Below, in pieces: positions 1 through 64,000 of a stretch of DNA of 64,000 nt. Position 1 is the stretch's first letter; the number at the start of each line of letters is the position of its first letter. The stretch is taken from assembly GCF_900114265.1 (NCBI RefSeq), contig NZ_FPKV01000003.1, positions 62,001-126,000 of the forward strand, in the 5' to 3' direction. The notes beneath the pieces are model-generated. The model saw only the letters and a program-made list of their open reading frames with translations, searched no databases and had not been told where the DNA came from. The stretch is from Flaviramulus basaltis (lineage in GTDB: Bacteria; Bacteroidota; Bacteroidia; Flavobacteriales; Flavobacteriaceae). Both the position numbers and the translations under genes were made by a program.

Positions 1-774
1 GAGGTAGATAGAAGTTTTAATCCATTTCAAGAAGAAACTAATTCACGAGCAAGAGCCGTAGCTTATAAAAAAGAACCAGCTACAAGTTGGGAAAGTTTAT
101 ATGTAGGATTAGAATCAAAGGGAAATCAAACAAAACAAGATTTTAGTGAAGTTCATTTTGAAAGTGAAGAACAAACAGTTTCTATATTTGAAGATGAAAA
201 TGAGATAAAACAGGTTAATACAACCTATCAACTTCACAATAAATATATAGTTAGTACAATTAAATCGGGTATGTTGGTTATGGATCAACATCGAGCACAC
301 CAGCGGATTTTGTATGAAGATTTTCTAAAAAATATGACTATTAAAGAAGCTACAAGTCAACAATTATTATTTCCGCTTCAGCTTCATTTTTCAAAACAAG
401 ACATAGATATTATAAATCAGTTAAAAGATGATTTAGAACATACAGGTTTTATGTTTTCAAATATTAGTAAGGAATCTATTGATATTATAGGAGTACCGGT
501 TGGAGTACCAGAAAGCGAAGTGTCTATTATTTTAGAACAGCTTATTAGTGATGTTGAAAATGAGGTTCCAGATAGTAATTTTAGTGCCACAGATTTGTTA
601 GCAAAATCGATGGCAAAAAGTTTAGCAATTAAAACAGGGCAGTCTTTACAAAAGGATGAACAAGAACACTTGGTAAATAAGTTATTTGCTTGTAAAGAAC
701 CAAATGTGTCGCCTACTAATAGAACAACATTTGTAACAATGAGTGTTGATGAATTAGATAAAAAATTTATTTAG
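1..774 (+). CDS. mutL: DNA mismatch repair protein MutL, C-terminal part (5' end outside window)
   Basis: The open frame runs from base 1, so the N-terminal ATPase domain lies outside the window. What is visible is the linker and the C-terminal dimerization domain. That domain contains DQHRAHQRILYE (from about base 283), the counterpart of the MutL nuclease motif DQHA(X)2E(X)4E, with Arg for Ala and Gln for the first Glu. The usual ACR and CPHGRP metal motifs near the C-terminus are replaced by AKS-type and SPTNRTT sequence. MutL couples MutS mismatch recognition to strand removal; this copy looks endonuclease-deficient. The next gene starts 3 bp after its stop. Confidence 0.93.
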   Translation, partial: EVDRSFNPFQEETNSRARAVAYKKEPATSWESLYVGLESKGNQTKQDFSEVHFESEEQTVSIFEDENEIKQVNTTYQLHNKYIVSTIKSGMLVMDQHRAHQRILYEDFLKNMTIKEATSQQLLFPLQLHFSKQDIDIINQLKDDLEHTGFMFSNISKESIDIIGVPVGVPESEVSIILEQLISDVENEVPDSNFSATDLLAKSMAKSLAIKTGQSLQKDEQEHLVNKLFACKEPNVSPTNRTTFVTMSVDELDKKFI

Positions 775-777
775 AAT

Positions 778-1596
778 ATGATGAGGATTTCAGAAACCGT
801 TAAACATTTAATAATCATTAACGTGATTATGTTTATTGGTACACTTACAATAATGAATGGTGTTTTTTATGATTGGTTCGCTATGCATTTTCCTAAAAAT
901 GTAGCATTTCAACCATGGCAAATACTAACACATATGTTTATGCATGGAGGTGCAATGCATATTTTATTTAATATGTTCGCTCTTTGGATGTTTGGTACAC
1001 CGGTAGAACAAGCTTTAGGAAGTAAACGTTTTTTATTTATATATTTTTCTGCAGGATTGGGTGCAGTTGCATTGCAAGTGGGTTACTATTATTATGATTT
1101 TTATAGTGCTTATCAAGGTATTGCAGATTTACATATGAATAATGATTTATTAAGAAAAATTGTTTCAATTGATGCGAGCAATGGACAATATATAAAAGGA
1201 GAAATATTAAGTAAACAAATGATACCATTTTTAAATGAGTATAATTTCGATTCTAATTTAATTGATAGTAATGCTTTTAAGGCTTTGTTTGATATGAACA
1301 TAATAGCAAGAAATACCATGGTAGGAGCATCAGGTTGTATTATGGGAATTCTTGTAGCATTTGGAATGATGAATCCTGAAGCTAAATTGATGATGATATT
1401 TTTACCAATTCCCATAAAGGCTAAATACTTTATTCCAGGTATTATTATTTTAGATTTAATTTCGGGCATTACAGGTCAATCTTTTTTTAGTCCTAGTAAT
1501 ACGGCTTATATGGCACATGTTGGTGGCGCATTAACAGGATTTATAATTATGTGGTATTGGAAAAGAACACAGTTTAACAAAAATCGCTGGAATTAA
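778..1596 (+). CDS. Rhomboid family intramembrane serine protease (first of pair)
   Basis: A 272-residue polytopic membrane protein with the rhomboid signature: a His-rich HMFMHGGAMHILFN segment near residue 51, the catalytic serine in GASG (about residue 185), and the catalytic histidine in AHVGG (about residue 247). A hydrophilic insertion of about 70 residues separates the early helices from the GASG helix. Rhomboids cleave transmembrane substrates within the bilayer; the substrate is unknown. The gene starts ATGATG 3 bp after mutL, so the second Met is an equally possible start. It overlaps the next rhomboid gene by one base (TAATG), implying translational coupling. Confidence 0.92.
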   Translation: MMRISETVKHLIIINVIMFIGTLTIMNGVFYDWFAMHFPKNVAFQPWQILTHMFMHGGAMHILFNMFALWMFGTPVEQALGSKRFLFIYFSAGLGAVALQVGYYYYDFYSAYQGIADLHMNNDLLRKIVSIDASNGQYIKGEILSKQMIPFLNEYNFDSNLIDSNAFKALFDMNIIARNTMVGASGCIMGILVAFGMMNPEAKLMMIFLPIPIKAKYFIPGIIILDLISGITGQSFFSPSNTAYMAHVGGALTGFIIMWYWKRTQFNKNRWN

Positions 1597-2489
1597 TGAG
1601 TTCTCTTTCTCAAGACATAAAACAAAAATTATCTAATCTTAATGTATTAGAAAAAATAATAGCCGTTAATGTGGTTGTTTTTGTGGTTGGTTATATACTA
1701 ACTAAAGTACTGTCTCTTTCAGATGAGACTAGTTTAAATTGGTTAGAACTACCAAGTAGTTTTTCTGAGTTAATAACTAAACCATGGGCGATTATTACCT
1801 ATGCTTTTGCGCATTACGATTTTTTACATATCCTTTTCAATATGCTTTGGTTGTATTTTTTAGGGCGTATGTTTTTAAATTTATTTAGCCCCAAAATGGC
1901 CTTGAATATTTATTTCTTGGGTGCTATTTCTGGTGGTTTATTATTTATGTTGTGCTATACATTATTTCCAAGTGTATTTGGTAGTTACTCAAGGTTACTT
2001 GGTGCTTCGGCAGCAGTGAGAGCATTATTGATTTTTTTATGTGCTTATATGCCTAATCAAGAGATACGTTTTTTTACCTTTAATATAAAACTTTGGTATG
2101 TAGGTGTTGCCATTGTTATCTTAGATGTTTTTGGTATTATAACGGGGGTAAATGATCCAATAAATGGGAATGCTGGTGGTAATTTAGCGCATTTAGGCGG
2201 CGCATTACTAGGCTGCTTTTATGCAAAACAATTAGTGAAAGGTCAAGATATAGGTAAAGGGTTTGAGCGTTTTGTAGATCGTCTTGTTAGCATGTTTAAA
2301 TCATCAAAAAAAGGACCTTTAAAAACAGTCCATAAAAACAAAAGTAAGGTAGGCGGTTATACTAAAGCCGATTTTAAAGAGTTTAATAACCAAAAGAAAA
2401 TTGATGTTATTCTTGATAAAATTAGTAAAAGCGGTTATGATAGTTTAACTAGCGAAGAAAAAGAATTTTTATTTAAAGCAGGGAAGTAA
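1596..2489 (+). CDS. Rhomboid family intramembrane serine protease with C-terminal cytosolic tail (second of pair)
   Basis: This 297-residue membrane protein has the rhomboid serine in GASAA (about residue 138) and the histidine in AHLGG (about residue 199), so both catalytic residues are present, with Ala replacing the usual Gly after the serine. After the membrane core comes a basic stretch and a short helical tail ending near LTSEEKEFLF, which resembles the small domain found at the C-terminus of flavobacterial rhomboids (DUF6576-like). Two adjacent rhomboid genes after mutL are a common flavobacterial arrangement. It is coupled to the preceding rhomboid by a one-base overlap. Confidence 0.9.
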   Translation: MSSLSQDIKQKLSNLNVLEKIIAVNVVVFVVGYILTKVLSLSDETSLNWLELPSSFSELITKPWAIITYAFAHYDFLHILFNMLWLYFLGRMFLNLFSPKMALNIYFLGAISGGLLFMLCYTLFPSVFGSYSRLLGASAAVRALLIFLCAYMPNQEIRFFTFNIKLWYVGVAIVILDVFGIITGVNDPINGNAGGNLAHLGGALLGCFYAKQLVKGQDIGKGFERFVDRLVSMFKSSKKGPLKTVHKNKSKVGGYTKADFKEFNNQKKIDVILDKISKSGYDSLTSEEKEFLFKAGK

Positions 2490-2519
2490 TTTTTAAAAGT
2501 ACATGATTGAATTAGATAA

Positions 2520-3542
2520 ATGAAAAAATTAAGTTTTATAAATAAAATTATCTATTTCATAAATGTAGTAGTCGCAATATTACTACTCTTATCATATATT
2601 TTACCTTTTTTACCTCCAAAAACATTTTCCATTTTATCTGTAGTTAATTTAGGTGTTTCGTTTTTAATTCTAATTAATGCCTTATGTTTTTTGTATTGGT
2701 TAATCAGGTTAAAAAAGCAATTAATGTTATCGCTTTTAGTCCTTGTAATAGGCTATTTTTCTTTTGGCTCTTTATATAAGTTTTCATCTTCAAAAAAAAT
2801 TGAAAGCCATGGAAATTTAAAAGTCATGAATTATAATGTGAGACTTTTTAATTTGTACGATTGGCTTACAGAACAAGATATTGAAACCAAAATTATAGAT
2901 TTTGTAAAGACAGAATCACCAGATGTGTTAAGTATTCAGGAATATCATCCGCAGGATAATATAGATTTATCTTTCTTTAAATATAAATTTGAAAAACTTT
3001 CTGGTAAAAAAATAAAATCTGGACAAGCAATTTATTCGAAATATCCTATTATTAATTCTGGTTCTGTTGAGTTTCCAAATACAGCAAATAACGCTATTTA
3101 TGCCGATATTGTTAAAGAAAAAGACACCATAAGAATATATAATATTCACCTAGAATCATTGCGTATAGATACAAAAGTTGAAAGCTTAAAAAAGGAAAAT
3201 TCAGAAAAACTTTTTAATAGAATAGGAACAACTTTTAAAATGCAGCAATTCCAAACTGAATTATTTTTAGCACATAAAAAAAAGTGTCACTACAAAATGG
3301 TGATTTGTGGCGATTTTAATAATACCGCTTTTTCGTATGTATACAGAAAAATTAAAGGTGATTTAAAAGATACATTTAAAGAATCCGGAAACGGTTTTGG
3401 ACGTACTTACGATTTTAAATTTTTCCCAGTTCGAATAGACTTTATTTTTGCTGATGATGCCTTTTCAGTAAATGGATTTAAAGCTTATAATGAACATTAT
3501 TCTGATCATTATCCAATAATGGCGACTTTGAGTTTAGAATAA
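2520..3542 (+). CDS. Membrane-anchored endonuclease/exonuclease/phosphatase family protein
   Basis: Three hydrophobic segments occupy roughly the first 90 residues. They are followed by an endonuclease/exonuclease/phosphatase (DNase I-like) domain with NYNVRLF, IQEYHP (metal-binding Glu), GDFNN (Asp/Asn catalytic pair) and SDHYPI (terminal Asp-His). The fold hydrolyses phosphodiester or phosphomonoester bonds in nucleic acids, sphingolipids or inositol phosphates, and the sequence does not say which. Topology places the domain on one membrane face. The gene lies 30 bp after the second rhomboid and probably ends this rightward transcription unit, which converges on the DUF6122 gene. Confidence 0.88.
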   Translation: MKKLSFINKIIYFINVVVAILLLLSYILPFLPPKTFSILSVVNLGVSFLILINALCFLYWLIRLKKQLMLSLLVLVIGYFSFGSLYKFSSSKKIESHGNLKVMNYNVRLFNLYDWLTEQDIETKIIDFVKTESPDVLSIQEYHPQDNIDLSFFKYKFEKLSGKKIKSGQAIYSKYPIINSGSVEFPNTANNAIYADIVKEKDTIRIYNIHLESLRIDTKVESLKKENSEKLFNRIGTTFKMQQFQTELFLAHKKKCHYKMVICGDFNNTAFSYVYRKIKGDLKDTFKESGNGFGRTYDFKFFPVRIDFIFADDAFSVNGFKAYNEHYSDHYPIMATLSLE

Positions 3543-3594
3543 TTAACTTATTGCTGAACGACTTTGGTAACCTGTTTTTTTATAAATAAGAGTA

Positions 3595-3903
3595 TTACAT
3601 TAAAGCACAATCTACCAAATCTGCAATAATATGTATCACTAAGCCTAATGCTAATAATCTTGATTTTTTAGGAAATAAAAGAAACAAATAGAATGTAATC
3701 GCAAAAGAGGAGTGAAGCGGATGAAACCCAATACTACATCTATTTGGGTCAAAAATTGGATTTGCCAATAAGTGGTCTAAATCAATTAGCATACCAGATA
3801 GCATAATTAAAAAAGCGACCTTCCATTTGGGTTTATACCAAATTAAAGCAACTATTAATGGGATAAAAATATGGCACCCATAATGCGCTAAAGTTTGTAG
3901 CAT
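3595..3903 (-). CDS. DUF6122 family small membrane protein
   Basis: A 102-residue protein with about three hydrophobic helices and conserved-looking polar residues (LAHYGCHIFIP at the start, LIDLDHLLANPIFDPNRCSI in the middle, FHPLHS). The Asp/His pattern inside membrane segments resembles metal-dependent membrane hydrolase families of the YdjM/LexA-binding type, but that is inference. It matches the family I know as DUF6122 in Flavobacteriia. Its start codon overlaps the end of the WbqC gene by one base, making it the last gene of the leftward lepB-WbqC block. No function is established. Confidence 0.85.
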   Translation of the reverse strand: MLQTLAHYGCHIFIPLIVALIWYKPKWKVAFLIMLSGMLIDLDHLLANPIFDPNRCSIGFHPLHSSFAITFYLFLLFPKKSRLLALGLVIHIIADLVDCALM

Positions 3904-4526
3904 TATTTGAGAGCTAAGGTTTGAGATTCTAAATAATTTAAAGTATTTGGACCTTCATTAAAAAGTAAATCTAAGATGCTTAAATTGGGAGTAAATCCAT
4001 GTTTGTCACTAAAAACTTGGGTGTAATTATCAAACTGTTGCAACATTTCTTTTTTAGCATTTACTAAATATCTAAAGTCTGTTTTATCCTCAATTATTTT
4101 TTGGTAAGTTTCGGTTTTAGAAATATTTAAATCTAACTGTAAACAATCGCAAACAACTTCAAAGCACTTTAAGTTGAAGTCTAGAATATAATCAGCTTTT
4201 TGGGTGAATAAAGGTAAAAGTTCATCTTCATAATATTCGAAAAAAGGAGAAGTTCTGTATGCAGAAAGCAATGATTTCCAATGAATATCTTGCCAATTTT
4301 CTTCATTAAAAATTTTTACATCTCTATATTTTTGACGATTTTTTTGTGAGTGAATAACAGGAATATTTAATGCCAGTTTTCCGTTAGCCCCGTATATGTA
4401 AGCGCGATTTCTATAAGTTTGCTTTAAAAAACTATCATCCATTTCAAAGACGATTTCCTTAGCATTTATCATTGCTGCAAAATGTGCTATGTTAGGGAAG
4501 TATGTTGGATGGATTATAATGTTCAT
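3903..4526 (-). CDS. WbqC family protein
   Basis: The 207-residue protein begins MNIIIHPTYFPNIAHF and contains NRAYIYGANGKLALNIPV and WQDIHWKSLLSAYRTSPFF, the hallmark segments of the WbqC family. That family was named from O-antigen clusters, and its biochemical role is poorly defined, with a link to amino-sugar modification proposed. In Flavobacteriia it is regularly found beside lepB, as here, rather than in polysaccharide clusters. It overlaps its upstream neighbour and its downstream DUF6122 gene by one base each, so the three are probably co-translated. Confidence 0.9.
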   Translation of the reverse strand: MNIIIHPTYFPNIAHFAAMINAKEIVFEMDDSFLKQTYRNRAYIYGANGKLALNIPVIHSQKNRQKYRDVKIFNEENWQDIHWKSLLSAYRTSPFFEYYEDELLPLFTQKADYILDFNLKCFEVVCDCLQLDLNISKTETYQKIIEDKTDFRYLVNAKKEMLQQFDNYTQVFSDKHGFTPNLSILDLLFNEGPNTLNYLESQTLALK

Positions 4527-5263
4527 TAGTTAATTAACGTTGCCATTTTTAATTCTTCAGAAATTCCATTCACATAATCATTAATAATATTCAGTTTTTC
4601 AGCAAGCTCAAAACCTTTAAAACCGTTTATATCTTGATAATTAATATGCTTACTATAAAAGTTAAGATATTTGGTTGCCAATGGGATATAAGACCAATGC
4701 CACATTTCTAAATTATAACCTGTTCTACCATTTTCTTTATTTGTATAAACCTGGTAAAATCCATATTTACTGGCGTTTTTCACTAACCATTCATATTCTT
4801 TTTTTCCTTTGCCTTTTTTAAAGTAGGAATTGCTTAAACTGTTCAAATCCATATCAGTTCCCCAATGATGTCTTGAAGTTGTCGGCATAGAACTATATTC
4901 TAAAATTTGTTTTGCACGGTCAATAGGTTGAAGATTTTTATATTTATCCCATTTTCTCTCCCAAATAGATTTCTGTTCACTAAAATTTCTAGTTCCAGAA
5001 ATAATTTTTAAATCAATACTATCTGTTTTAGCCTGATTAAACATGTTAGTAAAAGCATTATAAACCTCTTTATTTAAGTAAATAGTTTTTGAGGAATGTA
5101 TAGGGTTTACCTTAACAAAAAGCTTGTTGTTTTTATAGTTGAATTTGCCTAATACTAAATCTTTATAAATAATATCATGTTGAACAGTATCTTGCGAAAC
5201 AGCTTTATTTTCGAAACTGAAAATAATAGAAAAACAAATAACTATAAAACTTTTAACGCTCAT
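4526..5263 (-). CDS. M15 family zinc D-alanyl-D-alanine carboxypeptidase (VanY/DacB-like)
   Basis: The protein opens with a Sec signal peptide (about residues 1-22) and carries the M15B zinc-binding and catalytic pattern: SRHHWGTDMDLN (His and Asp ligands) in the middle, then EMWHWSYIP with the catalytic Glu and third zinc ligand near the C-terminal third. Such enzymes trim the terminal D-Ala from peptidoglycan stem peptides in the periplasm. At 245 residues it is a normal length for a VanY-type enzyme with a short N-terminal extension. It overlaps the WbqC gene by one base and lies 45 bp downstream of lepB. Confidence 0.9.
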   Translation of the reverse strand: MSVKSFIVICFSIIFSFENKAVSQDTVQHDIIYKDLVLGKFNYKNNKLFVKVNPIHSSKTIYLNKEVYNAFTNMFNQAKTDSIDLKIISGTRNFSEQKSIWERKWDKYKNLQPIDRAKQILEYSSMPTTSRHHWGTDMDLNSLSNSYFKKGKGKKEYEWLVKNASKYGFYQVYTNKENGRTGYNLEMWHWSYIPLATKYLNFYSKHINYQDINGFKGFELAEKLNIINDYVNGISEELKMATLIN

Positions 5264-5308
5264 AAAATGTTTAATCGTTTCTTTAAAAGTTAAATTTCGG
5301 TAAAATAA

Positions 5309-6883
5309 TTATTCTTTTTGTAATCTTTTCCTTGACCAATATCTAATACCAAAATAAGCTATTAATAGTACGATAAAGGGCAGAAGATAAGAGGTTGCTT
5401 TTCCATTTCCACTAACAGTGGTAAAGAAACGCTCCCAACGTGGGCTTTTTCCATCCCAACTCATCCAAATAAATACAGGTTTACCAACAACATGGTTAAA
5501 AGGAACAAAGCCCCAAGCTCTTGCATCTATAGAGTTGTGACGGTTGTCTCCCATCATCCAATAATAATTTTGTTTAAAAGTATAAGTGTTAGCTACTTCT
5601 CCATTAATTAAAATTTGATTGCCTTTTACTTGTAAAGTGTTGCCTTCATATTCCGTAATAACACGTTTATAAAGCGGTAAGACTTCTAAATTGATATCAA
5701 TAGTTTTTCCTTCTTCAGGAATATATAATGGACCAAAGAAATCTACATTCCAATTATAATTAGGGTCATGAGGAAAAACACCAGAATCTCTAACTCCTTT
5801 TTCTTTTATATTAGGTGTTATACTAGCAACATTAGGATGGTTTTTAAATTTAGCTAAAGCTTCATCAGAAATTGCTGAGAAATAGTAAGTATTTTGATTA
5901 TTAATGATGCCAAATCCATCTGTAATATCGTAACGATCCTTTAAAAATTTCGGGTTAAATTGATTTGTTTTAGGTTGAACTAGGTAACTAAATTGTAAGT
6001 GAGCTCTATCTGGTAATTCATTTTTCACACCATTTATATAAACAAACCCATCACGTACTTCAAGCGAATCGCCAGCTATTGCAACACAACGTTTTACTAG
6101 ATTGGTTTTTTTGTCTATAGGTTTATAGTAGTTTCTGTCTGGATGAAAATTATTCATATCCAGAAGTGTATCTGCTGGTTGATTGAAAACCACTATTTCA
6201 TTTCTTTCTATCTTTTCAAAACCTGGAAGTCTTAAATAGGGTAATTGTAATTTGTTTTTCCAAGATTTACTGTCTTTATGATCGTCAAATAAATAGGATT
6301 TCTTTCCTAAAATAGGAATAGTATCATGTACCATTGGCGCAGCAACCGTAGTCATAGGAACTCTAGCGCCATAATTAAATTTACTTACAAACAAGAAGTC
6401 GCCAACCAATAATGATTTTTCTAACGATGATGATGGAATTGTAAACGGTTGTATAAAATAAGTGTGTACAATAGTTGCAGCTACAATTGCAAAAAGTATA
6501 GAACTTGTCCACTCTCCAGAATTTGATTTTGGGTGTATACTTCTGTCTTTAATATAATTTACATCAGCAATATAATTCAAATAAAAATTATAAAAGCCTA
6601 ATGTAATGACAGCTAAAAATGTATCTAATGTTGTGTTTTTTCTAAAACTTCTAGCAGTTTCTACCCAAACAACCGCCAGCATAATAAGGTTAACGATAGG
6701 TAAAAATAATAGAATAACCCACCACCAAGGACGATTGATTATCTTCATTAAAATAACACCATTATAAACAGGAACAAAAGCTTCCCAAGCTTGTCTTCCA
6801 GCTTTAATATATAATTTCCAAGTACCTAAACCGTGAATTACTTGTATAATTAATATGAATATAAACCATTGTGTCCACGTCAT
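5309..6883 (-). CDS. lepB: Signal peptidase I, long Bacteroidota type
   Basis: This 524-residue protein has an N-terminal module with about four hydrophobic segments (DUF5684-like) before the peptidase. The catalytic serine lies in PSSSLEKSLLVGDFLFVSK and the catalytic lysine in LVKRCVAIAGDSLEV; the conserved box GDNRHNSIDARAWGFVP follows, and a C-terminal membrane helix plus basic tail ends the protein. It removes signal peptides from exported proteins on the outer face of the inner membrane. The length and the Leu after the catalytic Ser are typical of Bacteroidetes LepB. It sits between dapB and the M15 peptidase. Confidence 0.95.
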   Translation of the reverse strand: MTWTQWFIFILIIQVIHGLGTWKLYIKAGRQAWEAFVPVYNGVILMKIINRPWWWVILLFLPIVNLIMLAVVWVETARSFRKNTTLDTFLAVITLGFYNFYLNYIADVNYIKDRSIHPKSNSGEWTSSILFAIVAATIVHTYFIQPFTIPSSSLEKSLLVGDFLFVSKFNYGARVPMTTVAAPMVHDTIPILGKKSYLFDDHKDSKSWKNKLQLPYLRLPGFEKIERNEIVVFNQPADTLLDMNNFHPDRNYYKPIDKKTNLVKRCVAIAGDSLEVRDGFVYINGVKNELPDRAHLQFSYLVQPKTNQFNPKFLKDRYDITDGFGIINNQNTYYFSAISDEALAKFKNHPNVASITPNIKEKGVRDSGVFPHDPNYNWNVDFFGPLYIPEEGKTIDINLEVLPLYKRVITEYEGNTLQVKGNQILINGEVANTYTFKQNYYWMMGDNRHNSIDARAWGFVPFNHVVGKPVFIWMSWDGKSPRWERFFTTVSGNGKATSYLLPFIVLLIAYFGIRYWSRKRLQKE

Positions 6884-6948
6884 AATCTTAAAATTTTATT
6901 TTTTATTAGTAGTAACAAGCATTGAAGTTGTTACATATTTAAATAGTA

Positions 6949-7653
6949 TTAACCAATATTTAACACGTCGTTCATGGTGAAAACACCATTTTTTCCAACA
7001 ATCCACTCCGCGGCAATAACTGCGCCTAAAGCAAAACCTTGTCTGTTGTGAGCAACATGTTCAATAGTAATAGTATCAACTTCGCTTTCGTAATTTATAG
7101 TATGCGTTCCAGGAACATCTTCAATACGTTTAGCCACTATAGGAATAATGGATTCTCCTTTTTCGTCTAATTTCCAATCCTTAAAATTTTCATTATTTGA
7201 AATAATATCATTGGCTAGGGAAATAGCAGTTCCGCTTGGAGCATCTAGTTTTTGAGTGTGATGAATTTCTTCCATAGAAACACTATACTGTTTTAGTGTA
7301 TTCATCATTTTAGCAAGTGTTTTATTTAACTCGAAAAATATATTAACACCTAAGCTATAGTTTGATGCGTAAATAAAACCACCATTTTTTTCTTTACATA
7401 AGGCAACTGCCTTATCATAATTATCCAACCAACCAGTTGTACCAGAAATAACAGGCACATCATTATTTATACAATTAGAAATATTGTTAAAAGCCACAGT
7501 TGGGATACTAAAGTCTATGGCAACATCGGCTTTAGTAATATCATAATTACTATCACCTTTATCAATTTTTAAAACAATATCGTGTCCGCGTTTGATGGCG
7601 ATTTGCTCAATAGTTTTACCCATTTTTCCGTATCCAAGTAAAGCAATTTTCAT
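6949..7653 (-). CDS. dapB: 4-hydroxy-tetrahydrodipicolinate reductase
   Basis: DapB reduces 4-hydroxy-tetrahydrodipicolinate to tetrahydrodipicolinate with NAD(P)H in lysine and meso-diaminopimelate synthesis. The N-terminal dinucleotide-binding loop LGYGKMGKTIE and the substrate-binding and catalytic signature EIHHTQKLDAPSGTA are both present. The length of 234 residues is slightly shorter than proteobacterial DapB but normal for Flavobacteriia. One base separates its start from the stop of the DUF5683 gene, so it belongs to the parA-parB-DUF5683-dapB-lepB block. That block connects chromosome partition, cell-wall precursor supply and export. Confidence 0.96.
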   Translation of the reverse strand: MKIALLGYGKMGKTIEQIAIKRGHDIVLKIDKGDSNYDITKADVAIDFSIPTVAFNNISNCINNDVPVISGTTGWLDNYDKAVALCKEKNGGFIYASNYSLGVNIFFELNKTLAKMMNTLKQYSVSMEEIHHTQKLDAPSGTAISLANDIISNNENFKDWKLDEKGESIIPIVAKRIEDVPGTHTINYESEVDTITIEHVAHNRQGFALGAVIAAEWIVGKNGVFTMNDVLNIG

Positions 7654-7654
7654 T

Positions 7655-8275
7655 CTAAAATTTAAAATTTAAGGTTAATCCAAGACTGCTAGAAGCATCA
7701 AATTCGTCTATCTTATAATGCGGCGCTAATGATAGATTTTCATCCACATTATATTGCATTAAATGCGCATCTACATTAGCGTCAATAATATTTAATGCAT
7801 AAAGCCCAATAGTTACTAAAAGCGATATTTCTTTATTTTTTCTATAAAATTTTTGTGCGCGTTCTAAGCCTTCAATAGTTACTCTAGGAGTAGCTAATTG
7901 ATTGCCTTGGCTATCTAAATAAAATTCATCATTTGTAAATCCGGCAATTCTGCTTTTATAGGCATCTCTATATCTATTGTACTCCTTATTATTAGTTACA
8001 TAAAAATAAACACCTGTACCAATGGCACCATAAACTAGCGGAATTTTCCAGTATTTTTTATTGTAGGCTTGTCCTAGACCAGGTAAAATGGCAGAATAAA
8101 AAGCAGCTTTTGCTGGAGAAAGGGGGTTTATAGGTTCTCTTATTTCTATAATAGAGTCTACAACAACTTCTTCAAGAATTTGTTTTTTTTTTGAATCTTT
8201 ATCTTGAGCTATCAAAGAAAAACAACACAAAAGTAATAGTATACTTGCTATTAGATATTTATTTAGCACCTTCAA
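7655..8275 (-). CDS. DUF5683 domain-containing membrane protein
   Basis: The 206-residue protein has an N-terminal signal peptide or anchor and the DUF5683 core: NPLSPAKAAFYSAILPGLGQ, AYNKKYWKIPLVYGAIG and TNNKEYNRYRDAYKSR, with two membrane segments and a C-terminal stretch ending in GLTLNFKF. The last part resembles a short beta-strand tail. The function is unknown, but in Bacteroidota it is almost always located between parB and dapB, as here. Its start lies inside the parB 3' end (17-bp overlap), which suggests translational coupling. Confidence 0.9.
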   Translation of the reverse strand: MKVLNKYLIASILLLLCCFSLIAQDKDSKKKQILEEVVVDSIIEIREPINPLSPAKAAFYSAILPGLGQAYNKKYWKIPLVYGAIGTGVYFYVTNNKEYNRYRDAYKSRIAGFTNDEFYLDSQGNQLATPRVTIEGLERAQKFYRKNKEISLLVTIGLYALNIIDANVDAHLMQYNVDENLSLAPHYKIDEFDASSSLGLTLNFKF

Positions 8276-9170
8276 CTAATTTTTTAATACGATTAAAATC
8301 TTCTTCTGAATGAAATGGAATAGTGATTTTTCCTTTTCCGTTTTTAGAGACTTTAACGTCAATTTTGTGTCCAAAGTATTCTGAAAATGTGCTAATTCCT
8401 TTTTTGATGTGTTTTGGAATCTCATCATTTTCTTCATTTTTTGAAGGTACAGTACTATTTTCTGCAGAATTAAAGTTACGAACTAAACTTTCAGTTTCTC
8501 TAACAGATAGTTTTTTAGATAGTATTTTTTCATAGATATCTAATTGAATAGTTTGATCTTCAATAGTAATTAAAGCACGACCATGCCCCATAGAAATAAA
8601 ACCATCACGCATACCTGTTTGAATGATAGGATCTAGTTTTAATAGGCGTAAATAGTTAGCAATAGTTGAACGTTTTTTTCCCACACGCTCACTCATTTGT
8701 TCTTGAGTAAGATTAATTTCGTCAATTAATCTTTGGTATGATAATGCAATTTCAATAGGATCTAAATCTTGACGTTGAATGTTTTCAACCAAAGCCATTT
8801 CTAACGATTCTTGGTCGTTAGCAATTCTTACATAGGCAGGAATAGTTTCTAAACCAATTAATTTAGAAGCTCTAAAACGACGCTCACCAGAAACTAATTG
8901 AAATTTATTTAGGCCTAATTTTCTAACTGTAATAGGTTGAATAATGCCTAATTCTTTAATAGAAGAAGCTAACTCGCGTAAAGATTCTTCGCTAAAATTT
9001 GTACGTGGTTGAAAAGGGTTAACCTCAATAAAATCAACATCTAACTCAACAATATTACCTATAACTTTATCGGCATTTTTATCTTGTATCGATTGAATGT
9101 CATTACTCGGGTCATTTAATAATGCAGATAAACCTCTACCTAAAGCCTGTTTTTTAGTTGCCTTAGCCAT
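8259..9170 (-). CDS. parB: Chromosome partitioning protein ParB
   Basis: ParB is a CTP-dependent clamp that loads at parS and spreads on DNA for chromosome segregation. The 303-residue protein has the ParB/Srx core (PFQPRTNFSEESLRELASSI, then VSGERRFRASKLIGLETIPA with the GERRFRA nucleotide-binding box), followed by the helix-turn-helix NLTQEQMSERVGKKRSTIAN and a C-terminal dimerization region. It lies 3 bp downstream of parA and overlaps the DUF5683 gene. On reading I did not recognise a parS-like 16-mer near it. Confidence 0.96.
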   Translation of the reverse strand: MAKATKKQALGRGLSALLNDPSNDIQSIQDKNADKVIGNIVELDVDFIEVNPFQPRTNFSEESLRELASSIKELGIIQPITVRKLGLNKFQLVSGERRFRASKLIGLETIPAYVRIANDQESLEMALVENIQRQDLDPIEIALSYQRLIDEINLTQEQMSERVGKKRSTIANYLRLLKLDPIIQTGMRDGFISMGHGRALITIEDQTIQLDIYEKILSKKLSVRETESLVRNFNSAENSTVPSKNEENDEIPKHIKKGISTFSEYFGHKIDVKVSKNGKGKITIPFHSEEDFNRIKKLVEGAK

Positions 9171-9173
9171 AAA

Positions 9174-9938
9174 TTAGGAGTTTTTATTGATAATTTCTTT
9201 AGCCAAACTTAAGTAATTAGTAGCACCTTTGCTACTAGCGTCGTAATTAATGATACTCTCGCCATAACTTGGTGCTTCACTTAGTTTAACGTTACGTTGT
9301 ATAATAGTATCGAAAACCATATCGTTAAAGTGCTTTTGTACTTCTTCTACCACTTGGTTAGATAATCTTAATCTTGAATCATACATGGTTAGGAGTAATC
9401 CTTCAATATCTAATTCAGGATTATGAATTTTTTGAACACTTTTAATAGTGTTTAAAAGTTTTCCTAGACCTTCTAATGCGAAATACTCACACTGTATAGG
9501 TATGATTACAGCATCAGCAGCAGTTAAGGCATTTAAGGTTAATAAACCTAGCGATGGTGCGCAATCAATTAGTATATAATCGTAATCATCTTTTATTTCT
9601 TTTAATGCTTTTTTTAGCATGTACTCCCGTTCGTCTTTATCAACAAGTTCTATTTCTATAGCAACAAGGTCAATATGTGCGGGAATAATATCTAAATTTG
9701 GTGTTTCTGTGCTTATTATAGCTTCTTTTGCTGTATTAGAATGTTCTAAAAGTTGGTATGTGCCAATTTCTACAGATTCTACATCTATACCTATTCCAGA
9801 AGTTGCATTTGCTTGAGGGTCAGCATCTATAAGTAAAACTTTTTTTTCTAAAACGCCTAGTGAAGCGGCTAAGTTAATAGAGGTAGTTGTTTTTCCAACT
9901 CCGCCTTTTTGATTAGCAATTGCAATGATTTTACCCAT
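9174..9938 (-). CDS. parA: Chromosome partitioning ATPase ParA (Soj type)
   Basis: This 254-residue protein starts directly with the deviant Walker A box KGGVGKTTTSINLAA, so it is the short Soj-type ParA without an N-terminal DNA-binding domain. It also has DADPQANATSG and DCAPSLGLLTLNAL (Walker B region). ParA forms ATP-dependent dimers on the nucleoid that pull ParB-parS complexes apart. It is the first gene of a long leftward block; the 203 bp separating it from the divergent M16 gene should contain both promoters. Confidence 0.96.
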   Translation of the reverse strand: MGKIIAIANQKGGVGKTTTSINLAASLGVLEKKVLLIDADPQANATSGIGIDVESVEIGTYQLLEHSNTAKEAIISTETPNLDIIPAHIDLVAIEIELVDKDEREYMLKKALKEIKDDYDYILIDCAPSLGLLTLNALTAADAVIIPIQCEYFALEGLGKLLNTIKSVQKIHNPELDIEGLLLTMYDSRLRLSNQVVEEVQKHFNDMVFDTIIQRNVKLSEAPSYGESIINYDASSKGATNYLSLAKEIINKNS

Positions 9939-10141
9939 TAAATGATTTGGTTTTATTAACGGTAAAAATACAATTATTTATGAGGAATAAAAACGGAACT
10001 TGTTAATAAATAGCTAAACTGAAAACTCAACTAATTAATTTAATATGCTGGATTTTAAATATTTTTAATTCTTAAAATAATTTTAACATTTTTAAAAATC
10101 TTAAGTTATATATTTAAGAAATAAGAAAAAACAACATAGTC

Positions 10142-12901
10142 ATGAAAAAAATCAATCAAATTATTATGCTTTTCTTAGTTACTGTAACTCTAAACTTTAC
10201 AGCAGAAGCACAAATGAAACAAACAGCTCAAGTTGAAGGCATTACTGAATATATGCTTGATAATGGGCTAAAAGTATTATTGTTTCCAGATAATTCATCA
10301 CAAACCATTACGGTTAATATTACTTATAAAGTAGGATCAAGACATGAGGGTTATGGAGAAAAAGGTATGGCGCATTTATTGGAACATATGGTTTTTAAAG
10401 GCACGCCTAATCATCCAGACATACCTAAAGAATTAACTGAGCATGGTGCAAGACCAAACGGAACAACCTATTATGACCGTACAAACTATTTTGAAGCTTT
10501 TAATGCCACAGACGAAAATTTAGAATGGGCTTTAGATTTAGAGGCAGATAGAATGGTTAACTCATATATAGCTAAGAAAGATTTAGAATCTGAATTTTCA
10601 GTAGTAAGAAATGAGTTTGAAAGTGGCGAGAATTCACCATCAAATGTATTGCGCTTAAAAGTTATTAATACAGCTTATTTGTGGCATAATTATGGTCAAG
10701 CTACAATAGGTAATCGCTCAGATATCGAGCGTGTTCCTATCGAAAATTTACAGGCTTTTTATAAAAAATATTACAGGCCAGATAATGCCGTTTTAATGGT
10801 TACAGGTAAATTTGAAAAAGAAAAGGTTTTAGAACTTATTGATAAAAAGTTTTCTGGAATTAAAAATCCAGAAATTCCACTAAATGATGTTCCAACTATA
10901 GAGCCTGCTCAAGATGGTGAAAAACGCGTTACTTTAAGTCGTGTAGGCGATTTACAAATTTTATCAGCGTTATATCATACACCAGCAGGGTCTCATGAAG
11001 ATTATGCAGCTATAACAATTGCTGAAGAAATTTTAACTGATAACCCATCTGGTAGATTATACAAGGCTTTAATTGATGGAAAAAAAGCAGCAAGCATGTA
11101 TTCTTATATTCCTTTTACAAAAGAGCCTAGTTTCATGTATATTAATGTTAATGTACCTTCAGATAAATCACTTTCTGAAGCTGAAAAAACAATGTTAACA
11201 CTTTTAGATGATTTAAAAAATAACCCAGTTACTAAAGAGGAAGTAGATAGAGCCAAAGCTAATTTGTTAAAACAATACGATCAAATTAGTAGAAATTCAG
11301 CTTACTTAGGAACTTATATGAGTGAATTTATTGGAGCAGGAGATTGGAGGTTATCTTTAATTCAAAGAGATCGTGTTGAAAGTATGACCATTGAAAAAGT
11401 AAATGAAGCAATTCAAAGATATTTTATTAATACCAATAGAACTGTTGGAAATTTTATTCCAGCTGAGAAACCTATTCGTGTAGAAATCGAACATACCCAA
11501 GGCTTAGATGAATTAGTGAAGTCGTACAAAGGAAAAGAAGCCTTAAACGCTGGTGAAGCTTTTGATGTATCTTATGAAAATATTCAAAACAGACTAAATT
11601 CTGGAGAGCTCAACAACACACCAATTGAATATGGATTTATTCAAAAAGATAATAGAGGTGAAACTGTAACACTATCGTTTACTATTAGAAACGGTAATAT
11701 TAATGACTTTATGAATAAAGGACGTATAGCAAGCTACACTTCCAGAATGTTAGATAAAGGAACCGCAAATAATACTAAACAAGACATTCAAGATAAGTTA
11801 AGTGCTATAAAATCTTCAATTCGTTTTTCAGGTTCTAATGGAAGAATTAGTGCTAATATAAATACGACAGAAGAGTATCTTATGGAAGCATTAGCATTAA
11901 TGACAGACATGCTTAAAAATCCAAAATTTGACGGAGAAGAATTAGAAAAACTTAAAACACAAGATTTAGCAAGTATTGAGCAAAATAAAACAGAACCTCA
12001 ATTTTTAGCAAGTAAACAATTAGGGTTGTTAAATCAAAAATATGAAAAAGGACATCCGTTACATGCAACAACTATTGAGGAAGATATTGACGAAATAAAT
12101 ACAGTATCATTAGAAGCTATCCAAGCTTATTATAATGATTTTTATGGTATTTCAGACAATGCCAGTTTAGTTGCTATTGGTAATATTGATGAGAAAAAGT
12201 TAAAAGATTATTTTGAAACTACTTTTGCAGATTTTAAAGTAGATAAGCCTTATGAGCTAATTAAAGATAAATATTCACTTAATATTGCAGGTAACGAAAA
12301 AATTAAAACTCCAGACAAGAAAAACGCTATTAGTATAGGTGTTATGAATTTTGAGGGAAGTCAAGTAGATGAAGATTATGCAGCTTTAGAAGTAGCGAGT
12401 TCCATATTTGGAGGAGGATTTTTAAATTCAAGAATTGCTGGTCGTTTACGCCAAAAAGATGGTGTAAGTTATGGTGCAGGAGGACGTGTAAGTGTTGATT
12501 CAAATCCAGAAGAAAAAAACTCTTCTATTTTGGTATATGCTATTTATGCTCCAGAAAATGCATCTAAAGTGCAAAAAGGTTTTAGTGAGGAAATTGCCCG
12601 ATTTATTGAAGATGGTATTACTGAAGATGAGCTTAAAGTAGCTGTAAATAGTTGGGTTCAAGGCGAAAATGTCTCAAGAGCGAAAGACAACGAGCTATCA
12701 GGAGTAATTAATAATAACTTGTATTATGACAGAGATATGATGTTTTATAAAAACATTGAAGACCAAGTAACAAACTTAACTGTTGAAGATGTAAATAAAG
12801 TTATTAAAAAATACTTTAAAACCTTTGATAACTGGACTGTTGTAAATGCAGGAGATTTTGTTGAATACGATATTAACAAGGAAGAAAAGAAAGTAGATTA
12901 G
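10142..12901 (+). CDS. M16 family zinc metallopeptidase (pitrilysin/insulinase type)
   Basis: A signal peptide (about residues 1-23) precedes a double M16 architecture. The inverted zinc motif HLLEH lies in MAHLLEHMVFKGTPNHP near residue 80, with the distal glutamate in VVRNEFESGEN. The second half (from about residue 480) has the inactive M16 repeats, with a typical RLRQKDGVSYGAGG segment. At 919 residues it is the usual length for exported Bacteroidetes M16 proteases, which degrade peptides in the periplasm or at the outer membrane. It is monocistronic and is followed by a clear intrinsic terminator at 12917-12955. Confidence 0.94.
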   Translation: MKKINQIIMLFLVTVTLNFTAEAQMKQTAQVEGITEYMLDNGLKVLLFPDNSSQTITVNITYKVGSRHEGYGEKGMAHLLEHMVFKGTPNHPDIPKELTEHGARPNGTTYYDRTNYFEAFNATDENLEWALDLEADRMVNSYIAKKDLESEFSVVRNEFESGENSPSNVLRLKVINTAYLWHNYGQATIGNRSDIERVPIENLQAFYKKYYRPDNAVLMVTGKFEKEKVLELIDKKFSGIKNPEIPLNDVPTIEPAQDGEKRVTLSRVGDLQILSALYHTPAGSHEDYAAITIAEEILTDNPSGRLYKALIDGKKAASMYSYIPFTKEPSFMYINVNVPSDKSLSEAEKTMLTLLDDLKNNPVTKEEVDRAKANLLKQYDQISRNSAYLGTYMSEFIGAGDWRLSLIQRDRVESMTIEKVNEAIQRYFINTNRTVGNFIPAEKPIRVEIEHTQGLDELVKSYKGKEALNAGEAFDVSYENIQNRLNSGELNNTPIEYGFIQKDNRGETVTLSFTIRNGNINDFMNKGRIASYTSRMLDKGTANNTKQDIQDKLSAIKSSIRFSGSNGRISANINTTEEYLMEALALMTDMLKNPKFDGEELEKLKTQDLASIEQNKTEPQFLASKQLGLLNQKYEKGHPLHATTIEEDIDEINTVSLEAIQAYYNDFYGISDNASLVAIGNIDEKKLKDYFETTFADFKVDKPYELIKDKYSLNIAGNEKIKTPDKKNAISIGVMNFEGSQVDEDYAALEVASSIFGGGFLNSRIAGRLRQKDGVSYGAGGRVSVDSNPEEKNSSILVYAIYAPENASKVQKGFSEEIARFIEDGITEDELKVAVNSWVQGENVSRAKDNELSGVINNNLYYDRDMMFYKNIEDQVTNLTVEDVNKVIKKYFKTFDNWTVVNAGDFVEYDINKEEKKVD

Positions 12902-12916
12902 TTTAAAATTTTAAAT

Positions 12917-12960
12917 AAAAAGAGCCAATTTATATTTTATTAATTGGCTCTTTTTTGTTT
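12917..12960 (+). terminator. Intrinsic terminator after the M16 peptidase gene
   Basis: A perfect 15-bp stem (12917-12931 with 12941-12955) around a 9-nt AT loop contains the core AGAGCCAATT and ends in a run of T. It lies 16 bp after the M16 stop codon. The A-run on the left arm could make it act for leftward transcription as well. Confidence 0.85.
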
Positions 12961-13053
12961 TAGGCTTATTTAGACAATTAGTTGCTATTTTGATTAAGTA
13001 TAAATAATAGTATATAGTTAATGTTTCTAATAATAATCTGTGGGTTTCGTTTT

Positions 13054-14268
13054 TTAATCTTGTACTTCTGGTATAGGAGCGAAGGGGTGGATGCCAAAGG
13101 CAGGGTATACTTCACTTGGGTAATAAAAAGTGCCACCACTAGATACCATTGAAATAGTTTTTATGGCTTTGATATTCTCTACTGGATTTCCAGGAATTAA
13201 GAAGAAATCAGCCAATTTGCCAGGAGCAATACTTCCAAGATTCTCATCCCCTAAATATTTAGCCATATCATAGGTAGCCAGTTTTACCAACTCTGCAGGT
13301 GTATAACCTAATTGTTGGTAAAGTTCTAACTCACGATGGTAGAAAAAAGCGCCTCCCAAATCTGTTCCAGGAACAATAAAGATCCCTTTCTTCTTCATCA
13401 TTTTTAAGGTCTCAACAATTTTTTCAAAACCCTCACTATAAGCTTGGTCGTCTTCTGCGGAAGCAATATCTGATAAGGCCACCTTAAACCCTCGTTGGGA
13501 ATTTGGAGGCATATAATCTATGAAATCTTTAGTGCCTTCCCAGACTTCCCCATTTCTAGCTTTCATCAAGACTTCGTGGATAGCTAAGGTTGGGTCGATT
13601 GCAGTCTTGTTTTTAACAAATAAATCCAAGGTTTCCTGTACCTTGGGACTATTAAGGTCTAGTGAAGGGAATCTTTTTAATGCCGTAAGACGAAGTAGGG
13701 TACGTGTGTCTTCTTCTGGTTCCAGCACCCAACCCAACATGGTTTGATTGATATGGGTCATTTCGTCAAAACCAGCTTCTAACATGTTATTAGCATTGGA
13801 GAATGCAGGCACATGACCACATACAAACATTCCATACTCATGCGCCTTTTTAACAATAGCTGGTGCCCAATCTCCATTCATAGAATTGTATAGTTTTACT
13901 CCGTAAAAGCCCATGTCGTGGTAACTTTCTACGGCTTTTAAAGCTTCTTCTTCGCTGGAAACCACAATTCCATTATTAGCACTATACTCACTCTGTCCTT
14001 CAATAAAGCCCAATCGATGAATTCTAGGTCCAGCCAAAACACCTGAATTAATCTTTTTGACTAACTCGTCCAGTACTTCATTATGATTTCCCATATCCCT
14101 AAAAGATGTAACTCCTGCCAATATATTTAGTAAAGCATCTTCATCTCCAGTATGAGCATGCATTTCATACATACCAGCTACCAAAGTGCCATTTGCACCG
14201 TCAATAACAACTTCATCTTCTCCCTTGGCATCAGGTGCTTCGATACTTTTGATAAACTCGCCATCCAC
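13054..14268 (-). CDS. Amidohydrolase domain, C-terminal part of an interrupted gene
   Basis: This open frame encodes a metal-dependent amidohydrolase TIM barrel: GMYEMHAHTGDED (HxH metal pair), GVKLYNS (bridging Lys), CGHVP and MTHINQ (His ligands), and GTDLGGAF (catalytic Asp). The only start available is a GTG at 14268, right inside the beta-sandwich strand SVLVDGEFIKSI that normally follows the N-terminal strand of the same domain. That missing strand (RISNVRIFDP) is at the end of the frame at 14278-15096, which is in the same reading frame and separated only by TAA at 14278-14280. I infer one original gene of about 680 codons. The substrate is unknown; imidazolonepropionase/prolidase-like enzymes are the nearest group. 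Confidence 0.8.
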   Translation of the reverse strand: MDGEFIKSIEAPDAKGEDEVVIDGANGTLVAGMYEMHAHTGDEDALLNILAGVTSFRDMGNHNEVLDELVKKINSGVLAGPRIHRLGFIEGQSEYSANNGIVVSSEEEALKAVESYHDMGFYGVKLYNSMNGDWAPAIVKKAHEYGMFVCGHVPAFSNANNMLEAGFDEMTHINQTMLGWVLEPEEDTRTLLRLTALKRFPSLDLNSPKVQETLDLFVKNKTAIDPTLAIHEVLMKARNGEVWEGTKDFIDYMPPNSQRGFKVALSDIASAEDDQAYSEGFEKIVETLKMMKKKGIFIVPGTDLGGAFFYHRELELYQQLGYTPAELVKLATYDMAKYLGDENLGSIAPGKLADFFLIPGNPVENIKAIKTISMVSSGGTFYYPSEVYPAFGIHPFAPIPEVQD

Positions 14269-14277
14269 TAATACTGA

Positions 14278-15096
14278 TTAAAGTGCTGTGAGAGATAAAG
14301 TATTGGGGTCAAATATTCTTACGTTGGAAATACGCACCTTTTTTCCATAGTTATGGGCATATTTTTTTTGTAGTGTTTCAAATCTTTCAGTAGAATATTT
14401 TTCGGCATAAGCTCGAAGTTCTTTTTCTTTTACTTCAAACCCTTTGCGCACAATAACAAACGATGGACTAATAACAGCAAACAAACGTTGGTTACTATCG
14501 CTAATAAAATATGAAGGATTCAAATCGGCTCCAGATATAGCATAAGTGGTAAGGTCTAAGGTTGTTGAATCAACTTTAATAGTAGTTTTTTCCATTTCTT
14601 TAATCTGCAATCTACCTGCTGGTAACACATTTGCTGAATAATCGGATGATTTTAATAGACTACGTGCTGTAAGAATTGCTGAATAAGGACTTCCTGATTG
14701 ATTCACATACCACAAAGCGTTATCTACTGTAATACTATCACTACCTGTCGCATCAGTCCATGAGGCATTAGTTCCATTTAGTGTATAATGTTCATCTATA
14801 GCATTTCCAAATGTAGAGTTTCCAGTAATATTCCATTGAACAGGAAAACCATCTATATTTAATATAATAGTTTCTTTCATAGTAGGACCTCTACCATTAT
14901 TTTTATAATCATAATCTACTTGAATGGTATCTCCAAAAGTTTGGGTTTTAAGATGTCCTACAGTGGTATTGCCGAAAATGACGGAATATGTTTCATCTCC
15001 TTGATAATTGACCAATGAGGATACTTTGGGGTCTTCTTGTTTACATGAATTAAGCAACAATAAAACGAAAGGCAAGTAGAGAAATTGTATTTTCAT
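14278..15096 (-). CDS. Lipoprotein N-terminal part of the interrupted amidohydrolase gene
   Basis: The 272-residue product begins with a lipoprotein signal peptide (LLLLNSCKQ lipobox, Cys at about residue 18). It continues as a beta-rich domain of no recognised function and ends with GKKVRISNVRIFDPNTLSLT. That ending is the first beta strand of an amidohydrolase, and it is completed only after the TAA at 14278-14280. The stop would be a CAA-to-TAA change if the position was Gln, as is common in related strands (LTxxQSVLV). If translation really stops, a secreted lipoprotein lacking the catalytic barrel is made; readthrough or a sequencing error are alternatives. Confidence 0.75.
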   Translation of the reverse strand: MKIQFLYLPFVLLLLNSCKQEDPKVSSLVNYQGDETYSVIFGNTTVGHLKTQTFGDTIQVDYDYKNNGRGPTMKETIILNIDGFPVQWNITGNSTFGNAIDEHYTLNGTNASWTDATGSDSITVDNALWYVNQSGSPYSAILTARSLLKSSDYSANVLPAGRLQIKEMEKTTIKVDSTTLDLTTYAISGADLNPSYFISDSNQRLFAVISPSFVIVRKGFEVKEKELRAYAEKYSTERFETLQKKYAHNYGKKVRISNVRIFDPNTLSLTAL

Positions 15097-15266
15097 ATTT
15101 GGTTGATTTTTAGTAATGTAGGAAGATAGTAATTTATATGTTTTCTACAAAATGGATTCTTTATAGTATATCAGCAAGCATAAACAATTTGAATGTGATT
15201 TAACTAAATGAAATGAAATCGTTTTGATGCTTTGTATCTAATGTTAAGTGAAATTAGGGAAGAACT

Positions 15267-17384
15267 TTAATCAATCAAAATTTCTAAAATCTTAATAGCT
15301 GCATCGCTAATTTTAGTGCCAGGTCCAAAAACAGCTATGGCACCAGCATCAAATAAATATTGATAATCTTGTTTAGGTATTACGCCACCAACAATAACCA
15401 TAATATCATCGCGACCATAATTTTTTAAAGCTTCAATAACTTGTGGCACTAAAGTTTTGTGCCCTGCGGCTAATGATGATACACCTAAAATATGCACATC
15501 GTTTTCTACAGCTTGTTTAGCAGCTTCTTGAGGTGTTTGAAATAATGGACCAATATCTACATCAAAACCAACATCTGCATAACCTGTAGCAACGACTTTG
15601 GCACCGCGGTCGTGACCGTCTTGTCCCATTTTGGCAATCATTATACGTGGCCTTCTACCATCTTGTTCAGCAAACTTATCTGCTAATTCTTGAGCTTTTT
15701 TAAAAGATTTGTCGTTTTTAATTTCTTTACTATACACACCAGAAAATGATTTTATTTGAGCTTTATAACGTCCAAACTCAACTTCTAAAGCATCGCTTAT
15801 TTCACCAAGTGTTGCACGTTCTCGAGCAGCATCAATAGCTAAAGCTAGTAAATTTTCTTGTCCTGTACGTGCAGCATCCGTTAATTTTGATAAAGTGGTT
15901 TTTACTTTTTCTGAATTTCTGTTGGCTTTAATCTTATTTAAACTCTCAATTTGGGCGTTTCTAACGGTTTGATTATCTACTTCTAGTGTTGAAATAGGAT
16001 CTTCTTGTGCAAGTCTGTATTTATTAACTCCAACAATAATATCTTGGGAAGAATCTATTCGAGCTTGTTTTTTAGCGGCAGCTTCTTCAATTCTAATTTT
16101 GGGTATTCCAGCTTCAATAGCTTTTGTCATGCCGCCAAGTTCTTCAACTTCTTCAATAAGTTTCCATGCTTTTTGAGCGATATCATGTGTGAGTTTCTCC
16201 ACATAATAGCTACCTGCCCAAGGATCAACTGTTTTAGTTATTTTAGTTTCTTCTTGTAAAAATATTTGTGTATTACGTGCTATACGTGCTGAAAAATCGG
16301 TTGGTAAAGCAATAGCTTCATCTAATGCATTGGTATGTAAACTTTGCGTTCCTCCAAAAGCAGCAGCAGCAGCTTCAATAGTTGTTCTGGCTACATTATT
16401 AAATGGATCTTGTTCTGTTAAACTCCAACCAGAGGTTTGACAATGCGTACGTAAAGCTAAAGATTTTTCATTTTTAGGATTGAATTGCTTTACAATTTTC
16501 GCCCAAAGTATCCTTGCTGCTCGCATTTTGGCAATTTCCATAAAATGGTTCATGCCAATAGCCCAAAAGAAAGATAGGCGAGGAGCAAAGGTGTCAATAT
16601 TCATACCTGCATATAATCCTTTTCTTATGTACTCTAGCCCGTCTGCTAAAGTGTACGCCAATTCAATATCACATGTCGCACCAGCTTCTTGCATATGGTA
16701 ACCAGAAATACTAATACTGTTGAATTTAGGCATGTTTTTACTGCTAAATTCAAAAATATCTGAAATGATTTTCATTGAAGGAGTTGGTGGATAAATATAA
16801 GTATTACGCACCATAAATTCTTTTAGAATATCATTTTGAATGGTTCCTGCAAGCTGTTCGGGTTTTACACCTTGTTCTTCGGCAGCTACAATATAAAATG
16901 CCATAATAGGAAGAACGGCGCCATTCATGGTCATTGAAACCGACATTTCATCTAATGGAATTTGGTCAAAGAGTATTTTCATGTCCTCAACCGAATCAAT
17001 AGCAACTCCTGCTTTTCCAACATCTCCAACTACACGTTCGTGGTCTGAATCATAACCTCTATGCGTTGCTAAATCAAAAGCGACAGAGAGGCCTTTTTGT
17101 CCTGCGGCAAGATTTCTTCTGTAAAAAGCGTTACTTTCTTCTGCAGTACTAAAACCAGCATATTGACGTATAGTCCAAGGTCTGCGAACATACATTGTGG
17201 AGTATGGTCCGCGTAAATTAGGAGCAATCCCAGCTACAAAATTTAGGTGTTCTAAACCTTCAACGTCTTTTTTTGAATAAACAGATTTAACCTCAATTCC
17301 TTCAGCGGTTAAAAATGTTTTTTCTTCTGGCTTTTGGCTTTGAGTTTCCGACTTTAGTTTAATATGTTGAAGATTTTTCCTCAA
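15267..17384 (-). CDS. scpA: Methylmalonyl-CoA mutase large (catalytic) subunit
   Basis: The enzyme interconverts succinyl-CoA and methylmalonyl-CoA with adenosylcobalamin. The 705-residue protein has the mutase barrel ([20 protein letters not shown] near the N-terminus, [15 protein letters not shown], then [16 protein letters not shown]) and the C-terminal B12-binding domain with DGHDRGAKV (DxHxxG, lower-axial His) and a GG-type loop in VIVGGVIP. It pairs with the small subunit at 18053-19411 as the heterodimer typical of Bacteroidota. A lipoprotein gene is inserted between the two and ends one base before this start. Confidence 0.96.
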
Positions 17385-17385
17385 A

Positions 17386-18063
17386 TTATTTTGCTTCTGT
17401 GTTGGTATTTGATTTTTGCGGAATTACATTGAAATCAAGATTTGCTTCATCTGGCTTGTCTAAATTCACTTTAGAAAAATCGATATCAAATAACTTGGCA
17501 TAATATAAATCTAAAGCAATATATGTTGCCAAATGTTTATCGTTTAAAGCCGTTCTGTATTTAGTCATTAAAGGAGTTCCAAATAGTTTTGGAGACATAC
17601 TATTGGTTGTTACAAGCGCATTAAAAGTGGTTTGTAGATTTTTATCCTGCATATTATTTGAAATACATTTAACAACCTTACTATTATAGTTTAAATGGCT
17701 TTTTGTATTGTTTGCATCCCATAAATTGACTTCATTTTTTAAAGCTTCAAAAACTTTAAGTGTGTGTGCAGAAATGATGTCTTCATATTTTATTCTACCA
17801 TAAATGGAATTTCTCATTAATTGAGAATAGGATGAAACTAATGTTGCTTTTGCGTTGTTTTTGCTGTAAAAATTTAAGATGTCATCTTCAAAACTATATA
17901 ATGCTTCTTGATATAGTTTTACGTTTACTCCATCACAAGTTAAAAATGCTGGTTTGTCCGCATATTTATAATCTGTAAAAGTGTTTTCTTTTTTGCAACC
18001 AAAAAAAGTAAATGCTAATAAAAAAGTAATAAGTGTAATTTTTAAGTTCATTTTAATTTTCAT
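17386..18063 (-). CDS. Predicted lipoprotein of unknown function between the mutase subunit genes
   Basis: The N-terminus has a lipoprotein signal ([12 protein letters not shown], Cys at about residue 23) followed by about 200 mostly helical residues with no family I recognise. It overlaps the upstream mutase small-subunit gene by 11 bp and precedes the large-subunit gene by 1 bp. It is therefore certainly co-transcribed, though a surface or periplasmic lipoprotein cannot be part of the cytosolic mutase. An alternative start at the second Met (residue 5) gives a tighter signal peptide. Confidence 0.8.
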
Positions 18064-19411
18064 TTTTTAATCGTTTTTGTTCTAAATTTTCTGCTAATCG
18101 TTTTTCTATTATGGGTTCAATCAAAGTTTTTTTTTGATTTGTTTTTACAAAAGGATAAATTTCTAACTCATTTTTCATTTTGTCATTTGTATTAGGATGT
18201 ATGTTAGTACCTAATAAAACTTCTTCGCCATCGTTAAATTGTTGCTGTTCTTTTGCTGCACTTTCTTTTATTTTTCGCTGAATAGTGCCTTCTTTTAATT
18301 GATTTAAAAAACCACCATTTGCTTCAATATTTTTAAATAAATCTAAAGCTTTTTCGGCTAATTGATTGGTTAAGTTTTCTATGTAGTATGAACCATCTGA
18401 AGGATTATCTACTTTATTAAAATAGCTTTCATGTTTTAAAATTAACAACTGATTTCTTGCTATGCGTTCGCCAAACTTATTGTCTTTATGATAAATAGCA
18501 TCATATGGTAAATTACATATTGTATTGGCACCACCAAGTATAGCACTCATGCATTCTGTTGTGGTTCGCAACATGTTTGTATTATAATCATAAAGTGTTT
18601 TGTTGCGTTTTGTTGGTGTTGCAATAATTTGGCAATTTTTGTTGATGTTGTATTCTGATGCTAAAGTATCCCAAAGTTTGCGCAATGCTCTTAATTTGGC
18701 AATTTCAAAAAAATAATTAGTGCCTATAGAAACTTTAAAAATGGCATTAAGTTTAGATGATTTTTCATCTAGAATGTTTAAATATTCATTTGCATGAGCT
18801 AAGCCATAGGCAAGTTGCTGCACCATTGTTGCTCCAGCATTTTGATAAATAGAAGTATCAATAGTAAATGAATTTGTGATTTTTGTAATGTTTTCAAATT
18901 TTTGAAAATCTTCTTTTAAGCTGTTAAACCAATTTCCAGTTTTAGTAAGATTTTCAATGATATCTAAGTGAGTATAAATTCCTGCTTTTGCTGAAATTAC
19001 TGAGAGCTTTTTTGTGAAATTTTCTGAAAGAAATTGTAATTTAAGATGAAGAGTAATTTTATCTAAATCTATATTTTTAATTAAATTTTCAATAGAAATG
19101 TCTTCTGTTGGAATAATAAATTGAATGCTTTCTGCACCTCTTTCAATTGCGTTAATAGCTTTTAAATTCGATTTTTCTACATCAGCAACAAAAATAGATT
19201 GACAAATTTTCCACTGTGTTGCTTTTGTATTCGAAATTTCTGGTAATTCATTAAAATCATCTGAGTGGTAAAAAGGTTTAACAGAAATATCTTCATTAGT
19301 TTTCCAAACTAGAGTATCGTTATAATCAGCTCCTTTTAAATCAAATTGAATTTTTTGTTTCCACTGTTTTGAAGAAACCGAATTAAATTCACTAAACAAC
19401 TTGGTACTCAT
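18053..19411 (-). CDS. mutA: Methylmalonyl-CoA mutase small subunit
   Basis: The 452-residue protein aligns with the mutase barrel (SSKQWKQKIQFDLKGADYND at the start, FEIAKLRALRKLWDTLASEY in the middle, NPSDGSYYIENLTNQLAEKA near the end). It lacks a C-terminal cobalamin-binding domain and the catalytic residues of the large subunit. It is the non-catalytic partner that stabilises the heterodimer. It lies 2 bp after the divIC/ftsB-like gene and is followed by the lipoprotein and large-subunit genes. Confidence 0.93.
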   Translation of the reverse strand: MSTKLFSEFNSVSSKQWKQKIQFDLKGADYNDTLVWKTNEDISVKPFYHSDDFNELPEISNTKATQWKICQSIFVADVEKSNLKAINAIERGAESIQFIIPTEDISIENLIKNIDLDKITLHLKLQFLSENFTKKLSVISAKAGIYTHLDIIENLTKTGNWFNSLKEDFQKFENITKITNSFTIDTSIYQNAGATMVQQLAYGLAHANEYLNILDEKSSKLNAIFKVSIGTNYFFEIAKLRALRKLWDTLASEYNINKNCQIIATPTKRNKTLYDYNTNMLRTTTECMSAILGGANTICNLPYDAIYHKDNKFGERIARNQLLILKHESYFNKVDNPSDGSYYIENLTNQLAEKALDLFKNIEANGGFLNQLKEGTIQRKIKESAAKEQQQFNDGEEVLLGTNIHPNTNDKMKNELEIYPFVKTNQKKTLIEPIIEKRLAENLEQKRLKNEN

Positions 19412-19413
19412 GC

Positions 19414-19728
19414 TTATTCAGTTTTTAAACTATCTTCATATTCAATAATATAAATTTCTTCGTTTTCACGCTTCATGTAATATTCCTCTCTAGCAAATTT
19501 TTCTAAACCTTCTTCTGTACTTAATTCTTTTATAGCTTTTTTGTCTTTTTGAATTTCTTTTTTGTAATACTCTTTTTCGTTTTCTAAATCTTCAATATCC
19601 GTATTTAATTCATGATGAATTAACCAGGAATTAGCATCAAAAAAAAGCATCCAAACAGCAAATCCAACCAGGAAAAGGACGAATATGTTTTTGAATGGTT
19701 TAAAATATTTATGCTTGAAAAAAGACAT
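19414..19728 (-). CDS. FtsB/DivIC-family septum formation initiator protein
   Basis: A 104-residue single-pass membrane protein with one transmembrane helix (about residues 12-29), a coiled coil (residues 40-75, ELNTDIEDLENEKEYYKKEI) and the GLEKFAREEYYMKRENEEIYII segment that typifies FtsB/DivIC. These proteins link FtsL/FtsQ to the division septum. Co-transcription with udk (1-bp gap) and the mutase genes (2-bp gap) is usual in Flavobacteriaceae. Confidence 0.9.
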   Translation of the reverse strand: MSFFKHKYFKPFKNIFVLFLVGFAVWMLFFDANSWLIHHELNTDIEDLENEKEYYKKEIQKDKKAIKELSTEEGLEKFAREEYYMKRENEEIYIIEYEDSLKTE

Positions 19729-19729
19729 T

Positions 19730-20335
19730 TTAAAGTTTATCGTTTATTATTGTTTTTACAATATCTATAGCTACAGTGTTGTAATGGTTGTTAGGAATTA
19801 TAATATCTGCATACTCTTTTGTGGGTTCTATAAACTGATTGTGCATTGGTTTTAACGTTGTTTTGTATCTGTTAAGAACCTCATCTAAATCTCTTCCACG
19901 ATCTGTAATGTCACGTTTTAAGCGTCTTATTAAGCGTTCATCACTATCTGCATGTACAAATATTTTAATATCAAACATTTTTCTTAATTCAGGATTTGTA
20001 AGAATTAAGATACCTTCAACAATCATTACTTTTCTTGGATGTGTTAAAATAGTATCACCAGTTCTATTATGTTTAACGAAAGAATACACAGGTTGGTGTA
20101 TTGGTTTTCCTTTTTTTAATTCTTTTAAATGTTTAACTAAAAGATCAAAATCTATAGATCTTGGGTGATCAAAGTTTATTTTTACACGTTCTTCATAGCT
20201 AAGATGTGTAGTATCTGTGTAATAAGAATCTTGGGAGATAATACCAACTTCACCTTCAGGTAGTTCATTTATAATTTGGTTGACAACTGTTGTTTTACCA
20301 CAACCTGTACCACCTGCAATTCCTATTATAAGCAT
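19730..20335 (-). CDS. udk: Uridine kinase
   Basis: Uridine/cytidine kinase of pyrimidine salvage, making UMP and CMP. The P-loop is GIAGGTGCGKTTVV at residue 4. SQDSYYTD and NFDHPRSIDFDLLVKHLKEL form the nucleoside-binding region, RRLKRDITDRGRDLDEVL is the lid, and KEYADIIIPN lies near the end. The length (201 residues) is normal. It is the first gene of the operon that also carries the FtsB-like protein and the methylmalonyl-CoA mutase; its promoter should lie in the 64-bp gap before the cytochrome gene's end. Confidence 0.96.
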   Translation of the reverse strand: MLIIGIAGGTGCGKTTVVNQIINELPEGEVGIISQDSYYTDTTHLSYEERVKINFDHPRSIDFDLLVKHLKELKKGKPIHQPVYSFVKHNRTGDTILTHPRKVMIVEGILILTNPELRKMFDIKIFVHADSDERLIRRLKRDITDRGRDLDEVLNRYKTTLKPMHNQFIEPTKEYADIIIPNNHYNTVAIDIVKTIINDKL

Positions 20336-20399
20336 GATTTTTTGTTTAATTAACGTTGTGCAAAGTTAGTTAAATGTTAATCATTTATAATTAAATTAT

Positions 20400-20816
20400 C
20401 TATTTTTTGATATTTGAAACCTCTTGTTCTGTGACTATTTTGTCATTTTTATTACCCCAACTATTTGTAATGTAATTCATAACGTCGGCAATTTCATCAT
20501 CACCCAAACCTAACGGTGCCATATAACCATTGTAGGTTTTTTTATTTACAACAATTTCACCTTTTTGTCCATACTTGATGCCTTTTATGCTGGCTTCACG
20601 GTTTTCCATTAAATAATCGGATTTTGCCAACGGTGGAAATGTATTTTCAACACCTTTTCCAGTTGGCATGTGGCATGTAATACAGAAATCTGTGTAAATT
20701 TCGCTACCTCTTTCTATACTCAGTTTTAAAGAGTCGGTTTGAGAAAAAGCCTCTGTATTAGAGTTTAATAAAAAAAAGAATATTATTGCTGCAATTCTAG
20801 TTGCTATCAATTTCAT
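20400..20816 (-). CDS. Exported class I cytochrome c
   Basis: A signal peptide (about residues 1-25) is followed by a single haem-binding motif CITCHM, then GKGVENTFPPLAKSDYL. A later YMAPLGLGDDEIADVMNYI provides the axial methionine and the terminal helix. The small (138-aa) periplasmic mono-haem protein is an electron carrier. It lies 11 bp downstream of the sugar dehydrogenase gene, so it probably accepts electrons from that enzyme. Confidence 0.92.
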   Translation of the reverse strand: MKLIATRIAAIIFFFLLNSNTEAFSQTDSLKLSIERGSEIYTDFCITCHMPTGKGVENTFPPLAKSDYLMENREASIKGIKYGQKGEIVVNKKTYNGYMAPLGLGDDEIADVMNYITNSWGNKNDKIVTEQEVSNIKK

Positions 20817-20827
20817 TTTAATTAATT

Positions 20828-21952
20828 TTATTTATTTGGAACAATTTTAACAATCCCTTTTCCTTCAATAGCTACATAAATATAGCCATCAGGACCTTGA
20901 ATTACATTTCTAACACGACCTAAACCTTCTAATAATTTTTCGCGTTTTACAACTTTGTTGTTTTTTAATTCTAATCGCTCTAAATACGAGAATTTTAATG
21001 AACCAACCAATATATTACCTTTCCAATTTGGGTATATATTAGATGTAACAAAAGCCATACCGCTTGGAGCGATTGATGGAACCCAATAAAAAAGTGGTTG
21101 TTCCATGCCTTCCTTTTCTGTTATATCTGTAAAAGAGGTGCCGCTATAATTTATTCCATATGAAATTACTGGCCAACCATAATTCTTTCCTTTTTCTATA
21201 ATATTAATCTCATCTCCTCCTTGTGGACCGTGTTCGTTAACCCAAATGGCTCCTGTATAAGGGTTTTTTGCCATGCCTTGGGGGTTTCTGTGGCCATAAC
21301 TAAAAATAGCTGGTTTCGCATTTTTATTATTTACAAATGGGTTATCAGTAGGGATGCTTCCATCGTCATTTAATCTGTAGATTTTACCGCCATCGCGAGT
21401 TATATCTTGCGGATTTATATCGCGCTCACCGCGTTCGCCAGCAGAGAAGTAAAGGTATCCATCATCATCAAATTCTATACGAGAACCAAAATGTTGCCCC
21501 TTTTTTGTGTTAGGTGTGGCCTTGTATAGTAATTGTTTTTCAACAAGTGTATTACCATTTAATTTAGCTCTAATTAATGCGGTGTTTCCCCCATCTTCAT
21601 CTCCTTCAGATGAGCTGAAGGTGATGTAAATCCAACCGGTTTTTTCGTATTCTGGATGAAGCTTTATATCTAATAATCCGCCTTGACCTCTAACATATAC
21701 TTCTGGAGCACCATCAATAATTGTTTTTTTACCATCTTTAAAATGAATTAATTCTCCAGTTTTTTCTGTAATTAGCATGCTGCCATCAGGAAGAAATGTC
21801 ATTCCCCAAGGAATATTTATATCTGGAACTACCAATTCGGTTGTGTAATCTATATTAGTAGGCTCTTCGGCTTTAACCTCAGATGCTGCTTGTTGTGCAC
21901 AAGCATTAAAAGTGATAAAAAGGAATGACAGTAATGAATGGATGTATTTCAT
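20828..21952 (-). CDS. PQQ-dependent sugar dehydrogenase (glucose/sorbosone dehydrogenase family)
   Basis: The 374-residue exported protein shows the six-bladed propeller signature of soluble aldose dehydrogenases: PWGMTFLPDGSMLITEKTG, GGLLDIKLHPEYEKTGWIYI, SAGERGERDINPQDITRDGG and VNEHGPQGGDEIN. These oxidise aldoses with PQQ at the periplasmic face. The N-terminus FLFITFNACAQQ could be a lipoprotein box (Cys at residue 18). The cytochrome c gene follows at once, and the TonB receptor gene precedes it by 20 bp, suggesting one operon. Confidence 0.9.
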   Translation of the reverse strand: MKYIHSLLSFLFITFNACAQQAASEVKAEEPTNIDYTTELVVPDINIPWGMTFLPDGSMLITEKTGELIHFKDGKKTIIDGAPEVYVRGQGGLLDIKLHPEYEKTGWIYITFSSSEGDEDGGNTALIRAKLNGNTLVEKQLLYKATPNTKKGQHFGSRIEFDDDGYLYFSAGERGERDINPQDITRDGGKIYRLNDDGSIPTDNPFVNNKNAKPAIFSYGHRNPQGMAKNPYTGAIWVNEHGPQGGDEINIIEKGKNYGWPVISYGINYSGTSFTDITEKEGMEQPLFYWVPSIAPSGMAFVTSNIYPNWKGNILVGSLKFSYLERLELKNNKVVKREKLLEGLGRVRNVIQGPDGYIYVAIEGKGIVKIVPNK

Positions 21953-21972
21953 TTTTTTATATATGGTTTACA

Positions 21973-24273
21973 TTAAAAAATATAATTAATATTTATTCCT
22001 GTATAATAATTTACAGGGTTTCCAGGATAATAATATCTAGGTGCACTACCACCAAAACCTGAAGTATTTATCAGAATTTGAGATGCATAGTGTTCATCAA
22101 AGATATTATTTAAGCCTAAGAAAGCATTTAATTTTAGCTTTTTATTAAGATTTATTTTATAACCAATTTTTAAGTTGGTAAGGTTGTAGCTTGAAGAATA
22201 CAAACTATTACTATCTGTTATTGGCATTTCACCTATATATTGATAATTAATGTTTCCATAAAAGCCTATTGCCATATCAAAATCAATTCCTGCATTAAAA
22301 ACATTAGATGGAACTCCGGTTAAATCATTTCTAGAATAGTCTTCTGTATCATCAATAAATTTTTTAAAAGTGAAATTATTTAACGTGTAGTTTATAAAAG
22401 AGCTAATTGATACGGATTCTTTTGAAACCCATTTGTAATTTAAATCTAGTTCTAATCCATTATGTTGTGTTTTGCCAGCATTAACACCAATATATTGGTC
22501 TTCGTCCACTCTACGAGAAACCAAAAGATTTTTAATATTTAGTTGATAAACGGAAGCGCTAAATTGTAAACGATTGTTTAAAATAGATCCTCGTGTACCT
22601 ATTTCAAAATTCCAACCAGTTTCTGGTTTTAAGCCAGTATTTATTTGCCCATCTGGAAGTAGAGTTTCTTCAAGTGAAATAGGTGAAAAACCATGGCTTA
22701 CATTAGAGTAAACACTTAAGTCTTTTGAAATTAAATGTGATATTCCAAATTTTGGCGAGATTATGTTTTTAAATTTAAAATCACCTGATTGGTCTGGATT
22801 TGAATCTGAAACCGGAAAATTATCATTTAATTTATAGGATGTTTTGTTTAAATTTAAACCAATAGAAATAGTTGTTTTTTCTGAAAATTCATAATTTACT
22901 TCAGCAAAAACATTGTAGTAATCTCTGTTTTCTTTAAAATCTGATAGTCTGTTGCCTTCAACACTCCCTGTGCCAGAAGTGAAATCTTCATATAAATTTT
23001 CAAAAGTTCCGTAATTATAAGTGTCCTTAAAAAACTCAGCTCCTAAAGTCCATTCAAGATTGTTTTTAAATAATTTAAATTTTCCTAATAATCGACTTCT
23101 TAAACCTATAGCAAAGGTTTTTTCTTTTAGTATATTAAAAGGTCGTGGTTCGTATGCATTTCTAAATGAAGTGAAAATACTAGTTGCTTGTTTTAAAGTA
23201 GTATTGTATTCGTGGTTCCAAGAAACCCCAAAAATACCTCGTTGAGAATCTTCGTAACCTTTTGCTTGTTTCCATGTAAATGCTGCTGATTTTGGATTTG
23301 TTAAATAAGTATTTTCATCAATTGAACTTGGTATGAATGCTTTTAAATCAACATAACTACCTAAAAAAGATAATTCATCTTTATCACTTAAAAAATGATT
23401 TGATGTTAGAGTAATAGTTTGCCTATCATATTCATTATTTTCACGATAACCATCACTATGTGTATTACTGTAAACAGCTCTGAGACTATTTTTTGTTGTA
23501 CCATGATTTACGTTTATAATACCTTTAATAAGACCAAAAGAACCAATAGATAATTCACTATTAAGATTGAAGTTTTTTAAATATGCATTTTGAGGTGTTA
23601 AATGAATAGTACCGCCTAAACCAGCGCCATAAATACTTGAAGCAGCACCTTTAATAATTTCGAAACGTGATATTGAGGCTAATTCGAAATCTTCAATTGT
23701 GGAAGATCCACTGCCATTAGTTAATGGAATATCTTTAAAATAAGCTCTAATTTTTGAAGTTCCAAAAAGATTTCTTGAGCCAATACCTCTTATTGTAATC
23801 CGGTTTGTGTTAAGTGCACCACTTTGCATAAATACACCTGGTGTTCTATTTAAAATGGGAGCGAAGTCTGTATTGTTTGAGCGTTGAATATCTTTATAAG
23901 AAATAATACTTATAGAAGCACTTGCTTTTTTTAGTTTTTTAGGAATGTGATTTGCGTTTATAACAATTTCATTTAATTCAGAAGGGTTAATGCTAAGTTG
24001 TATGATGTAATACTGGTTTACTTCAAGTTCTATAATTTTTTCAAAATACCCTTCTTTTTTAAATGAGTAAGTACCAGAAATATTAATTTCAAAAGTGCCA
24101 TCTATATTTGATGTTATAATCGAATTAGTTTCTGCATTCTTTATTATAGAAAGCGCTAAGGGTGTAAAGTTATCATTGTCTACTATTTTACCTTTGATAT
24201 TTGACTGACTGTAACTACAGTACGTCGTTTGAATAATTAAAAAAATTAAAAGGCTTTTTTTTATAAAATGCAT
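21973..24273 (-). CDS. TonB-dependent outer membrane receptor
   Basis: A signal peptide is followed by a carboxypeptidase-like regulatory domain (about residues 25-105, GKIVDNDNFTPL). Next come the plug domain (NNTDFAPILNRTPGVFMQSG, ITIRGIGSRNLFG, FEIIKGAASSIYGAGLGGTI) and a beta barrel ending in aromatic GININYIF. The 766 residues are a standard length. It imports a ligand using TonB energy. There is no adjacent SusD, so a metal chelate or small cofactor is as likely as a glycan. Linkage to a PQQ-type enzyme makes cofactor or sugar uptake plausible, but that is inference. Confidence 0.93.
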   Translation of the reverse strand: MHFIKKSLLIFLIIQTTYCSYSQSNIKGKIVDNDNFTPLALSIIKNAETNSIITSNIDGTFEINISGTYSFKKEGYFEKIIELEVNQYYIIQLSINPSELNEIVINANHIPKKLKKASASISIISYKDIQRSNNTDFAPILNRTPGVFMQSGALNTNRITIRGIGSRNLFGTSKIRAYFKDIPLTNGSGSSTIEDFELASISRFEIIKGAASSIYGAGLGGTIHLTPQNAYLKNFNLNSELSIGSFGLIKGIINVNHGTTKNSLRAVYSNTHSDGYRENNEYDRQTITLTSNHFLSDKDELSFLGSYVDLKAFIPSSIDENTYLTNPKSAAFTWKQAKGYEDSQRGIFGVSWNHEYNTTLKQATSIFTSFRNAYEPRPFNILKEKTFAIGLRSRLLGKFKLFKNNLEWTLGAEFFKDTYNYGTFENLYEDFTSGTGSVEGNRLSDFKENRDYYNVFAEVNYEFSEKTTISIGLNLNKTSYKLNDNFPVSDSNPDQSGDFKFKNIISPKFGISHLISKDLSVYSNVSHGFSPISLEETLLPDGQINTGLKPETGWNFEIGTRGSILNNRLQFSASVYQLNIKNLLVSRRVDEDQYIGVNAGKTQHNGLELDLNYKWVSKESVSISSFINYTLNNFTFKKFIDDTEDYSRNDLTGVPSNVFNAGIDFDMAIGFYGNINYQYIGEMPITDSNSLYSSSYNLTNLKIGYKINLNKKLKLNAFLGLNNIFDEHYASQILINTSGFGGSAPRYYYPGNPVNYYTGININYIF

Positions 24274-24344
24274 TCAGGCTCATTCAAAATTAATAGATGC
24301 TAAATTATTGATTTTTATACAAAAAATATTTTTAAAAATTATAA

Positions 24345-24373
24345 TTGTTAAATGAATAAAAAAAGTATATTTG
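24345..24373 (+). promoter_or_regulatory. Bacteroidota-type promoter for tRNA-Pro
   Basis: TTG at 24345-24347 and TATATTTG at 24366-24373 are separated by 18 bp. This matches the flavobacterial sigma-A pattern (TTG, about 19 bp, TAnnTTTG), and the -7 box lies 24 bp before the tRNA. Confidence 0.75.
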
Positions 24374-24397
24374 CATCCCGTTACAGATAACCAGAAT

Positions 24398-24472
24398 CGG
24401 GGTGTAGCGTAGCCCGGTTATCGCGCCGCGTTTGGGACGCGGAGGTCGCAGGTTCGAATCCTGCCACCCCGA
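24398..24472 (+). tRNA. tRNA-Pro (anticodon UGG); integration site of the adjacent element
   Basis: The acceptor stem CGGGGTG pairs with CACCCCG. The D arm, an anticodon stem CCGCG/CGCGG with loop TTTGGGA (anticodon TGG) and the T arm GCAGG-TTCGAAT-CCTGC are all intact; the discriminator is A and CCA is not encoded. The 3' segment TCCTGCCACCCCGAC (24459-24473) recurs at 61869-61883, identifying this tRNA as the attachment site. Confidence 0.97.
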
Positions 24473-24473
24473 C
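24459..24473 (+). repeat. attL-type direct repeat (tRNA-Pro 3' end)
   Basis: The 15-bp TCCTGCCACCCCGAC is identical to 61869-61883. Flanking bases differ on both sides (A and T here; T and G at the other copy), so 15 bp is the whole shared core. Confidence 0.85.
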
Positions 24474-24496
24474 TTTTTAACAAATCAATAAGTAAC

Positions 24497-24530
24497 AAAA
24501 ACTTGGTAATCGTATGATTATCAAGTTTTT
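24497..24530 (+). terminator. Hairpin next to attL, probable tRNA-Pro terminator
   Basis: The left arm (24497-24511) and right arm (24516-24530) form a 15-bp stem with one G-T wobble around loop GTAT, ending in TTTTT. The central TAATCGTATGATTA is shared with a hairpin at 61906-61939 next to the other attachment repeat, where the outer stem bases differ but still pair. Confidence 0.75.
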
Positions 24531-24583
24531 GTGGTTTTAGGGCTATCATTTAATTTGAATTGGTTTGGTCAAAAATGTGACCA

Positions 24584-24627
24584 ATTCGGTTACCAAGTCT
24601 TAAAACGTATAAAAAAGGTAACCGAAT
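24584..24627. repeat. Candidate integrase arm-type sites, left end
   Basis: ATTCGGTTACCA at 24584-24595 is followed by an inverted copy, GGTAACCGAAT, at 24617-24627. The direct form occurs again at 61798-61809 near the right end. This placement inside both ends is what arm-binding sites of lambda-type integrases look like. Confidence 0.6.
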
Positions 24628-24676
24628 ACTTTGATTTGACTTTTGTTTTTAATGTTCAATCTTAAAAACAAAACGT

Positions 24677-25876
24677 ATGAAAAACACAAACACCTTCAGT
24701 ATTCTGTTCTGGTTAAAACTAGCCAATGCCAAGAACGGAAAAGCACCCCTTTATGCCCGAATTACAGTGAATGGAAAACGTGCAGAATTATCACTAAAAA
24801 GAAAACTCCTTGTATCCAATTGGGATGCCAACAAAAACAGGTTAAAGGGACTGAGTGACGTGACCAAGATATTCAACAATTATCTGGAGCAGGTACATTC
24901 TGAACTTTTTGAAAGCTATCAAGAGCTTAAGGATAAAAACCAATTGGTAACAGCACAGTTGATCAAATCATCATTTCTGGATAATGGCATAAGCAACCAT
25001 GCATTATCAGACATTATAGACTATCATAATGAGCATATGAAGTCCACATTACGATGGGGAACACAGAAGAACTATTTTACGACCCATAAATACCTTTATC
25101 TTTTTCTAAAGCAAAAGCACAAAACAACGGATATGTTTTTATCCCAATTAAGCTATAAGTTCATCATTGATTTTGAACGCTATTTAAGACACCAAAAATC
25201 CATGGGCAACAACACGGTCATGAAGCATATAGAACGATTGAGAAAAATGGTCAGTCTAGCTTATAAGATGGAATGGATAGAAAAGGACCCATTCATAAAG
25301 TTTGAGGCCAAGTACGAAAGAAAGGAAAGAACGTTTTTAACAACAAATGAGTTACAAACCATAGAGGATAAACAGTTTGACATTCCAAGATTGCAACTCA
25401 TAAAAGATTTGTTTGTTTTTAGTTGTTATACTGGGCTGTCCTATGGTGATGTTATGGGTTTGACCAGAGATAATCTGTGTATAGGCATAGATGGAAAACA
25501 ATGGATATATTCACAAAGGGAAAAGACCAGTGTTCCAGTGAAAATCCCATTGTTATCAAAAGCATTAGGCATTATAGCAAAATATAAAACACATCCCAAT
25601 TCCATAAATAAGGAAACTCTGTTCCCAACCATATCAAACCAGAAGTTGAATTCCTATTTAAAGGAAATAGCGGATGTTTGCAGGATAAGAAAGAACCTCA
25701 CATTCCATATAGCAAGACACACATTCGCTACCACGGTAACCCTGAGCAATGGTGTACCTATTGAAACTGTATCAAAGCTTTTGGGACATAGAAAAATCAC
25801 AACTACCCAGATATATGCAAAAGTGATTGAAAGAAAGGTGAGTGAGGATATGGAAAGATTGGAAAAATGTTTTTGA
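24677..25876 (+). CDS. int: Tyrosine-type site-specific integrase of the element
   Basis: A 399-residue Bacteroidota integrase: an N-terminal arm-binding domain (NGKAPLYARITVNGKRAELSL), a SAM-like core-binding domain (about residues 115-210), and a catalytic domain with FSCYTGLSYGDV, then HIARHTFATTVTLSNGVP (H-x-x-R), LLGHRKITTTQIYAKV (His and the nucleophile Tyr). The first catalytic Arg is Ser in CYTGLS, as is known for the CTnDOT integrase group. It recombines the tRNA-Pro attachment sites. It lies about 200 bp inside the left end, reading inward. Confidence 0.95.
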   Translation: MKNTNTFSILFWLKLANAKNGKAPLYARITVNGKRAELSLKRKLLVSNWDANKNRLKGLSDVTKIFNNYLEQVHSELFESYQELKDKNQLVTAQLIKSSFLDNGISNHALSDIIDYHNEHMKSTLRWGTQKNYFTTHKYLYLFLKQKHKTTDMFLSQLSYKFIIDFERYLRHQKSMGNNTVMKHIERLRKMVSLAYKMEWIEKDPFIKFEAKYERKERTFLTTNELQTIEDKQFDIPRLQLIKDLFVFSCYTGLSYGDVMGLTRDNLCIGIDGKQWIYSQREKTSVPVKIPLLSKALGIIAKYKTHPNSINKETLFPTISNQKLNSYLKEIADVCRIRKNLTFHIARHTFATTVTLSNGVPIETVSKLLGHRKITTTQIYAKVIERKVSEDMERLEKCF

Positions 25877-26085
25877 AGAACAAACCAAGAGAAAAATGGC
25901 TAGAGAAGTATTTGTACTATAATGTTCTGCTTTATGTAACTTGAGCTTTGGTTAAAAGCGAAAGTTCTTACTACAGTTTCTTTAAAAAATTTCTTCTCAA
26001 AAGTTTCTTCTACTAAAGCTAATAGAACACTTTTTATGCGACGACCTAGGAGGGAAGCGTAATGTGTATGGGATAGAATTTCAGT

Positions 26086-26298
26086 TTAACACTTATAATA
26101 GCCCAATTCTATCATTGTACTTAAAGTAGCCATAAATCCATTTTCATTTGGATTTTCTTTGGATGGACTTAAATTGGTGTACATATCTTTATGAATATCA
26201 TTGTAACTATACTCAACTATAAGATAATAGGTATCTAATTTTGGGGCGTATATTTTGTTGCCAACTTTTAATTCGGTTAATTCTGTTATTTTATTCAT
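26086..26298 (-). CDS. Small protein of unknown function at the end of the Pycsar-like operon
   Basis: A 70-residue soluble protein (MNKITELTELKVGNKIYAPK at the start, IELGYYKC at the end) with alternating hydrophobic residues suggesting a small beta domain. I recognise no family. It starts 18 bp after the E2-like gene and shares its strand and AT-rich composition, so it is probably the last gene of that operon. It lacks a C-terminal Gly-Gly, so it does not look like a ready ubiquitin-type modifier for the E2-like neighbour. Confidence 0.65.
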   Translation of the reverse strand: MNKITELTELKVGNKIYAPKLDTYYLIVEYSYNDIHKDMYTNLSPSKENPNENGFMATLSTMIELGYYKC

Positions 26299-26316
26299 AA
26301 TTCTATTTTTATTAAT

Positions 26317-26970
26317 TTAATTATTTAGATTATTAAAACCATCTAAATCTCTCTGTATTCTGTCTTTTGGCAAACTCTTTAAAAACCCTAATGTACCTAA
26401 ATGACAATTTTTAATTTTAATTTCTTTACCACAAACACAAAATTGATTTCTACCTGGAATATCATTATTCTTAACAGATGTGAGTATTTTAATAATAACA
26501 GAAACATCATTCAATTTAAGTCTTTCTTCGTAGAATTGTATTACACCATCAAAATGATGCATGTATTCTTCATTAGCATATTTACCATTTTTCATTTTAT
26601 ATAACACGTTTGTGAAGAATGGGTATACTTTTTCTTGATAGAACGTAATAATATTTATACCACGTTTTGACATAAATTCTAGTTCATGATCTATATCCAA
26701 ACAACAAAAGCCATCTTCACTTATATGCCATTCATCAATTCTTTCTATTTTCGTACTTGTTTCCTTAACAATTGGTACACAATATGGATATTTTTGTTTT
26801 TCTATAAAGATTTCAATTTTAAATGAATCCCAATAATTGCCATCAACATCGCAAATATCAATCAAACCTTTAAGGATAGAACATTTCTTTTTTGGACGTT
26901 CGTAATACTTGAATTTTGGATATGTATTTAAAAAGCTATTAATATTTTTTTCTAGTAGACTATTAGTCAT
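26317..26970 (-). CDS. E2 ubiquitin-conjugating-like protein with C-terminal SEC-C-like zinc motif
   Basis: The 217-residue protein has a UBC-like core: LKGLIDICDVDGNYWDSFKI, KYPYCVPIVKET, then WHISEDGFCCLDI (residues 81-93). That box corresponds to the E2 active-site pattern H-x(n)-G-x-x-C-L and puts the candidate catalytic cysteine at Cys90. Two helices follow (about 108-155). The C-terminus GRNQFCVCGKEIKIKNCHLG has the spacing of a SEC-C zinc knuckle (Cys178, Cys180, Cys189, His190). Bacterial E2-like proteins normally accompany E1 and JAB partners, as in type II CBASS, but neither is present here. Its ATG overlaps the cyclase stop by 8 bp, so it is co-translated with the cyclase. Confidence 0.7.
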   Translation of the reverse strand: MTNSLLEKNINSFLNTYPKFKYYERPKKKCSILKGLIDICDVDGNYWDSFKIEIFIEKQKYPYCVPIVKETSTKIERIDEWHISEDGFCCLDIDHELEFMSKRGINIITFYQEKVYPFFTNVLYKMKNGKYANEEYMHHFDGVIQFYEERLKLNDVSVIIKILTSVKNNDIPGRNQFCVCGKEIKIKNCHLGTLGFLKSLPKDRIQRDLDGFNNLNN

Positions 26971-27970
26971 AAGAAAAATATGGTTTACTTAATTTTGCAA
27001 TAGGTTTTAAACTTGAAACAGTTAAAGGTTCTAAAATGTTGTTGGCTTTAGGAATAGCATTACCAAATTGGTCTACTGCAATGAATGGTTGCTTTTTCAA
27101 GAACAGCTCCCAATTGAAATCATATTGAGTATAATTGAAATTTCTATCTGCAATTCTATAAATATATCTGTCATTTTCATTTCCAGTTCTGCGACTAACT
27201 GGTTTGAATAAATCATCATTATTTTCTAATTCGGATTTAACAAATTCGCCAACGACAATACCATTAGTTTGTGCGCTAGATTGCATTTTACTTGCTAAAC
27301 TCGTATGTAAACTACAAGTAGTTACTTCACTTATCTCCCCAATACCAGCATTTCCCCATAATACGTCTTCGGTATGCCCTAAATCTATTCCAGTCCTGAT
27401 TGATATATTTTCAATCCCTTGAGAATTAAAATACTCTTTTAAATCGTTTTTAACAAAATGGGTGTATACACTAACAGCTTGTAGTGCTTGTAAAACAGCC
27501 TTTTCTCGCGACATGTTTTTACCTCCGAAATAAACAAAAATTCCATCACCTTGTAATCTATGTATATAACCACCAAAAATTAATGCTGTATGTATTCCTG
27601 CTCTTTGAATAGCATTAGTAATTAAAAATATCGTTTCCTTATCAAATTTCTTGAATAAGTTTGTACTTCCTTTTATATCAATGAAAGCTGAAACAATATA
27701 ATGTTCTTCTGTTGAATTTGAATTTTTTAAATGCCCAAAATCTGGATGAAGACCTAGTTGTTGTTCATAATTTATTGTTGTTCCTATTTGACTCGAAAAG
27801 CTTTTTAAGCTATCTGCAATATCCTTTTGAGAAGCCTTAAAATAGATATTATTAAATTGTTCTTTCGATCTTTGAATTACAGGTTGACCTAAACCTTCTC
27901 TTATGTAATTGGATGAATCAGAGCTTACAGCTTCTTTAATTACATCCATATAATCTTTATATATGTTCAT
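26963..27970 (-). CDS. pycC: Pycsar-like nucleotide cyclase (class III, PycC family)
   Basis: The 335-residue protein carries a class III adenylate/guanylate-type cyclase domain (about residues 88-270). The two metal-binding aspartates are Asp98 in AFIDIKGSTNLF and Asp142 in HRLQGDGIFVYFGG, with IRTGIDLG following. It has no sensor or membrane domain. Soluble single-domain cyclases beside a small membrane effector are the hallmark of Pycsar anti-phage systems, which make cCMP or cUMP on infection. The neighbour 3 bp upstream is just such an effector. The base specificity cannot be read with certainty from the sequence. Confidence 0.85.
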   Translation of the reverse strand: MNIYKDYMDVIKEAVSSDSSNYIREGLGQPVIQRSKEQFNNIYFKASQKDIADSLKSFSSQIGTTINYEQQLGLHPDFGHLKNSNSTEEHYIVSAFIDIKGSTNLFKKFDKETIFLITNAIQRAGIHTALIFGGYIHRLQGDGIFVYFGGKNMSREKAVLQALQAVSVYTHFVKNDLKEYFNSQGIENISIRTGIDLGHTEDVLWGNAGIGEISEVTTCSLHTSLASKMQSSAQTNGIVVGEFVKSELENNDDLFKPVSRRTGNENDRYIYRIADRNFNYTQYDFNWELFLKKQPFIAVDQFGNAIPKANNILEPLTVSSLKPIAKLSKPYFSYD

Positions 27971-27973
27971 GGT

Positions 27974-28465
27974 TTAAAATTTATTTATTAAAAAAATTAT
28001 TATTAATGGGACTAGTCCAATAAATTGAAAAACTAACAGTCGTCCCGAAAGTTTTAAGCGTTCAAACTTTTTATTGAGTCCTTTGGATAAAATATGTACT
28101 TGACTTCTTAAATCTTTAAGTTCATCTTTGGAATCATATTTTTTCGATTGCTCAATGAAGTCTTCTTTAGATAGCGTACCAATTGTGCCAAAATAAAAAA
28201 GAGAATTTGGCTTCTTGGAAAAATAAGGAATACTCGCAAGAACGAGTATTATTAAAGTAATAAGACCCAAACCTAGTATTGCACACAAAATTAAATTGAA
28301 TATATCTGTATACTCCTTAATGTACTTATCTATATTTACGTAACTAGCTAAAACACCACTTAAAACAAATGTATTTATAGCTATATAAACAGCAGTCTTA
28401 TTATTTACACTTTCAAAATAGTGGTCAAATCGACTTATTGTATAGATTAATCTATCTTTTTCCAT
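27974..28465 (-). CDS. pycTM: Pycsar effector PycTM-like membrane protein (DUF5706 type)
   Basis: The 163-residue protein opens with ISRFDHYFESVNNKTAVYIA, the entry to the first helix (about 24-42), then a second helix (57-80). A cytoplasmic segment contains NSLFYFGTIGTLSKEDFIEQ and DLRSQVHILSKGLNKKFERL, and a C-terminal hydrophobic helix (about 143-163) ends it. This is the pattern of the Pycsar transmembrane effector domain. Such proteins bind the cyclic pyrimidine nucleotide and disrupt the inner membrane, causing abortive infection. The gene overlaps the LRAT-like gene by 14 bp and is 3 bp upstream of the cyclase. Confidence 0.82.
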   Translation of the reverse strand: MEKDRLIYTISRFDHYFESVNNKTAVYIAINTFVLSGVLASYVNIDKYIKEYTDIFNLILCAILGLGLITLIILVLASIPYFSKKPNSLFYFGTIGTLSKEDFIEQSKKYDSKDELKDLRSQVHILSKGLNKKFERLKLSGRLLVFQFIGLVPLIIIFLINKF

Positions 28466-28877
28466 TATTCACTTTGATTAATTTAGATGTGATTCCGAAC
28501 ATTATAATCAAGAATAAAATAGTTACTTGAACACTATTCTCTTTGCCTTTTTGTACCCAATTAGCATAATGCTCACAATTAAAATTTAGCAAACTGTATT
28601 TTTGACCTAATCTATGATATGCTCTATTTATCGCTTGGTTTCTTTGAAAATCTGTACCTTCAAATGGTTTTATTCTTATAGGCTCATAGTCTACTAGTAA
28701 ATCAGATAATTCTAATTCAGATAAAACTTTAACACCATCTTGAAGGTTTCCTATAAATGTTTCGTTTCCTACATAAACAACATAATGATTAAGTATTCTA
28801 CCTAATCCATTTCTTTTTTTTGCTACAATTACATCTGCTGGATATAATTGAGAATTCAATTGTAATTTTTTAATCAT
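28452..28877 (-). CDS. LRAT/NlpC-P60-like (NCEH motif) protein with C-terminal membrane helix
   Basis: The 141-residue protein has PADVIVAKKRNGLGRILNHYVVYVG with the candidate catalytic His31, and YSLLNFNCEHYANWV with the NCEH box (catalytic Cys101), the two signatures of the LRAT branch of permuted papain-like folds. Members are thiol acyltransferases, phospholipases or proteases. A hydrophobic segment (about 115-130) near the C-terminus would anchor it to the membrane. It overlaps the PycTM-like gene by 14 bp, tying it to the Pycsar operon. Its biochemical role there is unknown to me; action on lipid at the same membrane is a reasonable guess. Confidence 0.72.
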   Translation of the reverse strand: MIKKLQLNSQLYPADVIVAKKRNGLGRILNHYVVYVGNETFIGNLQDGVKVLSELELSDLLVDYEPIRIKPFEGTDFQRNQAINRAYHRLGQKYSLLNFNCEHYANWVQKGKENSVQVTILFLIIMFGITSKLIKVNNGKR

Positions 28878-28893
28878 ACTTTTTTATTTAAAA

Positions 28894-29067
28894 TTATTTT
28901 TCTTTTCTAACTCCTTTAAATTTACCTCCAGATGTTTTTACGTCCATAAATTTTCCAGTTTCTGTATCTCGTTTTACATAAAGGTTTGTTTTAGTATTTA
29001 GCACTTGTGAGCGTTGTTTTACTGCTCCTTTTCTTGCGTTGTCTCCAACCGGTTTATTTTTTGCCAT
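28894..29067 (-). CDS. Small basic conserved protein heading the Pycsar-like operon
   Basis: I place the start at ATG 29067 (MAKNKPVGDNARKGAVKQRS), giving 57 residues. The open frame extends further upstream but that part reads like promoter sequence. The protein is highly basic and ends VKTSGGKFKGVRKEK, with VKRDTETGKFMDVK in the middle. I recall similar short proteins widely in bacteria, with no known function; nucleic-acid binding would fit the charge. It lies 16 bp upstream of the LRAT-like gene on the same strand. Confidence 0.68.
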   Translation of the reverse strand: MAKNKPVGDNARKGAVKQRSQVLNTKTNLYVKRDTETGKFMDVKTSGGKFKGVRKEK

Positions 29068-29192
29068 AACTTTGCTTTTAAAATTTATATTATTATTACC
29101 TTGTAACTCATTGCTTACATTTATATATGCTAAGCAAATGCAATTAATTACCATGAGAATGGTAATTTTTATTTTTTAATCAGCATTAATTA
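29068..29192. promoter_or_regulatory. Divergent promoter region with two dyads
   Basis: This 125-bp gap separates the Pycsar-like operon (leftward) from the sigma-like gene (rightward). It holds TTGCTTA at 29111-29117 with its inverse TAAGCAA at 29131-29137, and a perfect 9-bp inverted repeat, AATTACCAT at 29146-29154 and ATGGTAATT at 29159-29167, around GAGA. Either could be an operator. The second is followed by T-rich sequence and could also be a leader hairpin. Confidence 0.55.
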
Positions 29193-29795
29193 ATGAGAGT
29201 AATACATTCTGGTAAACTAGAGATTAAAAGCAACTATGATAAAGTAGAGTGGGAGAGAGTGATTCCTGTCCTTATAGCTTTTGCGTATAGTTTACTAGGA
29301 AACAAGAAATTTACTAATAGGAGAGACCAGCTTGCTTACGATTTTGCAATTGAGACAATTACAAAATATCTTGAGAATAAGGATAAATTTAATCCAAGTA
29401 GAAACCCTGATTTAATCAATTATTTAAAATATAATATCTTGCGACAACTAATTTCTAATTTTGAAAATTCAGCAGGTATTAGAAAAAGAGTTATTTTAGA
29501 AAACACGAATGATAAAAATGAAACTAATTCAAAATACTCATTAGAACATTTATACAAAGAAGATAAATACATAGAAAATAATATTGATGAGAAGGTTTTC
29601 GTTCAAAAGATGGAGCAGAAACTTAAAAATGATTCTGAGTTAAAAGAAATTTTTGATTTACTTTATTATAAAGATTCAAAAAGAGCTGAAATTTGTAGCG
29701 ATTTAGATATTCCATTAAGAGAATTTGATAATAGGTATAGAAGGTTAAAACGTCTTTTAGATAATGAAATGAAAATACTACTTAAAAGCAAGTAA
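29193..29795 (+). CDS. Sigma-70-like / helix-turn-helix protein
   Basis: The 200-residue helical protein resembles a divergent sigma factor. An N-terminal part with DQLAYDFAIETITKYLENKDKFNPSRNPDLINYLKYNILRQ (split here as region 2-like) is followed by a C-terminal region-4-like helix-turn-helix (KRAEICSDLDIPLREFDNRY, RRLKRLL). The assignment rests on pattern, not on strong motifs. It overlaps the next gene by one base (TAATG), so the two are translated together. Divergence from the Pycsar-like operon makes it a candidate regulator of that operon. Confidence 0.55.
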   Translation: MRVIHSGKLEIKSNYDKVEWERVIPVLIAFAYSLLGNKKFTNRRDQLAYDFAIETITKYLENKDKFNPSRNPDLINYLKYNILRQLISNFENSAGIRKRVILENTNDKNETNSKYSLEHLYKEDKYIENNIDEKVFVQKMEQKLKNDSELKEIFDLLYYKDSKRAEICSDLDIPLREFDNRYRRLKRLLDNEMKILLKSK

Positions 29796-30550
29796 TGCAC
29801 AAAGATAGAAAGCTTAATAATATTAATCAATTTGAAAAAGACTTTGCTGAATCCGTTAGTTTTAACGAGGATATTGCTAGAGATTATTTAGAAGAGAATG
29901 GAGTTGATATAGATAAATTCATTAAGAAAGGACTTAATCAAATTCAAGCCTCTTTTAAGAAAAAAGAAATGCAATTGAGTAAAGCATTGTTTTTTAAAAG
30001 GGTAGTATTAGGTGCTGAAATAGTATATAAGTTACACAATGAGAGAACCTTTGGACATGTAAAGTTTATGAAACTTATGTACTTGTGTGAACAAGTATCT
30101 AATATGGAATTAGCAGTTAGATATGTAAAACAAGCAGCAGGACCATTTGACGCTAGATTTATGCATTCAATTGACAAAGAATTTATAAGACTAAAATGGT
30201 TTGATGTAAAAGTAAATTCTGGAAGAAAGTTTAATACTTATAAATATATTCCAGATGAAAAAATCATGTCATATAAAACGTATTATAACAAGTACTATTG
30301 CAATGACAATAAAGGAATAGAATGGTTAATCAAAACTTTTGGAAAACCACCAACTAAAAAAGTCGAGCTAGTTGCTACAATATATTCATGCCTTGATGAA
30401 TTTATTAAAAAAAATGAAGAGTTTTCTACTGAAATTCTAATTGAAAAAGTTTTTGATTGGTCTGTAGAGAAAAAAAAGAAGTTTACTAGAGCTAATATAG
30501 TTAGTGCTCATAATTGGATGATTGAAAATAGATTAATTCCAGTTTCATAA
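29795..30550 (+). CDS. Panacea/DUF4065-like domain protein
   Basis: The 251-residue protein has a central segment FGHVKFMKLMYLCEQVSNME followed by RYVKQAAGPFDARFMHSIDK. This is the KLxKLxYL...AAGPxD pattern of the Panacea/DUF4065 group (SocA/GepA antitoxin relatives) and of a helical module seen in some restriction-modification subunits. The N-terminal 60 residues are charged and helical. Panacea proteins neutralise diverse toxins, but no toxin I recognise is adjacent, only the sigma-like gene it overlaps. The role is therefore open: antitoxin, or a sensor partner of the sigma-like protein. Confidence 0.55.
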   Translation: MHKDRKLNNINQFEKDFAESVSFNEDIARDYLEENGVDIDKFIKKGLNQIQASFKKKEMQLSKALFFKRVVLGAEIVYKLHNERTFGHVKFMKLMYLCEQVSNMELAVRYVKQAAGPFDARFMHSIDKEFIRLKWFDVKVNSGRKFNTYKYIPDEKIMSYKTYYNKYYCNDNKGIEWLIKTFGKPPTKKVELVATIYSCLDEFIKKNEEFSTEILIEKVFDWSVEKKKKFTRANIVSAHNWMIENRLIPVS

Positions 30551-30688
30551 ATATTATTTAAAATAAGAATCTCGAAGGTTACCTTGGCCTCTTAAAATTT
30601 TGCCTATAACAAAAGGTGAAATGAATGTGTATATTTTAATGGTTTATTTCTTGAATGTTACTTACAAAAGATAATTTGTTCTAAACCT

Positions 30689-30904
30689 CTAAAATTTAAA
30701 AAGCTCATATAAATCAACCTCTAATGAATTGGCTATAATTAATAAAGAATAAGTAGTAGAGTTGACCTTTCCATTCTCAATTTTTTCAATAGCTTGACGG
30801 TCTTTACCACACGCACGGGCTAAATCAGATTGACTTAAACCTTTTTTAGATCTAATTTCAACAATTCTTTTTCCAACTTTTTTACTCAATTGGTCTTTCG
30901 TCAT
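30689..30904 (-). CDS. XRE-family helix-turn-helix repressor
   Basis: A 71-residue, single-domain Cro/cI-type regulator: IRSKKGLSQSDLARACGKDR (helix-turn-helix), then QAIEKIENGKVNSTTYSLLI and a short tail. The stand-alone domain is the size of phage and toxin-antitoxin repressors. Three 20-bp dyads fill the 121 bp between its start and the divergent gene at 31026, so it very probably represses itself and that gene. Confidence 0.9.
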   Translation of the reverse strand: MTKDQLSKKVGKRIVEIRSKKGLSQSDLARACGKDRQAIEKIENGKVNSTTYSLLIIANSLEVDLYELFKF

Positions 30905-30911
30905 ATAGCAA

Positions 30912-30996
30912 ATGTCATATTATTACACGACATTATTGTCATACAAAAATATGACATATTGAATTTTTTGTTATATTTGTCATATAATAATACGAC
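30912..30996. promoter_or_regulatory. Three 20-bp inverted-repeat operators between xre and the HEPN-like gene
   Basis: The sites are TGTCATATTATTACACGACA (30912-30931), TGTCATACAAAAATATGACA (30936-30955) and TGTCATATAATAATACGACA (30977-30996), all of the form TGTCRT-N8-AYRACA-like with a dyad centre. The third overlaps a TATATTTG -7 box (30971-30978) that lies 47 bp before the ATG at 31026, so binding there would block that promoter. Confidence 0.8.
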
Positions 30997-31025
30997 AAAA
31001 TCATTATTAACATAAAGAATAGGCT

Positions 31026-31940
31026 ATGAGACATGATACTAAACCTTTGACACAAAGTAACTCCCAAAACGAATTATTATCTATACTAAAAAAGGAACTA
31101 GCTTTACATTCAGTATATGTCATCAGCTGTTATAGGGAAAAGAGGGCACAGGAGACCAACATATTGCCATCCGATAAGTCCACCAAAGAATTCGTTACCT
31201 ATACCTTACTCATCATAGCACATAAAACCCATTCCAAGGGATTGGGGGACCTCATGGACGACCTCTATGGAAAAATGCAACAACGCTGTAGGGTCTATAT
31301 AATCTTTTATACCATGTCCAATGTGAAAAAACGGTTGGATTTTGGAGATAATTTTTTGACACAGGCCATTTTCAAAACCCCTTGCATCCACAAAGAAGAT
31401 GACACCCTATCAAGGTTCAGCCTCTATGGTTCGCTTTACCACCAAAATGTCTATGACCTTATCCTAGAGACCTGGACGAACCGAATGGACAGGGCAGGGT
31501 ACCTGCTTTCCATCATTGGCAACATTGAGCCCAAAGAGGATTCCTTGGCGATGTTGTCCACCATGCACCATGCCTTGGAACAAATATGTTTGGGGCTTCT
31601 GTACCTGTTCTGGGAATTCAAGCCACAACACTATTCATTGCCCTATATGTTGCACCTGTGCAGCCACTTTACGACATTGCCACAGACCATATTCCCAAAA
31701 GAGACCTATGGCCTGCACCGTATCTACTATATGCTTTGCAATGCGCACCATATCATGCGCTTCAAATCAAGTAACGAGTTCACGTATAAGGACACTGATA
31801 AGGCCTATAACCGATGCGAACGATTTTATGATGAAGCCAAGGCGATAGGAGAAACACACTTGGAACACCTCATGGAAATACATTCCAGCCCATTCCCCAA
31901 AATGTCTAAAAACCCCATTTCGGAAAAAGCGCTTCATTAA
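31026..31940 (+). CDS. HEPN-like helical protein of the element backbone
   Basis: In this 304-residue protein the N-terminal half (ELLSILKKELALHSVYVISC, FVTYTLLIIAHKTHSKGLGD) could be a degenerate nucleotidyltransferase-like fold. The C-terminal half (TMHHALEQICLGLLYLFWEF, LPYMLHLCSHFTTLP, then LHRIYYMLCNAHHIMRFKSS) has the helix pattern of HEPN domains of the MNT-HEPN type. No clear RxxxxH ribonuclease motif is seen, so activity is uncertain. Its GC is higher than the flanking cargo and similar to bfmA, marking it as backbone. It is controlled by three XRE-type operators. Confidence 0.55.
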   Translation: MRHDTKPLTQSNSQNELLSILKKELALHSVYVISCYREKRAQETNILPSDKSTKEFVTYTLLIIAHKTHSKGLGDLMDDLYGKMQQRCRVYIIFYTMSNVKKRLDFGDNFLTQAIFKTPCIHKEDDTLSRFSLYGSLYHQNVYDLILETWTNRMDRAGYLLSIIGNIEPKEDSLAMLSTMHHALEQICLGLLYLFWEFKPQHYSLPYMLHLCSHFTTLPQTIFPKETYGLHRIYYMLCNAHHIMRFKSSNEFTYKDTDKAYNRCERFYDEAKAIGETHLEHLMEIHSSPFPKMSKNPISEKALH

Positions 31941-32261
31941 GAACATCTTGAACATGTGCCCAAAACGCAAAACAAAAGCATTTTGGGCACAAGTTCGCTG
32001 GATAAAGAATTCCGGTTCCAATTTTTTGTAAAGTCCATGTACCACATTCCCATTCCACACTTTAAAAAAGTGGAACACTGATATATCCATACAATATTCC
32101 CGAAATGTAAACGTCGCAAAATATTTGCCTGCAAATTTATCTGCATAAAAAATCGGAACCCCCAGAGGTTTCCCCCAATTTTTCACTTGAAAATTTGGGA
32201 CAAAATTTTGGCTTCCGTTTAGTGTGCGCTCAAATATTGTTTAACTTAAAATCATGTAATC
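31941..32261. other. Gene-free, hairpin-rich region of 321 bp
   Basis: An 11-bp dyad with core GTGCCCAAAA (31956-31965) pairs with TTTTGGGCAC (31981-31990); no T-run follows. A second smaller dyad lies around 32057-32080 (CCACACTTT and AAAGTGG). The right third holds CCCCC and AAAATTT tracts before the 134-aa gene. It could be a structured leader, a transcript end, or an origin of transfer. Confidence 0.4.
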
Positions 32262-32666
32262 ATGGAAACAAAAACAAGAGCGAACGGAAGTGCAAAGAAA
32301 GAAACAGCAACCGTTAAGAACGAGGTGAAAAAGCAATTGGCGGAAGAAGCGATCGGAAAGGCCCAACAGGTCAAACAGGAGATTGTCAGCAAGCAAACGA
32401 TCAATTTGGCAGAGCGCATCCAAAAGTTTGAAAAGCTACGGGGATTGGCCACACAAAGGGAACGCCTGAACGAGACCTTGAACGAACTGACCAAGTTCAA
32501 CTACAACCAAGGGGATTCGGCATCGTTTTTCATTCGTGATTCCCATAATCTGGAGTTCAAGACGACCAATACCAATTTGATTAAGTTGGTGACCACACAT
32601 TTACAATCCACTTTGGAGATTCGTAAATCAGAAATTGAAAACGAGATTATACAGTTTGAACTGTAA
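32262..32666 (+). CDS. Hypothetical helical protein of the element backbone
   Basis: The 134-residue protein is rich in Lys, Glu and Gln, with long amphipathic helices (KKQLAEEAIGKAQQVKQEIV, QKFEKLRGLATQRERLNETL). A short beta-like central segment (SASFFIRDSHNLEFKTTNTN) is followed by a C-terminal helix. I do not recognise a family. The higher GC and codon use group it with the HEPN-like gene and bfmA rather than with the AT-rich cargo. It ends just before a strong terminator. Confidence 0.75.
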   Translation: METKTRANGSAKKETATVKNEVKKQLAEEAIGKAQQVKQEIVSKQTINLAERIQKFEKLRGLATQRERLNETLNELTKFNYNQGDSASFFIRDSHNLEFKTTNTNLIKLVTTHLQSTLEIRKSEIENEIIQFEL

Positions 32667-32687
32667 CCAGATTTTCAAAGAACCGTT

Positions 32688-32716
32688 AAAACCTATTCGA
32701 AAGAGTAGGTTTTTTC
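32688..32716 (+). terminator. Intrinsic terminator with GAAA tetraloop
   Basis: AAAACCTATTC (32688-32698) pairs with GAGTAGGTTTT (32703-32713) around GAAA, one T-G wobble, followed by further T residues. It closes the 134-aa gene's transcript and separates it from the leftward NACHT gene. Confidence 0.85.
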
Positions 32717-32768
32717 TTTATAGTTTAAATTATTTGTCCTTTCAATGTCATAATATAAGATTAATAAT

Positions 32769-35700
32769 CTATACTATAAATAAGTATTTGTAATTATCTA
32801 AAACTTTTAAAACTTCATTGAATTGGTATGGTTTAGACTTATGTGCAAGGTAGATTTCTTGTAAATCATTCTTTAACTTATAAAAATAGAATAGGTCCAC
32901 ATTCTTACTTTTAATTATGATTTGCTCCAAGCTTTCAATAATACTTATTGCGTCAATTGTCGTATTAATAGTGTTCGTTTTACAAATATTTACTATGGTC
33001 TCACAAGAAAATCTCAATGGGTCGTCAAATCGCCCACTAACATTTTTGATATTTGGGTGTATTAAGCACAATTCAATAATTTTAAACAAATCTTTCAGAG
33101 CTGTATTGTTTGTATATTTTGAAGATTCACTATCTCTAAATTCATAAACTTCACTTATTGATTTTTTTAATTGATTATTATATAGAATGAGTAGTCTGTT
33201 AAAAACGGTTGGATTGTTTAATGTGATGAGTTTTTTAATTAAATCAATTTCAGTATAAATGTTCTCTTTTATTAAATTTGAGTAATTTTTGATGATAAAT
33301 GCGTCTGCAATTTTTCCCTCTCCTTTTTTGATTAATAAATCCATAATATTATTTAGAAAAATAGCATAGTTGTCTGTTTTTCCGTCGTAATTTAAAAACT
33401 CTATAAGTGTATTTATATCTTCAGAAAAACACAATTCTATTAAGTTATTTGCGTAATAAGTATCCTTTTCTATCAGAGTATAAATTTTCCCTTTAACATC
33501 GATATTCAGGTGTTCAAATTGAACGTTATTTTCTATGCAATATCGTATATGGTTAAGAAAACTTAATTTATTGGGAATACCTTTTTTTAAATTATCTAAT
33601 ATTCTTTGATTAATCTTTTCAATCCTAATATGGGTATTCATATAGTCAATATTAATTCCATTCGCCTTATGATTAAACCAAAGCATGTTCAATAAAAGTT
33701 CATCATCCAAATTAAAATTATAATGCTGTTGTATTTTATAAATATCTTCACATAGAATGTATTTTTGGGGATTCCAAGATTGTTTAACAAAGAGGTGGTT
33801 TTTAAAATAAATATTAGCTTCATTAGTCTTACTCATGCACCATGCTTCTAAAAAAGCTACTTGAGATTCAGATATATTAACATCACCGTTTTCCGTCGGA
33901 ATTTTGCTGACTATATGGTGAACAATATTATTTTGCATTGAAATTATGGCATCATGAACAACATTAATGTTGAGGTTTTTATTTTCAGGATAGTAATCTC
34001 TGAAAAATTCATAGAATAAACTTTTTACATTAGAATATACGAGTTTTTGTAGTTCAAGATTCCCCCAGTAATCGTCATCAATTTCATTGATTTTTTTAAA
34101 GTTTAGGTTTTCAACATTATAATAATTGTAGAGTTTCACTATTTGATTTGTAATTTCATCTATATCAAATAACACATCAAAATTTTTCTGATTATGTGAC
34201 TTCCAAAATTTTTTGTTTTCTAACGCTTCTTCAATCGTTATTTTTTCTTTAAAACGATAAGTAGTTTTACTTTCAACCATTTGTTCAAATCTAATGCTTA
34301 AATCCATACTTCTATGGCTTAAAACATTTCTAAATTCCCTAATAAAATCATCATTTAGTATATTTCTATTATACATATCTATTATTTCATGAAAATTTGA
34401 TTCCTTAACTAAAAATGATAAAAAATGTTTGCTGAAGGAATTTCCTTGAATTTTATTTAATACTATCTTAAAAATTTGATGTCCTATTTTGCAAGAATTA
34501 ATTATGCCCAATATTGAATCATCTTCGTAGTATCTAATCTTATTATTGATAACAGCATCAGATATTATACCTGTCAAAGTTTCGTAGTGTTCAGTTTTAC
34601 CTTTAAATATTAATTCAATATGCTTGGAAAAATCTTTAATCAACCTTTCATTTATTGGGAATTTATATCGTTGGATACAAAACGAATATATAATTAGTAA
34701 TATTTCTGGAGTTTCAATTCTTTTAAAAAGGTCAAATAAGCTTTCTTTTCTTGAGTAGATTGAATTGTATTTTGATTTTGTTTTCCATTGCTTATTACCA
34801 ATAGCTTTATCAAGTATGTCTAAAAAATAATGAATGTTAGTTTCAACCGATTTCGTCGGTACTGAGGTTACAATAGCACTTACAATTTCTTTAGCATCAT
34901 TATCACTCATTAGTCTAATTATTTGATTAAAAAAATCAATATCATTATTTAGATTTAGACTTTTTGAGAGTGAAATAACTTCTTGTTTCAGATAAACATC
35001 TTCTTCACTATTTGATTTTTCTTCTTTAAGAATATCTAGTATTAATTTTTTTAGTTCATCATGAAAATCGTTCCCTATTTCCATATGAGAAATAAGCGTT
35101 ACTGCTGATACTCTTGCTCTTCTATGGATTTTGGTGTCCTTTAATTTCCTAATTAAATAATTTATGTTCGAGTCTGTTTGGCTGAATGAAGCTATCCTTT
35201 TTGCATCATTTATCCAAAGGGTTTCGTTAACACATTTTTTTATAAAAAAATCTTGAAGGACTTTCGTTCTTATATCTTTGCTGATACGATTAGAATCTGC
35301 GTTGAAAAGGATTTCAAAATCATTATTTAATAGACAATCTACTAAAGCATCGTGTTTTGTTTTATCTAGTTCAAGATTTAGCATAAATGTTAAAACATTG
35401 TACCAAGTAGGATGTACCTTATTAGTGTTTTTGTCTATTGTAATAAAACTAATTATTTCATTAAATGATAAATCTTGAAGGAGCCTAGCAACGAAATATT
35501 CTTGAATATTTTTTTTAACAAATGACCAGCTACCGTCCAAATTTTCTTCTATGAAAGGGTTCTTCGAAAACTCTTTAACGTCAAGTTTTATAACTTTTTT
35601 TATTTCTAATGAAGTTAGAAACGGTTTCTGCATTGCTTCTAAAGCAAATGCCGCCCTTTGTGTATAACTAATAGTTTTATCTGTATCAAAATTTATATCG

Positions 35701-37004
35701 TTCTGATACTTATTTTTTCTGTCATCTTCTAATCTTGAATCAACATATTTATCAATTAATACTGCTTTGTTTGTTAACAGGACTTTCTCTTTTTGAAAGT
35801 TTGAACCAATAAGTTCCAAATAAAAAGGGTTTTCTAAAAGTTCTCTATGTTGTTGTATATCGAAGTCTTTATGCTCAGTGATTTTTAAATCAAACTTTTT
35901 TCTAAGAAAAGATAATGCACTTGGTAAATTAATTTCGTTTAAGAAATTAATATCAAAATTACTTATGTTCTTAATGAACTTTTTATAAACATTAGTTCGA
36001 CAACTAATTAAAAATTTCATTTTAGAATTATCAATATACTCAGAATTTTGTGCGATGAAGTTGCGAAGTTTGTTACTGAAATCTATAATATTTTCTATTT
36101 CATCTACTCCGTCCAATATTAGAACTATATTATGAATGAATTTGTAATTGCTAGGCAGTAAAGATTCTATGCTTGAGTCTGAAGAAAAGTTTTTTAGTAC
36201 ATAAAAAACTGGAATTAGATTTGTCTGATCTCTGTTTTGCCATAAATCTATTGCAAACCTTGATAATTCATAAGATTTTCCATAACCAGGGTTTCCTAAT
36301 AAAACAATGCCTAAATTGGTTTGTTCGATAGCCTTTTCAAGAGTATCAATATTTGTTTTTTCTTCATAAAAATATTTTCTATTTTGTGAATCTCTTATGG
36401 TTCTTTCTATATAAAAATCAGGCTTTTTAATTTTTCCTATGAATTTTTTCCTATCTCTTTCATCAACAATAATTTTATTGAGGTTTTTGCTTGAAAAAAT
36501 AAACCTGTCAAATTTCCCAAGTAACATTGCTCTGTCATCTTTCGATAACTCCGGGGCGTTGACCGAATACGTTTTTTTGTAAATATCTGGATAAAGAGAA
36601 AAATATTCATTAACCAATGTTTCTGGACTTAAAAAAGTGATTTTAAAATCTTTATTACTTAAAATCTCTAAAAAGGGTTTGTTTCTGGTTTCTTCAAAAA
36701 TATTAGAGAAGTCTCTTTTGGGAGAAATAAAAAGCATCAAGTCAATATCATTGTGAGTTGTGTAAAGCTGAGGTATTTTTATGAAAGCATTAGTATAGTT
36801 AAGTTCAGTTGTATAATCTTTGCATTCACAATATATATTGTAACTTCTATACTTGCCATCAACAATTTCAACCAAATTATCAAACCCATCTTGAGTCCCA
36901 GAAATTTGTATTCTTTTACGAACAACCGAATAATTCAGTTCTGTGAAAATTTTATCAAGAAAATCAATTGCTAATATCTCAAAATCACTCCCCTTTTTAG
37001 CCAT
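32769..37004 (-). CDS. Nuclease-NACHT defence protein (Mrr/REase-like domain plus NACHT NTPase plus helical repeats)
   Basis: In this 1411-residue protein, residues 1 to about 150 look like a PD-(D/E)xK restriction-endonuclease fold: FEILAIDFLDKIF, then GTQDGFDNLVEI (catalytic Asp) and IYCECKDYT (E-x-K) near residue 60. A NACHT NTPase follows, with Walker A LLGNPGYGKS near residue 238, Walker B IVLILDGVDEI near 298 and SCRTNVY. The rest, about 900 residues, is a helical array without clear catalytic motifs, probably the sensor. Such nuclease-NACHT proteins belong to bacterial NLR-type anti-phage systems: the repeats detect infection, NACHT oligomerises, and the nuclease destroys DNA. It is a single-gene unit, very AT-rich. 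Confidence 0.85.
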   Translation of the reverse strand: MAKKGSDFEILAIDFLDKIFTELNYSVVRKRIQISGTQDGFDNLVEIVDGKYRSYNIYCECKDYTTELNYTNAFIKIPQLYTTHNDIDLMLFISPKRDFSNIFEETRNKPFLEILSNKDFKITFLSPETLVNEYFSLYPDIYKKTYSVNAPELSKDDRAMLLGKFDRFIFSSKNLNKIIVDERDRKKFIGKIKKPDFYIERTIRDSQNRKYFYEEKTNIDTLEKAIEQTNLGIVLLGNPGYGKSYELSRFAIDLWQNRDQTNLIPVFYVLKNFSSDSSIESLLPSNYKFIHNIVLILDGVDEIENIIDFSNKLRNFIAQNSEYIDNSKMKFLISCRTNVYKKFIKNISNFDINFLNEINLPSALSFLRKKFDLKITEHKDFDIQQHRELLENPFYLELIGSNFQKEKVLLTNKAVLIDKYVDSRLEDDRKNKYQNDINFDTDKTISYTQRAAFALEAMQKPFLTSLEIKKVIKLDVKEFSKNPFIEENLDGSWSFVKKNIQEYFVARLLQDLSFNEIISFITIDKNTNKVHPTWYNVLTFMLNLELDKTKHDALVDCLLNNDFEILFNADSNRISKDIRTKVLQDFFIKKCVNETLWINDAKRIASFSQTDSNINYLIRKLKDTKIHRRARVSAVTLISHMEIGNDFHDELKKLILDILKEEKSNSEEDVYLKQEVISLSKSLNLNNDIDFFNQIIRLMSDNDAKEIVSAIVTSVPTKSVETNIHYFLDILDKAIGNKQWKTKSKYNSIYSRKESLFDLFKRIETPEILLIIYSFCIQRYKFPINERLIKDFSKHIELIFKGKTEHYETLTGIISDAVINNKIRYYEDDSILGIINSCKIGHQIFKIVLNKIQGNSFSKHFLSFLVKESNFHEIIDMYNRNILNDDFIREFRNVLSHRSMDLSIRFEQMVESKTTYRFKEKITIEEALENKKFWKSHNQKNFDVLFDIDEITNQIVKLYNYYNVENLNFKKINEIDDDYWGNLELQKLVYSNVKSLFYEFFRDYYPENKNLNINVVHDAIISMQNNIVHHIVSKIPTENGDVNISESQVAFLEAWCMSKTNEANIYFKNHLFVKQSWNPQKYILCEDIYKIQQHYNFNLDDELLLNMLWFNHKANGINIDYMNTHIRIEKINQRILDNLKKGIPNKLSFLNHIRYCIENNVQFEHLNIDVKGKIYTLIEKDTYYANNLIELCFSEDINTLIEFLNYDGKTDNYAIFLNNIMDLLIKKGEGKIADAFIIKNYSNLIKENIYTEIDLIKKLITLNNPTVFNRLLILYNNQLKKSISEVYEFRDSESSKYTNNTALKDLFKIIELCLIHPNIKNVSGRFDDPLRFSCETIVNICKTNTINTTIDAISIIESLEQIIIKSKNVDLFYFYKLKNDLQEIYLAHKSKPYQFNEVLKVLDNYKYLFIV

Positions 37005-37047
37005 TAGTATCTTTTTTATCTAAAATATGTAAAAGTAATTGGATTGA

Positions 37048-37089
37048 CATCTATATACAATTTACTACAACTTTCGAAAATGAAATTTA
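37048..37089 (+). repeat. Left copy of a 42-bp perfect inverted repeat
   Basis: This 42-bp stretch, beginning CATCTATATACAATTTAC and ending AAATGAAATTTA, is the exact reverse complement of 39031-39072. Bases beyond each end do not match. It begins 44 bp upstream of the NACHT start codon. Confidence 0.9.
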
Positions 37090-37090
37090 G

Positions 37091-37112
37091 AAACGCTGAA
37101 AGGCGTTTTTTT
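37091..37112 (+). terminator. Small terminator-like hairpin
   Basis: AAACGC (37091-37096) pairs with GCGTTT (37103-37108) with a T-G pair closing a GAAA loop, then more T. No rightward gene ends here, so it may be the remnant of a transcription unit disrupted by the NACHT gene's insertion. Confidence 0.5.
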
Positions 37113-37126
37113 ATGAAGATAAGCAC

Positions 37127-37348
37127 CTAAGCTATTCCATTGACCGCCACCAGTTCGGCAGTCGCAAGAAACAGGCATTTTGCCCGATAGGTCTTATAAA
37201 ACCAAAGAGCAAAGTATATCGACTTCCCTTTCTTTTTGGGTTCGGGTATCGATACCTCTAATAAATCGTCCAATGACGTGTTTATCTTTGAAGCCTTTTC
37301 TTTCTTTTGTAGGGGCTTTTTTTGCTTTTTATCTGTTTTTTCTGTCAT
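37127..37348 (-). CDS. Short lysine-rich protein, possibly truncated mobilization backbone gene
   Basis: The 73-residue product has a highly charged N-terminus (KQKKPLQKKEKASKINTSLD, DDLLEVSIPEPKKKGKSIYF) and then a hydrophobic end. The DNA has a higher GC than the flanking cargo. A TATATTTG box on the minus strand (37381-37374) lies 25 bp upstream of the ATG, which supports expression. I recall short proteins with this N-terminus near bfm-type genes in Bacteroidota elements but cannot name a family; the C-terminal half may be out-of-frame remnant. Confidence 0.45.
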   Translation of the reverse strand: MTEKTDKKQKKPLQKKEKASKINTSLDDLLEVSIPEPKKKGKSIYFALWFYKTYRAKCLFLATAELVAVNGIA

Positions 37349-37418
37349 TAATCATAATAATCTAATGTGAATACAAATATAGTATATATTTAATACCTTA
37401 ATTAACAATTAGATAGAA

Positions 37419-38261
37419 ATGGGTAAGAATAAAAATTCTCAATCATTATTAATTTCCTTAAATATATTTGCTACAATAACCGCAATTGTTTTTGCGATTT
37501 TATCTGAGACTGATGATTCTTTTGATTTTATTAGTAAATGGCATATTATTCTTGGTGTGTTTATTCTTTACTTAATAATCAATTTCAGTAGAGTAATACA
37601 ATTTATTGATAGAATTAAATCTAGAATTAAATTTTTGCTAAATATTGTTATAGAATATAGGAGAGGGCATTTAGAATTTATTGATGTTCTAGGAGAAGAA
37701 GTAATGTATAATGAAGAATGTTTATTCAAAAGGATTAGAAGAAAGAAAGTTTATACTAGTAGCATTGCTGTTGATGGGAAGGTTGATAATGTTATTCATA
37801 CTTATAATTGTTATAATAGTCTAAACCACAAAAACAATATAGTAACAATATCTTATGGGAAAAAAGATGAAAATAAAAATATAGGTCATAATAAAAGACA
37901 ATTGCAATTTGGGTTTGTTGTAATATTACGTAATACTTTCCCTAAAAAAACAGAATCATGGGATACTGTTTGCAAACATTATACTAAAGTTTATGATTTA
38001 AAAATGTCTTTTTCTAAAACCAACCCTCCTAGAGATGTTTGTCTTTTTGCTGTTAGTGAGAACAGTAAAGGGAAAGAGGTTCTTACTCCTTTAGACATAG
38101 ACCCCTTAATAATGCAAAAATATAATAGAGTAGTTATGAAGATTAAGTTACTTCATATGCAAAAAGGAGATAAATTTAGAGTAAAATGGACTTGGGATTC
38201 GCCTAAGATTAAAAAGAAAGACAAGAAATCTAAAAAGCCTTCTAAAAAGAAGGCTAGTTAG
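37419..38261 (+). CDS. Two-helix membrane protein with soluble C-terminal domain, unknown function
   Basis: The 280-residue protein has two N-terminal transmembrane helices (about 10-27 and 42-62). They are followed by a roughly 190-residue beta-rich domain (ITISYGKKDENKNIGHNKRQ, FGFVVILRNTFPKK, VVMKIKLLHMQKGDKFRVKW) and a lysine tail rich in KKSKKPSKKKA. I recognise no family. A small membrane protein with a cytosolic domain, in AT-rich cargo between 42-bp inverted repeats and beside a NACHT gene, would fit a membrane-acting effector, but there is no sequence evidence beyond topology. Confidence 0.7.
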   Translation: MGKNKNSQSLLISLNIFATITAIVFAILSETDDSFDFISKWHIILGVFILYLIINFSRVIQFIDRIKSRIKFLLNIVIEYRRGHLEFIDVLGEEVMYNEECLFKRIRRKKVYTSSIAVDGKVDNVIHTYNCYNSLNHKNNIVTISYGKKDENKNIGHNKRQLQFGFVVILRNTFPKKTESWDTVCKHYTKVYDLKMSFSKTNPPRDVCLFAVSENSKGKEVLTPLDIDPLIMQKYNRVVMKIKLLHMQKGDKFRVKWTWDSPKIKKKDKKSKKPSKKKAS

Positions 38262-38717
38262 TATTACGTTGAGGCGGTACCACCATTTAAATTTTCAGCT
38301 TTCATATTTTATTAATTTAGATTTGGCTATTAATCGTTGTTGATAAACAAATATATGTAAAAAACCTGTTGAATTATCTGGAATGATTCTAAATTATAAT
38401 TAGCTATGAATATACATATTTTCTATAATAACCAAAATGTTTATACTATATATACGAGTAAAACCTATAAATGTTACACATTTATACTTTATTTAACCTA
38501 AATTTAACGTGCATTGGTTAACTTCTTATAACCCAAAATACTAATTAATTGTGTACTCTTTTAGAAGCTTCGTAAGCTTAGTGCTGGCTTTTTAAGTCCA
38601 TTATAAATGGTTGGTTTATAATCACTAATGTAGAAAATTTCGTAGCAATAAAAAAACATAACGTAATCAGAGTATTTGTATACTTAATTGCACAAAATTA
38701 TTCATTAAATTCAAACC
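38262..38717. other. Gene-free AT-rich stretch
   Basis: I see no gene, convincing hairpin or repeat here. The only pattern is CAAATATA at 38348-38355, which read on the minus strand is a TATATTTG-type -7 box with no gene suitably placed downstream. Confidence 0.4.
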
Positions 38718-38873
38718 ATGCCCTTATTTCCAAAAAAAGACAAACTATTCAACGATTACAACGATAATTATATAAATAGTTATAGGCAAACCGCTTTATC
38801 TGGTCTTGCTATGGCTTGTATTGGTGGTTCTATATATGGGATTTATAAGCTTGTAGAATGGTTGTTCTTTTAA
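38718..38873 (+). CDS. Possible 51-residue single-helix membrane peptide
   Basis: ATG at 38718 opens 51 codons: a charged N-terminus (MPLFPKKDKLFNDYNDNYIN) and then one hydrophobic helix (GLAMACIGGSIYGIYKLVEW) ending in Phe-Phe. The size and topology resemble small membrane toxins or phage-type peptides, but no relative is recognised and no promoter is obvious. It is listed because nothing else occupies this gap. Confidence 0.35.
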   Translation: MPLFPKKDKLFNDYNDNYINSYRQTALSGLAMACIGGSIYGIYKLVEWLFF

Positions 38874-39030
38874 CTTTTCTAAAGCCAAGAAATTCTACCA
38901 TATTCCAAAGACATCAATATTACATATATAATGGATATTATTACGAGCGATACAATAGCCCATTTCATAAGCCATAAGAATAAATCAACAAGTTTTTTAA
39001 CCTTCGATTCAGTGCAGTTTCAAGCTGTAG

Positions 39031-39072
39031 TAAATTTCATTTTCGAAAGTTGTAGTAAATTGTATATAGATG
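39031..39072 (-). repeat. Right copy of the 42-bp perfect inverted repeat
   Basis: The exact reverse complement of 37048-39089's first 42 bp, that is of 37048-37089; the two copies bound 2,025 bp. Next to this copy (39017-39032) is a second, imperfect copy of the AAATTTACTACAGCTT core. Confidence 0.9.
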
Positions 39073-39440
39073 CCATTTGATTGATTGAAATAAAAGTTTA
39101 ATATTTAAAATTATCTTTTCGAGAAAATGACTTTTAATGTTTTGAGTTTATCTGCATAATTTGTAATGTTTGTTGCAATGGCATTTGAGTTTTCTCTTTT
39201 TACAAGATTTTTTCATTTTATTGTTGAAATAGAACAACTCTCAAAATATCGAGTTGTTTCCAATTCAACAATCCACCATGCTTTTTTTAAATTAATTTTA
39301 AAAAAACCTGACGCTGGATTTTATAAAATGTATCTCAATCCTAAATTTTAAGACCAAAACCCATCAATTGAAAACATCCCGTGTTTCAATTTTACTCATT
39401 AAACACATACATTTATATGACCAGTGATCCAAAAAAAAAG

Positions 39441-39540
39441 CAACTGATGAAAATCAGTTGTCGAGGATTTTGTCAAGCCAAAGCTTGACGAAATGGAGAA
39501 GCAAGAGGGTAACGCGCAAAGCGACGTTACTGTTTTTATA
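39441..39540 (+). other. Triple-hairpin region upstream of bfmA (candidate oriT or structured RNA)
   Basis: Three consecutive stems: CAACTGAT/ATCAGTTG with loop GAAA (39441-39460); an 11-bp stem TTTTGTCAAGC/GCTTGACGAAA with loop CAAA (39468-39493, one T-G pair); and GTAACG/CGTTAC (39509-39530) with an inner CGC/GCG, followed by GTTTTTA. It lies about 120 bp before the mobilization gene. Origins of transfer often consist of such dyads next to the mobilization gene, and the last hairpin could also terminate transcription. Confidence 0.5.
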
Positions 39541-39658
39541 TTCAACTGATATTCAGTCGAATAAGCTTGTTTTTAAGAGCTATGGTTTTTATGGTTTGTA
39601 GTAAAAACAAAAATGAACCCAGTAAAACCGCACAATCATTGTAACAATTCAATAAGAT

Positions 39659-40192
39659 ATGGATGATTTTACCACAATTCGATTAAAGAAAAAGGTCATT
39701 AAAAGGTTCAAGGGATATTCGAAGAGGACCAGTCCCAGTTATTCCGAAACATTGGATTTTATGGTTGCCTTCTTTGAAGACACAGGGCTTTCACCCTATG
39801 ATACCATGCGCAACCCTATTTTATCCTGCACCGTTTCAATGAATAAAAGAATGGATGCTGTAGTGTCCATTTTAAGGAATATAGAGAAAACACAATTGAT
39901 CCCTACCCGTGAAATGTTGGAATCCCTATTTAAAGAAGTTGGGGATGAAGAGCCTGTTTATATTGAACGCACCCAAAAGGAAATAGAAGCTTCAAAAACC
40001 GAGACCGAAAAGCTTTTGGATTATTACATGAGGGAACTTGATAAGAACAATAAAGAGCTATATAAAATAAAGAATGAATTTAGCCATATGTTAAGAAAGG
40101 CATCCTATGTTAAAAGCACATTTGGAAAAAGTTACTATCGACTGGATATTCCAAGGGAAAAAATGGAAGCTGTAATGTCAATTTTTATTTGA
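39659..40192 (+). CDS. bfmA: BfmA/BtgA family mobilization protein
   Basis: The 177-residue protein has an N-terminal ribbon-helix-helix-like segment (TTIRLKKKVIKRFKGYSKRT, then SYSETLDFMVAFFEDTGLSP), the conserved NKRMDAVVSILRNIEKTQLIP block and a C-terminal coiled region. This matches the BfmA/BtgA proteins of Bacteroides mobilizable elements, which bind the origin of transfer and assist a relaxase. No relaxase gene follows; the next genes are the leftward secretion operon. A paralogue in the tandem element is at 63496-64000. Confidence 0.9.
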   Translation: MDDFTTIRLKKKVIKRFKGYSKRTSPSYSETLDFMVAFFEDTGLSPYDTMRNPILSCTVSMNKRMDAVVSILRNIEKTQLIPTREMLESLFKEVGDEEPVYIERTQKEIEASKTETEKLLDYYMRELDKNNKELYKIKNEFSHMLRKASYVKSTFGKSYYRLDIPREKMEAVMSIFI

Positions 40193-40326
40193 TAAGTTGC
40201 AATATGGTTATCATGGAACAGTAAATTTTTGACTAGGCATAAAATAGACATCATTTTTTATGGTGTTTTATAAATGCAATGAAGTTGAACAATACCATTC
40301 TACCTCATTATTTTCGTAAATCATAA

Positions 40327-40839
40327 TCAACCAAAACTCTTTAATAGAACACTGGCTTGCAAAAAATGCTTCCCAGTTCTAAAGTTTTTTTTCCTTTCAA
40401 AATGCAGGTTTGTGATTTCCCCAAACTTGGTATCCTGCTCCAGTTTATGGATAAGCTTTAAGATAGCATTATAATCGCCTTCCAAAGTAAATTGAAAGGT
40501 ATTCACTTTTAAATCATTTTGTTCAATGATATGAGGCTCTAAAAAACCAACCACCTTAATGTTGGAACTATCGGCAAAAGCATTGATGGTTTTTAAAAGG
40601 CCGTTTTGCAATGAGCTTCCCTTTATTTGATATTTGTTCAACAGGGAGTCATAATACTTTTGTTTTTGCTTTAAGAGTGAAATTTGTTTGGGCGTGTTTT
40701 CAAATAAGGCCTCTTGTTGACTTAATGCATTGTACTCATTTTTAAGCACTAAGGTCTTTGAAATCGCCAATTGATAGCACAATACCAGCACTAAGATAAA
40801 ACCGATCCCAAATAATATGTTCTTAGTCTTGTTGGTCAT
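40327..40839 (-). CDS. Type II secretion GspM/PilO-like inner membrane protein
   Basis: The 170-residue protein has one N-terminal transmembrane helix (about residues 7-27), a coiled coil (ALSQQEALFENTPKQISLLK) and a ferredoxin-like alpha/beta C-terminal domain (VNTFQFTLEGDYNAILKLIH, then ITNLHFERKK). This topology is that of GspM/PilO, which pairs with GspL/PilN in the assembly platform. It overlaps the upstream GspL-like gene by 17 bp and is the last gene of the leftward secretion operon. Confidence 0.75.
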   Translation of the reverse strand: MTNKTKNILFGIGFILVLVLCYQLAISKTLVLKNEYNALSQQEALFENTPKQISLLKQKQKYYDSLLNKYQIKGSSLQNGLLKTINAFADSSNIKVVGFLEPHIIEQNDLKVNTFQFTLEGDYNAILKLIHKLEQDTKFGEITNLHFERKKNFRTGKHFLQASVLLKSFG

Positions 40840-42037
40840 GGATCATATTAAGTTTTAGGCTGAATTTTGAGCTGGATTTAGAAAGATCCTCATAACTTAC
40901 AATCTCAATATTATCTATCCACTGCATAGCCTCTAAATCGGCAATCCATTTTGAAAAAGAGTCACTGTTATTGGATTCACCAGATATCATCATAGTATTT
41001 TGATTGAGTTCAATAGGTTTATCCTTTTTAATGCTTTTTGTTAACGGTTGATAATTCAACTCAGACAATAAAATAGAATTTGGCAAACCCTGAACAATGT
41101 CATTTATATAAAAGGAGCTTTTGGAAGCACTGCTTTTGAGCATATCATCCACCATTTTCTGGGATTTGTTGACAGCCCCATCAAGCTTCAAAAGTTTTTC
41201 TTTGGTGGTTTTATTCACTTGTGAGGTTTGTTGCAAGGTGTTGACTTCATTGAAATAATGGTTAAACACAAAGAAGTTGATGAGTAATATGCCCAGAATA
41301 AAGACCAATCCCATTTTTAAAAATTGACCAGAATATCTGGACTGGCTATAATCACCTTTTAGATCATGTTTTATATTGTTTAAATTAGAAATGGATTCAA
41401 AATGATGTAAAACAAAATCCAATGCTCCAGCAAAGGATAGCACTTGATTATTATTGACTTGCAAGCCATTAATATCGTAAGATTCACATGCTTTTATCTC
41501 TGTTTTTTCAATGGCAGCAATTTTATTGTTTTCAAAAGAGACCCTAGCATTTGAAGTAAAAAGTGATTCATAAGCTGTAAATTTTGAGATACCTGAGGCC
41601 ACTAAATTCCCCAATGACATATTAATAATAGGTATCCCCTTTGTTTTATAATCAGAAATAAGCGCATCCAAATATGTTTTTCTACAAATGGAAATAAGAT
41701 GCGTTTTACCTTGTGATATGATCTCATAATAAAAGTCATCCAAATTGATATTTGAAAACGCACCATAAACAAGGTTCTCAGGGTTTGATTGCTCACTTTC
41801 AATTTGTTTAGTCAGAATTTGATCATTGTTCACAACCAGAAAGACTGCTTGGTTCTTTGGAAGCTTTGTAGCGAGGGTTTCAATCGAAGTATCATTGAAA
41901 CCGCATTCAATGTCCAATGCTTTTTTGGTCTTTTTTAATAAGATTCCATAATGTATCTCTTCACCATTTTTACTGGTTAATTCAACACCACAAAAGCGAT
42001 TGCCGTAAAGTAGGTATGTTTTAAGTGCCTCCAGCAT
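40823..42037 (-). CDS. Type II secretion GspL-like protein (PilM-PilN fusion layout)
   Basis: In this 404-residue protein the first roughly 220 residues form a cytosolic actin-like PilM/GspL-type domain (FCGVELTSKNGEEIHYGILL at the start). One transmembrane helix lies near residues 244-262 (LKMGLVFILGILLINFFVF). A coiled coil and a periplasmic ferredoxin-like domain follow, as in PilN. GspL recruits the secretion ATPase GspE to the membrane. It overlaps the secretin gene by one base and the GspM-like gene by 17 bp. Confidence 0.78.
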   Translation of the reverse strand: MLEALKTYLLYGNRFCGVELTSKNGEEIHYGILLKKTKKALDIECGFNDTSIETLATKLPKNQAVFLVVNNDQILTKQIESEQSNPENLVYGAFSNINLDDFYYEIISQGKTHLISICRKTYLDALISDYKTKGIPIINMSLGNLVASGISKFTAYESLFTSNARVSFENNKIAAIEKTEIKACESYDINGLQVNNNQVLSFAGALDFVLHHFESISNLNNIKHDLKGDYSQSRYSGQFLKMGLVFILGILLINFFVFNHYFNEVNTLQQTSQVNKTTKEKLLKLDGAVNKSQKMVDDMLKSSASKSSFYINDIVQGLPNSILLSELNYQPLTKSIKKDKPIELNQNTMMISGESNNSDSFSKWIADLEAMQWIDNIEIVSYEDLSKSSSKFSLKLNMIHDQQD

Positions 42038-44226
42038 TAATAGATGACCGTTGGTTTAATAAGTACCGTTAGTTTCGCTTTGGAATCGGTGCGCTTTCGT
42101 TTACTGAACAGCCATTTAATGACCGGTACCCTTGCTAAAAAAGGCACCCCGGAACCCGAATCATTTTTTTCTTGCTCTTCCAAGCCACCCAATACGACTA
42201 TATCCTGATCCCTTACCCTTATAATGGAGGTAAATTCCCTAGAACTTAAATCTGGTGGCGCATCTTCAGCTACCCGTAATCCAAAGCTGGATTGTACCAC
42301 AAAAATGTCTAGGGTCACTTGTCCGTCACCGGAGACCATAGGTTTTATGGTAAGCCCCAATTCAGCATCAATGGGCTCATAATTGGTGATTTCCGAGGTT
42401 TGTGGATTATCGGTACCATAAATATTACGCTGGGTCACCGCATAATAGGAGGTTTGCCCGTTGGAAAAGGTGGCCCTATGACCGTTCAAGGTAGATAGCT
42501 TGGGCGTGGAGCGTATTTTAATATTGCCATTGGTTTCCATAGCTTTTATGGTCGCAAAAAAATTGGGCACGACTTTACCAATATTGACATGGCCAAAGCC
42601 ATCAAACCCATTGAGAACCCGATTGATGGTTTTGGCACCTAAGGTTAAATCCGTAGTTGGGTACAATCCCCCTTTGGTTTCAACAGGCGCATCTCCAATA
42701 CCCCAACCTACACCAGCCTCAACAGTGGCATTTCTGCTCACTTCAATCAACATCACTTCAATCAAAATGACTGGAACGGGTTTATCTATTTTTTTTACAA
42801 AACTTTTAAAACGTTCGATGTTGGCTCCTGAACCCGTTACATAAAAACTGTTGAGCTCATAGTCAATTTTGATATTCAGATCTTGGGTAATCTCATCGGG
42901 AAGGACACTCAACAAAGCTTCTGCTTTAGTACCTGACTCACTAAAACTATTTCTTGTACCAGTATTAACGGACGTTCTATTTGAGGTGTTGTTGAGTCCA
43001 TTGCTATCAAATTGGTTGGTATAATTCCTGTTAAAATTATTGGAACCATAACCATTATAGCTATTGGAACTTCCATAGGTTCTTCCCACAGTTCTATTTC
43101 GATTGCCACCGCCCGCTGGGTCTGCCAATAACTCCACAGAACGATGCTGTAAATGGATGATCTCTACAGAACGCACGCTCAGTTGGTTTTCAGTTCCAAA
43201 AAAATAAGTACTACCTTCTTTTTTAAAGGTGAAATTTTTTGATTGGGGACTATTGTTGTTTTCTTGATTTGGGTTATTTCTGTTTACGTTATTGGGTTGA
43301 GAAACGATTGAACTGGATTCTGTTTGCGATTCAAACATTTTGACGAGCAGCTCATCAAAGGTGATGGCCTTGGTTTTAAAAGTAACCGTTCCCGCTTGGT
43401 CCAATGGTGCAGCGGTAAAGATATCGAGTTGAAGTTCATTGCCAATATCATTTATGATACCCGCTATGGGTGTGTTATTAAAATCCACTTCCAAGAGTTG
43501 GGAATAGGCATCCAAAACTTTATATGAGGTATCGGAACGCTTTCTTGTTGAGGCTGTATTATTGGTGCCATCATTTGAAATGGAAGCATCCTCGAAAACA
43601 AAAAAATTATCTTTCGTTTTTTCAACATAAAATTGATTCGATAGAGCAAGGTTGTCCATAGCCACATCAAATACCATATCCTTAATATAGGATGTGATTA
43701 GTTTGGTTTCAAGACCAGGTGTAAACACCAGGTTTTTACCAGATTCATCCATAATGCGTTTAAAGACCTCATACAGTTTGTCTCCTTTGGCATCTATGGA
43801 AATGGTATTGTTATCAGGATTGTAAACTACGGGAATAATGCGCTCTTCAGGTTGTTCAATGGGAGGTGTATATTTTTTTATGGAAAGGATATTGCCCGTA
43901 AAATCGATGGTCAGTTGGTATTCCTTGCATAAAAACACCAAAAGGTCGGCAACCGTTACATTAGAGAAGTTATTGACTATGGTAATTTGATTAAGTTCGG
44001 GAGAAAGGTTTAAATTGACCTTGTGGATATTGGACACTGCCAACAAAAAGTTGGACAACGAAATATTGCTAACGCTAATCTCTGTTTTAACTTGTTCGGA
44101 CAACCCAGCATTATCCACTGCCAAAACCTCTAACTGATTTTTAATGGTTTCAATACGGGCATCGTTGTTCTGGGAAAATCCAAAATGTATTGTTAATATA
44201 AATACTATAAAAAGCAGTTTTTTCAT
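42037..44226 (-). CDS. gspD: Type II secretion secretin GspD-like
   Basis: The outer-membrane channel of the secretion system. The 729-residue protein has a signal peptide (about 1-18) and an N0/STN-like domain (ISLSNFLLAVSNIHKVNLNL). Further N domains follow, separated by an unusual Asn/Gly/Ser-rich insert of about 60 residues (near 375-435). The C-terminal secretin domain has PVILIEVMLIEVSRNATVEA, LGLTIKPMVSGDGQVTLDIF, IVVLGGLEEQEK and the signature VPFLARVPVIKWLFSKRK. No pilotin gene is evident, although two lipoprotein genes lead the companion operon. It lies 64 bp after gspE. Confidence 0.92.
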   Translation of the reverse strand: MKKLLFIVFILTIHFGFSQNNDARIETIKNQLEVLAVDNAGLSEQVKTEISVSNISLSNFLLAVSNIHKVNLNLSPELNQITIVNNFSNVTVADLLVFLCKEYQLTIDFTGNILSIKKYTPPIEQPEERIIPVVYNPDNNTISIDAKGDKLYEVFKRIMDESGKNLVFTPGLETKLITSYIKDMVFDVAMDNLALSNQFYVEKTKDNFFVFEDASISNDGTNNTASTRKRSDTSYKVLDAYSQLLEVDFNNTPIAGIINDIGNELQLDIFTAAPLDQAGTVTFKTKAITFDELLVKMFESQTESSSIVSQPNNVNRNNPNQENNNSPQSKNFTFKKEGSTYFFGTENQLSVRSVEIIHLQHRSVELLADPAGGGNRNRTVGRTYGSSNSYNGYGSNNFNRNYTNQFDSNGLNNTSNRTSVNTGTRNSFSESGTKAEALLSVLPDEITQDLNIKIDYELNSFYVTGSGANIERFKSFVKKIDKPVPVILIEVMLIEVSRNATVEAGVGWGIGDAPVETKGGLYPTTDLTLGAKTINRVLNGFDGFGHVNIGKVVPNFFATIKAMETNGNIKIRSTPKLSTLNGHRATFSNGQTSYYAVTQRNIYGTDNPQTSEITNYEPIDAELGLTIKPMVSGDGQVTLDIFVVQSSFGLRVAEDAPPDLSSREFTSIIRVRDQDIVVLGGLEEQEKNDSGSGVPFLARVPVIKWLFSKRKRTDSKAKLTVLIKPTVIY

Positions 44227-44290
44227 ATATGGTTTTGCTCAATGCTATTTTTAGCAATTTTTTTCAATAGTTATTCAATTCTTTTTTGAT

Positions 44291-45700
44291 TTATTGGCTT
44301 AACAAAGCATACACTTCTTCCACCGAGCTTATCCCTTGCTTAATTAAATCAATGGCATTTGTTTTTAAGGTTGCAATGTTGTGTTCCTTTAAATAAACAT
44401 CAATATCCAAATCGTTTTGCTTAATATGGTTTACCAATTCTTTGGTTATTGGGATAATCTCGTAAATAGCCTTTCGTCCTTGATAGCCAGTATGGTAACA
44501 GGCATTACAACCCATAGCTATAAAATGCGTTTTTAAATCTTTTGGAATATTAAAATGCTCTGGAAAAACGTCTTTACTAACGGATGCCTCCTGTTTGCAA
44601 GTATCACAAAGTTTCCTAACAAGGCGTTGCGCCACACTAACGTTTAAGGTGCTGGCAATTAAAAAGGCTGGTATTCCCATGTCGATAAGCCTGGAAATGG
44701 TTGCCCATGCAGAATTGGTGTGTATGGTTGATAATACTAAATGCCCCGTTAGAGCAGCACGAATCGCCATATTAGCGGTTTTGACATCACGGATTTCACC
44801 TACCATGATCACATCAGGGTCTTGGCGCAAAAACGTACGTAAGGTACTTGCGAAATCAAGCCCAATATTTTCTTTAAGCTGAACCTGATTGACACCTTCC
44901 AATGTATATTCAATGGGGTCTTCAATCGTTAATATATTGGTTTTGTCGTCATTCAACAGTTTTAAAGTAGCATAGAGTGTGGTGGTTTTTCCAGAACCTG
45001 TTGGACCAGAAATAAAAACAATCCCGTTGGGCTTTTTAACGGTTTCCTTGTAGGTTTTGAGTTCTTTTTCCGTAAAGCCTAAATCTTCCAATTGAATATG
45101 CCCTGCATCCTTGCTTAAGATACGAAGCACTATTTTTTCACCATGAAGGGTTGGTAAACTGGACACCCGAATATCAAACTCGTCCGTATTGGTTTTCATG
45201 GTAATACGCCCATCCTGGGGCAAGCGTTTTTCAGAAATATCGAGTCCTGCCTTAATCTTTAGTTTATTCACAATAACCGGGTATTCCGATAGGTTGATCA
45301 GAAATTGTTCTTTTAGCTTGCCATCCAATCGGTAGCGCACCCTGCATTTGTGCTCATAAGGCTCAAAATGAATATCGCTACTGCCAATTTGTTTTGCTTT
45401 TAGCAAGAGTTTTTCAAGAAAATCATTACTGTAATGTAAATCTTCTTTAACTACCGTTGATTGTTGCCTGAAATTGGTCGTTAGGTACTGATTGATGTTT
45501 TCAAATGTTTCCGGTAACAATTGAATTTGCTTCCCCAGAACCACTTGCAATTCTTGTTTTAATATATTTGAAGGGCTTGCTGCCCTGAAGATGATATGCC
45601 CATTTTGGGCTTCAAAGGGTACAATTTTATAATGATAGGCTTGTTCACTGCTAATAAGTTGCACTAAGGAGGTTTCAATATTGAAATCTGTTTTTACCAT
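44291..45700 (-). CDS. gspE: Type II secretion ATPase GspE
   Basis: The 469-residue cytosolic ATPase that powers pseudopilus assembly. An N-terminal domain (about 1-90) is followed by SSDIHFEPYEHKCRVRYRLD, the Walker A ISGPTGSGKTTTLYATLKLL (about residue 232), the Asp box LTIEDPIEY, Walker B VIMVGEIRD, and the zinc tetracysteine (CDTCKQ and CNACYHTGYQGRKAI). All core motifs are intact. It is 3 bp downstream of the prepilin peptidase gene. Confidence 0.95.
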   Translation of the reverse strand: MVKTDFNIETSLVQLISSEQAYHYKIVPFEAQNGHIIFRAASPSNILKQELQVVLGKQIQLLPETFENINQYLTTNFRQQSTVVKEDLHYSNDFLEKLLLKAKQIGSSDIHFEPYEHKCRVRYRLDGKLKEQFLINLSEYPVIVNKLKIKAGLDISEKRLPQDGRITMKTNTDEFDIRVSSLPTLHGEKIVLRILSKDAGHIQLEDLGFTEKELKTYKETVKKPNGIVFISGPTGSGKTTTLYATLKLLNDDKTNILTIEDPIEYTLEGVNQVQLKENIGLDFASTLRTFLRQDPDVIMVGEIRDVKTANMAIRAALTGHLVLSTIHTNSAWATISRLIDMGIPAFLIASTLNVSVAQRLVRKLCDTCKQEASVSKDVFPEHFNIPKDLKTHFIAMGCNACYHTGYQGRKAIYEIIPITKELVNHIKQNDLDIDVYLKEHNIATLKTNAIDLIKQGISSVEEVYALLSQ

Positions 45701-45703
45701 AGT

Positions 45704-46192
45704 CTAAAATTGATATATGGTATCAATCATTCCAGACCAAAATCCTAAAAAAGTGATGCTAAAAAACAAACCCATATAACCCGCCAAAGGCACTGAGGTG
45801 TTTTTTTTAGATTCAGATAGCATGAGATGCAACACCAATGAAAAAATGAGCGCACTTGGTAAGAGCACCATAAAGGAAATGGAGGCGCATGCAAATATTA
45901 AAAAAAAGAACATAAGGATATCTCCCAGTCCAATGATGTTTCTAAAATCTGTTTTAAGCTTAAGTTTGGCATATAGATAAACAGCACCAAGTAACATTGA
46001 AACAAAGGCTAAATTGAACAAAACTGAGACATAAAACAATTCAGGAAGGGTATTCAGAAAATATAAGATGCCAAGGCATATACCAACTATGGGGAATAAA
46101 AACCAATAGACCTGACGCTCTTTGATGTCCTGGAATGCAATGCATACCAAAACTACAATCAGCAGTATTTTTATAAAGATTATAAACATCAA
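45704..46192 (-). CDS. Type IV prepilin peptidase (GspO/PilD-like, peptidase domain only)
   Basis: A 162-residue membrane protein with about six helices and the two A24 aspartates: Asp22 in AFQDIKERQVYW and Asp91 in the GxGD motif NIIGLGDILMF. The N-terminal methyltransferase domain with its zinc cysteines, present in classical PilD/GspO, is absent, as in archaeal and TadV-like enzymes. It should cleave the four pseudopilin precursors encoded in the two operons. It overlaps the pseudopilin gene by 4 bp. Confidence 0.85.
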   Translation of the reverse strand: MMFIIFIKILLIVVLVCIAFQDIKERQVYWFLFPIVGICLGILYFLNTLPELFYVSVLFNLAFVSMLLGAVYLYAKLKLKTDFRNIIGLGDILMFFFLIFACASISFMVLLPSALIFSLVLHLMLSESKKNTSVPLAGYMGLFFSITFLGFWSGMIDTIYQF

Positions 46193-46620
46193 TCTTTTAC
46201 AATTTGTTTTGGATTACCATTTTCATCGATCTCCCAAACATTAAAAATGCCGTCCCCATCAAAATCGGTAATGGCGGTTGCCCTTACCTTAAAACTATTG
46301 TTATTGGCATTAACGATCTCATAAACATAGTTACTGGTACCATCTTCTTTGACGGTCTTTGGAGGTGAGAAATCAATCTCGTTCAGGTCGTTGGAGAATT
46401 TTGAATACATGTAGCGATAACTTGTCTGTGAATTATAGATATACTTTAACTGGGTCTGTGCTTCAATGCTTTTGGCTTTACTTATTAAGGGCATTAAATT
46501 GGGCAATGCCAATAACAATAGAATACCTATGATAACCAGTACAATCAAAACTTCCTGTAAATTATAAGCTGCTACCTTATTTGATTTGATGTGTATATTT
46601 TGAAATAATTTTGCTGTCAT
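46189..46620 (-). CDS. gspG: Major pseudopilin GspG-like
   Basis: The 143-residue protein has the type III signal AAYNLQEVLIVLVIIGIL: cleavage after Ala18, a Tyr in place of the usual Phe at +1 and Glu at +5 (Glu23). A 45-residue helix and a short beta domain follow, ending with ITDFDGDGIFNVWEIDENG, the acidic calcium-binding loop characteristic of GspG. It forms the shaft of the pseudopilus. Its position, just after the response regulator and before the peptidase, makes it the first structural gene of the leftward operon. Confidence 0.88.
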   Translation of the reverse strand: MTAKLFQNIHIKSNKVAAYNLQEVLIVLVIIGILLLLALPNLMPLISKAKSIEAQTQLKYIYNSQTSYRYMYSKFSNDLNEIDFSPPKTVKEDGTSNYVYEIVNANNNSFKVRATAITDFDGDGIFNVWEIDENGNPKQIVKD

Positions 46621-46634
46621 AGTGGTGGGTTATT

Positions 46635-47330
46635 TTATAAGAATCCTTTTTCTCTTGCCAGCCTTAATAATACTTTATCTGATTTCTTGTCATTGTTAAA
46701 AATCTGATTTAATCGTCGCTTTCTGCGCTCAATACCAGCTTGGGATAGGTGCACAATCTCTGGCAATTCTTTGGTCTTTGCACCCAGTGATAGGTGGTAG
46801 AGCATCTGTCGGTCAATATTATCCAAGTTAAAATCATTGGATATATGCTGCCTAACGAGTTTTAAAATAGGCTTGCTATAAAAAGGGACATCATTGATGA
46901 CATTTAAAACGCCTTCGGTTAATATTTTAAAGTCTAAATCGTTTTTAAGTAACAAAGCATCAGGCTTAATGGTTTTTAAAATATTGACCAGCCTGTAATT
47001 GTTCTCTAAGTGTGTAGCAATGATGATTTTCACTTTAGGGAACAAAGACTTTAATTTAATCCCTAAATCATCTCCTGATATCAGTTTTCGATCTTTTGAA
47101 GGTGGTAAACTGATGTCCAAAAACACTAAATCCATAATGTGATGGTGCACTGCATATTCAATTTCAGCATTACCTTCTTCACAGTTTTTAGCAGTCCTTA
47201 TCTTAAAATCCAGATTACCATCGTTTGAAGAAATATGATCTAAAACCCTTTTATATCCTTCAATAATAAAGGGATGGTCTTCAATGATTAGCGTGTTTAA
47301 TTGGTTTATCATAGTAAACAATTTTTGCAC
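46635..47330 (-). CDS. NarL/FixJ-type response regulator heading the secretion operon
   Basis: The 231-residue protein has a receiver domain (LNTLIIEDHPFIIEGYKRVL acidic pocket, phosphoacceptor Asp in MDLVFLDISLPPS, Thr in IIIATH, Lys in ALLLKND). The C-terminal LuxR-like helix-turn-helix contains LGAKTKELPEIVHLSQAGIE. No histidine kinase is adjacent. It lies 14 bp upstream of gspG and next to AACCCTTA dyads that recur before the other secretion operon, so it is the natural candidate regulator of the module. A second Met at residue 7 is an alternative start. Confidence 0.85.
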   Translation of the reverse strand: MQKLFTMINQLNTLIIEDHPFIIEGYKRVLDHISSNDGNLDFKIRTAKNCEEGNAEIEYAVHHHIMDLVFLDISLPPSKDRKLISGDDLGIKLKSLFPKVKIIIATHLENNYRLVNILKTIKPDALLLKNDLDFKILTEGVLNVINDVPFYSKPILKLVRQHISNDFNLDNIDRQMLYHLSLGAKTKELPEIVHLSQAGIERRKRRLNQIFNNDKKSDKVLLRLAREKGFL

Positions 47331-47610
47331 TCAAAAAAATATGGGTTTGCATACAATGTTTCTTGAATATCATACAAACAACACAAATCTATTTATATAA
47401 CATTAAAAAAAAGTAAGGCAAACCCTTACTTCGAGTAAGGGTTATTTTTTTTTAAATGATGAGACCAAAATTGTTCTTAGGTGAGACTATGTGGGCTAAT
47501 ATAAATAAACTTATTGAAATTTCAAGCCCCTCATATTAGTATGGATAACCCTTACTTTTTTTCCAAAAAGGGTTTTTAATTTTATCATTTCGGAATTAAA
47601 AATAAATATC
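47331..47610. promoter_or_regulatory. Divergent control region of the secretion operon and the Rhs genes
   Basis: Contains a perfect dyad with arms AACCCTTACT (47421-47430) and AGTAAGGGTT (47434-47443), and a second, wider dyad with AACCCTT (47547-47553) and AAGGGTT (47568-47574). The same motif recurs at 56867-56896 before the second secretion operon. The first dyad is followed by a T-run and could also form a terminator. Confidence 0.65.
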
Positions 47611-50600
47611 ATGTCTAAACATCTATTTTCATTTTTGTCATTAGTGCTTATTGTCAATTTTGCAACTTCTCAAGATTTACCTGAAATTATACCACCTTCG
47701 CCAACAGCAGCATCGCTAGCACAATTTGCCGATGTTCCAGTAAGTGAATACACTGGTTTGCCAAATATAACTATACCAATTTATACTATAAAATCTGGGG
47801 ACTTGTCCTTACCAATTTCATTAAATTATCATGGTGGTGGAATAAAGGTTGCACAAGAAGCTAGTTGGGTTGGATTGGGATGGTCTCTTAATGCAGGAGG
47901 TACAATATCTAGAATTATAAAAGGACATGATGATTTAGATTATAGTTCTTCAGGAAGTCCATCAGGAGAGGATATACCATATATATATTCTCAAGATGTT
48001 CCAAATTGGAACGCCACTGAAACAGAACTTAATTCATATTATAAAAACATTGTTTTTAATAGGCATGACCCTGAGCCGGATATTTTTTTCTATAATTTTG
48101 GTTCATACAGTGGTAAATTTATAGTCGAAAAACCCACGCAAGGAAGTAATGAAGTTAAAGGTAGGCCCCTAGATGCTCAAGCTGTAAGTATTAGTTATTT
48201 TATTGCTGAACGCATATGGGTAATTACTGACCCTATGGGGATTAAATACCAATTCAAGGTAGCAGAAACAACAACCAATTATTCATACAGCACCAATACT
48301 AGCATTTCAAATGTTCTAGCTAACAGACATACTCTTATGAATAGTGGATCAGCCCCTTACCCAGTAGTGACCAGTTGGTACATAGAAAAAATATCTTCTC
48401 CAATAAGTGAACATGAAATTACCTTTGAATATGAAACTGATATACACAACACAAAAAGCCAAATTAGGGTTACAGAAGTCGTTCCAAAAAATTTGACGCA
48501 GCAAGTTACGTGTAGCTCAAATACAAGTCCTAATACTTCACCTGACCCTTCCAGAATTGTTTATGGATCTGTAGACGTCACACAAGATGTCTATTTAAAT
48601 CAAATTAATTTTTCAAATGGATATGTAGTTTTTGATACAGAAGATAGAATTGACTTAGATACTAAGTCTCCAAGTGATCCTGACCCACAAAGGCTGAAAG
48701 ATATAAAGGTTTATAGAAGTACAGGTGGGGCTCCGATAATCACGGCAAATCTCAACTTTGATTATTTTCAAAAAAATACAACCACGGCTGAAATACCAGA
48801 TTATTACAGGCTAAAGTTGGAGGGTGTTAATATAAATGATCAAAATTATCAATTTGAATATAATGACCCAGGTAGTTCTCTTCCATCTAAAATTTCTTTG
48901 GGTATCGACCATTGGGGCTACTTTAATAATGCTAACAATAATAGTTTAGACTTATGGGGAACAACCAGCAGTTCTGTTAAGGGCACACTTATTCCTGGTA
49001 TTACAACCCAATTTCAAGGTCAAACGATATCTGTAAGTGGAGCAAACAGATTTCCTAATGAGAATTACACTAAATATTTTGTTTTGAAAAAAATTATATT
49101 GCCTACTGGAGGTTCTCAGACTTTTAATTGGGAGTCTAATGAGTATTTTGGAACTGAGATAATAGAAAATAGCCATACTGGAGCTTTTCCAAATGCTAAT
49201 CTTACAACAACTACAAGTGGATTAGGGAATATCATGAATACTTATACAAGTGATATATTTGAGATTACTGATGCAAGCGTTAGAATACATGTGAATTTTT
49301 TAATACAAAAAGTTACAAACCCTGATTATATAGCCAATACAGACGAACATCCATATGTTGGATATTATAAATTGGAAAATGGCTCTTGGGTTTTACACCA
49401 ATTACCATATTTAGCTTTTAATGACGTTTATGGACCAAACAGTGGTTATTCAATAAATCTTGACTATGAAAACATAACTACAACTTTTACACCAGGTAAA
49501 TACAAAATGGTATTAACGTATTTAGATAACCTTAGAGTTGGTTACAATTGGTCCTATACAGAAATGTCAACAACAATGTTTACTGGAGTCAAAGGGGGAG
49601 GTCTTAGAATTCAAAGCGTTGAATTGGATGATGGCAATGAAACCATAGTTAAGAAATATGGGTATTTAATGAAGGATTCAAATAAGAGTTCAGGTATTGC
49701 TATGGAAAATCCTGTATACCATTATATAAGTCCAATCATAGGTGGGGTATTTTATAGAAGTGGAAATAGTAATTGTGCAATATCTGGAAGTTATTTAATA
49801 GGTAATTCAAATAACCTTCTTCCGGTAAGTGGAACAGGTGATAATTTTATAGGTTACGGTTGCGTGCAAAGTTCATATGAAGGGAGCACGAATCTAGGAG
49901 AAACTATTACAGAGTATTATAATTTAAAGCCAATAAGTATAGTGTCCAATCCACCACCTAACTTTCCTACTGAGTCAGATCCAAAAAATGGAAAACCATT
50001 CAAGATGACAATAAAAAAATCAGATGGGATAACCGTTGACGAAACAGATTACTTTTATAAAATAGAAAGCAGCTACAGAAAAAATGCTCCCGGAATGTTT
50101 GTATATCAAAACCCATTTACTCATTTATTACCAAGTGATCCCTATGAATATCAAGCACTCCCTCCATACCTTACTTTTTATAGGCATAATAACTACACAG
50201 ATTGGTGTTTTTTAGAAAGCAAATTAAACGTTCGTTACGATTTGAATGGTAATAACCCCATAACAACAAGAACAAATTATAGTTACGAAAATGACGAACA
50301 TCTTCAGTTAACAAAAACAGAAACTATTAGTAGTAAGGGTAATAAAATCATAACCAAAATAATTTATCCTGATGATATCTCTACAGCTTCCACGCTTTAT
50401 GATAATAGCACAATTGAAGGTGGTGCTTTGAGTACAGAATCTTTTAATGCGGTAAAAAGGCTTAAACACCCCAATAATGAAATCAATGGATTGCACCGCA
50501 TTGCAGAAGCAATTCAAACAAGTACTTATGAAGATTTTGATAATGATGGTATCGCTGAGCCAGATGAGTTATTGAACATGGTACGCAATAATTTTAAGGA

Positions 50601-51078
50601 TGTAGGTAATGACTTTGTTTTGACAAAAAATATTCAAACTCTAAATGGTGCATACAATGCTAGTACAAATTTGCCACAAGAGAGGATTGTATTTCATAAT
50701 TACTATGATAATGGAAACCTTAAAGAGGTTTCAAAAAAAGATGGTACACACATCGTATACATATGGGGTTACAATGATGAATATCCAGTAGCAAAAATAG
50801 AAAATGCTACGTACTCATCTATTGAAAACCTTTCTTCATTTGGCACTAATTTTTCCATTGCTAACGGGCTTAGTCCAACTCAAGAATCAGACTTAAGAAG
50901 CCTATCAGGAGCATTAGTAACTACCTATACCTATATGCCCTTGGTTGGATTAATTAGCTCTACTGATCCGAAAGGTTATACAATATACTATGAATACGAT
51001 TCTTCAAATCGCTTAAAGCGAATAAAGGATGAAGACCAAAATATTTTAAGCGAAAACCAATATAACTACAAACAATAA
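47611..51078 (+). CDS. Secreted Rhs/YD-repeat family protein, first of pair
   Basis: The 1155-residue protein has a signal peptide (about 1-20). An SpvB/TcdB-like N-terminal region follows (SEYTGLPNITIPIYTIKSGD, LPISLNYHGGGIKVAQEASW, VGLGWSLNAGGTISR), then a long beta-rich domain, and YD-type repeats only at the very end (GYTIYYEYDSSNRLKRIKDE). It has no RHS core or toxin tip, so it is probably the companion shell component of the following gene. The first gene of a three-gene unit with the Rhs toxin (12 bp) and immunity gene, it sits between the two secretion operons. Confidence 0.85.
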   Translation: MSKHLFSFLSLVLIVNFATSQDLPEIIPPSPTAASLAQFADVPVSEYTGLPNITIPIYTIKSGDLSLPISLNYHGGGIKVAQEASWVGLGWSLNAGGTISRIIKGHDDLDYSSSGSPSGEDIPYIYSQDVPNWNATETELNSYYKNIVFNRHDPEPDIFFYNFGSYSGKFIVEKPTQGSNEVKGRPLDAQAVSISYFIAERIWVITDPMGIKYQFKVAETTTNYSYSTNTSISNVLANRHTLMNSGSAPYPVVTSWYIEKISSPISEHEITFEYETDIHNTKSQIRVTEVVPKNLTQQVTCSSNTSPNTSPDPSRIVYGSVDVTQDVYLNQINFSNGYVVFDTEDRIDLDTKSPSDPDPQRLKDIKVYRSTGGAPIITANLNFDYFQKNTTTAEIPDYYRLKLEGVNINDQNYQFEYNDPGSSLPSKISLGIDHWGYFNNANNNSLDLWGTTSSSVKGTLIPGITTQFQGQTISVSGANRFPNENYTKYFVLKKIILPTGGSQTFNWESNEYFGTEIIENSHTGAFPNANLTTTTSGLGNIMNTYTSDIFEITDASVRIHVNFLIQKVTNPDYIANTDEHPYVGYYKLENGSWVLHQLPYLAFNDVYGPNSGYSINLDYENITTTFTPGKYKMVLTYLDNLRVGYNWSYTEMSTTMFTGVKGGGLRIQSVELDDGNETIVKKYGYLMKDSNKSSGIAMENPVYHYISPIIGGVFYRSGNSNCAISGSYLIGNSNNLLPVSGTGDNFIGYGCVQSSYEGSTNLGETITEYYNLKPISIVSNPPPNFPTESDPKNGKPFKMTIKKSDGITVDETDYFYKIESSYRKNAPGMFVYQNPFTHLLPSDPYEYQALPPYLTFYRHNNYTDWCFLESKLNVRYDLNGNNPITTRTNYSYENDEHLQLTKTETISSKGNKIITKIIYPDDISTASTLYDNSTIEGGALSTESFNAVKRLKHPNNEINGLHRIAEAIQTSTYEDFDNDGIAEPDELLNMVRNNFKDVGNDFVLTKNIQTLNGAYNASTNLPQERIVFHNYYDNGNLKEVSKKDGTHIVYIWGYNDEYPVAKIENATYSSIENLSSFGTNFSIANGLSPTQESDLRSLSGALVTTYTYMPLVGLISSTDPKGYTIYYEYDSSNRLKRIKDEDQNILSENQYNYKQ

Positions 51079-51090
51079 CAATTGATGATT

Positions 51091-54000
51091 ATGAAAAAGT
51101 TATTATTTACACTAGCGGCTATTTTTGTTACATCAATTGTTAAGGGACAAGTAACAGCAACTGAGAATTATATAAAGTCTACAACATTTCAGGTGGAAAC
51201 CCAAGATGGTATAACTAACGCAAATACCCAAACCTCTTTGTTGGATGAAGAAAGAATACAAGCCATAACTTATTTTGATGGGTTGGGGAGACCAAAGCAA
51301 AATATTGATGTAAGGTCTGGAGGGAATAATACTGATATTATTACCCATATGGAATATGACGAGTTTGGAAGACAAGTCAAGTATTACCTTCCTATTGAGA
51401 GGCAAAGCGGTACTTCTGAAAGTTTCCATGCAATAAATATCTTTTCAGACATAAATTCATATTACCAGAACAAACACCCAAACGATTTTATTGGATTAAA
51501 TACTGAAGAGGTTAATGCCTATTCTGAAAGTGTTTATGAAGCTTCACCATTAAATCGAGTAATTGAGCAAACAGCACCTGGTAAAGATTGGAGTAAAAAC
51601 GTACACACTTATTTTACGATTGACGAAAGTTGGCCATATATAGATTTTATATCTCAAACCTCTGGTTATACTTCGGGAAACCCAGTGGATTTCTCAATAG
51701 ATGAAAATGGATTGATGAGCTGTTCTTTAAGTTTTGGAGGTGCTGGGAATGGGATTAAATTGCAACTAGGCGATGTAAAGTTTTTGTCAAATAATATTCC
51801 AGATACAGATTTGGGATATATTTATGATGCGTTTTTTCATGTTACCACATCCTATCATGTTACTATACAGAATGGTTTTTTGCATATCGACTCACCAAAT
51901 CAAGAATTTGTAAAGGGAGCCAGTGCAGCGTTTACCCACCAGTTTGATTTTAGTGACCAAGAAGTAGTTTATGGCGGACACACTATAAAGTTTGAATATG
52001 GTACTAATGTTGAGACAGACTATGTAAGACGTTTTGGTGTATCTTTTGTTAATGGCAATACCGAAGAACCCCAATTGGTCGATAACGATCTGTATGCACC
52101 CAATGAGCTTTATAAAACCATTACAAAAGATGAGAACTGGCAACCTAATCAATCCAAACCTAATGACCATACAACCGAAGAATACAAGGATAAACAAGGG
52201 CGAGTTATTTTAAAAAGAACCTTTGATGCAGGTAAATGGCATGACACCTATTATGTATATGATGATTTTGGGAACTTAACTTATGTGTTACCTCCAAAAG
52301 TAACTACCTATCAGGATATAACACAAAATTGGTTAGTTAAAACCTATGATTTTTTTGATGTTTCTGGTTTATTTGCACAACAAACAGATTACAATGAAAT
52401 ATCCTTTTATTTTTCTCCTAACGGTGTTTTGAATTTCTACATTTACGCCGAAGCAGAAGAAATAGAATTGGCAGATGGACTTGTAATGAATTTAGACTTT
52501 ATCAGTCCATCGCTACCTAATATTGATTTAGGAGATATGTTTTTTTCTAATTCAAATAATCTTGCTGGGGATGCCTATATTCAAAATGGGAATTTATATT
52601 TTAATAGTGAGGGGTCCATTGACTACGGGGATACTGAATTTGACTTTTCAATCTATTTATCCAATTATCAAAATATTTTTACTCCTCCAGTTATTACCCA
52701 ATCACAATTGGATGAATTAGCCTATCAATACAAGTATGATAGTAGAAACAGGCTTATAGAAAAGAAATTACCAGGTAAAGGTTGGGAGCATATTGTTTAT
52801 AACAAGTTGGATCAACCAGTATTGACTCAAGATACAAATTTGCGAAGCCAAAACGAATGGTTATTCACAAAGTATGATGCTTTTGGGCGTATTGCCTATA
52901 CAGGTAAATTAAGCGAGGCCGATTTAAGGCCAGCAGCACAACTTTATGCCAATGGTATAACAAATCAATTTGAGGAGAGAACAGTTACCCCTAACTTTTT
53001 GAATGGAACCTATGTTTATTATACACATGGTGCTTATCCAGAGGACGATGGTAGCTATGAGATATTGACTATTGCTTACTATGATGATTATATAGATTTA
53101 CCTACAGGTCTCAACCCAACAATTACCACATACTATGGATTAACGTCTTCAACAAATACTAAAAGCTTATCCACTATAAGTAAAGTACGCGTTTTAGGAA
53201 CAGCAGATTGGATAACCACTGTTACTTATTACGATGATAAAGGAAGACCTATTTATACATATAGTGAGAATGAGTACTTAGATACAATTGATATTGTTGA
53301 AAGCCAACTAGATTTTACTGGGAAGGTACTGGAAACCAAAACCACCCATAAAAAAACAGGACAAACAGATATTGTTACTATAGATACCTATGAGTATGAT
53401 CATGTTGGTCGACTAATATCCCAAAAGCAAAACATTAATAACCAAGGTGAGGAGCTTATTGCCAAAAACCATTATGATGAATTGGGGCAGCTTGTAAAGA
53501 AGGACGTTGGTAACACAGAAGCACAACCATTACAGGAAATAGATTACACTTATAATATAAGAGGTTGGCTTAAAACTATAAACGACCCAACAAATCTTCA
53601 CCAAGATAATGATTTATTCAGTTTTGGACTTAATTATAACAAACCTGAAGGACCATCAACATCATCTACTTATAATACACCATTGTATAATGGCAATATA
53701 AGCCATACCTATTGGAAAACCGATAATATTGATGGAGGACTAAGACATTACTCCTACAGATATGATGCATTAAACAGATTTAAAAATGCATATTTTGCAG
53801 AAAACCATACTTATAATAACAAATTTAATGAGTATATTTATAATTATGATAGGAATGGTAATATAGGTCGAATATTTAGGTTTGGGCTAAACCCGACAAA
53901 CAGCCAATATAGTTATCCAATGGATAATATAACTTATACTTATGATGGAGGTAATAAATTAATGGGTGTGCAAGATAGTTATGGAACTAATACCACATCA

Positions 54001-56043
54001 AACTCAATGGGCGGTTTTAAGGATGGTAACACCGTTGGGTATGATTATAGTTATGATGATAATGGAAATATGTTAATAGATAGAAATAAAGGAATTATAA
54101 CTCAAATTAAATACAATCATTTAAATTTACCTTACAAAATTGTTTTTAATGGAAATGATCCCCTTTTCGGAAATACGGCAGAAGTTATTGAATATTATTA
54201 TACAGCAGATGGAGTTAAACTAAAGAAAGTTGTGAAAACAGGTACAACTCCTGGCAGTAAAAACAATGCGCGAAAGAATGTTGAAACCATATATTCTGGT
54301 AATTTTGTTTATCATAACTTGGATAACGGAAACGGAGAACAATTAGAATTTTTTAACCACCCCGAAGGCTATGTAGAACCAAAAAACGAGAATGATTTAT
54401 CACAAGGTTTTGATTATATTTACCAATATAAGGATCATCTTGGAAATATTCGTTTGAGTTATAAAGATAGTAATCATGATGGTGTAGTGACAGGTGCAAG
54501 CGAGCAAATATTTGTTGATGATTTTGAAGATTCAGTTGAAGGAGTTGATTGGAACGGTACAGGAAATAGCTGGGGTTGGGATGTTGATGAATTTGATAGC
54601 AATTTTAAATTTAAAGGAAATAAATCAGCAAGATTAGATCCACACCCAACAGTTCATCATGAAAACGTTGCACACAGCAATGATTGGATTACGATTAGTA
54701 ATACCCAAACGACTGATTATATATATTCGGCCTGGGTGTATCTTGAAAATGTTTCTGGGAACCAAGCTGATATTTTCCTGTTTATGAATGAACCGAATGA
54801 AACCGGGTATTATACTTTAATAGATTCTCAAACAACCAGTACTAAAGGAGTCTGGGTGTATTTAGAAAAGAAAGTAAGCGTTCCCCCTAACATCTCTGAA
54901 CTGAACATACGTATTGACAATAATTATTCAGGTAGTGTTTGGTTTGATAATGTAAGCATTCGTAAAGCCAACGACCCCAATGATATTGAAATTGTTGAGG
55001 AAAACAACTACTATCCTTTTGGGCTTAAACACAAGGGGTATAATGATAATCCGTCTGCTTTTGCTAATCCAGCTCTAAAATGGAAATACAATGATGTTGA
55101 ATTTGAAGAGGTATTAGGTTTGAACCTCTATGAAATGGATGTTAGAATGTATGACCCAGCCATAGCTAGGTTTAATGGTATAGACCCTGTTACGCATTTT
55201 TCTCAAGGTACAAGTGTAGGTTTTGATAATAATCCTATTTATTGGGCTGACCCCAGTGGTGCTGATTCCATAAATGGGGAAACCATTGGAGCTGATGGGT
55301 TGACCAACTCTCAATGGATGGAGCTTTCAAGACCTGGAGGTGGTGGTTTTGATGCCATGAGACAACAGGCTTTTGCTAACAGTACTTTTTTAGCTGAACA
55401 GAGAAGGAATGTTTCAGTAATTACAGGTGATTTACAAGATGGCTGTGTCGACTGTTCACTTTGTCCTGAAACTTGTATGGAAACGATTAGATCACGTTAC
55501 GCACAAGTTGATATGGAAGGGACCCAGGAAAATTTACTAGCCATGGTTTGGGCTATTGGAAAAATTGATGGTTCTTTTAAATATGCGGATTATGCTGGTG
55601 CCTTAATTGTTCTAGAAGCCCTTGGTTTAGTCGGGATGATGAATCAAGCATTAATATTTACTCAAGACCATATTTATGTCCAATATTTATATAATAGCTA
55701 TTATGCAAAGCAGGAAAAGGAAATTCAAAGAATACTCAGCAAAGAAGGAGGGCCTCCAGGCTTTATGTACTCTTTGATCGTAAATCACGACACAACTACT
55801 ATGGATGTAAGAGGTAATATTGTACACTTAAATGCAGGTGATGTATGGAAATATGGAGAAACTACAAATGGTTTTAAAAGATATAGTGATGGTGAGTTAA
55901 GAACAATGGTACCTGGCGGTGTAACTATGGTACCTATGTTCTTTGGCAATACTGTTCAAATTAAAATTCAGGAAAAAATAATGATTTACGGACATTACTT
56001 AGCGACTGGCAGTTTGCCTCCAGGAAATAAGATCTTCAGATAA
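51091..56043 (+). CDS. Secreted Rhs polymorphic toxin with GIY-YIG/URI-like C-terminal tip
   Basis: I take the start at ATG 51091 (MKKLLFTLAAIFVTSIVKGQ signal peptide); ATG 51085 is possible. The 1650-residue protein has a DUF6443-like N-terminus (QAITYFDGLGRPKQNIDVRS), many YD repeats (YDEFGRQVKYY, YDYSYDDNGNMLIDRNKG), two beta-sandwich insertions, and a jelly-roll carbohydrate-binding-like insertion (about 1145-1290). The RHS core NNYYPFGLKHKGYN...MYDPAIARFNGIDP ends at WADPSGAD (about residue 1386). The variable tip of about 265 residues ends with VWKYGETTNGFKRYS and YLATGSLPPGNKI, resembling URI/GIY-YIG nuclease toxins. It would be secreted and act on DNA of rivals. Confidence 0.82.
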   Translation: MKKLLFTLAAIFVTSIVKGQVTATENYIKSTTFQVETQDGITNANTQTSLLDEERIQAITYFDGLGRPKQNIDVRSGGNNTDIITHMEYDEFGRQVKYYLPIERQSGTSESFHAINIFSDINSYYQNKHPNDFIGLNTEEVNAYSESVYEASPLNRVIEQTAPGKDWSKNVHTYFTIDESWPYIDFISQTSGYTSGNPVDFSIDENGLMSCSLSFGGAGNGIKLQLGDVKFLSNNIPDTDLGYIYDAFFHVTTSYHVTIQNGFLHIDSPNQEFVKGASAAFTHQFDFSDQEVVYGGHTIKFEYGTNVETDYVRRFGVSFVNGNTEEPQLVDNDLYAPNELYKTITKDENWQPNQSKPNDHTTEEYKDKQGRVILKRTFDAGKWHDTYYVYDDFGNLTYVLPPKVTTYQDITQNWLVKTYDFFDVSGLFAQQTDYNEISFYFSPNGVLNFYIYAEAEEIELADGLVMNLDFISPSLPNIDLGDMFFSNSNNLAGDAYIQNGNLYFNSEGSIDYGDTEFDFSIYLSNYQNIFTPPVITQSQLDELAYQYKYDSRNRLIEKKLPGKGWEHIVYNKLDQPVLTQDTNLRSQNEWLFTKYDAFGRIAYTGKLSEADLRPAAQLYANGITNQFEERTVTPNFLNGTYVYYTHGAYPEDDGSYEILTIAYYDDYIDLPTGLNPTITTYYGLTSSTNTKSLSTISKVRVLGTADWITTVTYYDDKGRPIYTYSENEYLDTIDIVESQLDFTGKVLETKTTHKKTGQTDIVTIDTYEYDHVGRLISQKQNINNQGEELIAKNHYDELGQLVKKDVGNTEAQPLQEIDYTYNIRGWLKTINDPTNLHQDNDLFSFGLNYNKPEGPSTSSTYNTPLYNGNISHTYWKTDNIDGGLRHYSYRYDALNRFKNAYFAENHTYNNKFNEYIYNYDRNGNIGRIFRFGLNPTNSQYSYPMDNITYTYDGGNKLMGVQDSYGTNTTSNSMGGFKDGNTVGYDYSYDDNGNMLIDRNKGIITQIKYNHLNLPYKIVFNGNDPLFGNTAEVIEYYYTADGVKLKKVVKTGTTPGSKNNARKNVETIYSGNFVYHNLDNGNGEQLEFFNHPEGYVEPKNENDLSQGFDYIYQYKDHLGNIRLSYKDSNHDGVVTGASEQIFVDDFEDSVEGVDWNGTGNSWGWDVDEFDSNFKFKGNKSARLDPHPTVHHENVAHSNDWITISNTQTTDYIYSAWVYLENVSGNQADIFLFMNEPNETGYYTLIDSQTTSTKGVWVYLEKKVSVPPNISELNIRIDNNYSGSVWFDNVSIRKANDPNDIEIVEENNYYPFGLKHKGYNDNPSAFANPALKWKYNDVEFEEVLGLNLYEMDVRMYDPAIARFNGIDPVTHFSQGTSVGFDNNPIYWADPSGADSINGETIGADGLTNSQWMELSRPGGGGFDAMRQQAFANSTFLAEQRRNVSVITGDLQDGCVDCSLCPETCMETIRSRYAQVDMEGTQENLLAMVWAIGKIDGSFKYADYAGALIVLEALGLVGMMNQALIFTQDHIYVQYLYNSYYAKQEKEIQRILSKEGGPPGFMYSLIVNHDTTTMDVRGNIVHLNAGDVWKYGETTNGFKRYSDGELRTMVPGGVTMVPMFFGNTVQIKIQEKIMIYGHYLATGSLPPGNKIFR

Positions 56044-56061
56044 TTTTAAATTTAAATAATT

Positions 56062-56466
56062 ATGGAATTTTATATTGGTAGTCAATTCTCAAGAGAATTC
56101 AGTTTTGAAGAAAGTAGAGTAACTCAAAAGTTGGCTGAGGAACTTAATCTTTTCTTTAAAGACAAAGATTATGGAGAAAGAATAAAAAATATAGTAGTTG
56201 GTATAATATGTGTCTCAAAAGATTTTGAACCATTCTTTCCAGTACGACGAACAAAGGTTATGAGAAAAGAGCCCACAATTAGCTATGAAATTAAATTAGA
56301 TTTTGAAAGTTTCAAATCGTCAAATGTAGACGAACGAAAATTACTTTTGGTTAAAGAATTCTTTAAAAAGACTAAAGAATATTTAACTGAAATAACTATC
56401 AAAGATTTTAAAAAGGATGAATTTATAAACGATTTGGAAATTTATTTTAAAAATATATCTAATTAA
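56062..56466 (+). CDS. Immunity protein for the Rhs toxin (Imm44-like)
   Basis: The 134-residue cytosolic protein begins MEFYIGSQFSREFSFEESRV and continues KLAEELNLFFKDKDYGERIK, an alpha/beta pattern I associate with the immunity 44 family. It lies 18 bp after the toxin gene on the same strand, where polymorphic toxin systems place the immunity gene. Its AT-rich composition matches the Rhs tip. The family name is from recall and moderate in certainty; the position alone makes an immunity role likely. Confidence 0.7.
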   Translation: MEFYIGSQFSREFSFEESRVTQKLAEELNLFFKDKDYGERIKNIVVGIICVSKDFEPFFPVRRTKVMRKEPTISYEIKLDFESFKSSNVDERKLLLVKEFFKKTKEYLTEITIKDFKKDEFINDLEIYFKNISN

Positions 56467-56946
56467 TAGAAATTAGTAATATAAAACAAAAGTCATCATT
56501 GGTATAAAACAAAAGTCATCATTGGTAGTGTCCAAAATTAGTACATGGCTTTGATTGGGTAGTGTCCCAGATTAGGACATGGCTTTGATAAAAGAGATCA
56601 TTAAAGAACGATAGCTAAAATAAATGTGAGTTACTGTTTTTTTAATAACATGGAAGAAGAACTTATAGTATATCAAGAGGTCGCGCTTCAAATTAGTGGG
56701 TGGTCATTATGTCTACTGTAACCATTTAAAATCAATCACATAAAATAAATAAAGTTTAAAAACAGGTGTATTTAGGTGTGCCTGTTTTTATTTTTGGTCT
56801 TTAAAATCAGTTAGAATAAGCCCATAGAATTCTTACGGTTTAAATTAGTGGTTAAATAATTTTAAAAACCCTTATCAACAGTAAGGGAAACCCTTATTTT
56901 TAATTTTTATTATTCATGTATTTTTATTACTAATTGAAATAAAATA
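56467..56946. promoter_or_regulatory. Repeat-bearing control region before the second secretion operon
   Basis: This 480-bp gap holds two sets of tandem repeats (56481-56526 and 56526-56589), and a block of AACCCTTA motifs at 56867-56896 (direct at 56867 and 56889, inverted at 56882) about 50 bp before the first lipoprotein gene. The motif is shared with 47421-47574, so this is probably the operator of the operon at 56947-61689. Confidence 0.6.
56481..56589 (+). repeat. Tandem repeats, possibly insertion-sequence end remnants
   Basis: Two exact 23-bp copies beginning ATAAAACAAAAGTCATCATT (56481-56503, 56504-56526) run directly into two 30-bp copies beginning TAGTGTCC and ending CATGGCTTTGAT (56526-56555, 56560-56589), which match at 27 of 30 positions. 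The second contains the dyad TGTCC...GGACA. Such ends resemble inverted repeats of IS3-like elements, but no transposase reading frame remains. Confidence 0.6.
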
Positions 56947-57681
56947 ATGACACGGAATTTCTTAAAATTAATAAGCATACTTCTAGTCCTTACAAGTTGC
57001 AAAACCATAGATTTTAACCAGGTTTCTCAAACCAAAACCACGCAACAAGTAGTATTGGGAAGTATCGGTTCGGAAAAAGAATTTTTATTGCAAACGGGTT
57101 TTAATAACAGTGCTGTCCCAAGCTATAAAAGCCCTATTAAGCTATCGGTAGTAATCAAGCCATTTACCAAACATACCCACAAAACGTTTTTAAAAGCTAA
57201 AGCCGTACAATCTGCTAATATTATAGTTAGATATGTGGACTCCCTTCCCAACAAACCAACATATACACAGTTACAAATAGCTGATAAAGTAGAACTTATT
57301 AAAGCATTGAACGCTGATGAAAATACCCAGGTTAAAGATTACCTAAGCCACAACCCTAAAGGCCAAGTATTAACGGGTATATCGTTGACTTTAAACAAAG
57401 AAACCCTAGAAGCAATAACAGGGGCGGATGCAGTTTTTTTAGTGGAACAAGGTTATAAAACCTATGCCATCCAATTGTATAAAAACAAAGTAAAAACACA
57501 AACTATTTATGTAAATGAAGGTATTGTTTTTGAATACCAAACCTCTTACTGTTGTTGGCAGGAAAACAACAAGCACCAATTGGATATTGTGGATTTGGTG
57601 AGTAAATACAGTGGGTGCCCCAACAATACGTACCGTTCATCAAAGCGAGCCAAAATGAACATTAACTATTATAAACTTTAA
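56947..57681 (+). CDS. Lipoprotein leading the second secretion operon
   Basis: The 244-residue protein has a lipobox SILLVLTSCKT (Cys at about residue 18). It is beta-rich, with IKLSVVIKPFTKHTHKTFLK and a cysteine-containing end (SYCCWQENN, SGCPNNTYRS). I recognise no family. As the first gene of an operon encoding GspC-, GspK-, GspI-, GspJ- and GspF-like proteins it may be an outer-membrane partner of the secretin, such as a pilotin substitute; that is inference from position. It follows the AACCCTTA block by 50 bp. Confidence 0.75.
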   Translation: MTRNFLKLISILLVLTSCKTIDFNQVSQTKTTQQVVLGSIGSEKEFLLQTGFNNSAVPSYKSPIKLSVVIKPFTKHTHKTFLKAKAVQSANIIVRYVDSLPNKPTYTQLQIADKVELIKALNADENTQVKDYLSHNPKGQVLTGISLTLNKETLEAITGADAVFLVEQGYKTYAIQLYKNKVKTQTIYVNEGIVFEYQTSYCCWQENNKHQLDIVDLVSKYSGCPNNTYRSSKRAKMNINYYKL

Positions 57682-57685
57682 GGAG

Positions 57686-58042
57686 ATGCAGAAAGTCATT
57701 TTGTTATTTATTCTAGGTTTTGGTTTTATAGCCTGTGATGACATTATAGAAGTAGTTGATATATCCAATAAAAGCGTGAGCATATTGGCACCCACAGAAA
57801 ATAGTGCCATAGATATCACATTAGTCACTTTTTCTTGGAATCCTGTTGAAGATGCCGAGTCCTACCATTTACAAATAGCCACACCAAGCTTTGAAAATGC
57901 CATCCAAATTTTGGAGGATACCTTAATCACCAAAAAAAATTTTACAAAAACTTTGGAAGCCGCCAATTACCAATGGCGTATTCGTGGTGAAAATTCAAAC
58001 TATCAAACCCCGTATGTAACAACTGGGTTTTCTGTAGAATAG
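57686..58042 (+). CDS. Small lipoprotein with fibronectin/Ig-like domain
   Basis: The 118-residue protein starts with a lipobox GFGFIACDD (Cys at about residue 17) and then one beta-sandwich domain with the fibronectin III-like pattern SWNPVEDAESYHLQIATPSF and YQWRIRGENSNYQTPY. It lies 4 bp after the first lipoprotein gene and 7 bp before the GspC-like gene. A binding role at the outer membrane for the secretion channel or its substrate is plausible, not shown. Confidence 0.72.
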   Translation: MQKVILLFILGFGFIACDDIIEVVDISNKSVSILAPTENSAIDITLVTFSWNPVEDAESYHLQIATPSFENAIQILEDTLITKKNFTKTLEAANYQWRIRGENSNYQTPYVTTGFSVE

Positions 58043-58049
58043 TTAAACA

Positions 58050-58505
58050 ATGAAAAATAAAACAAAAACATATATTTTATTGACGCTAGTTTTAGGCATT
58101 TGGGGCGTAATTGGATACAGGATAATGTCTGCATTGAACCCGACAGCACCAGAAATGGCTAAAACGAATTTTGATGTATCCTTTAACCCCAAAAAAAACA
58201 CTGCTTTAGACACCTTTTCAATTCAAACAAGTGAACGAGATCCTTTTTTGGGAACATTGTACATAAAAAAGAAAATTGCTTCAAAACCCATAAAAACCGA
58301 AACTGTTAATTGGATGCCCATAATATATCATGGCACCGTTTCAGGGCAAGAAGGTAAGAACCAGATTTTTGTGGTGTCCATAAACAGTGAGCAACATTTG
58401 ATGAAGCAGGGGCAAACCATCAATGACGTAACATTTATTAGAGGCAATAAAAGTCAAATTAATTTAAGCTATAAAGGCGAAAGGAAAACAATCAATAAAA
58501 CATGA
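58050..58505 (+). CDS. Type II secretion GspC/PilP-like inner membrane protein
   Basis: The 151-residue protein has one N-terminal transmembrane helix (about 8-26), a linker with SERDPFLGT, and a small beta domain (IYHGTVSGQEGKNQIFVVSI, then LMKQGQTINDVTFIRGNKSQ) that matches the homology region of GspC/PilP. This domain contacts the secretin's periplasmic N0 domain and links the inner platform to the channel. It overlaps the next gene by 4 bp (ATGA). Confidence 0.78.
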   Translation: MKNKTKTYILLTLVLGIWGVIGYRIMSALNPTAPEMAKTNFDVSFNPKKNTALDTFSIQTSERDPFLGTLYIKKKIASKPIKTETVNWMPIIYHGTVSGQEGKNQIFVVSINSEQHLMKQGQTINDVTFIRGNKSQINLSYKGERKTINKT

Positions 58506-59782
58506 AAGGGCTCAAGGTAAAAGCGGGTGCCCTACAATTGACCATGTTTATCACAGTGGTGATTGCTTTATTGTTGGCGGCCTTTATCATTTTAATCCAT
58601 ACCCACAAACGCTTTAAAATACAAACCGATTTTGTAAAAGAAACCATTGCCAATGCCGATATGGGAATGGATTATGCTATAAATAATAACATCCGTTTAA
58701 ATGATACCATTTCCCTAGATTTAAAAGAAGAGGACTATAAAACGGTTAAAGTACACAAAGACCATTGGGGAATTTTTGAAAAGGTGATTTCCATTTCCCA
58801 AATAAAACAAAATCGCTTTAAAAAAATAGCCTTGTTAGGAGCTTCACAGTCCAAACTGGATAGAACAGCTTTATATATTGAAGATAACAATAGACCTTTG
58901 GTAGTAGTAGGGAACACCAAAATACAGGGCATGAGCTATTTGCCAAAACAAGGCGTTAGAACAGGCAACATCTCTGGGCATTCCTATTATGGTAATTCGC
59001 TAATCTATGGCCCCACAAGAACCAGTAAAACGGAACTCCCAAAATTATCAAGCCAAATGCTTGAGCAGATTAAAACAATTCAAGAACAAATTGAAACCTT
59101 GAACCAAGAACAGTTTATAGATCTGGACAAAAATAGAACACATCAAAATTCATTTTATAATCCGTTACAAGTTGTTTATAGTAATTCTGATATCAATCTA
59201 TCAAACGTGTCACTAATTGGGCATATTTTGGTTCAGTCCAAAACAAAAATCATAGTAGAGGCAAGCTCCAAATTAAAAGATGTTATTCTGGTCGCTCCAG
59301 AAATAGACATTAAAAGCAATACTAAGGGAACTTTTCAAGCATTTGCTTCCAAACAGATTACCGTTGGAACGCATTGTAAATTGGAGTTTCCAAGTGCATT
59401 GGTATTGATTGAAGATGCCAAAAATGATATCGAGGTTGCACAATCAAATAACCAAAAGGAAACACCATTCATAAAACTGGATAAAAACACGGAAATCAAA
59501 GGAACTATCATCTATTTGGGAAACACCAAAAACTATAAAGCACAGGTCTTTATTGATGAAAACACTGAAGTTACAGGCGAGGTGTATTGTTCACAAAATA
59601 TGGAATTTCTCGGTAGTGTTTTTGGCAGTGTGTTTACATCCAATTTTATAGCCAACCAATCGGGGTCATCATATCAAAACCATTTGTATAACGCGACTAT
59701 ATCAATTGAGAATTTACCTGGAGAATATGTGGGATTGTCATTTGCAAATGCTAAAAAAAACATCGCAAAATGGTTATACTAA
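58502..59782 (+). CDS. GspK/PilX-like minor pseudopilin with beta-helical domain
   Basis: The 426-residue protein begins with a prepilin-like signal: a short basic leader, then GALQLTMFITVVIALLLAAF, lacking Glu at +5. Lack of Glu5 is a known trait of GspK, the tip pseudopilin. The rest is large for a pseudopilin and ends in a polymer-type beta-helix pattern (LKDVILVAPEIDIKSNTKGT, TEIKGTIIYLGN, TEVTGEVYCSQNMEFLGSVF). It would sit at the pseudopilus tip, where substrate recognition occurs. It overlaps the following pseudopilin gene by 13 bp. Confidence 0.7.
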   Translation: MKGLKVKAGALQLTMFITVVIALLLAAFIILIHTHKRFKIQTDFVKETIANADMGMDYAINNNIRLNDTISLDLKEEDYKTVKVHKDHWGIFEKVISISQIKQNRFKKIALLGASQSKLDRTALYIEDNNRPLVVVGNTKIQGMSYLPKQGVRTGNISGHSYYGNSLIYGPTRTSKTELPKLSSQMLEQIKTIQEQIETLNQEQFIDLDKNRTHQNSFYNPLQVVYSNSDINLSNVSLIGHILVQSKTKIIVEASSKLKDVILVAPEIDIKSNTKGTFQAFASKQITVGTHCKLEFPSALVLIEDAKNDIEVAQSNNQKETPFIKLDKNTEIKGTIIYLGNTKNYKAQVFIDENTEVTGEVYCSQNMEFLGSVFGSVFTSNFIANQSGSSYQNHLYNATISIENLPGEYVGLSFANAKKNIAKWLY

Positions 59783-60105
59783 AAAAAATAAAAGCCTCCA
59801 CACTCATGGAAACCTTAGTGGCCTCGGTACTAATAGTGGTTGTTTTTATGATTGCCAGTATGATATTGAACAACCTGTTTTCAAATACCATAAAAAGCAA
59901 TACCAGAGTTATTGAAGCCCATATCAATGAATTACAATATTTATATAAAAATGAAAAACTTACGCTTCCATATTATGAAGATTTAGATAAGTGGAGTGTT
60001 GAAGTTAAAACATTCAAAGAGCAAAACATGCCGAAAGTTTTATTTGAAGCAAACCATATGGAAACAAAACAGAACTACTCAAAATCAGTTTATGCCAACA
60101 ACTAA
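59770..60105 (+). CDS. Minor pseudopilin GspI-like
   Basis: A short protein (111 residues) with the type III signal IKASTLMETLVASVLIVVVF: cleavage after Ala, Ser at +1 and Glu at +5, then one long hydrophobic helix and a small C-terminal domain. This is the size and layout of GspI, which with GspJ and GspK forms the pseudopilus tip. It overlaps the upstream gene by 13 bp and the next by 14 bp, consistent with coupled synthesis of the tip complex. Confidence 0.78.
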   Translation: MVILKKIKASTLMETLVASVLIVVVFMIASMILNNLFSNTIKSNTRVIEAHINELQYLYKNEKLTLPYYEDLDKWSVEVKTFKEQNMPKVLFEANHMETKQNYSKSVYANN

Positions 60106-60556
60106 CAAAATACAAGCCTTTACGCTCAGTGAAATGGTTGTGGTATTGATTTTAACCAGTATTGTTATTGGATTGTCCTTTTCAGTATTGAATTTGGTAC
60201 AAAAACATATGGGTAGCATCCAAAATAATTTTAAGCAAAACACAGAGCTAAATAAACTGGAGCAATCACTATGGTTGGATTTCAATAGATATCCACAAAT
60301 AAAATACGACGTATTGGAAGATGTTATCACATTTAGAAATGAGATAGATTCCATAACCTATCAAATCCATGAAGCTTATATCATCAAGGAGTTGGACACC
60401 TTTAATATCACTTTACAATCCAAGCAATTTTTCTTTGATGGCCATAAAACAGAAAAAGGGATCATAGATGCCTTGAAATTGGAAACCACGAAAGCTTTTC
60501 AAAACCAAACCTTATTTGTTTTTGAAGAAAACGACGCAACCCTTTTTATAAACTGA
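60092..60556 (+). CDS. Minor pseudopilin GspJ/GspH-like
   Basis: I choose ATG 60092 (MPTTNKIQAFTLSEMVVVLI) rather than the longer open frame from 59996, because the type III signal must be near the N-terminus: cleavage after Ala, then FTLSE with Glu at +5. The product has 154 residues, with the usual hydrophobic helix and a beta-rich C-terminal domain (DVITFRNEIDSITYQIHEAY). It overlaps the GspI-like gene by 14 bp and gspF by one base. Confidence 0.82.
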   Translation: MPTTNKIQAFTLSEMVVVLILTSIVIGLSFSVLNLVQKHMGSIQNNFKQNTELNKLEQSLWLDFNRYPQIKYDVLEDVITFRNEIDSITYQIHEAYIIKELDTFNITLQSKQFFFDGHKTEKGIIDALKLETTKAFQNQTLFVFEENDATLFIN

Positions 60557-61689
60557 TGGCTTTTGATTTAGATAACATAGCGGCACAAAACCCAGTTTTA
60601 AAAGAAGAGACCAAATCAACCTCTTTTTTACAAAAAGAGATCACGCTTTTTAATAAAGCCTTTACCAATAAAATAAAGGAAGATTTTTATACGGAGTTGA
60701 GTGTGTTATTGAAAGCAGGAATCACTTTAAAGGATGCTCTAGAATTAATTGAAAATTCCCAAAATAAGAAGCAAAATAAAGATATCCTAAACCTTATATC
60801 AAAAAACATTTTATTAGGGCAAATTTTGTCCGAAGCTCTAAAGACCCAAAAACAGTTTACTGACTACGAGTATTACTCAATAAAAATTGGTGAAGAAACA
60901 GGAACCTTGTTTCAGGTTACAGAGCAATTGGGAAGTTTTTTTGCACGAAAAAATGAACAACGCAGAAATTTAATAAGTGCCTTAACCTATCCTATCATTA
61001 TTTTGAGCACCGCCGTTTTGGTTGTGTGGTTTATGTTGCGTTTTGTGGTGCCTATGTTCCAGGATATCTTTAGGCAACAAAATGTAGAGCTGCCAGCTAT
61101 TACGAAGTTTATAATTGGTCTATCAGAATTTTTGGGAAATTATGGATGGCTAATCTTAATAGTTTTAATAGCCCTGATAGTTTCAAAATCGTTTTTAAAC
61201 AAAAAAAAGCGATTTAAACAATTTAAGGACACATTCATTTTAAGACTCCCTTTTATTGGTAGTTTTGTAAAAGCCATCTATTTGTCCCAGTTTACACAAG
61301 CTGTTTCTTTACTTACGGCTTCTAAGGTCCCCGTAATAAACAGCATCCAATTGGTAAAACAAATGATCGATTTCTATCCCTTGCAAGCTGCTTTGGAATC
61401 CGTCGAGCAGCATATTTTAAAAGGAGCTTCTTTAAGTAAAAGTTTAGGTCAACACAAACTGTTTGATGATAAAATGATAGCACTAGTTAAAGTAGCCGAG
61501 GAAACCAACCAGACCGAGTTTATTTTTGATAGGCTCAATATGCAATATAATACCCAAGTGCAGCAACAATCCAAAATGCTATCGACCATTATGGAGCCAA
61601 TTATCATTTTGATCGTGGGTATCTTGGTAGGTGTTATATTGATCGCTATGTACTTACCGATGTTTAAGTTGAGTAGTGCAATAGGTTAA
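60556..61689 (+). CDS. gspF: Type II secretion inner membrane platform protein GspF
   Basis: The 377-residue protein has two GspF domains (about 55-170 and 260-375): FYTELSVLLKAGITLKDALE, then IKIGEETGTLFQVTEQLGSF, and in the second half LSQFTQAVSLLTASKVPVIN and KVAEETNQTEFIFDRLNMQY. Three membrane helices are present, including MEPIIILIVGILVGVILIAM at the end. GspF is the polytopic core with which GspE works. It is the last gene of the second operon and of the island; the right attachment repeat is 180 bp downstream. Confidence 0.93.
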   Translation: MAFDLDNIAAQNPVLKEETKSTSFLQKEITLFNKAFTNKIKEDFYTELSVLLKAGITLKDALELIENSQNKKQNKDILNLISKNILLGQILSEALKTQKQFTDYEYYSIKIGEETGTLFQVTEQLGSFFARKNEQRRNLISALTYPIIILSTAVLVVWFMLRFVVPMFQDIFRQQNVELPAITKFIIGLSEFLGNYGWLILIVLIALIVSKSFLNKKKRFKQFKDTFILRLPFIGSFVKAIYLSQFTQAVSLLTASKVPVINSIQLVKQMIDFYPLQAALESVEQHILKGASLSKSLGQHKLFDDKMIALVKVAEETNQTEFIFDRLNMQYNTQVQQQSKMLSTIMEPIIILIVGILVGVILIAMYLPMFKLSSAIG

Positions 61690-61797
61690 ACATAAATTTA
61701 GTTCAAAATAAACTTAAGTTTTTATACCTGTTGCTTCTACAAATCGTATCTTTATACAAGTAAAGTAAAACAAAAGTTCTTATCAAATAAGTTACTT

Positions 61798-61809
61798 ATT
61801 CGGTTACCA
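61798..61809 (+). repeat. Candidate integrase arm-type site, right end
   Basis: ATTCGGTTACCA is identical to 24584-24595 and lies 60 bp inside the right attachment repeat. Confidence 0.6.
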
Positions 61810-61868
61810 TAACCAATTTAAAGTATGGAACTTATTGATTTAAAGGAGATAATAGGGTTAAAGGAACT

Positions 61869-61883
61869 TCCTGCCACCCCGAC
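61869..61883 (+). repeat. attR-type direct repeat and junction with the second element
   Basis: TCCTGCCACCCCGAC is identical to the tRNA-Pro 3' end at 24459-24473. No tRNA body precedes it, so it is a site duplication, not a second gene. Confidence 0.85.
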
Positions 61884-61905
61884 GAACCTAGAAATAGGAA
61901 GTATT

Positions 61906-61939
61906 AAAACACTGTTAATCGTATGATTATAAGTGTTTT
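61906..61939 (+). terminator. Hairpin next to the right attachment repeat
   Basis: The arms AAAACACTGTTAATC (61906-61920) and GATTATAAGTGTTTT (61925-61939) pair at 13 of 15 positions around loop GTAT and end in a T-run. It has the same centre as 24497-24530 with different but paired outer bases. Confidence 0.7.
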
Positions 61940-62107
61940 TTGCTTTTAGGTATTTTATTTGATGCCAAATGAAAGCAATTAAACTCAATAAAAAGGAGTA
62001 CAATCAGGTGTGCACTTTCTCACCAGAATTGTCGTAAATTTAATGAGCATTTAAAAGCAATTTGACTTTCGTTTTTACAAAAAAATGTCAAACTAAAGCG
62101 ATTTAAA

Positions 62108-63365
62108 ATGCAGACAAACAGCACCTTTTCAATTATTTTCTATACAAGAAAATCAAGAAGTACTGCGAACGAGTTATCGATCTATGTACGCATTACCGTA
62201 TCTGGACAACGTTCAGAAATTAGTCTAAAACGAACGATTCTGTTTAAAGAATGGGACAGTTCCAAAAACAGAGGACGTGGAAGCACTTATAAAATAAGAG
62301 TTTTGAACACCTATCTAGACCAAGTTTATAGCCAATTATTGGATTGCCACAAACAACTGTTGGAAGAATCCAAGATCATTACAGCCAATGCCATAAAAGC
62401 AAGGTACTTGGGCGAGGATGATAACCATAAGACCTTAAAGGAATTAATAGCCTATCATAATACCAATATGGTCAGTGTTTTGAAACATGGTACAATGAAA
62501 AACGATGCTACCACAGAAAAATACTTGGATAAATTCCTGAACCAAAAACTAAAAGCAAGCGACATTCATTTAAAACAATTAAATTATCGCTTTATCATTG
62601 ACTTTGAACAGTATTTGAGACACTATAAGAACAATAAAAAGAAATTGTCCTTATCTAACAATGGTGTCATGAAACATTTGGAACGCTTCAAGAAAATGAT
62701 AAACCTAGCGGTAAAACTGGAATGGATATTGAAAAACCCATTTGCACAATTCCAAATGAAGTTTGATAAATATGATAGGGCATAACCTAACGGAAAGAGA
62801 ACTGGAGCAAATTGAAAACACCTATTACAACAACGATAGGTTAGAGCGAATAAAAGACTGTTTCATATTTTCTTGTTATACGGGACTGTCCTATGTCGAT
62901 GTCAAGGAACTGACATTAAACCAAATCACCATAGGAATAGATGCGACCCATTGGATATTCACCAAACGGGAGAAAACGAACGGAAGGGTAAACATACCCA
63001 TCCTGCCCCAAGCCATGGCTATTATCGATAAATACAGGGATGCCAGTGAAAAGAAAGAAAACAGCCTACTGTTGCCTCTTTGCTCAAACCAAAAGGCAAA
63101 CAGTTACCTAAAGGAAATATCCAAGGACTGTGGCATACACAAGAACGTTACTTTCCACGTTGCTAGACATACTTTTGCCACTACGGTGATGCTATCCAAC
63201 GGCGTTCCCATCGAAACAGTGTCCAAACTGCTGGGACATACTAAACTATCCACCACTCAGCTCTATGCGCGGGTAGTGGAGACCAAGATAAGTGAGGATA
63301 TACAAAATCTTCTCATAAGGTTTGAAACAAAAAAGAAAAAAGCAATGGAAGTTTTAGAGGGCTGA
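62108..63365 (+). pseudogene. Tyrosine integrase of the second element, disrupted by a +1 frameshift
   Basis: Codons from 62108 encode the arm-binding and core-binding domains (NELSIYVRITVSGQRSEISL) up to KFDKYDR, where the frame ends at 62783-62785. The catalytic half continues one frame on, HNLTERELEQIENTYYNNDR, FSCYTGLSYVDV, FHVARHTFATTVML and LLGHTKLSTTQLYARV, to 63365. Removing one G from the GGG in GATAGGGCATAAC (about 62772-62784) restores a single frame of about 418 residues. The catalytic half alone could start at TTG 62763 but would lack DNA-binding domains. A homopolymer sequencing error is the main alternative. Confidence 0.85.
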
Positions 63366-63470
63366 AAACCGTTTTTAAAGGGATGGATTCAGAGGCTGGG
63401 TATTTAAAAATGGTTTTTGTAACAGTTCAGAAGTGTGCGCGGTGAATCCATGGCTTTAAAAATGAAGCAA

Positions 63471-63487
63471 GCTCGCCCGAAGCGAGC
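63471..63487 (-). terminator. Hairpin after the second bfmA
   Basis: GCTCGC (63471-63476) pairs with GCGAGC (63482-63487) around CCGAA, about 10 bp after the stop codon of the leftward bfmA. GC-rich and strong, but without a clear T-run. Confidence 0.45.
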
Positions 63488-63495
63488 GCGGTAGG

Positions 63496-64000
63496 TCAAA
63501 GCGCATCTTCTTCTAATTTTTCATTTATGGTGTTGTATTGTTCAACGGTCAATTTTAAGGAATAATGATTGGCACTAAAAGTATTTTTGACTAACCTCAT
63601 ATTTTTAAGGATATCGCCAAGTCTGTACCTAATTTGTGTCAATTTCTCATTGTTTTTCGAATCGGCATCGCGATAGTACGCTAGTTCCTCATTTTCAGTT
63701 ATAATGTTTGGTTCTCCAAATTCATTTTCTGCTACACTTGGATTTTGAACAGTTTCCATTTCATCAAATAGCGATTCTAATAGTTTCTTTGTGGATTTTA
63801 GTTGTGTTTCTTCAACATTTCTTAAAATAGATACAATGGCATCCATGCGTTTATTTAATGTATTTGTAAAAGATATATTGTTCGGACCCAAAGTGTCATA
63901 GGGAGATAAATTGTTATCCTCAAAAAAGGCAATCATAAAATCCAGAGTTTCAGAATAGCTTGGGCTTGTTTTTTTAGAATATTTCTTGAATTTATCAATG
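63496..64000 (-). CDS. bfmA: BfmA/BtgA family mobilization protein, 5' end outside window
   Basis: The leftward frame is open to the window edge at 64000. It reads KFKKYSKKTSPSYSETLDFM, then IAFFEDNNLSPYDT and NKRMDAIVSILRNVEETQLK, closely matching the first element's BfmA block by block. The C-terminal part is helical and ends in EEDAL. These proteins assist relaxases at the origin of transfer. It is oriented towards the broken integrase, whereas the first element's copy reads rightward away from its integrase. Confidence 0.9.
   Translation of the reverse strand, partial: IDKFKKYSKKTSPSYSETLDFMIAFFEDNNLSPYDTLGPNNISFTNTLNKRMDAIVSILRNVEETQLKSTKKLLESLFDEMETVQNPSVAENEFGEPNIITENEELAYYRDADSKNNEKLTQIRYRLGDILKNMRLVKNTFSANHYSLKLTVEQYNTINEKLEEDAL

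Follow-up and report, generated by a model that had tools for sequence, protein, structure and literature searches.

A putative nuclease-NACHT antiphage receptor with a family-specific helical array on a tRNA-Pro island of Flaviramulus basaltis

A single gene on a tRNA-Pro island in the 64,000-nucleotide stretch of Flaviramulus basaltis DNA analysed here (the window) quite probably encodes a single-protein STAND/NACHT antiphage receptor. A phage trigger sensed by its C-terminal helical array would bring the protein into oligomers, activate an N-terminal nuclease and lead to abortive infection. The family is a new branch of the known bacterial NACHT immune receptors. An NLR-like antiphage protein of the bNACHT kind had been proposed in the original prediction; this is the best supported reading, through the NACHT motifs, the exchange of effectors and the defence neighbours, but its nuclease is recognised by motif and its placement in the genomic backbone was wrong. 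The gene and its parts are the following.

32769..37004, minus strand: the whole nuclease-NACHT-helical array gene (ATG start, 1411 aa, single ORF)
36555..37004, minus strand: predicted PD-(D/E)xK effector, residues 1-150 (E9, D42, E60 and K62 invariant in five rows)
35685..36404, minus strand: NACHT NTPase, residues 201-440 (Walker motifs; weak Pfam NPHP3_N and NACHT matches)
36273-36296, minus strand: Walker A motif GNPGYGKS, residues 237-244
36099-36119, minus strand: Walker B motif ILDGVDE, residues 296-302
35085..35684, minus strand: putative winged-helix/helical part with KKNIQEYFVA, residues 441-640 (weak NLRP3 alignment)
32772..35084, minus strand: helical array, predicted sensor, residues 641-1411 (family-specific profile; low-confidence helical model)

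The single-gene ORF of 1411 residues is real, as had been claimed. Mariniflexile gromovii, which belongs to another genus, carries a full-length relative (L005) with 67% identity to the window protein, and two further relatives, L006 (41%) and L008 (23%), align with it end to end; the ORF is therefore more than a chance reading frame. It stands alone, its 5' neighbour (ORF 37419-38261) being divergent and its 3' neighbour (ORF 32262-32666) convergent. The distribution is patchy: relatives occur in 4 of 199 genomes of the taxonomic family and 7 of 395 of the order, the genome studied here being included in both counts. They were also found on a Bacteroides plasmid, and scans of viral collections yielded one true relative contig, L013, which recurs there as L048 and L049. 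Another viral entry, L050, exhibits a weak NACHT match (E-value = 4e-5).

The predicted Walker A and B boxes are both present in the central part of the protein. The Walker B motif is of the hhhDGhDE form, and the NTPase is followed by a part that probably corresponds to a winged helix, as is characteristic of bNACHT proteins. Residues 441-640 belong with the NACHT core, and a winged helix within them is suggested by a weak alignment with NLRP3. In the window protein the Pfam NPHP3_N (E-value = 3.6e-5, score 24.5 against a cut-off of 24.8) and NACHT (E-value = 1.9e-4, 21.7 against 26.7) models both score below their cut-offs, whereas NACHT exceeds its cut-off in the relatives L002, L045, L012 and L043. 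NACHT is the Pfam family common to all 13 rows of the family alignment A2 (E-value<=0.1). Searches of the window protein against Pfam, NCBIfam and PADLOC returned weak NACHT-type matches and chance hits, nothing more. Against PDB sequences, the family profile finds P-loop proteins from an E-value of 0.0014, NLRP3 from 0.03 and NLRC4 from 0.09. The window protein by itself gave a sole PDB match, to a WW domain (E-value = 0.4), which we judged to be due to chance.

The N-terminus had been described as Mrr/PD-(D/E)xK-like. Its catalytic pattern E9/D42/E60-x-K62 (ECK being residues 60-62), of the PD-(D/E)xK type, is invariant across the five aligned rows, and on these conserved residues we predict a PD-(D/E)xK nuclease. 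The fold found no confirmation from profiles or models: residues 1-150 are recognised by no profile of the Pfam, NCBIfam and PADLOC libraries, the nuclease-region profile matches no PDB sequence at E-value<=1, and the AlphaFold2 model of the N-terminal half (mean pLDDT 42.7) is useless for fold assignment. Comparison by hhalign with the Mrr-like N-terminus of the relative L045 (probability 0.1%) gave no sign of kinship between the two nuclease types.

The region from residue 641 onwards matches no library domain in Pfam, NCBIfam, PADLOC or PDB sequences, in agreement with the earlier statement that it lacks a recognised domain. Its length is about 770 residues; the 900 or so originally given are reached only if part of residues 441-640 is counted. 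Structure prediction, proposed earlier as a check, gave a weak model of the C-terminal half, all-helical at low confidence in AlphaFold2 (mean pLDDT 56.3). A Foldseek search with this model returned generic HEAT-like solenoids, with TM scores of at most 0.29 among the matches listed (50 of 1084). The array is thus likely to be a helical solenoid, as far as such a model can indicate.

Leave-one-out profiles recover the array (641-1411) in 11 of the 13 rows, the window protein included (E-value<=6e-22). The tails of L044 and L011 were not recovered by these profiles, and both are omitted from the core profile A5; a tblastn search with L004 aligns L011 over positions 250-1367 (E-value = 5e-38). 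None of 18 control NACHT ORFs matches the array profile at E-value<=10. These controls come from 16 genomes picked for a matching NACHT, mostly of one family, and are as complete as their contigs allow; 14 have at least 590 residues after the NACHT match and the other four fewer than 450. Shorter versions ending at the edges of short loci gave the same tail outcome as the fuller ones. By these profile comparisons the array appears to be specific to the family.

The same core is combined with different N-terminal or neighbouring enzymes. In L002 and L003 it lies next to an abutting metallophosphoesterase ORF (PF00149, E-values 2e-16 and 3e-16), a pairing that is perhaps also found in L012, and elsewhere it is fused to SMEK_N (E-value = 5e-19). 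The N-terminus of L043 exhibits a DUF4062 match below the cut-off (E-value = 1.3e-3), and those of L004 and L058 are assigned to DUF4062 by likeness. L045 bears an Mrr-like nuclease (E-value = 2.8e-4, just above the cut-off), which differs from the predicted nuclease of the window protein; L009 is assigned an Mrr-like nuclease by likeness. Constraining the nuclease-bearing cores to one clade, a test chosen after the first tree had been inspected, was rejected (lnL -198.8, p-AU 5.5e-7). The second tree, to which this test belongs, omits L044, L011, L012 and L013, which had long branches in the first, as well as L007. The nuclease module thus sits on cores that are not sisters, from which we conclude that effectors have been exchanged. 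A tripartite plan with an exchangeable N-terminal effector is again what is seen in bNACHT proteins.

We tentatively propose, as an idea somewhat more doubtful than probable, that the array is a sensor module of a kind not described before, which responds to a single, conserved trigger and serves at least five effectors: nucleases of two types, SMEK, a DUF4062 NADase and, acting in trans from the abutting ORF, a metallophosphoesterase. If so, the pairing in trans would make the family a NACHT sensor able both to carry and to recruit a partner enzyme. The array might monitor a host chaperone or process rather than bind a phage protein directly; its retention across effector changes is what a fixed target, of host or phage origin, would lead one to expect. 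Such indirect guarding, which we think rather unlikely, has its precedent in bNACHT25, which monitors host DnaJ (PMC12169576, in excerpt). On the other side, the array diverges faster than the rest of the protein, with identities of 54-68% against 73-77% for L005 and 30-38% against 45-58% for L006, as would fit direct contact with a changing ligand; the pair L004/L043 hardly exhibits this difference (tail 38-41%, N-terminus 42%). NCH1, the sensor domain of bNACHT25 and bNACHT32 (PMC12169576, in excerpt), is likewise missing from the Pfam matches of the window protein (E-value<=1), nor does it figure among 25 of the 26 families matched by the 13 rows (E-value<=0.1), in a library that may not hold an NCH1 model.

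The original prediction had the gene inserted between backbone genes. It lies instead within a 37.4-kb tRNA-Pro island, which it shares with a Pycsar operon.

24398..24473, plus strand: tRNA-Pro (tgg), with the left attachment site formed by its 14-nt 3' end (24460-24473)
24677..25876, plus strand: island tyrosine integrase (Phage_integrase 1.9e-14, Arm-DNA-bind_5, SAM_5)
26317..28877, minus strand: Pycsar-type operon (E2-like, PycC, 2TM effector, LRAT-like)
61870..61883, plus strand: right attachment site, where the 14-nt tRNA-Pro 3' end recurs

Since the tRNA-Pro 3' end is repeated and each copy is followed by a tyrosine integrase, we regard the gene as cargo of an integrated island. The second integrase seems to be broken, in two frames (62108-62785 and 62763-63365). 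Among the relatives, Gabija GajA/GajB lies directly upstream of the G315 fragment, the G042 copy has a type I restriction endonuclease and AbiU no more than about 5 kb away, and recombinase-like genes (named by likeness) occur within several kb of L005 and G432. The cargo status, these recombinase-like genes and the relatives on a plasmid and a viral contig would also suit a receptor directed at competing plasmids, islands or conjugation, whose DNA it would destroy on sensing them, phages not being its main target. We consider this improbable: mobile cargo is the usual state of antiphage genes too, and phage proteins are what the NACHT, Avs and Swarozyc proteins that have been characterised respond to (PMC12169576, PMC12931631 and PMC13174449, each in excerpt). 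An antiphage receptor remains our preferred reading. A regulatory or housekeeping STAND protein of NACHT type would accord with the fact that we know of no family member assayed for defence, nor of any experiment showing it, but is very improbable given the patchy distribution, the defence neighbours and the exchange among catalytic effectors.

By analogy with characterised relatives, phage-triggered assembly followed by DNA degradation is the most likely action of the window protein. At rest, the array would keep the NACHT module closed. Once the array has engaged a product of the phage, or a host process that the phage upsets, the NACHT module would exchange nucleotide and the protein would assemble into oligomers, in which the clustered PD-(D/E)xK domains would become active and cut both phage and host DNA, aborting the infection.

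One conserved sensor with several natural effectors poses directly the question of what the array senses, and with an active-site-dead or NADase-bearing relative the trigger could be sought in the absence of nuclease activity. The metallophosphoesterase pairing may allow one circuit to be compared in a one-protein and a two-protein form. Within Bacteroidota, the family also broadens the NACHT immune plan.

Among known systems, Avs1-4 (AVAST) share with the window protein the plan of nuclease, STAND and C-terminal sensor (PMC12931631, in excerpt). No Avs match was found in PADLOC at E-value<=1, and none of the 60 of 62 PDB rows listed is named Avs. Both libraries presumably hold Avs entries. 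NCBIfam EruA (NF058535) matches 11 of the 13 family rows (best E-value = 3.3e-14) and HyoA (NF058534) seven (best E-value = 1.8e-9). The best stretches of these NACHT antiphage proteins fall in the NACHT or in the NACHT and winged helix and score 14-52 bits where the cut-offs are 1000 and 1200, short of membership; none of those listed extends into the tail, in a list that does not include the further HyoA stretch of L008 and of L011. Neither model matches the window protein at E-value<=1 or L058 at E-value<=0.01, and our literature search found no source paper for either. Swarozyc is a DUF4062 NADase (PMC13174449, in excerpt), like the N-termini carried on the same core by L043 (weakly, by Pfam) and by L004 and L058 (by likeness), and unlike the window protein, which has no DUF4062 match in Pfam at E-value<=1.

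The plan predicted here is also that of bNACHT25 and bNACHT32 (bNACHT clade 6), which unite a PD-(D/E)xK N-terminus, a central NACHT and a C-terminal helical sensor in one chain, a likeness of description, not of sequence. Their sensor is an NCH1 domain, that of the window protein a tail of about 770 residues; there the nuclease mutation D48A abolishes defence, and DNA is degraded upon activation (PMC12169576, in excerpt). In DS-8 of DefensePredictor, a metallophosphatase-NACHT system of E. coli, mutation of either domain abolishes defence (PMC13092281, in excerpt). The N-terminus of the window protein, unlike that of DS-8, is nuclease-like; by description, not by tail sequence, DS-8 resembles the present family in joining a NACHT to a catalytic N-terminus, and the metallophosphoesterase pairing of L002 and L003, and perhaps of L012, recalls it.

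P0001, a protein of 1411 aa, is encoded by an intact ORF with an ATG start codon (32769-37004, minus strand). The orientation of the neighbouring genes leaves it as a single transcription unit, in line with the single-gene organisation that had been proposed. In Pfam, P0001 was matched by NACHT-type models only, and weakly: NPHP3_N (E-value = 3.6e-5, 24.5 bits against a cut-off of 24.8) and NACHT (E-value = 1.9e-4, 21.7 bits against a cut-off of 26.7); all other Pfam matches were at chance level. No PADLOC model matched at E-value ≤ 1, and the one NCBIfam match at E-value ≤ 1 is attributable to chance. The following motifs were identified in P0001:

Residues 9, 42 and 60-62: E9, D42 and ECK, in the N-terminus
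Residues 237-244: GNPGYGKS
Residues 296-302: ILDGVDE
Residues 335-338: CRTN
Residues 497-504: KKNIQEYF

The predicted NACHT Walker boxes are thus present (GNPGYGKS and ILDGVDE). The N-terminal 175 residues are, by single-sequence search, common only to P0001 and three relatives (phmmer E-value = 9e-88 for L005 from Mariniflexile gromovii, 9e-61 for L006 and 7e-20 for L008), and a fragment from genome G315 (L047) also has an N-terminus of this type. The positions conserved without exception in five rows include E9, G36, Q38, G40, D42, E60 and K62, a pattern that fits a PD-(D/E)xK nuclease. Of the original Mrr/PD-(D/E)xK assignment it is these motif residues that stand: no confirming profile for the fold was found in Pfam, PADLOC, NCBIfam or PDB, an hhalign comparison with the Mrr-like nuclease type failed, and the model of residues 1-660, built from three sequences, was of low confidence (mean pLDDT 42.7).

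N-termini are exchanged among relatives with this core. An Mrr-like nuclease is found in L045 (Mrr_cat, E-value = 2.8e-4, just over the Pfam cut-off), the core and partial tail match of which are spread over two ORFs, and, by likeness, in L009 and L044. DUF4062 occupies this place in L043 (E-value = 1.3e-3, under the Pfam cut-off) and, by likeness, in L004 and L058; L013 exhibits SMEK_N (E-value = 5e-19), and L011 a stretch without assignment. In L002 and L003, the NACHT ORF starts directly 3' of the stop codon of a metallophosphoesterase ORF (PF00149, E-value = 2.2e-16 and 3.4e-16). The two ORFs of each pair share one frame with a single stop between them (TAG in genome G090, TAA in G058), and may be two genes or, alternatively, a read-through fusion. 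In L012 the apparent end of a metallophosphoesterase domain is fused to NACHT, as judged by eye; Pfam made no such call there.

In a tree of the cores, computed without the N-terminus, L008 (P0001-type nuclease) pairs with L009 (another nuclease), and P0001 groups with the metallophosphoesterase-linked cores. After removal of four long-branch rows and L007, a tree in which the four nuclease-type cores are forced into one clade is worse by 198.8 log-likelihood units (p-AU = 5.5e-7). The nuclease module has therefore moved between cores, or been replaced, at least once, and this provides the strongest evidence for residues 1-150 as a separable effector. Effector exchange is a familiar theme among STAND proteins, so that the P0001 family belongs to a known kind. 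Its least ordinary feature is the abutting metallophosphoesterase ORF, of which we found no description; this is weak evidence, as the literature search was shallow and subscription papers were mostly outside it.

Leave-one-out profiles on a 13-row alignment including P0001, in which close rows support each other, recovered the tail (residues 641-1411) in 11 rows (E-value ≤ 6e-22), all except L044 and L011, and both region 441-640 and NACHT in all 13. The half 641-1000 was missed in L044, L011 and L013, and the half 1001-1411 in L011, with L044 at 6e-4. Queries made from P0001 only were also sufficient for the tail halves to reach L002 (1.6e-5) and L043 (1e-6). Against 18 control NACHT-matching ORFs, each fetched as fully as its contig allows, the tail profile gave no match at E-value ≤ 10; the 441-640 profile weakly matched nine (best 1e-3), and one control (L033) matched two mixed N-terminal profiles (2e-5 and 5e-4). 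The tail family has no name in Pfam, NCBIfam or PADLOC. Identities of P0001 in the N-terminus, NACHT, region 441-640 and tail segments are 77%, 73%, 77% and 54-68% with L005, 58%, 45%, 49% and 30-38% with L006, and 33%, 24%, 26% and 10-19% with L008. Between L004 and L043 the tail (38-41%) is near the N-terminus (42%) and lower than NACHT (49%), and between L002 and L003 it shows 36-43% against 50% for NACHT. A faster-changing tail is compatible with a sensor role; relaxed constraint would explain it too. Of the helical sensor originally predicted, the helices are supported at low confidence: the tail model (mean pLDDT 56.3) contains nothing else, and its likeness to HEAT solenoids is general only.

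Relatives were found in 4 of 199 genomes at the family level, in 6 of 395 at the order level with P0001 as single query (7 of 395 with a profile of residues 441-1411), and in 21 of 395 at the phylum level with a whole-protein profile; these samples overlap, and each count includes the own genome. Among the 21, matches are end-to-end in three (the own genome, G042 and G774), partial in G891 and G831, and confined to the NACHT stretch (model positions 200-490) in the remaining 16. Two plasmid records and one phage record were also hit, and the viral contigs yielded one true relative. The family is patchy in distribution, scans and samples outside Bacteroidota being limited. L005 is a full-length relative (67% identity), with an integrase-like gene, named by likeness, about 4.4 kb away. 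The viral-contig copy, L013 (7458-11480), is an intact SMEK-NACHT-array protein near two recombinase-like ORFs and one large helicase-like ORF (named by likeness), and is probably a defence gene borne by a phage or mobile element. The copy in G315 is split between two contigs (L047, 10548-11796; L046, 13207-16623), and one of its pieces has after it, at the end of the contig, an ORF that looks by eye like a transposase; this gene seems to have been broken by an insertion element.

The P0001 gene lies between two direct repeats that bound a 37.4-kb island:

24460-24473: 14-nt end of tRNA-Pro
61870-61883: second copy of the 14-nt end

After each copy come a stretch of 65 nt, related between the two (74%), and then an integrase of the Arm-DNA-bind_5/SAM_5 kind. 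The second integrase (62108-63365), right of the 61870-61883 copy, is apparently broken, which suggests an older tandem element. In the whole genome, the 14-mer is present at four sites (reversed control, 0), the two further copies being 19 kb apart on contig C11. In the three genomes examined of 40 searched (G006, G017 and G019), the gene left of tRNA-Pro is the same (66-71% identity). In the 16-17.5 kb fetched to its right, G017 and G019 have no ORF resembling those of the window; the second integrase has a 71% counterpart in G006. Given the repeated tRNA-Pro end, the integrases and the variable right flank, the P0001 gene is cargo of an island at an integration hotspot, rather than inserted between backbone genes as first described. 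The island also contains a Pycsar operon and, at 40327-47330 and 60556-61686, genes of a type II secretion/pilus-like kind (Secretin, T2SSE, T2SSF and pilus-like). In G017 and G019 the 40327-47330 cluster is found on different contigs, and it may therefore have moved or been captured. The proteins of 39659-40192, in the island and lacking a Pfam match, and 63496-64038, past its right end, are alike by eye (MDDFTTIRLKKK... and MDDFNTILLKKK...).

26317-28877, minus strand: Pycsar-type operon (cyclase, 2TM effector, E2-like gene, LRAT/NlpC-like gene)

The E2-like gene matches the PADLOC E1-E2 model (5.5e-90). PycTM, PycC and E2 matches occur together in all four other family genomes with a cyclase at E-value ≤ 1e-20 (198 searched); among the first 10 of 372 papers matched in a literature search, none evidently concerned a pyrimidine cyclase with an E2-like partner. 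The C-terminal part of the 29795-30550 product, which we take to be perhaps a Panacea/SocA-like antitoxin, matches PADLOC type I methyltransferase/specificity models over only their last ~180 residues. Seven neighbours of relatives were scanned: GajA and GajB lie directly upstream of the G315 fragment. Near the G042 copy are a type I REase and AbiU. A large protein of G365 has matches to helicase and methyltransferase models from several systems (best 6e-15), and no match was obtained for one G432 neighbour or for a second G365 neighbour.

In the reports on bNACHT25/32 (PMC12169576), DS-8 (PMC13092281), Swarozyc (PMC13174449) and Avs5 (PMC12931631), the common plan is an effector turned on by a phage signal, passing in the STAND members from a C-terminal sensor through the NTPase to an N-terminal effector; the tripartite modular plan of STAND proteins is stated in PMC12931631. 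By analogy, the original prediction is the best reading of P0001, probably with a DNase effector and abortive infection: a phage signal would lead to oligomerisation, the activated protein would cleave DNA through its N-terminal effector, and the cleavage would result in cell death. EruA and HyoA match the P0001 family within the NACHT region, or within NACHT and the winged helix.
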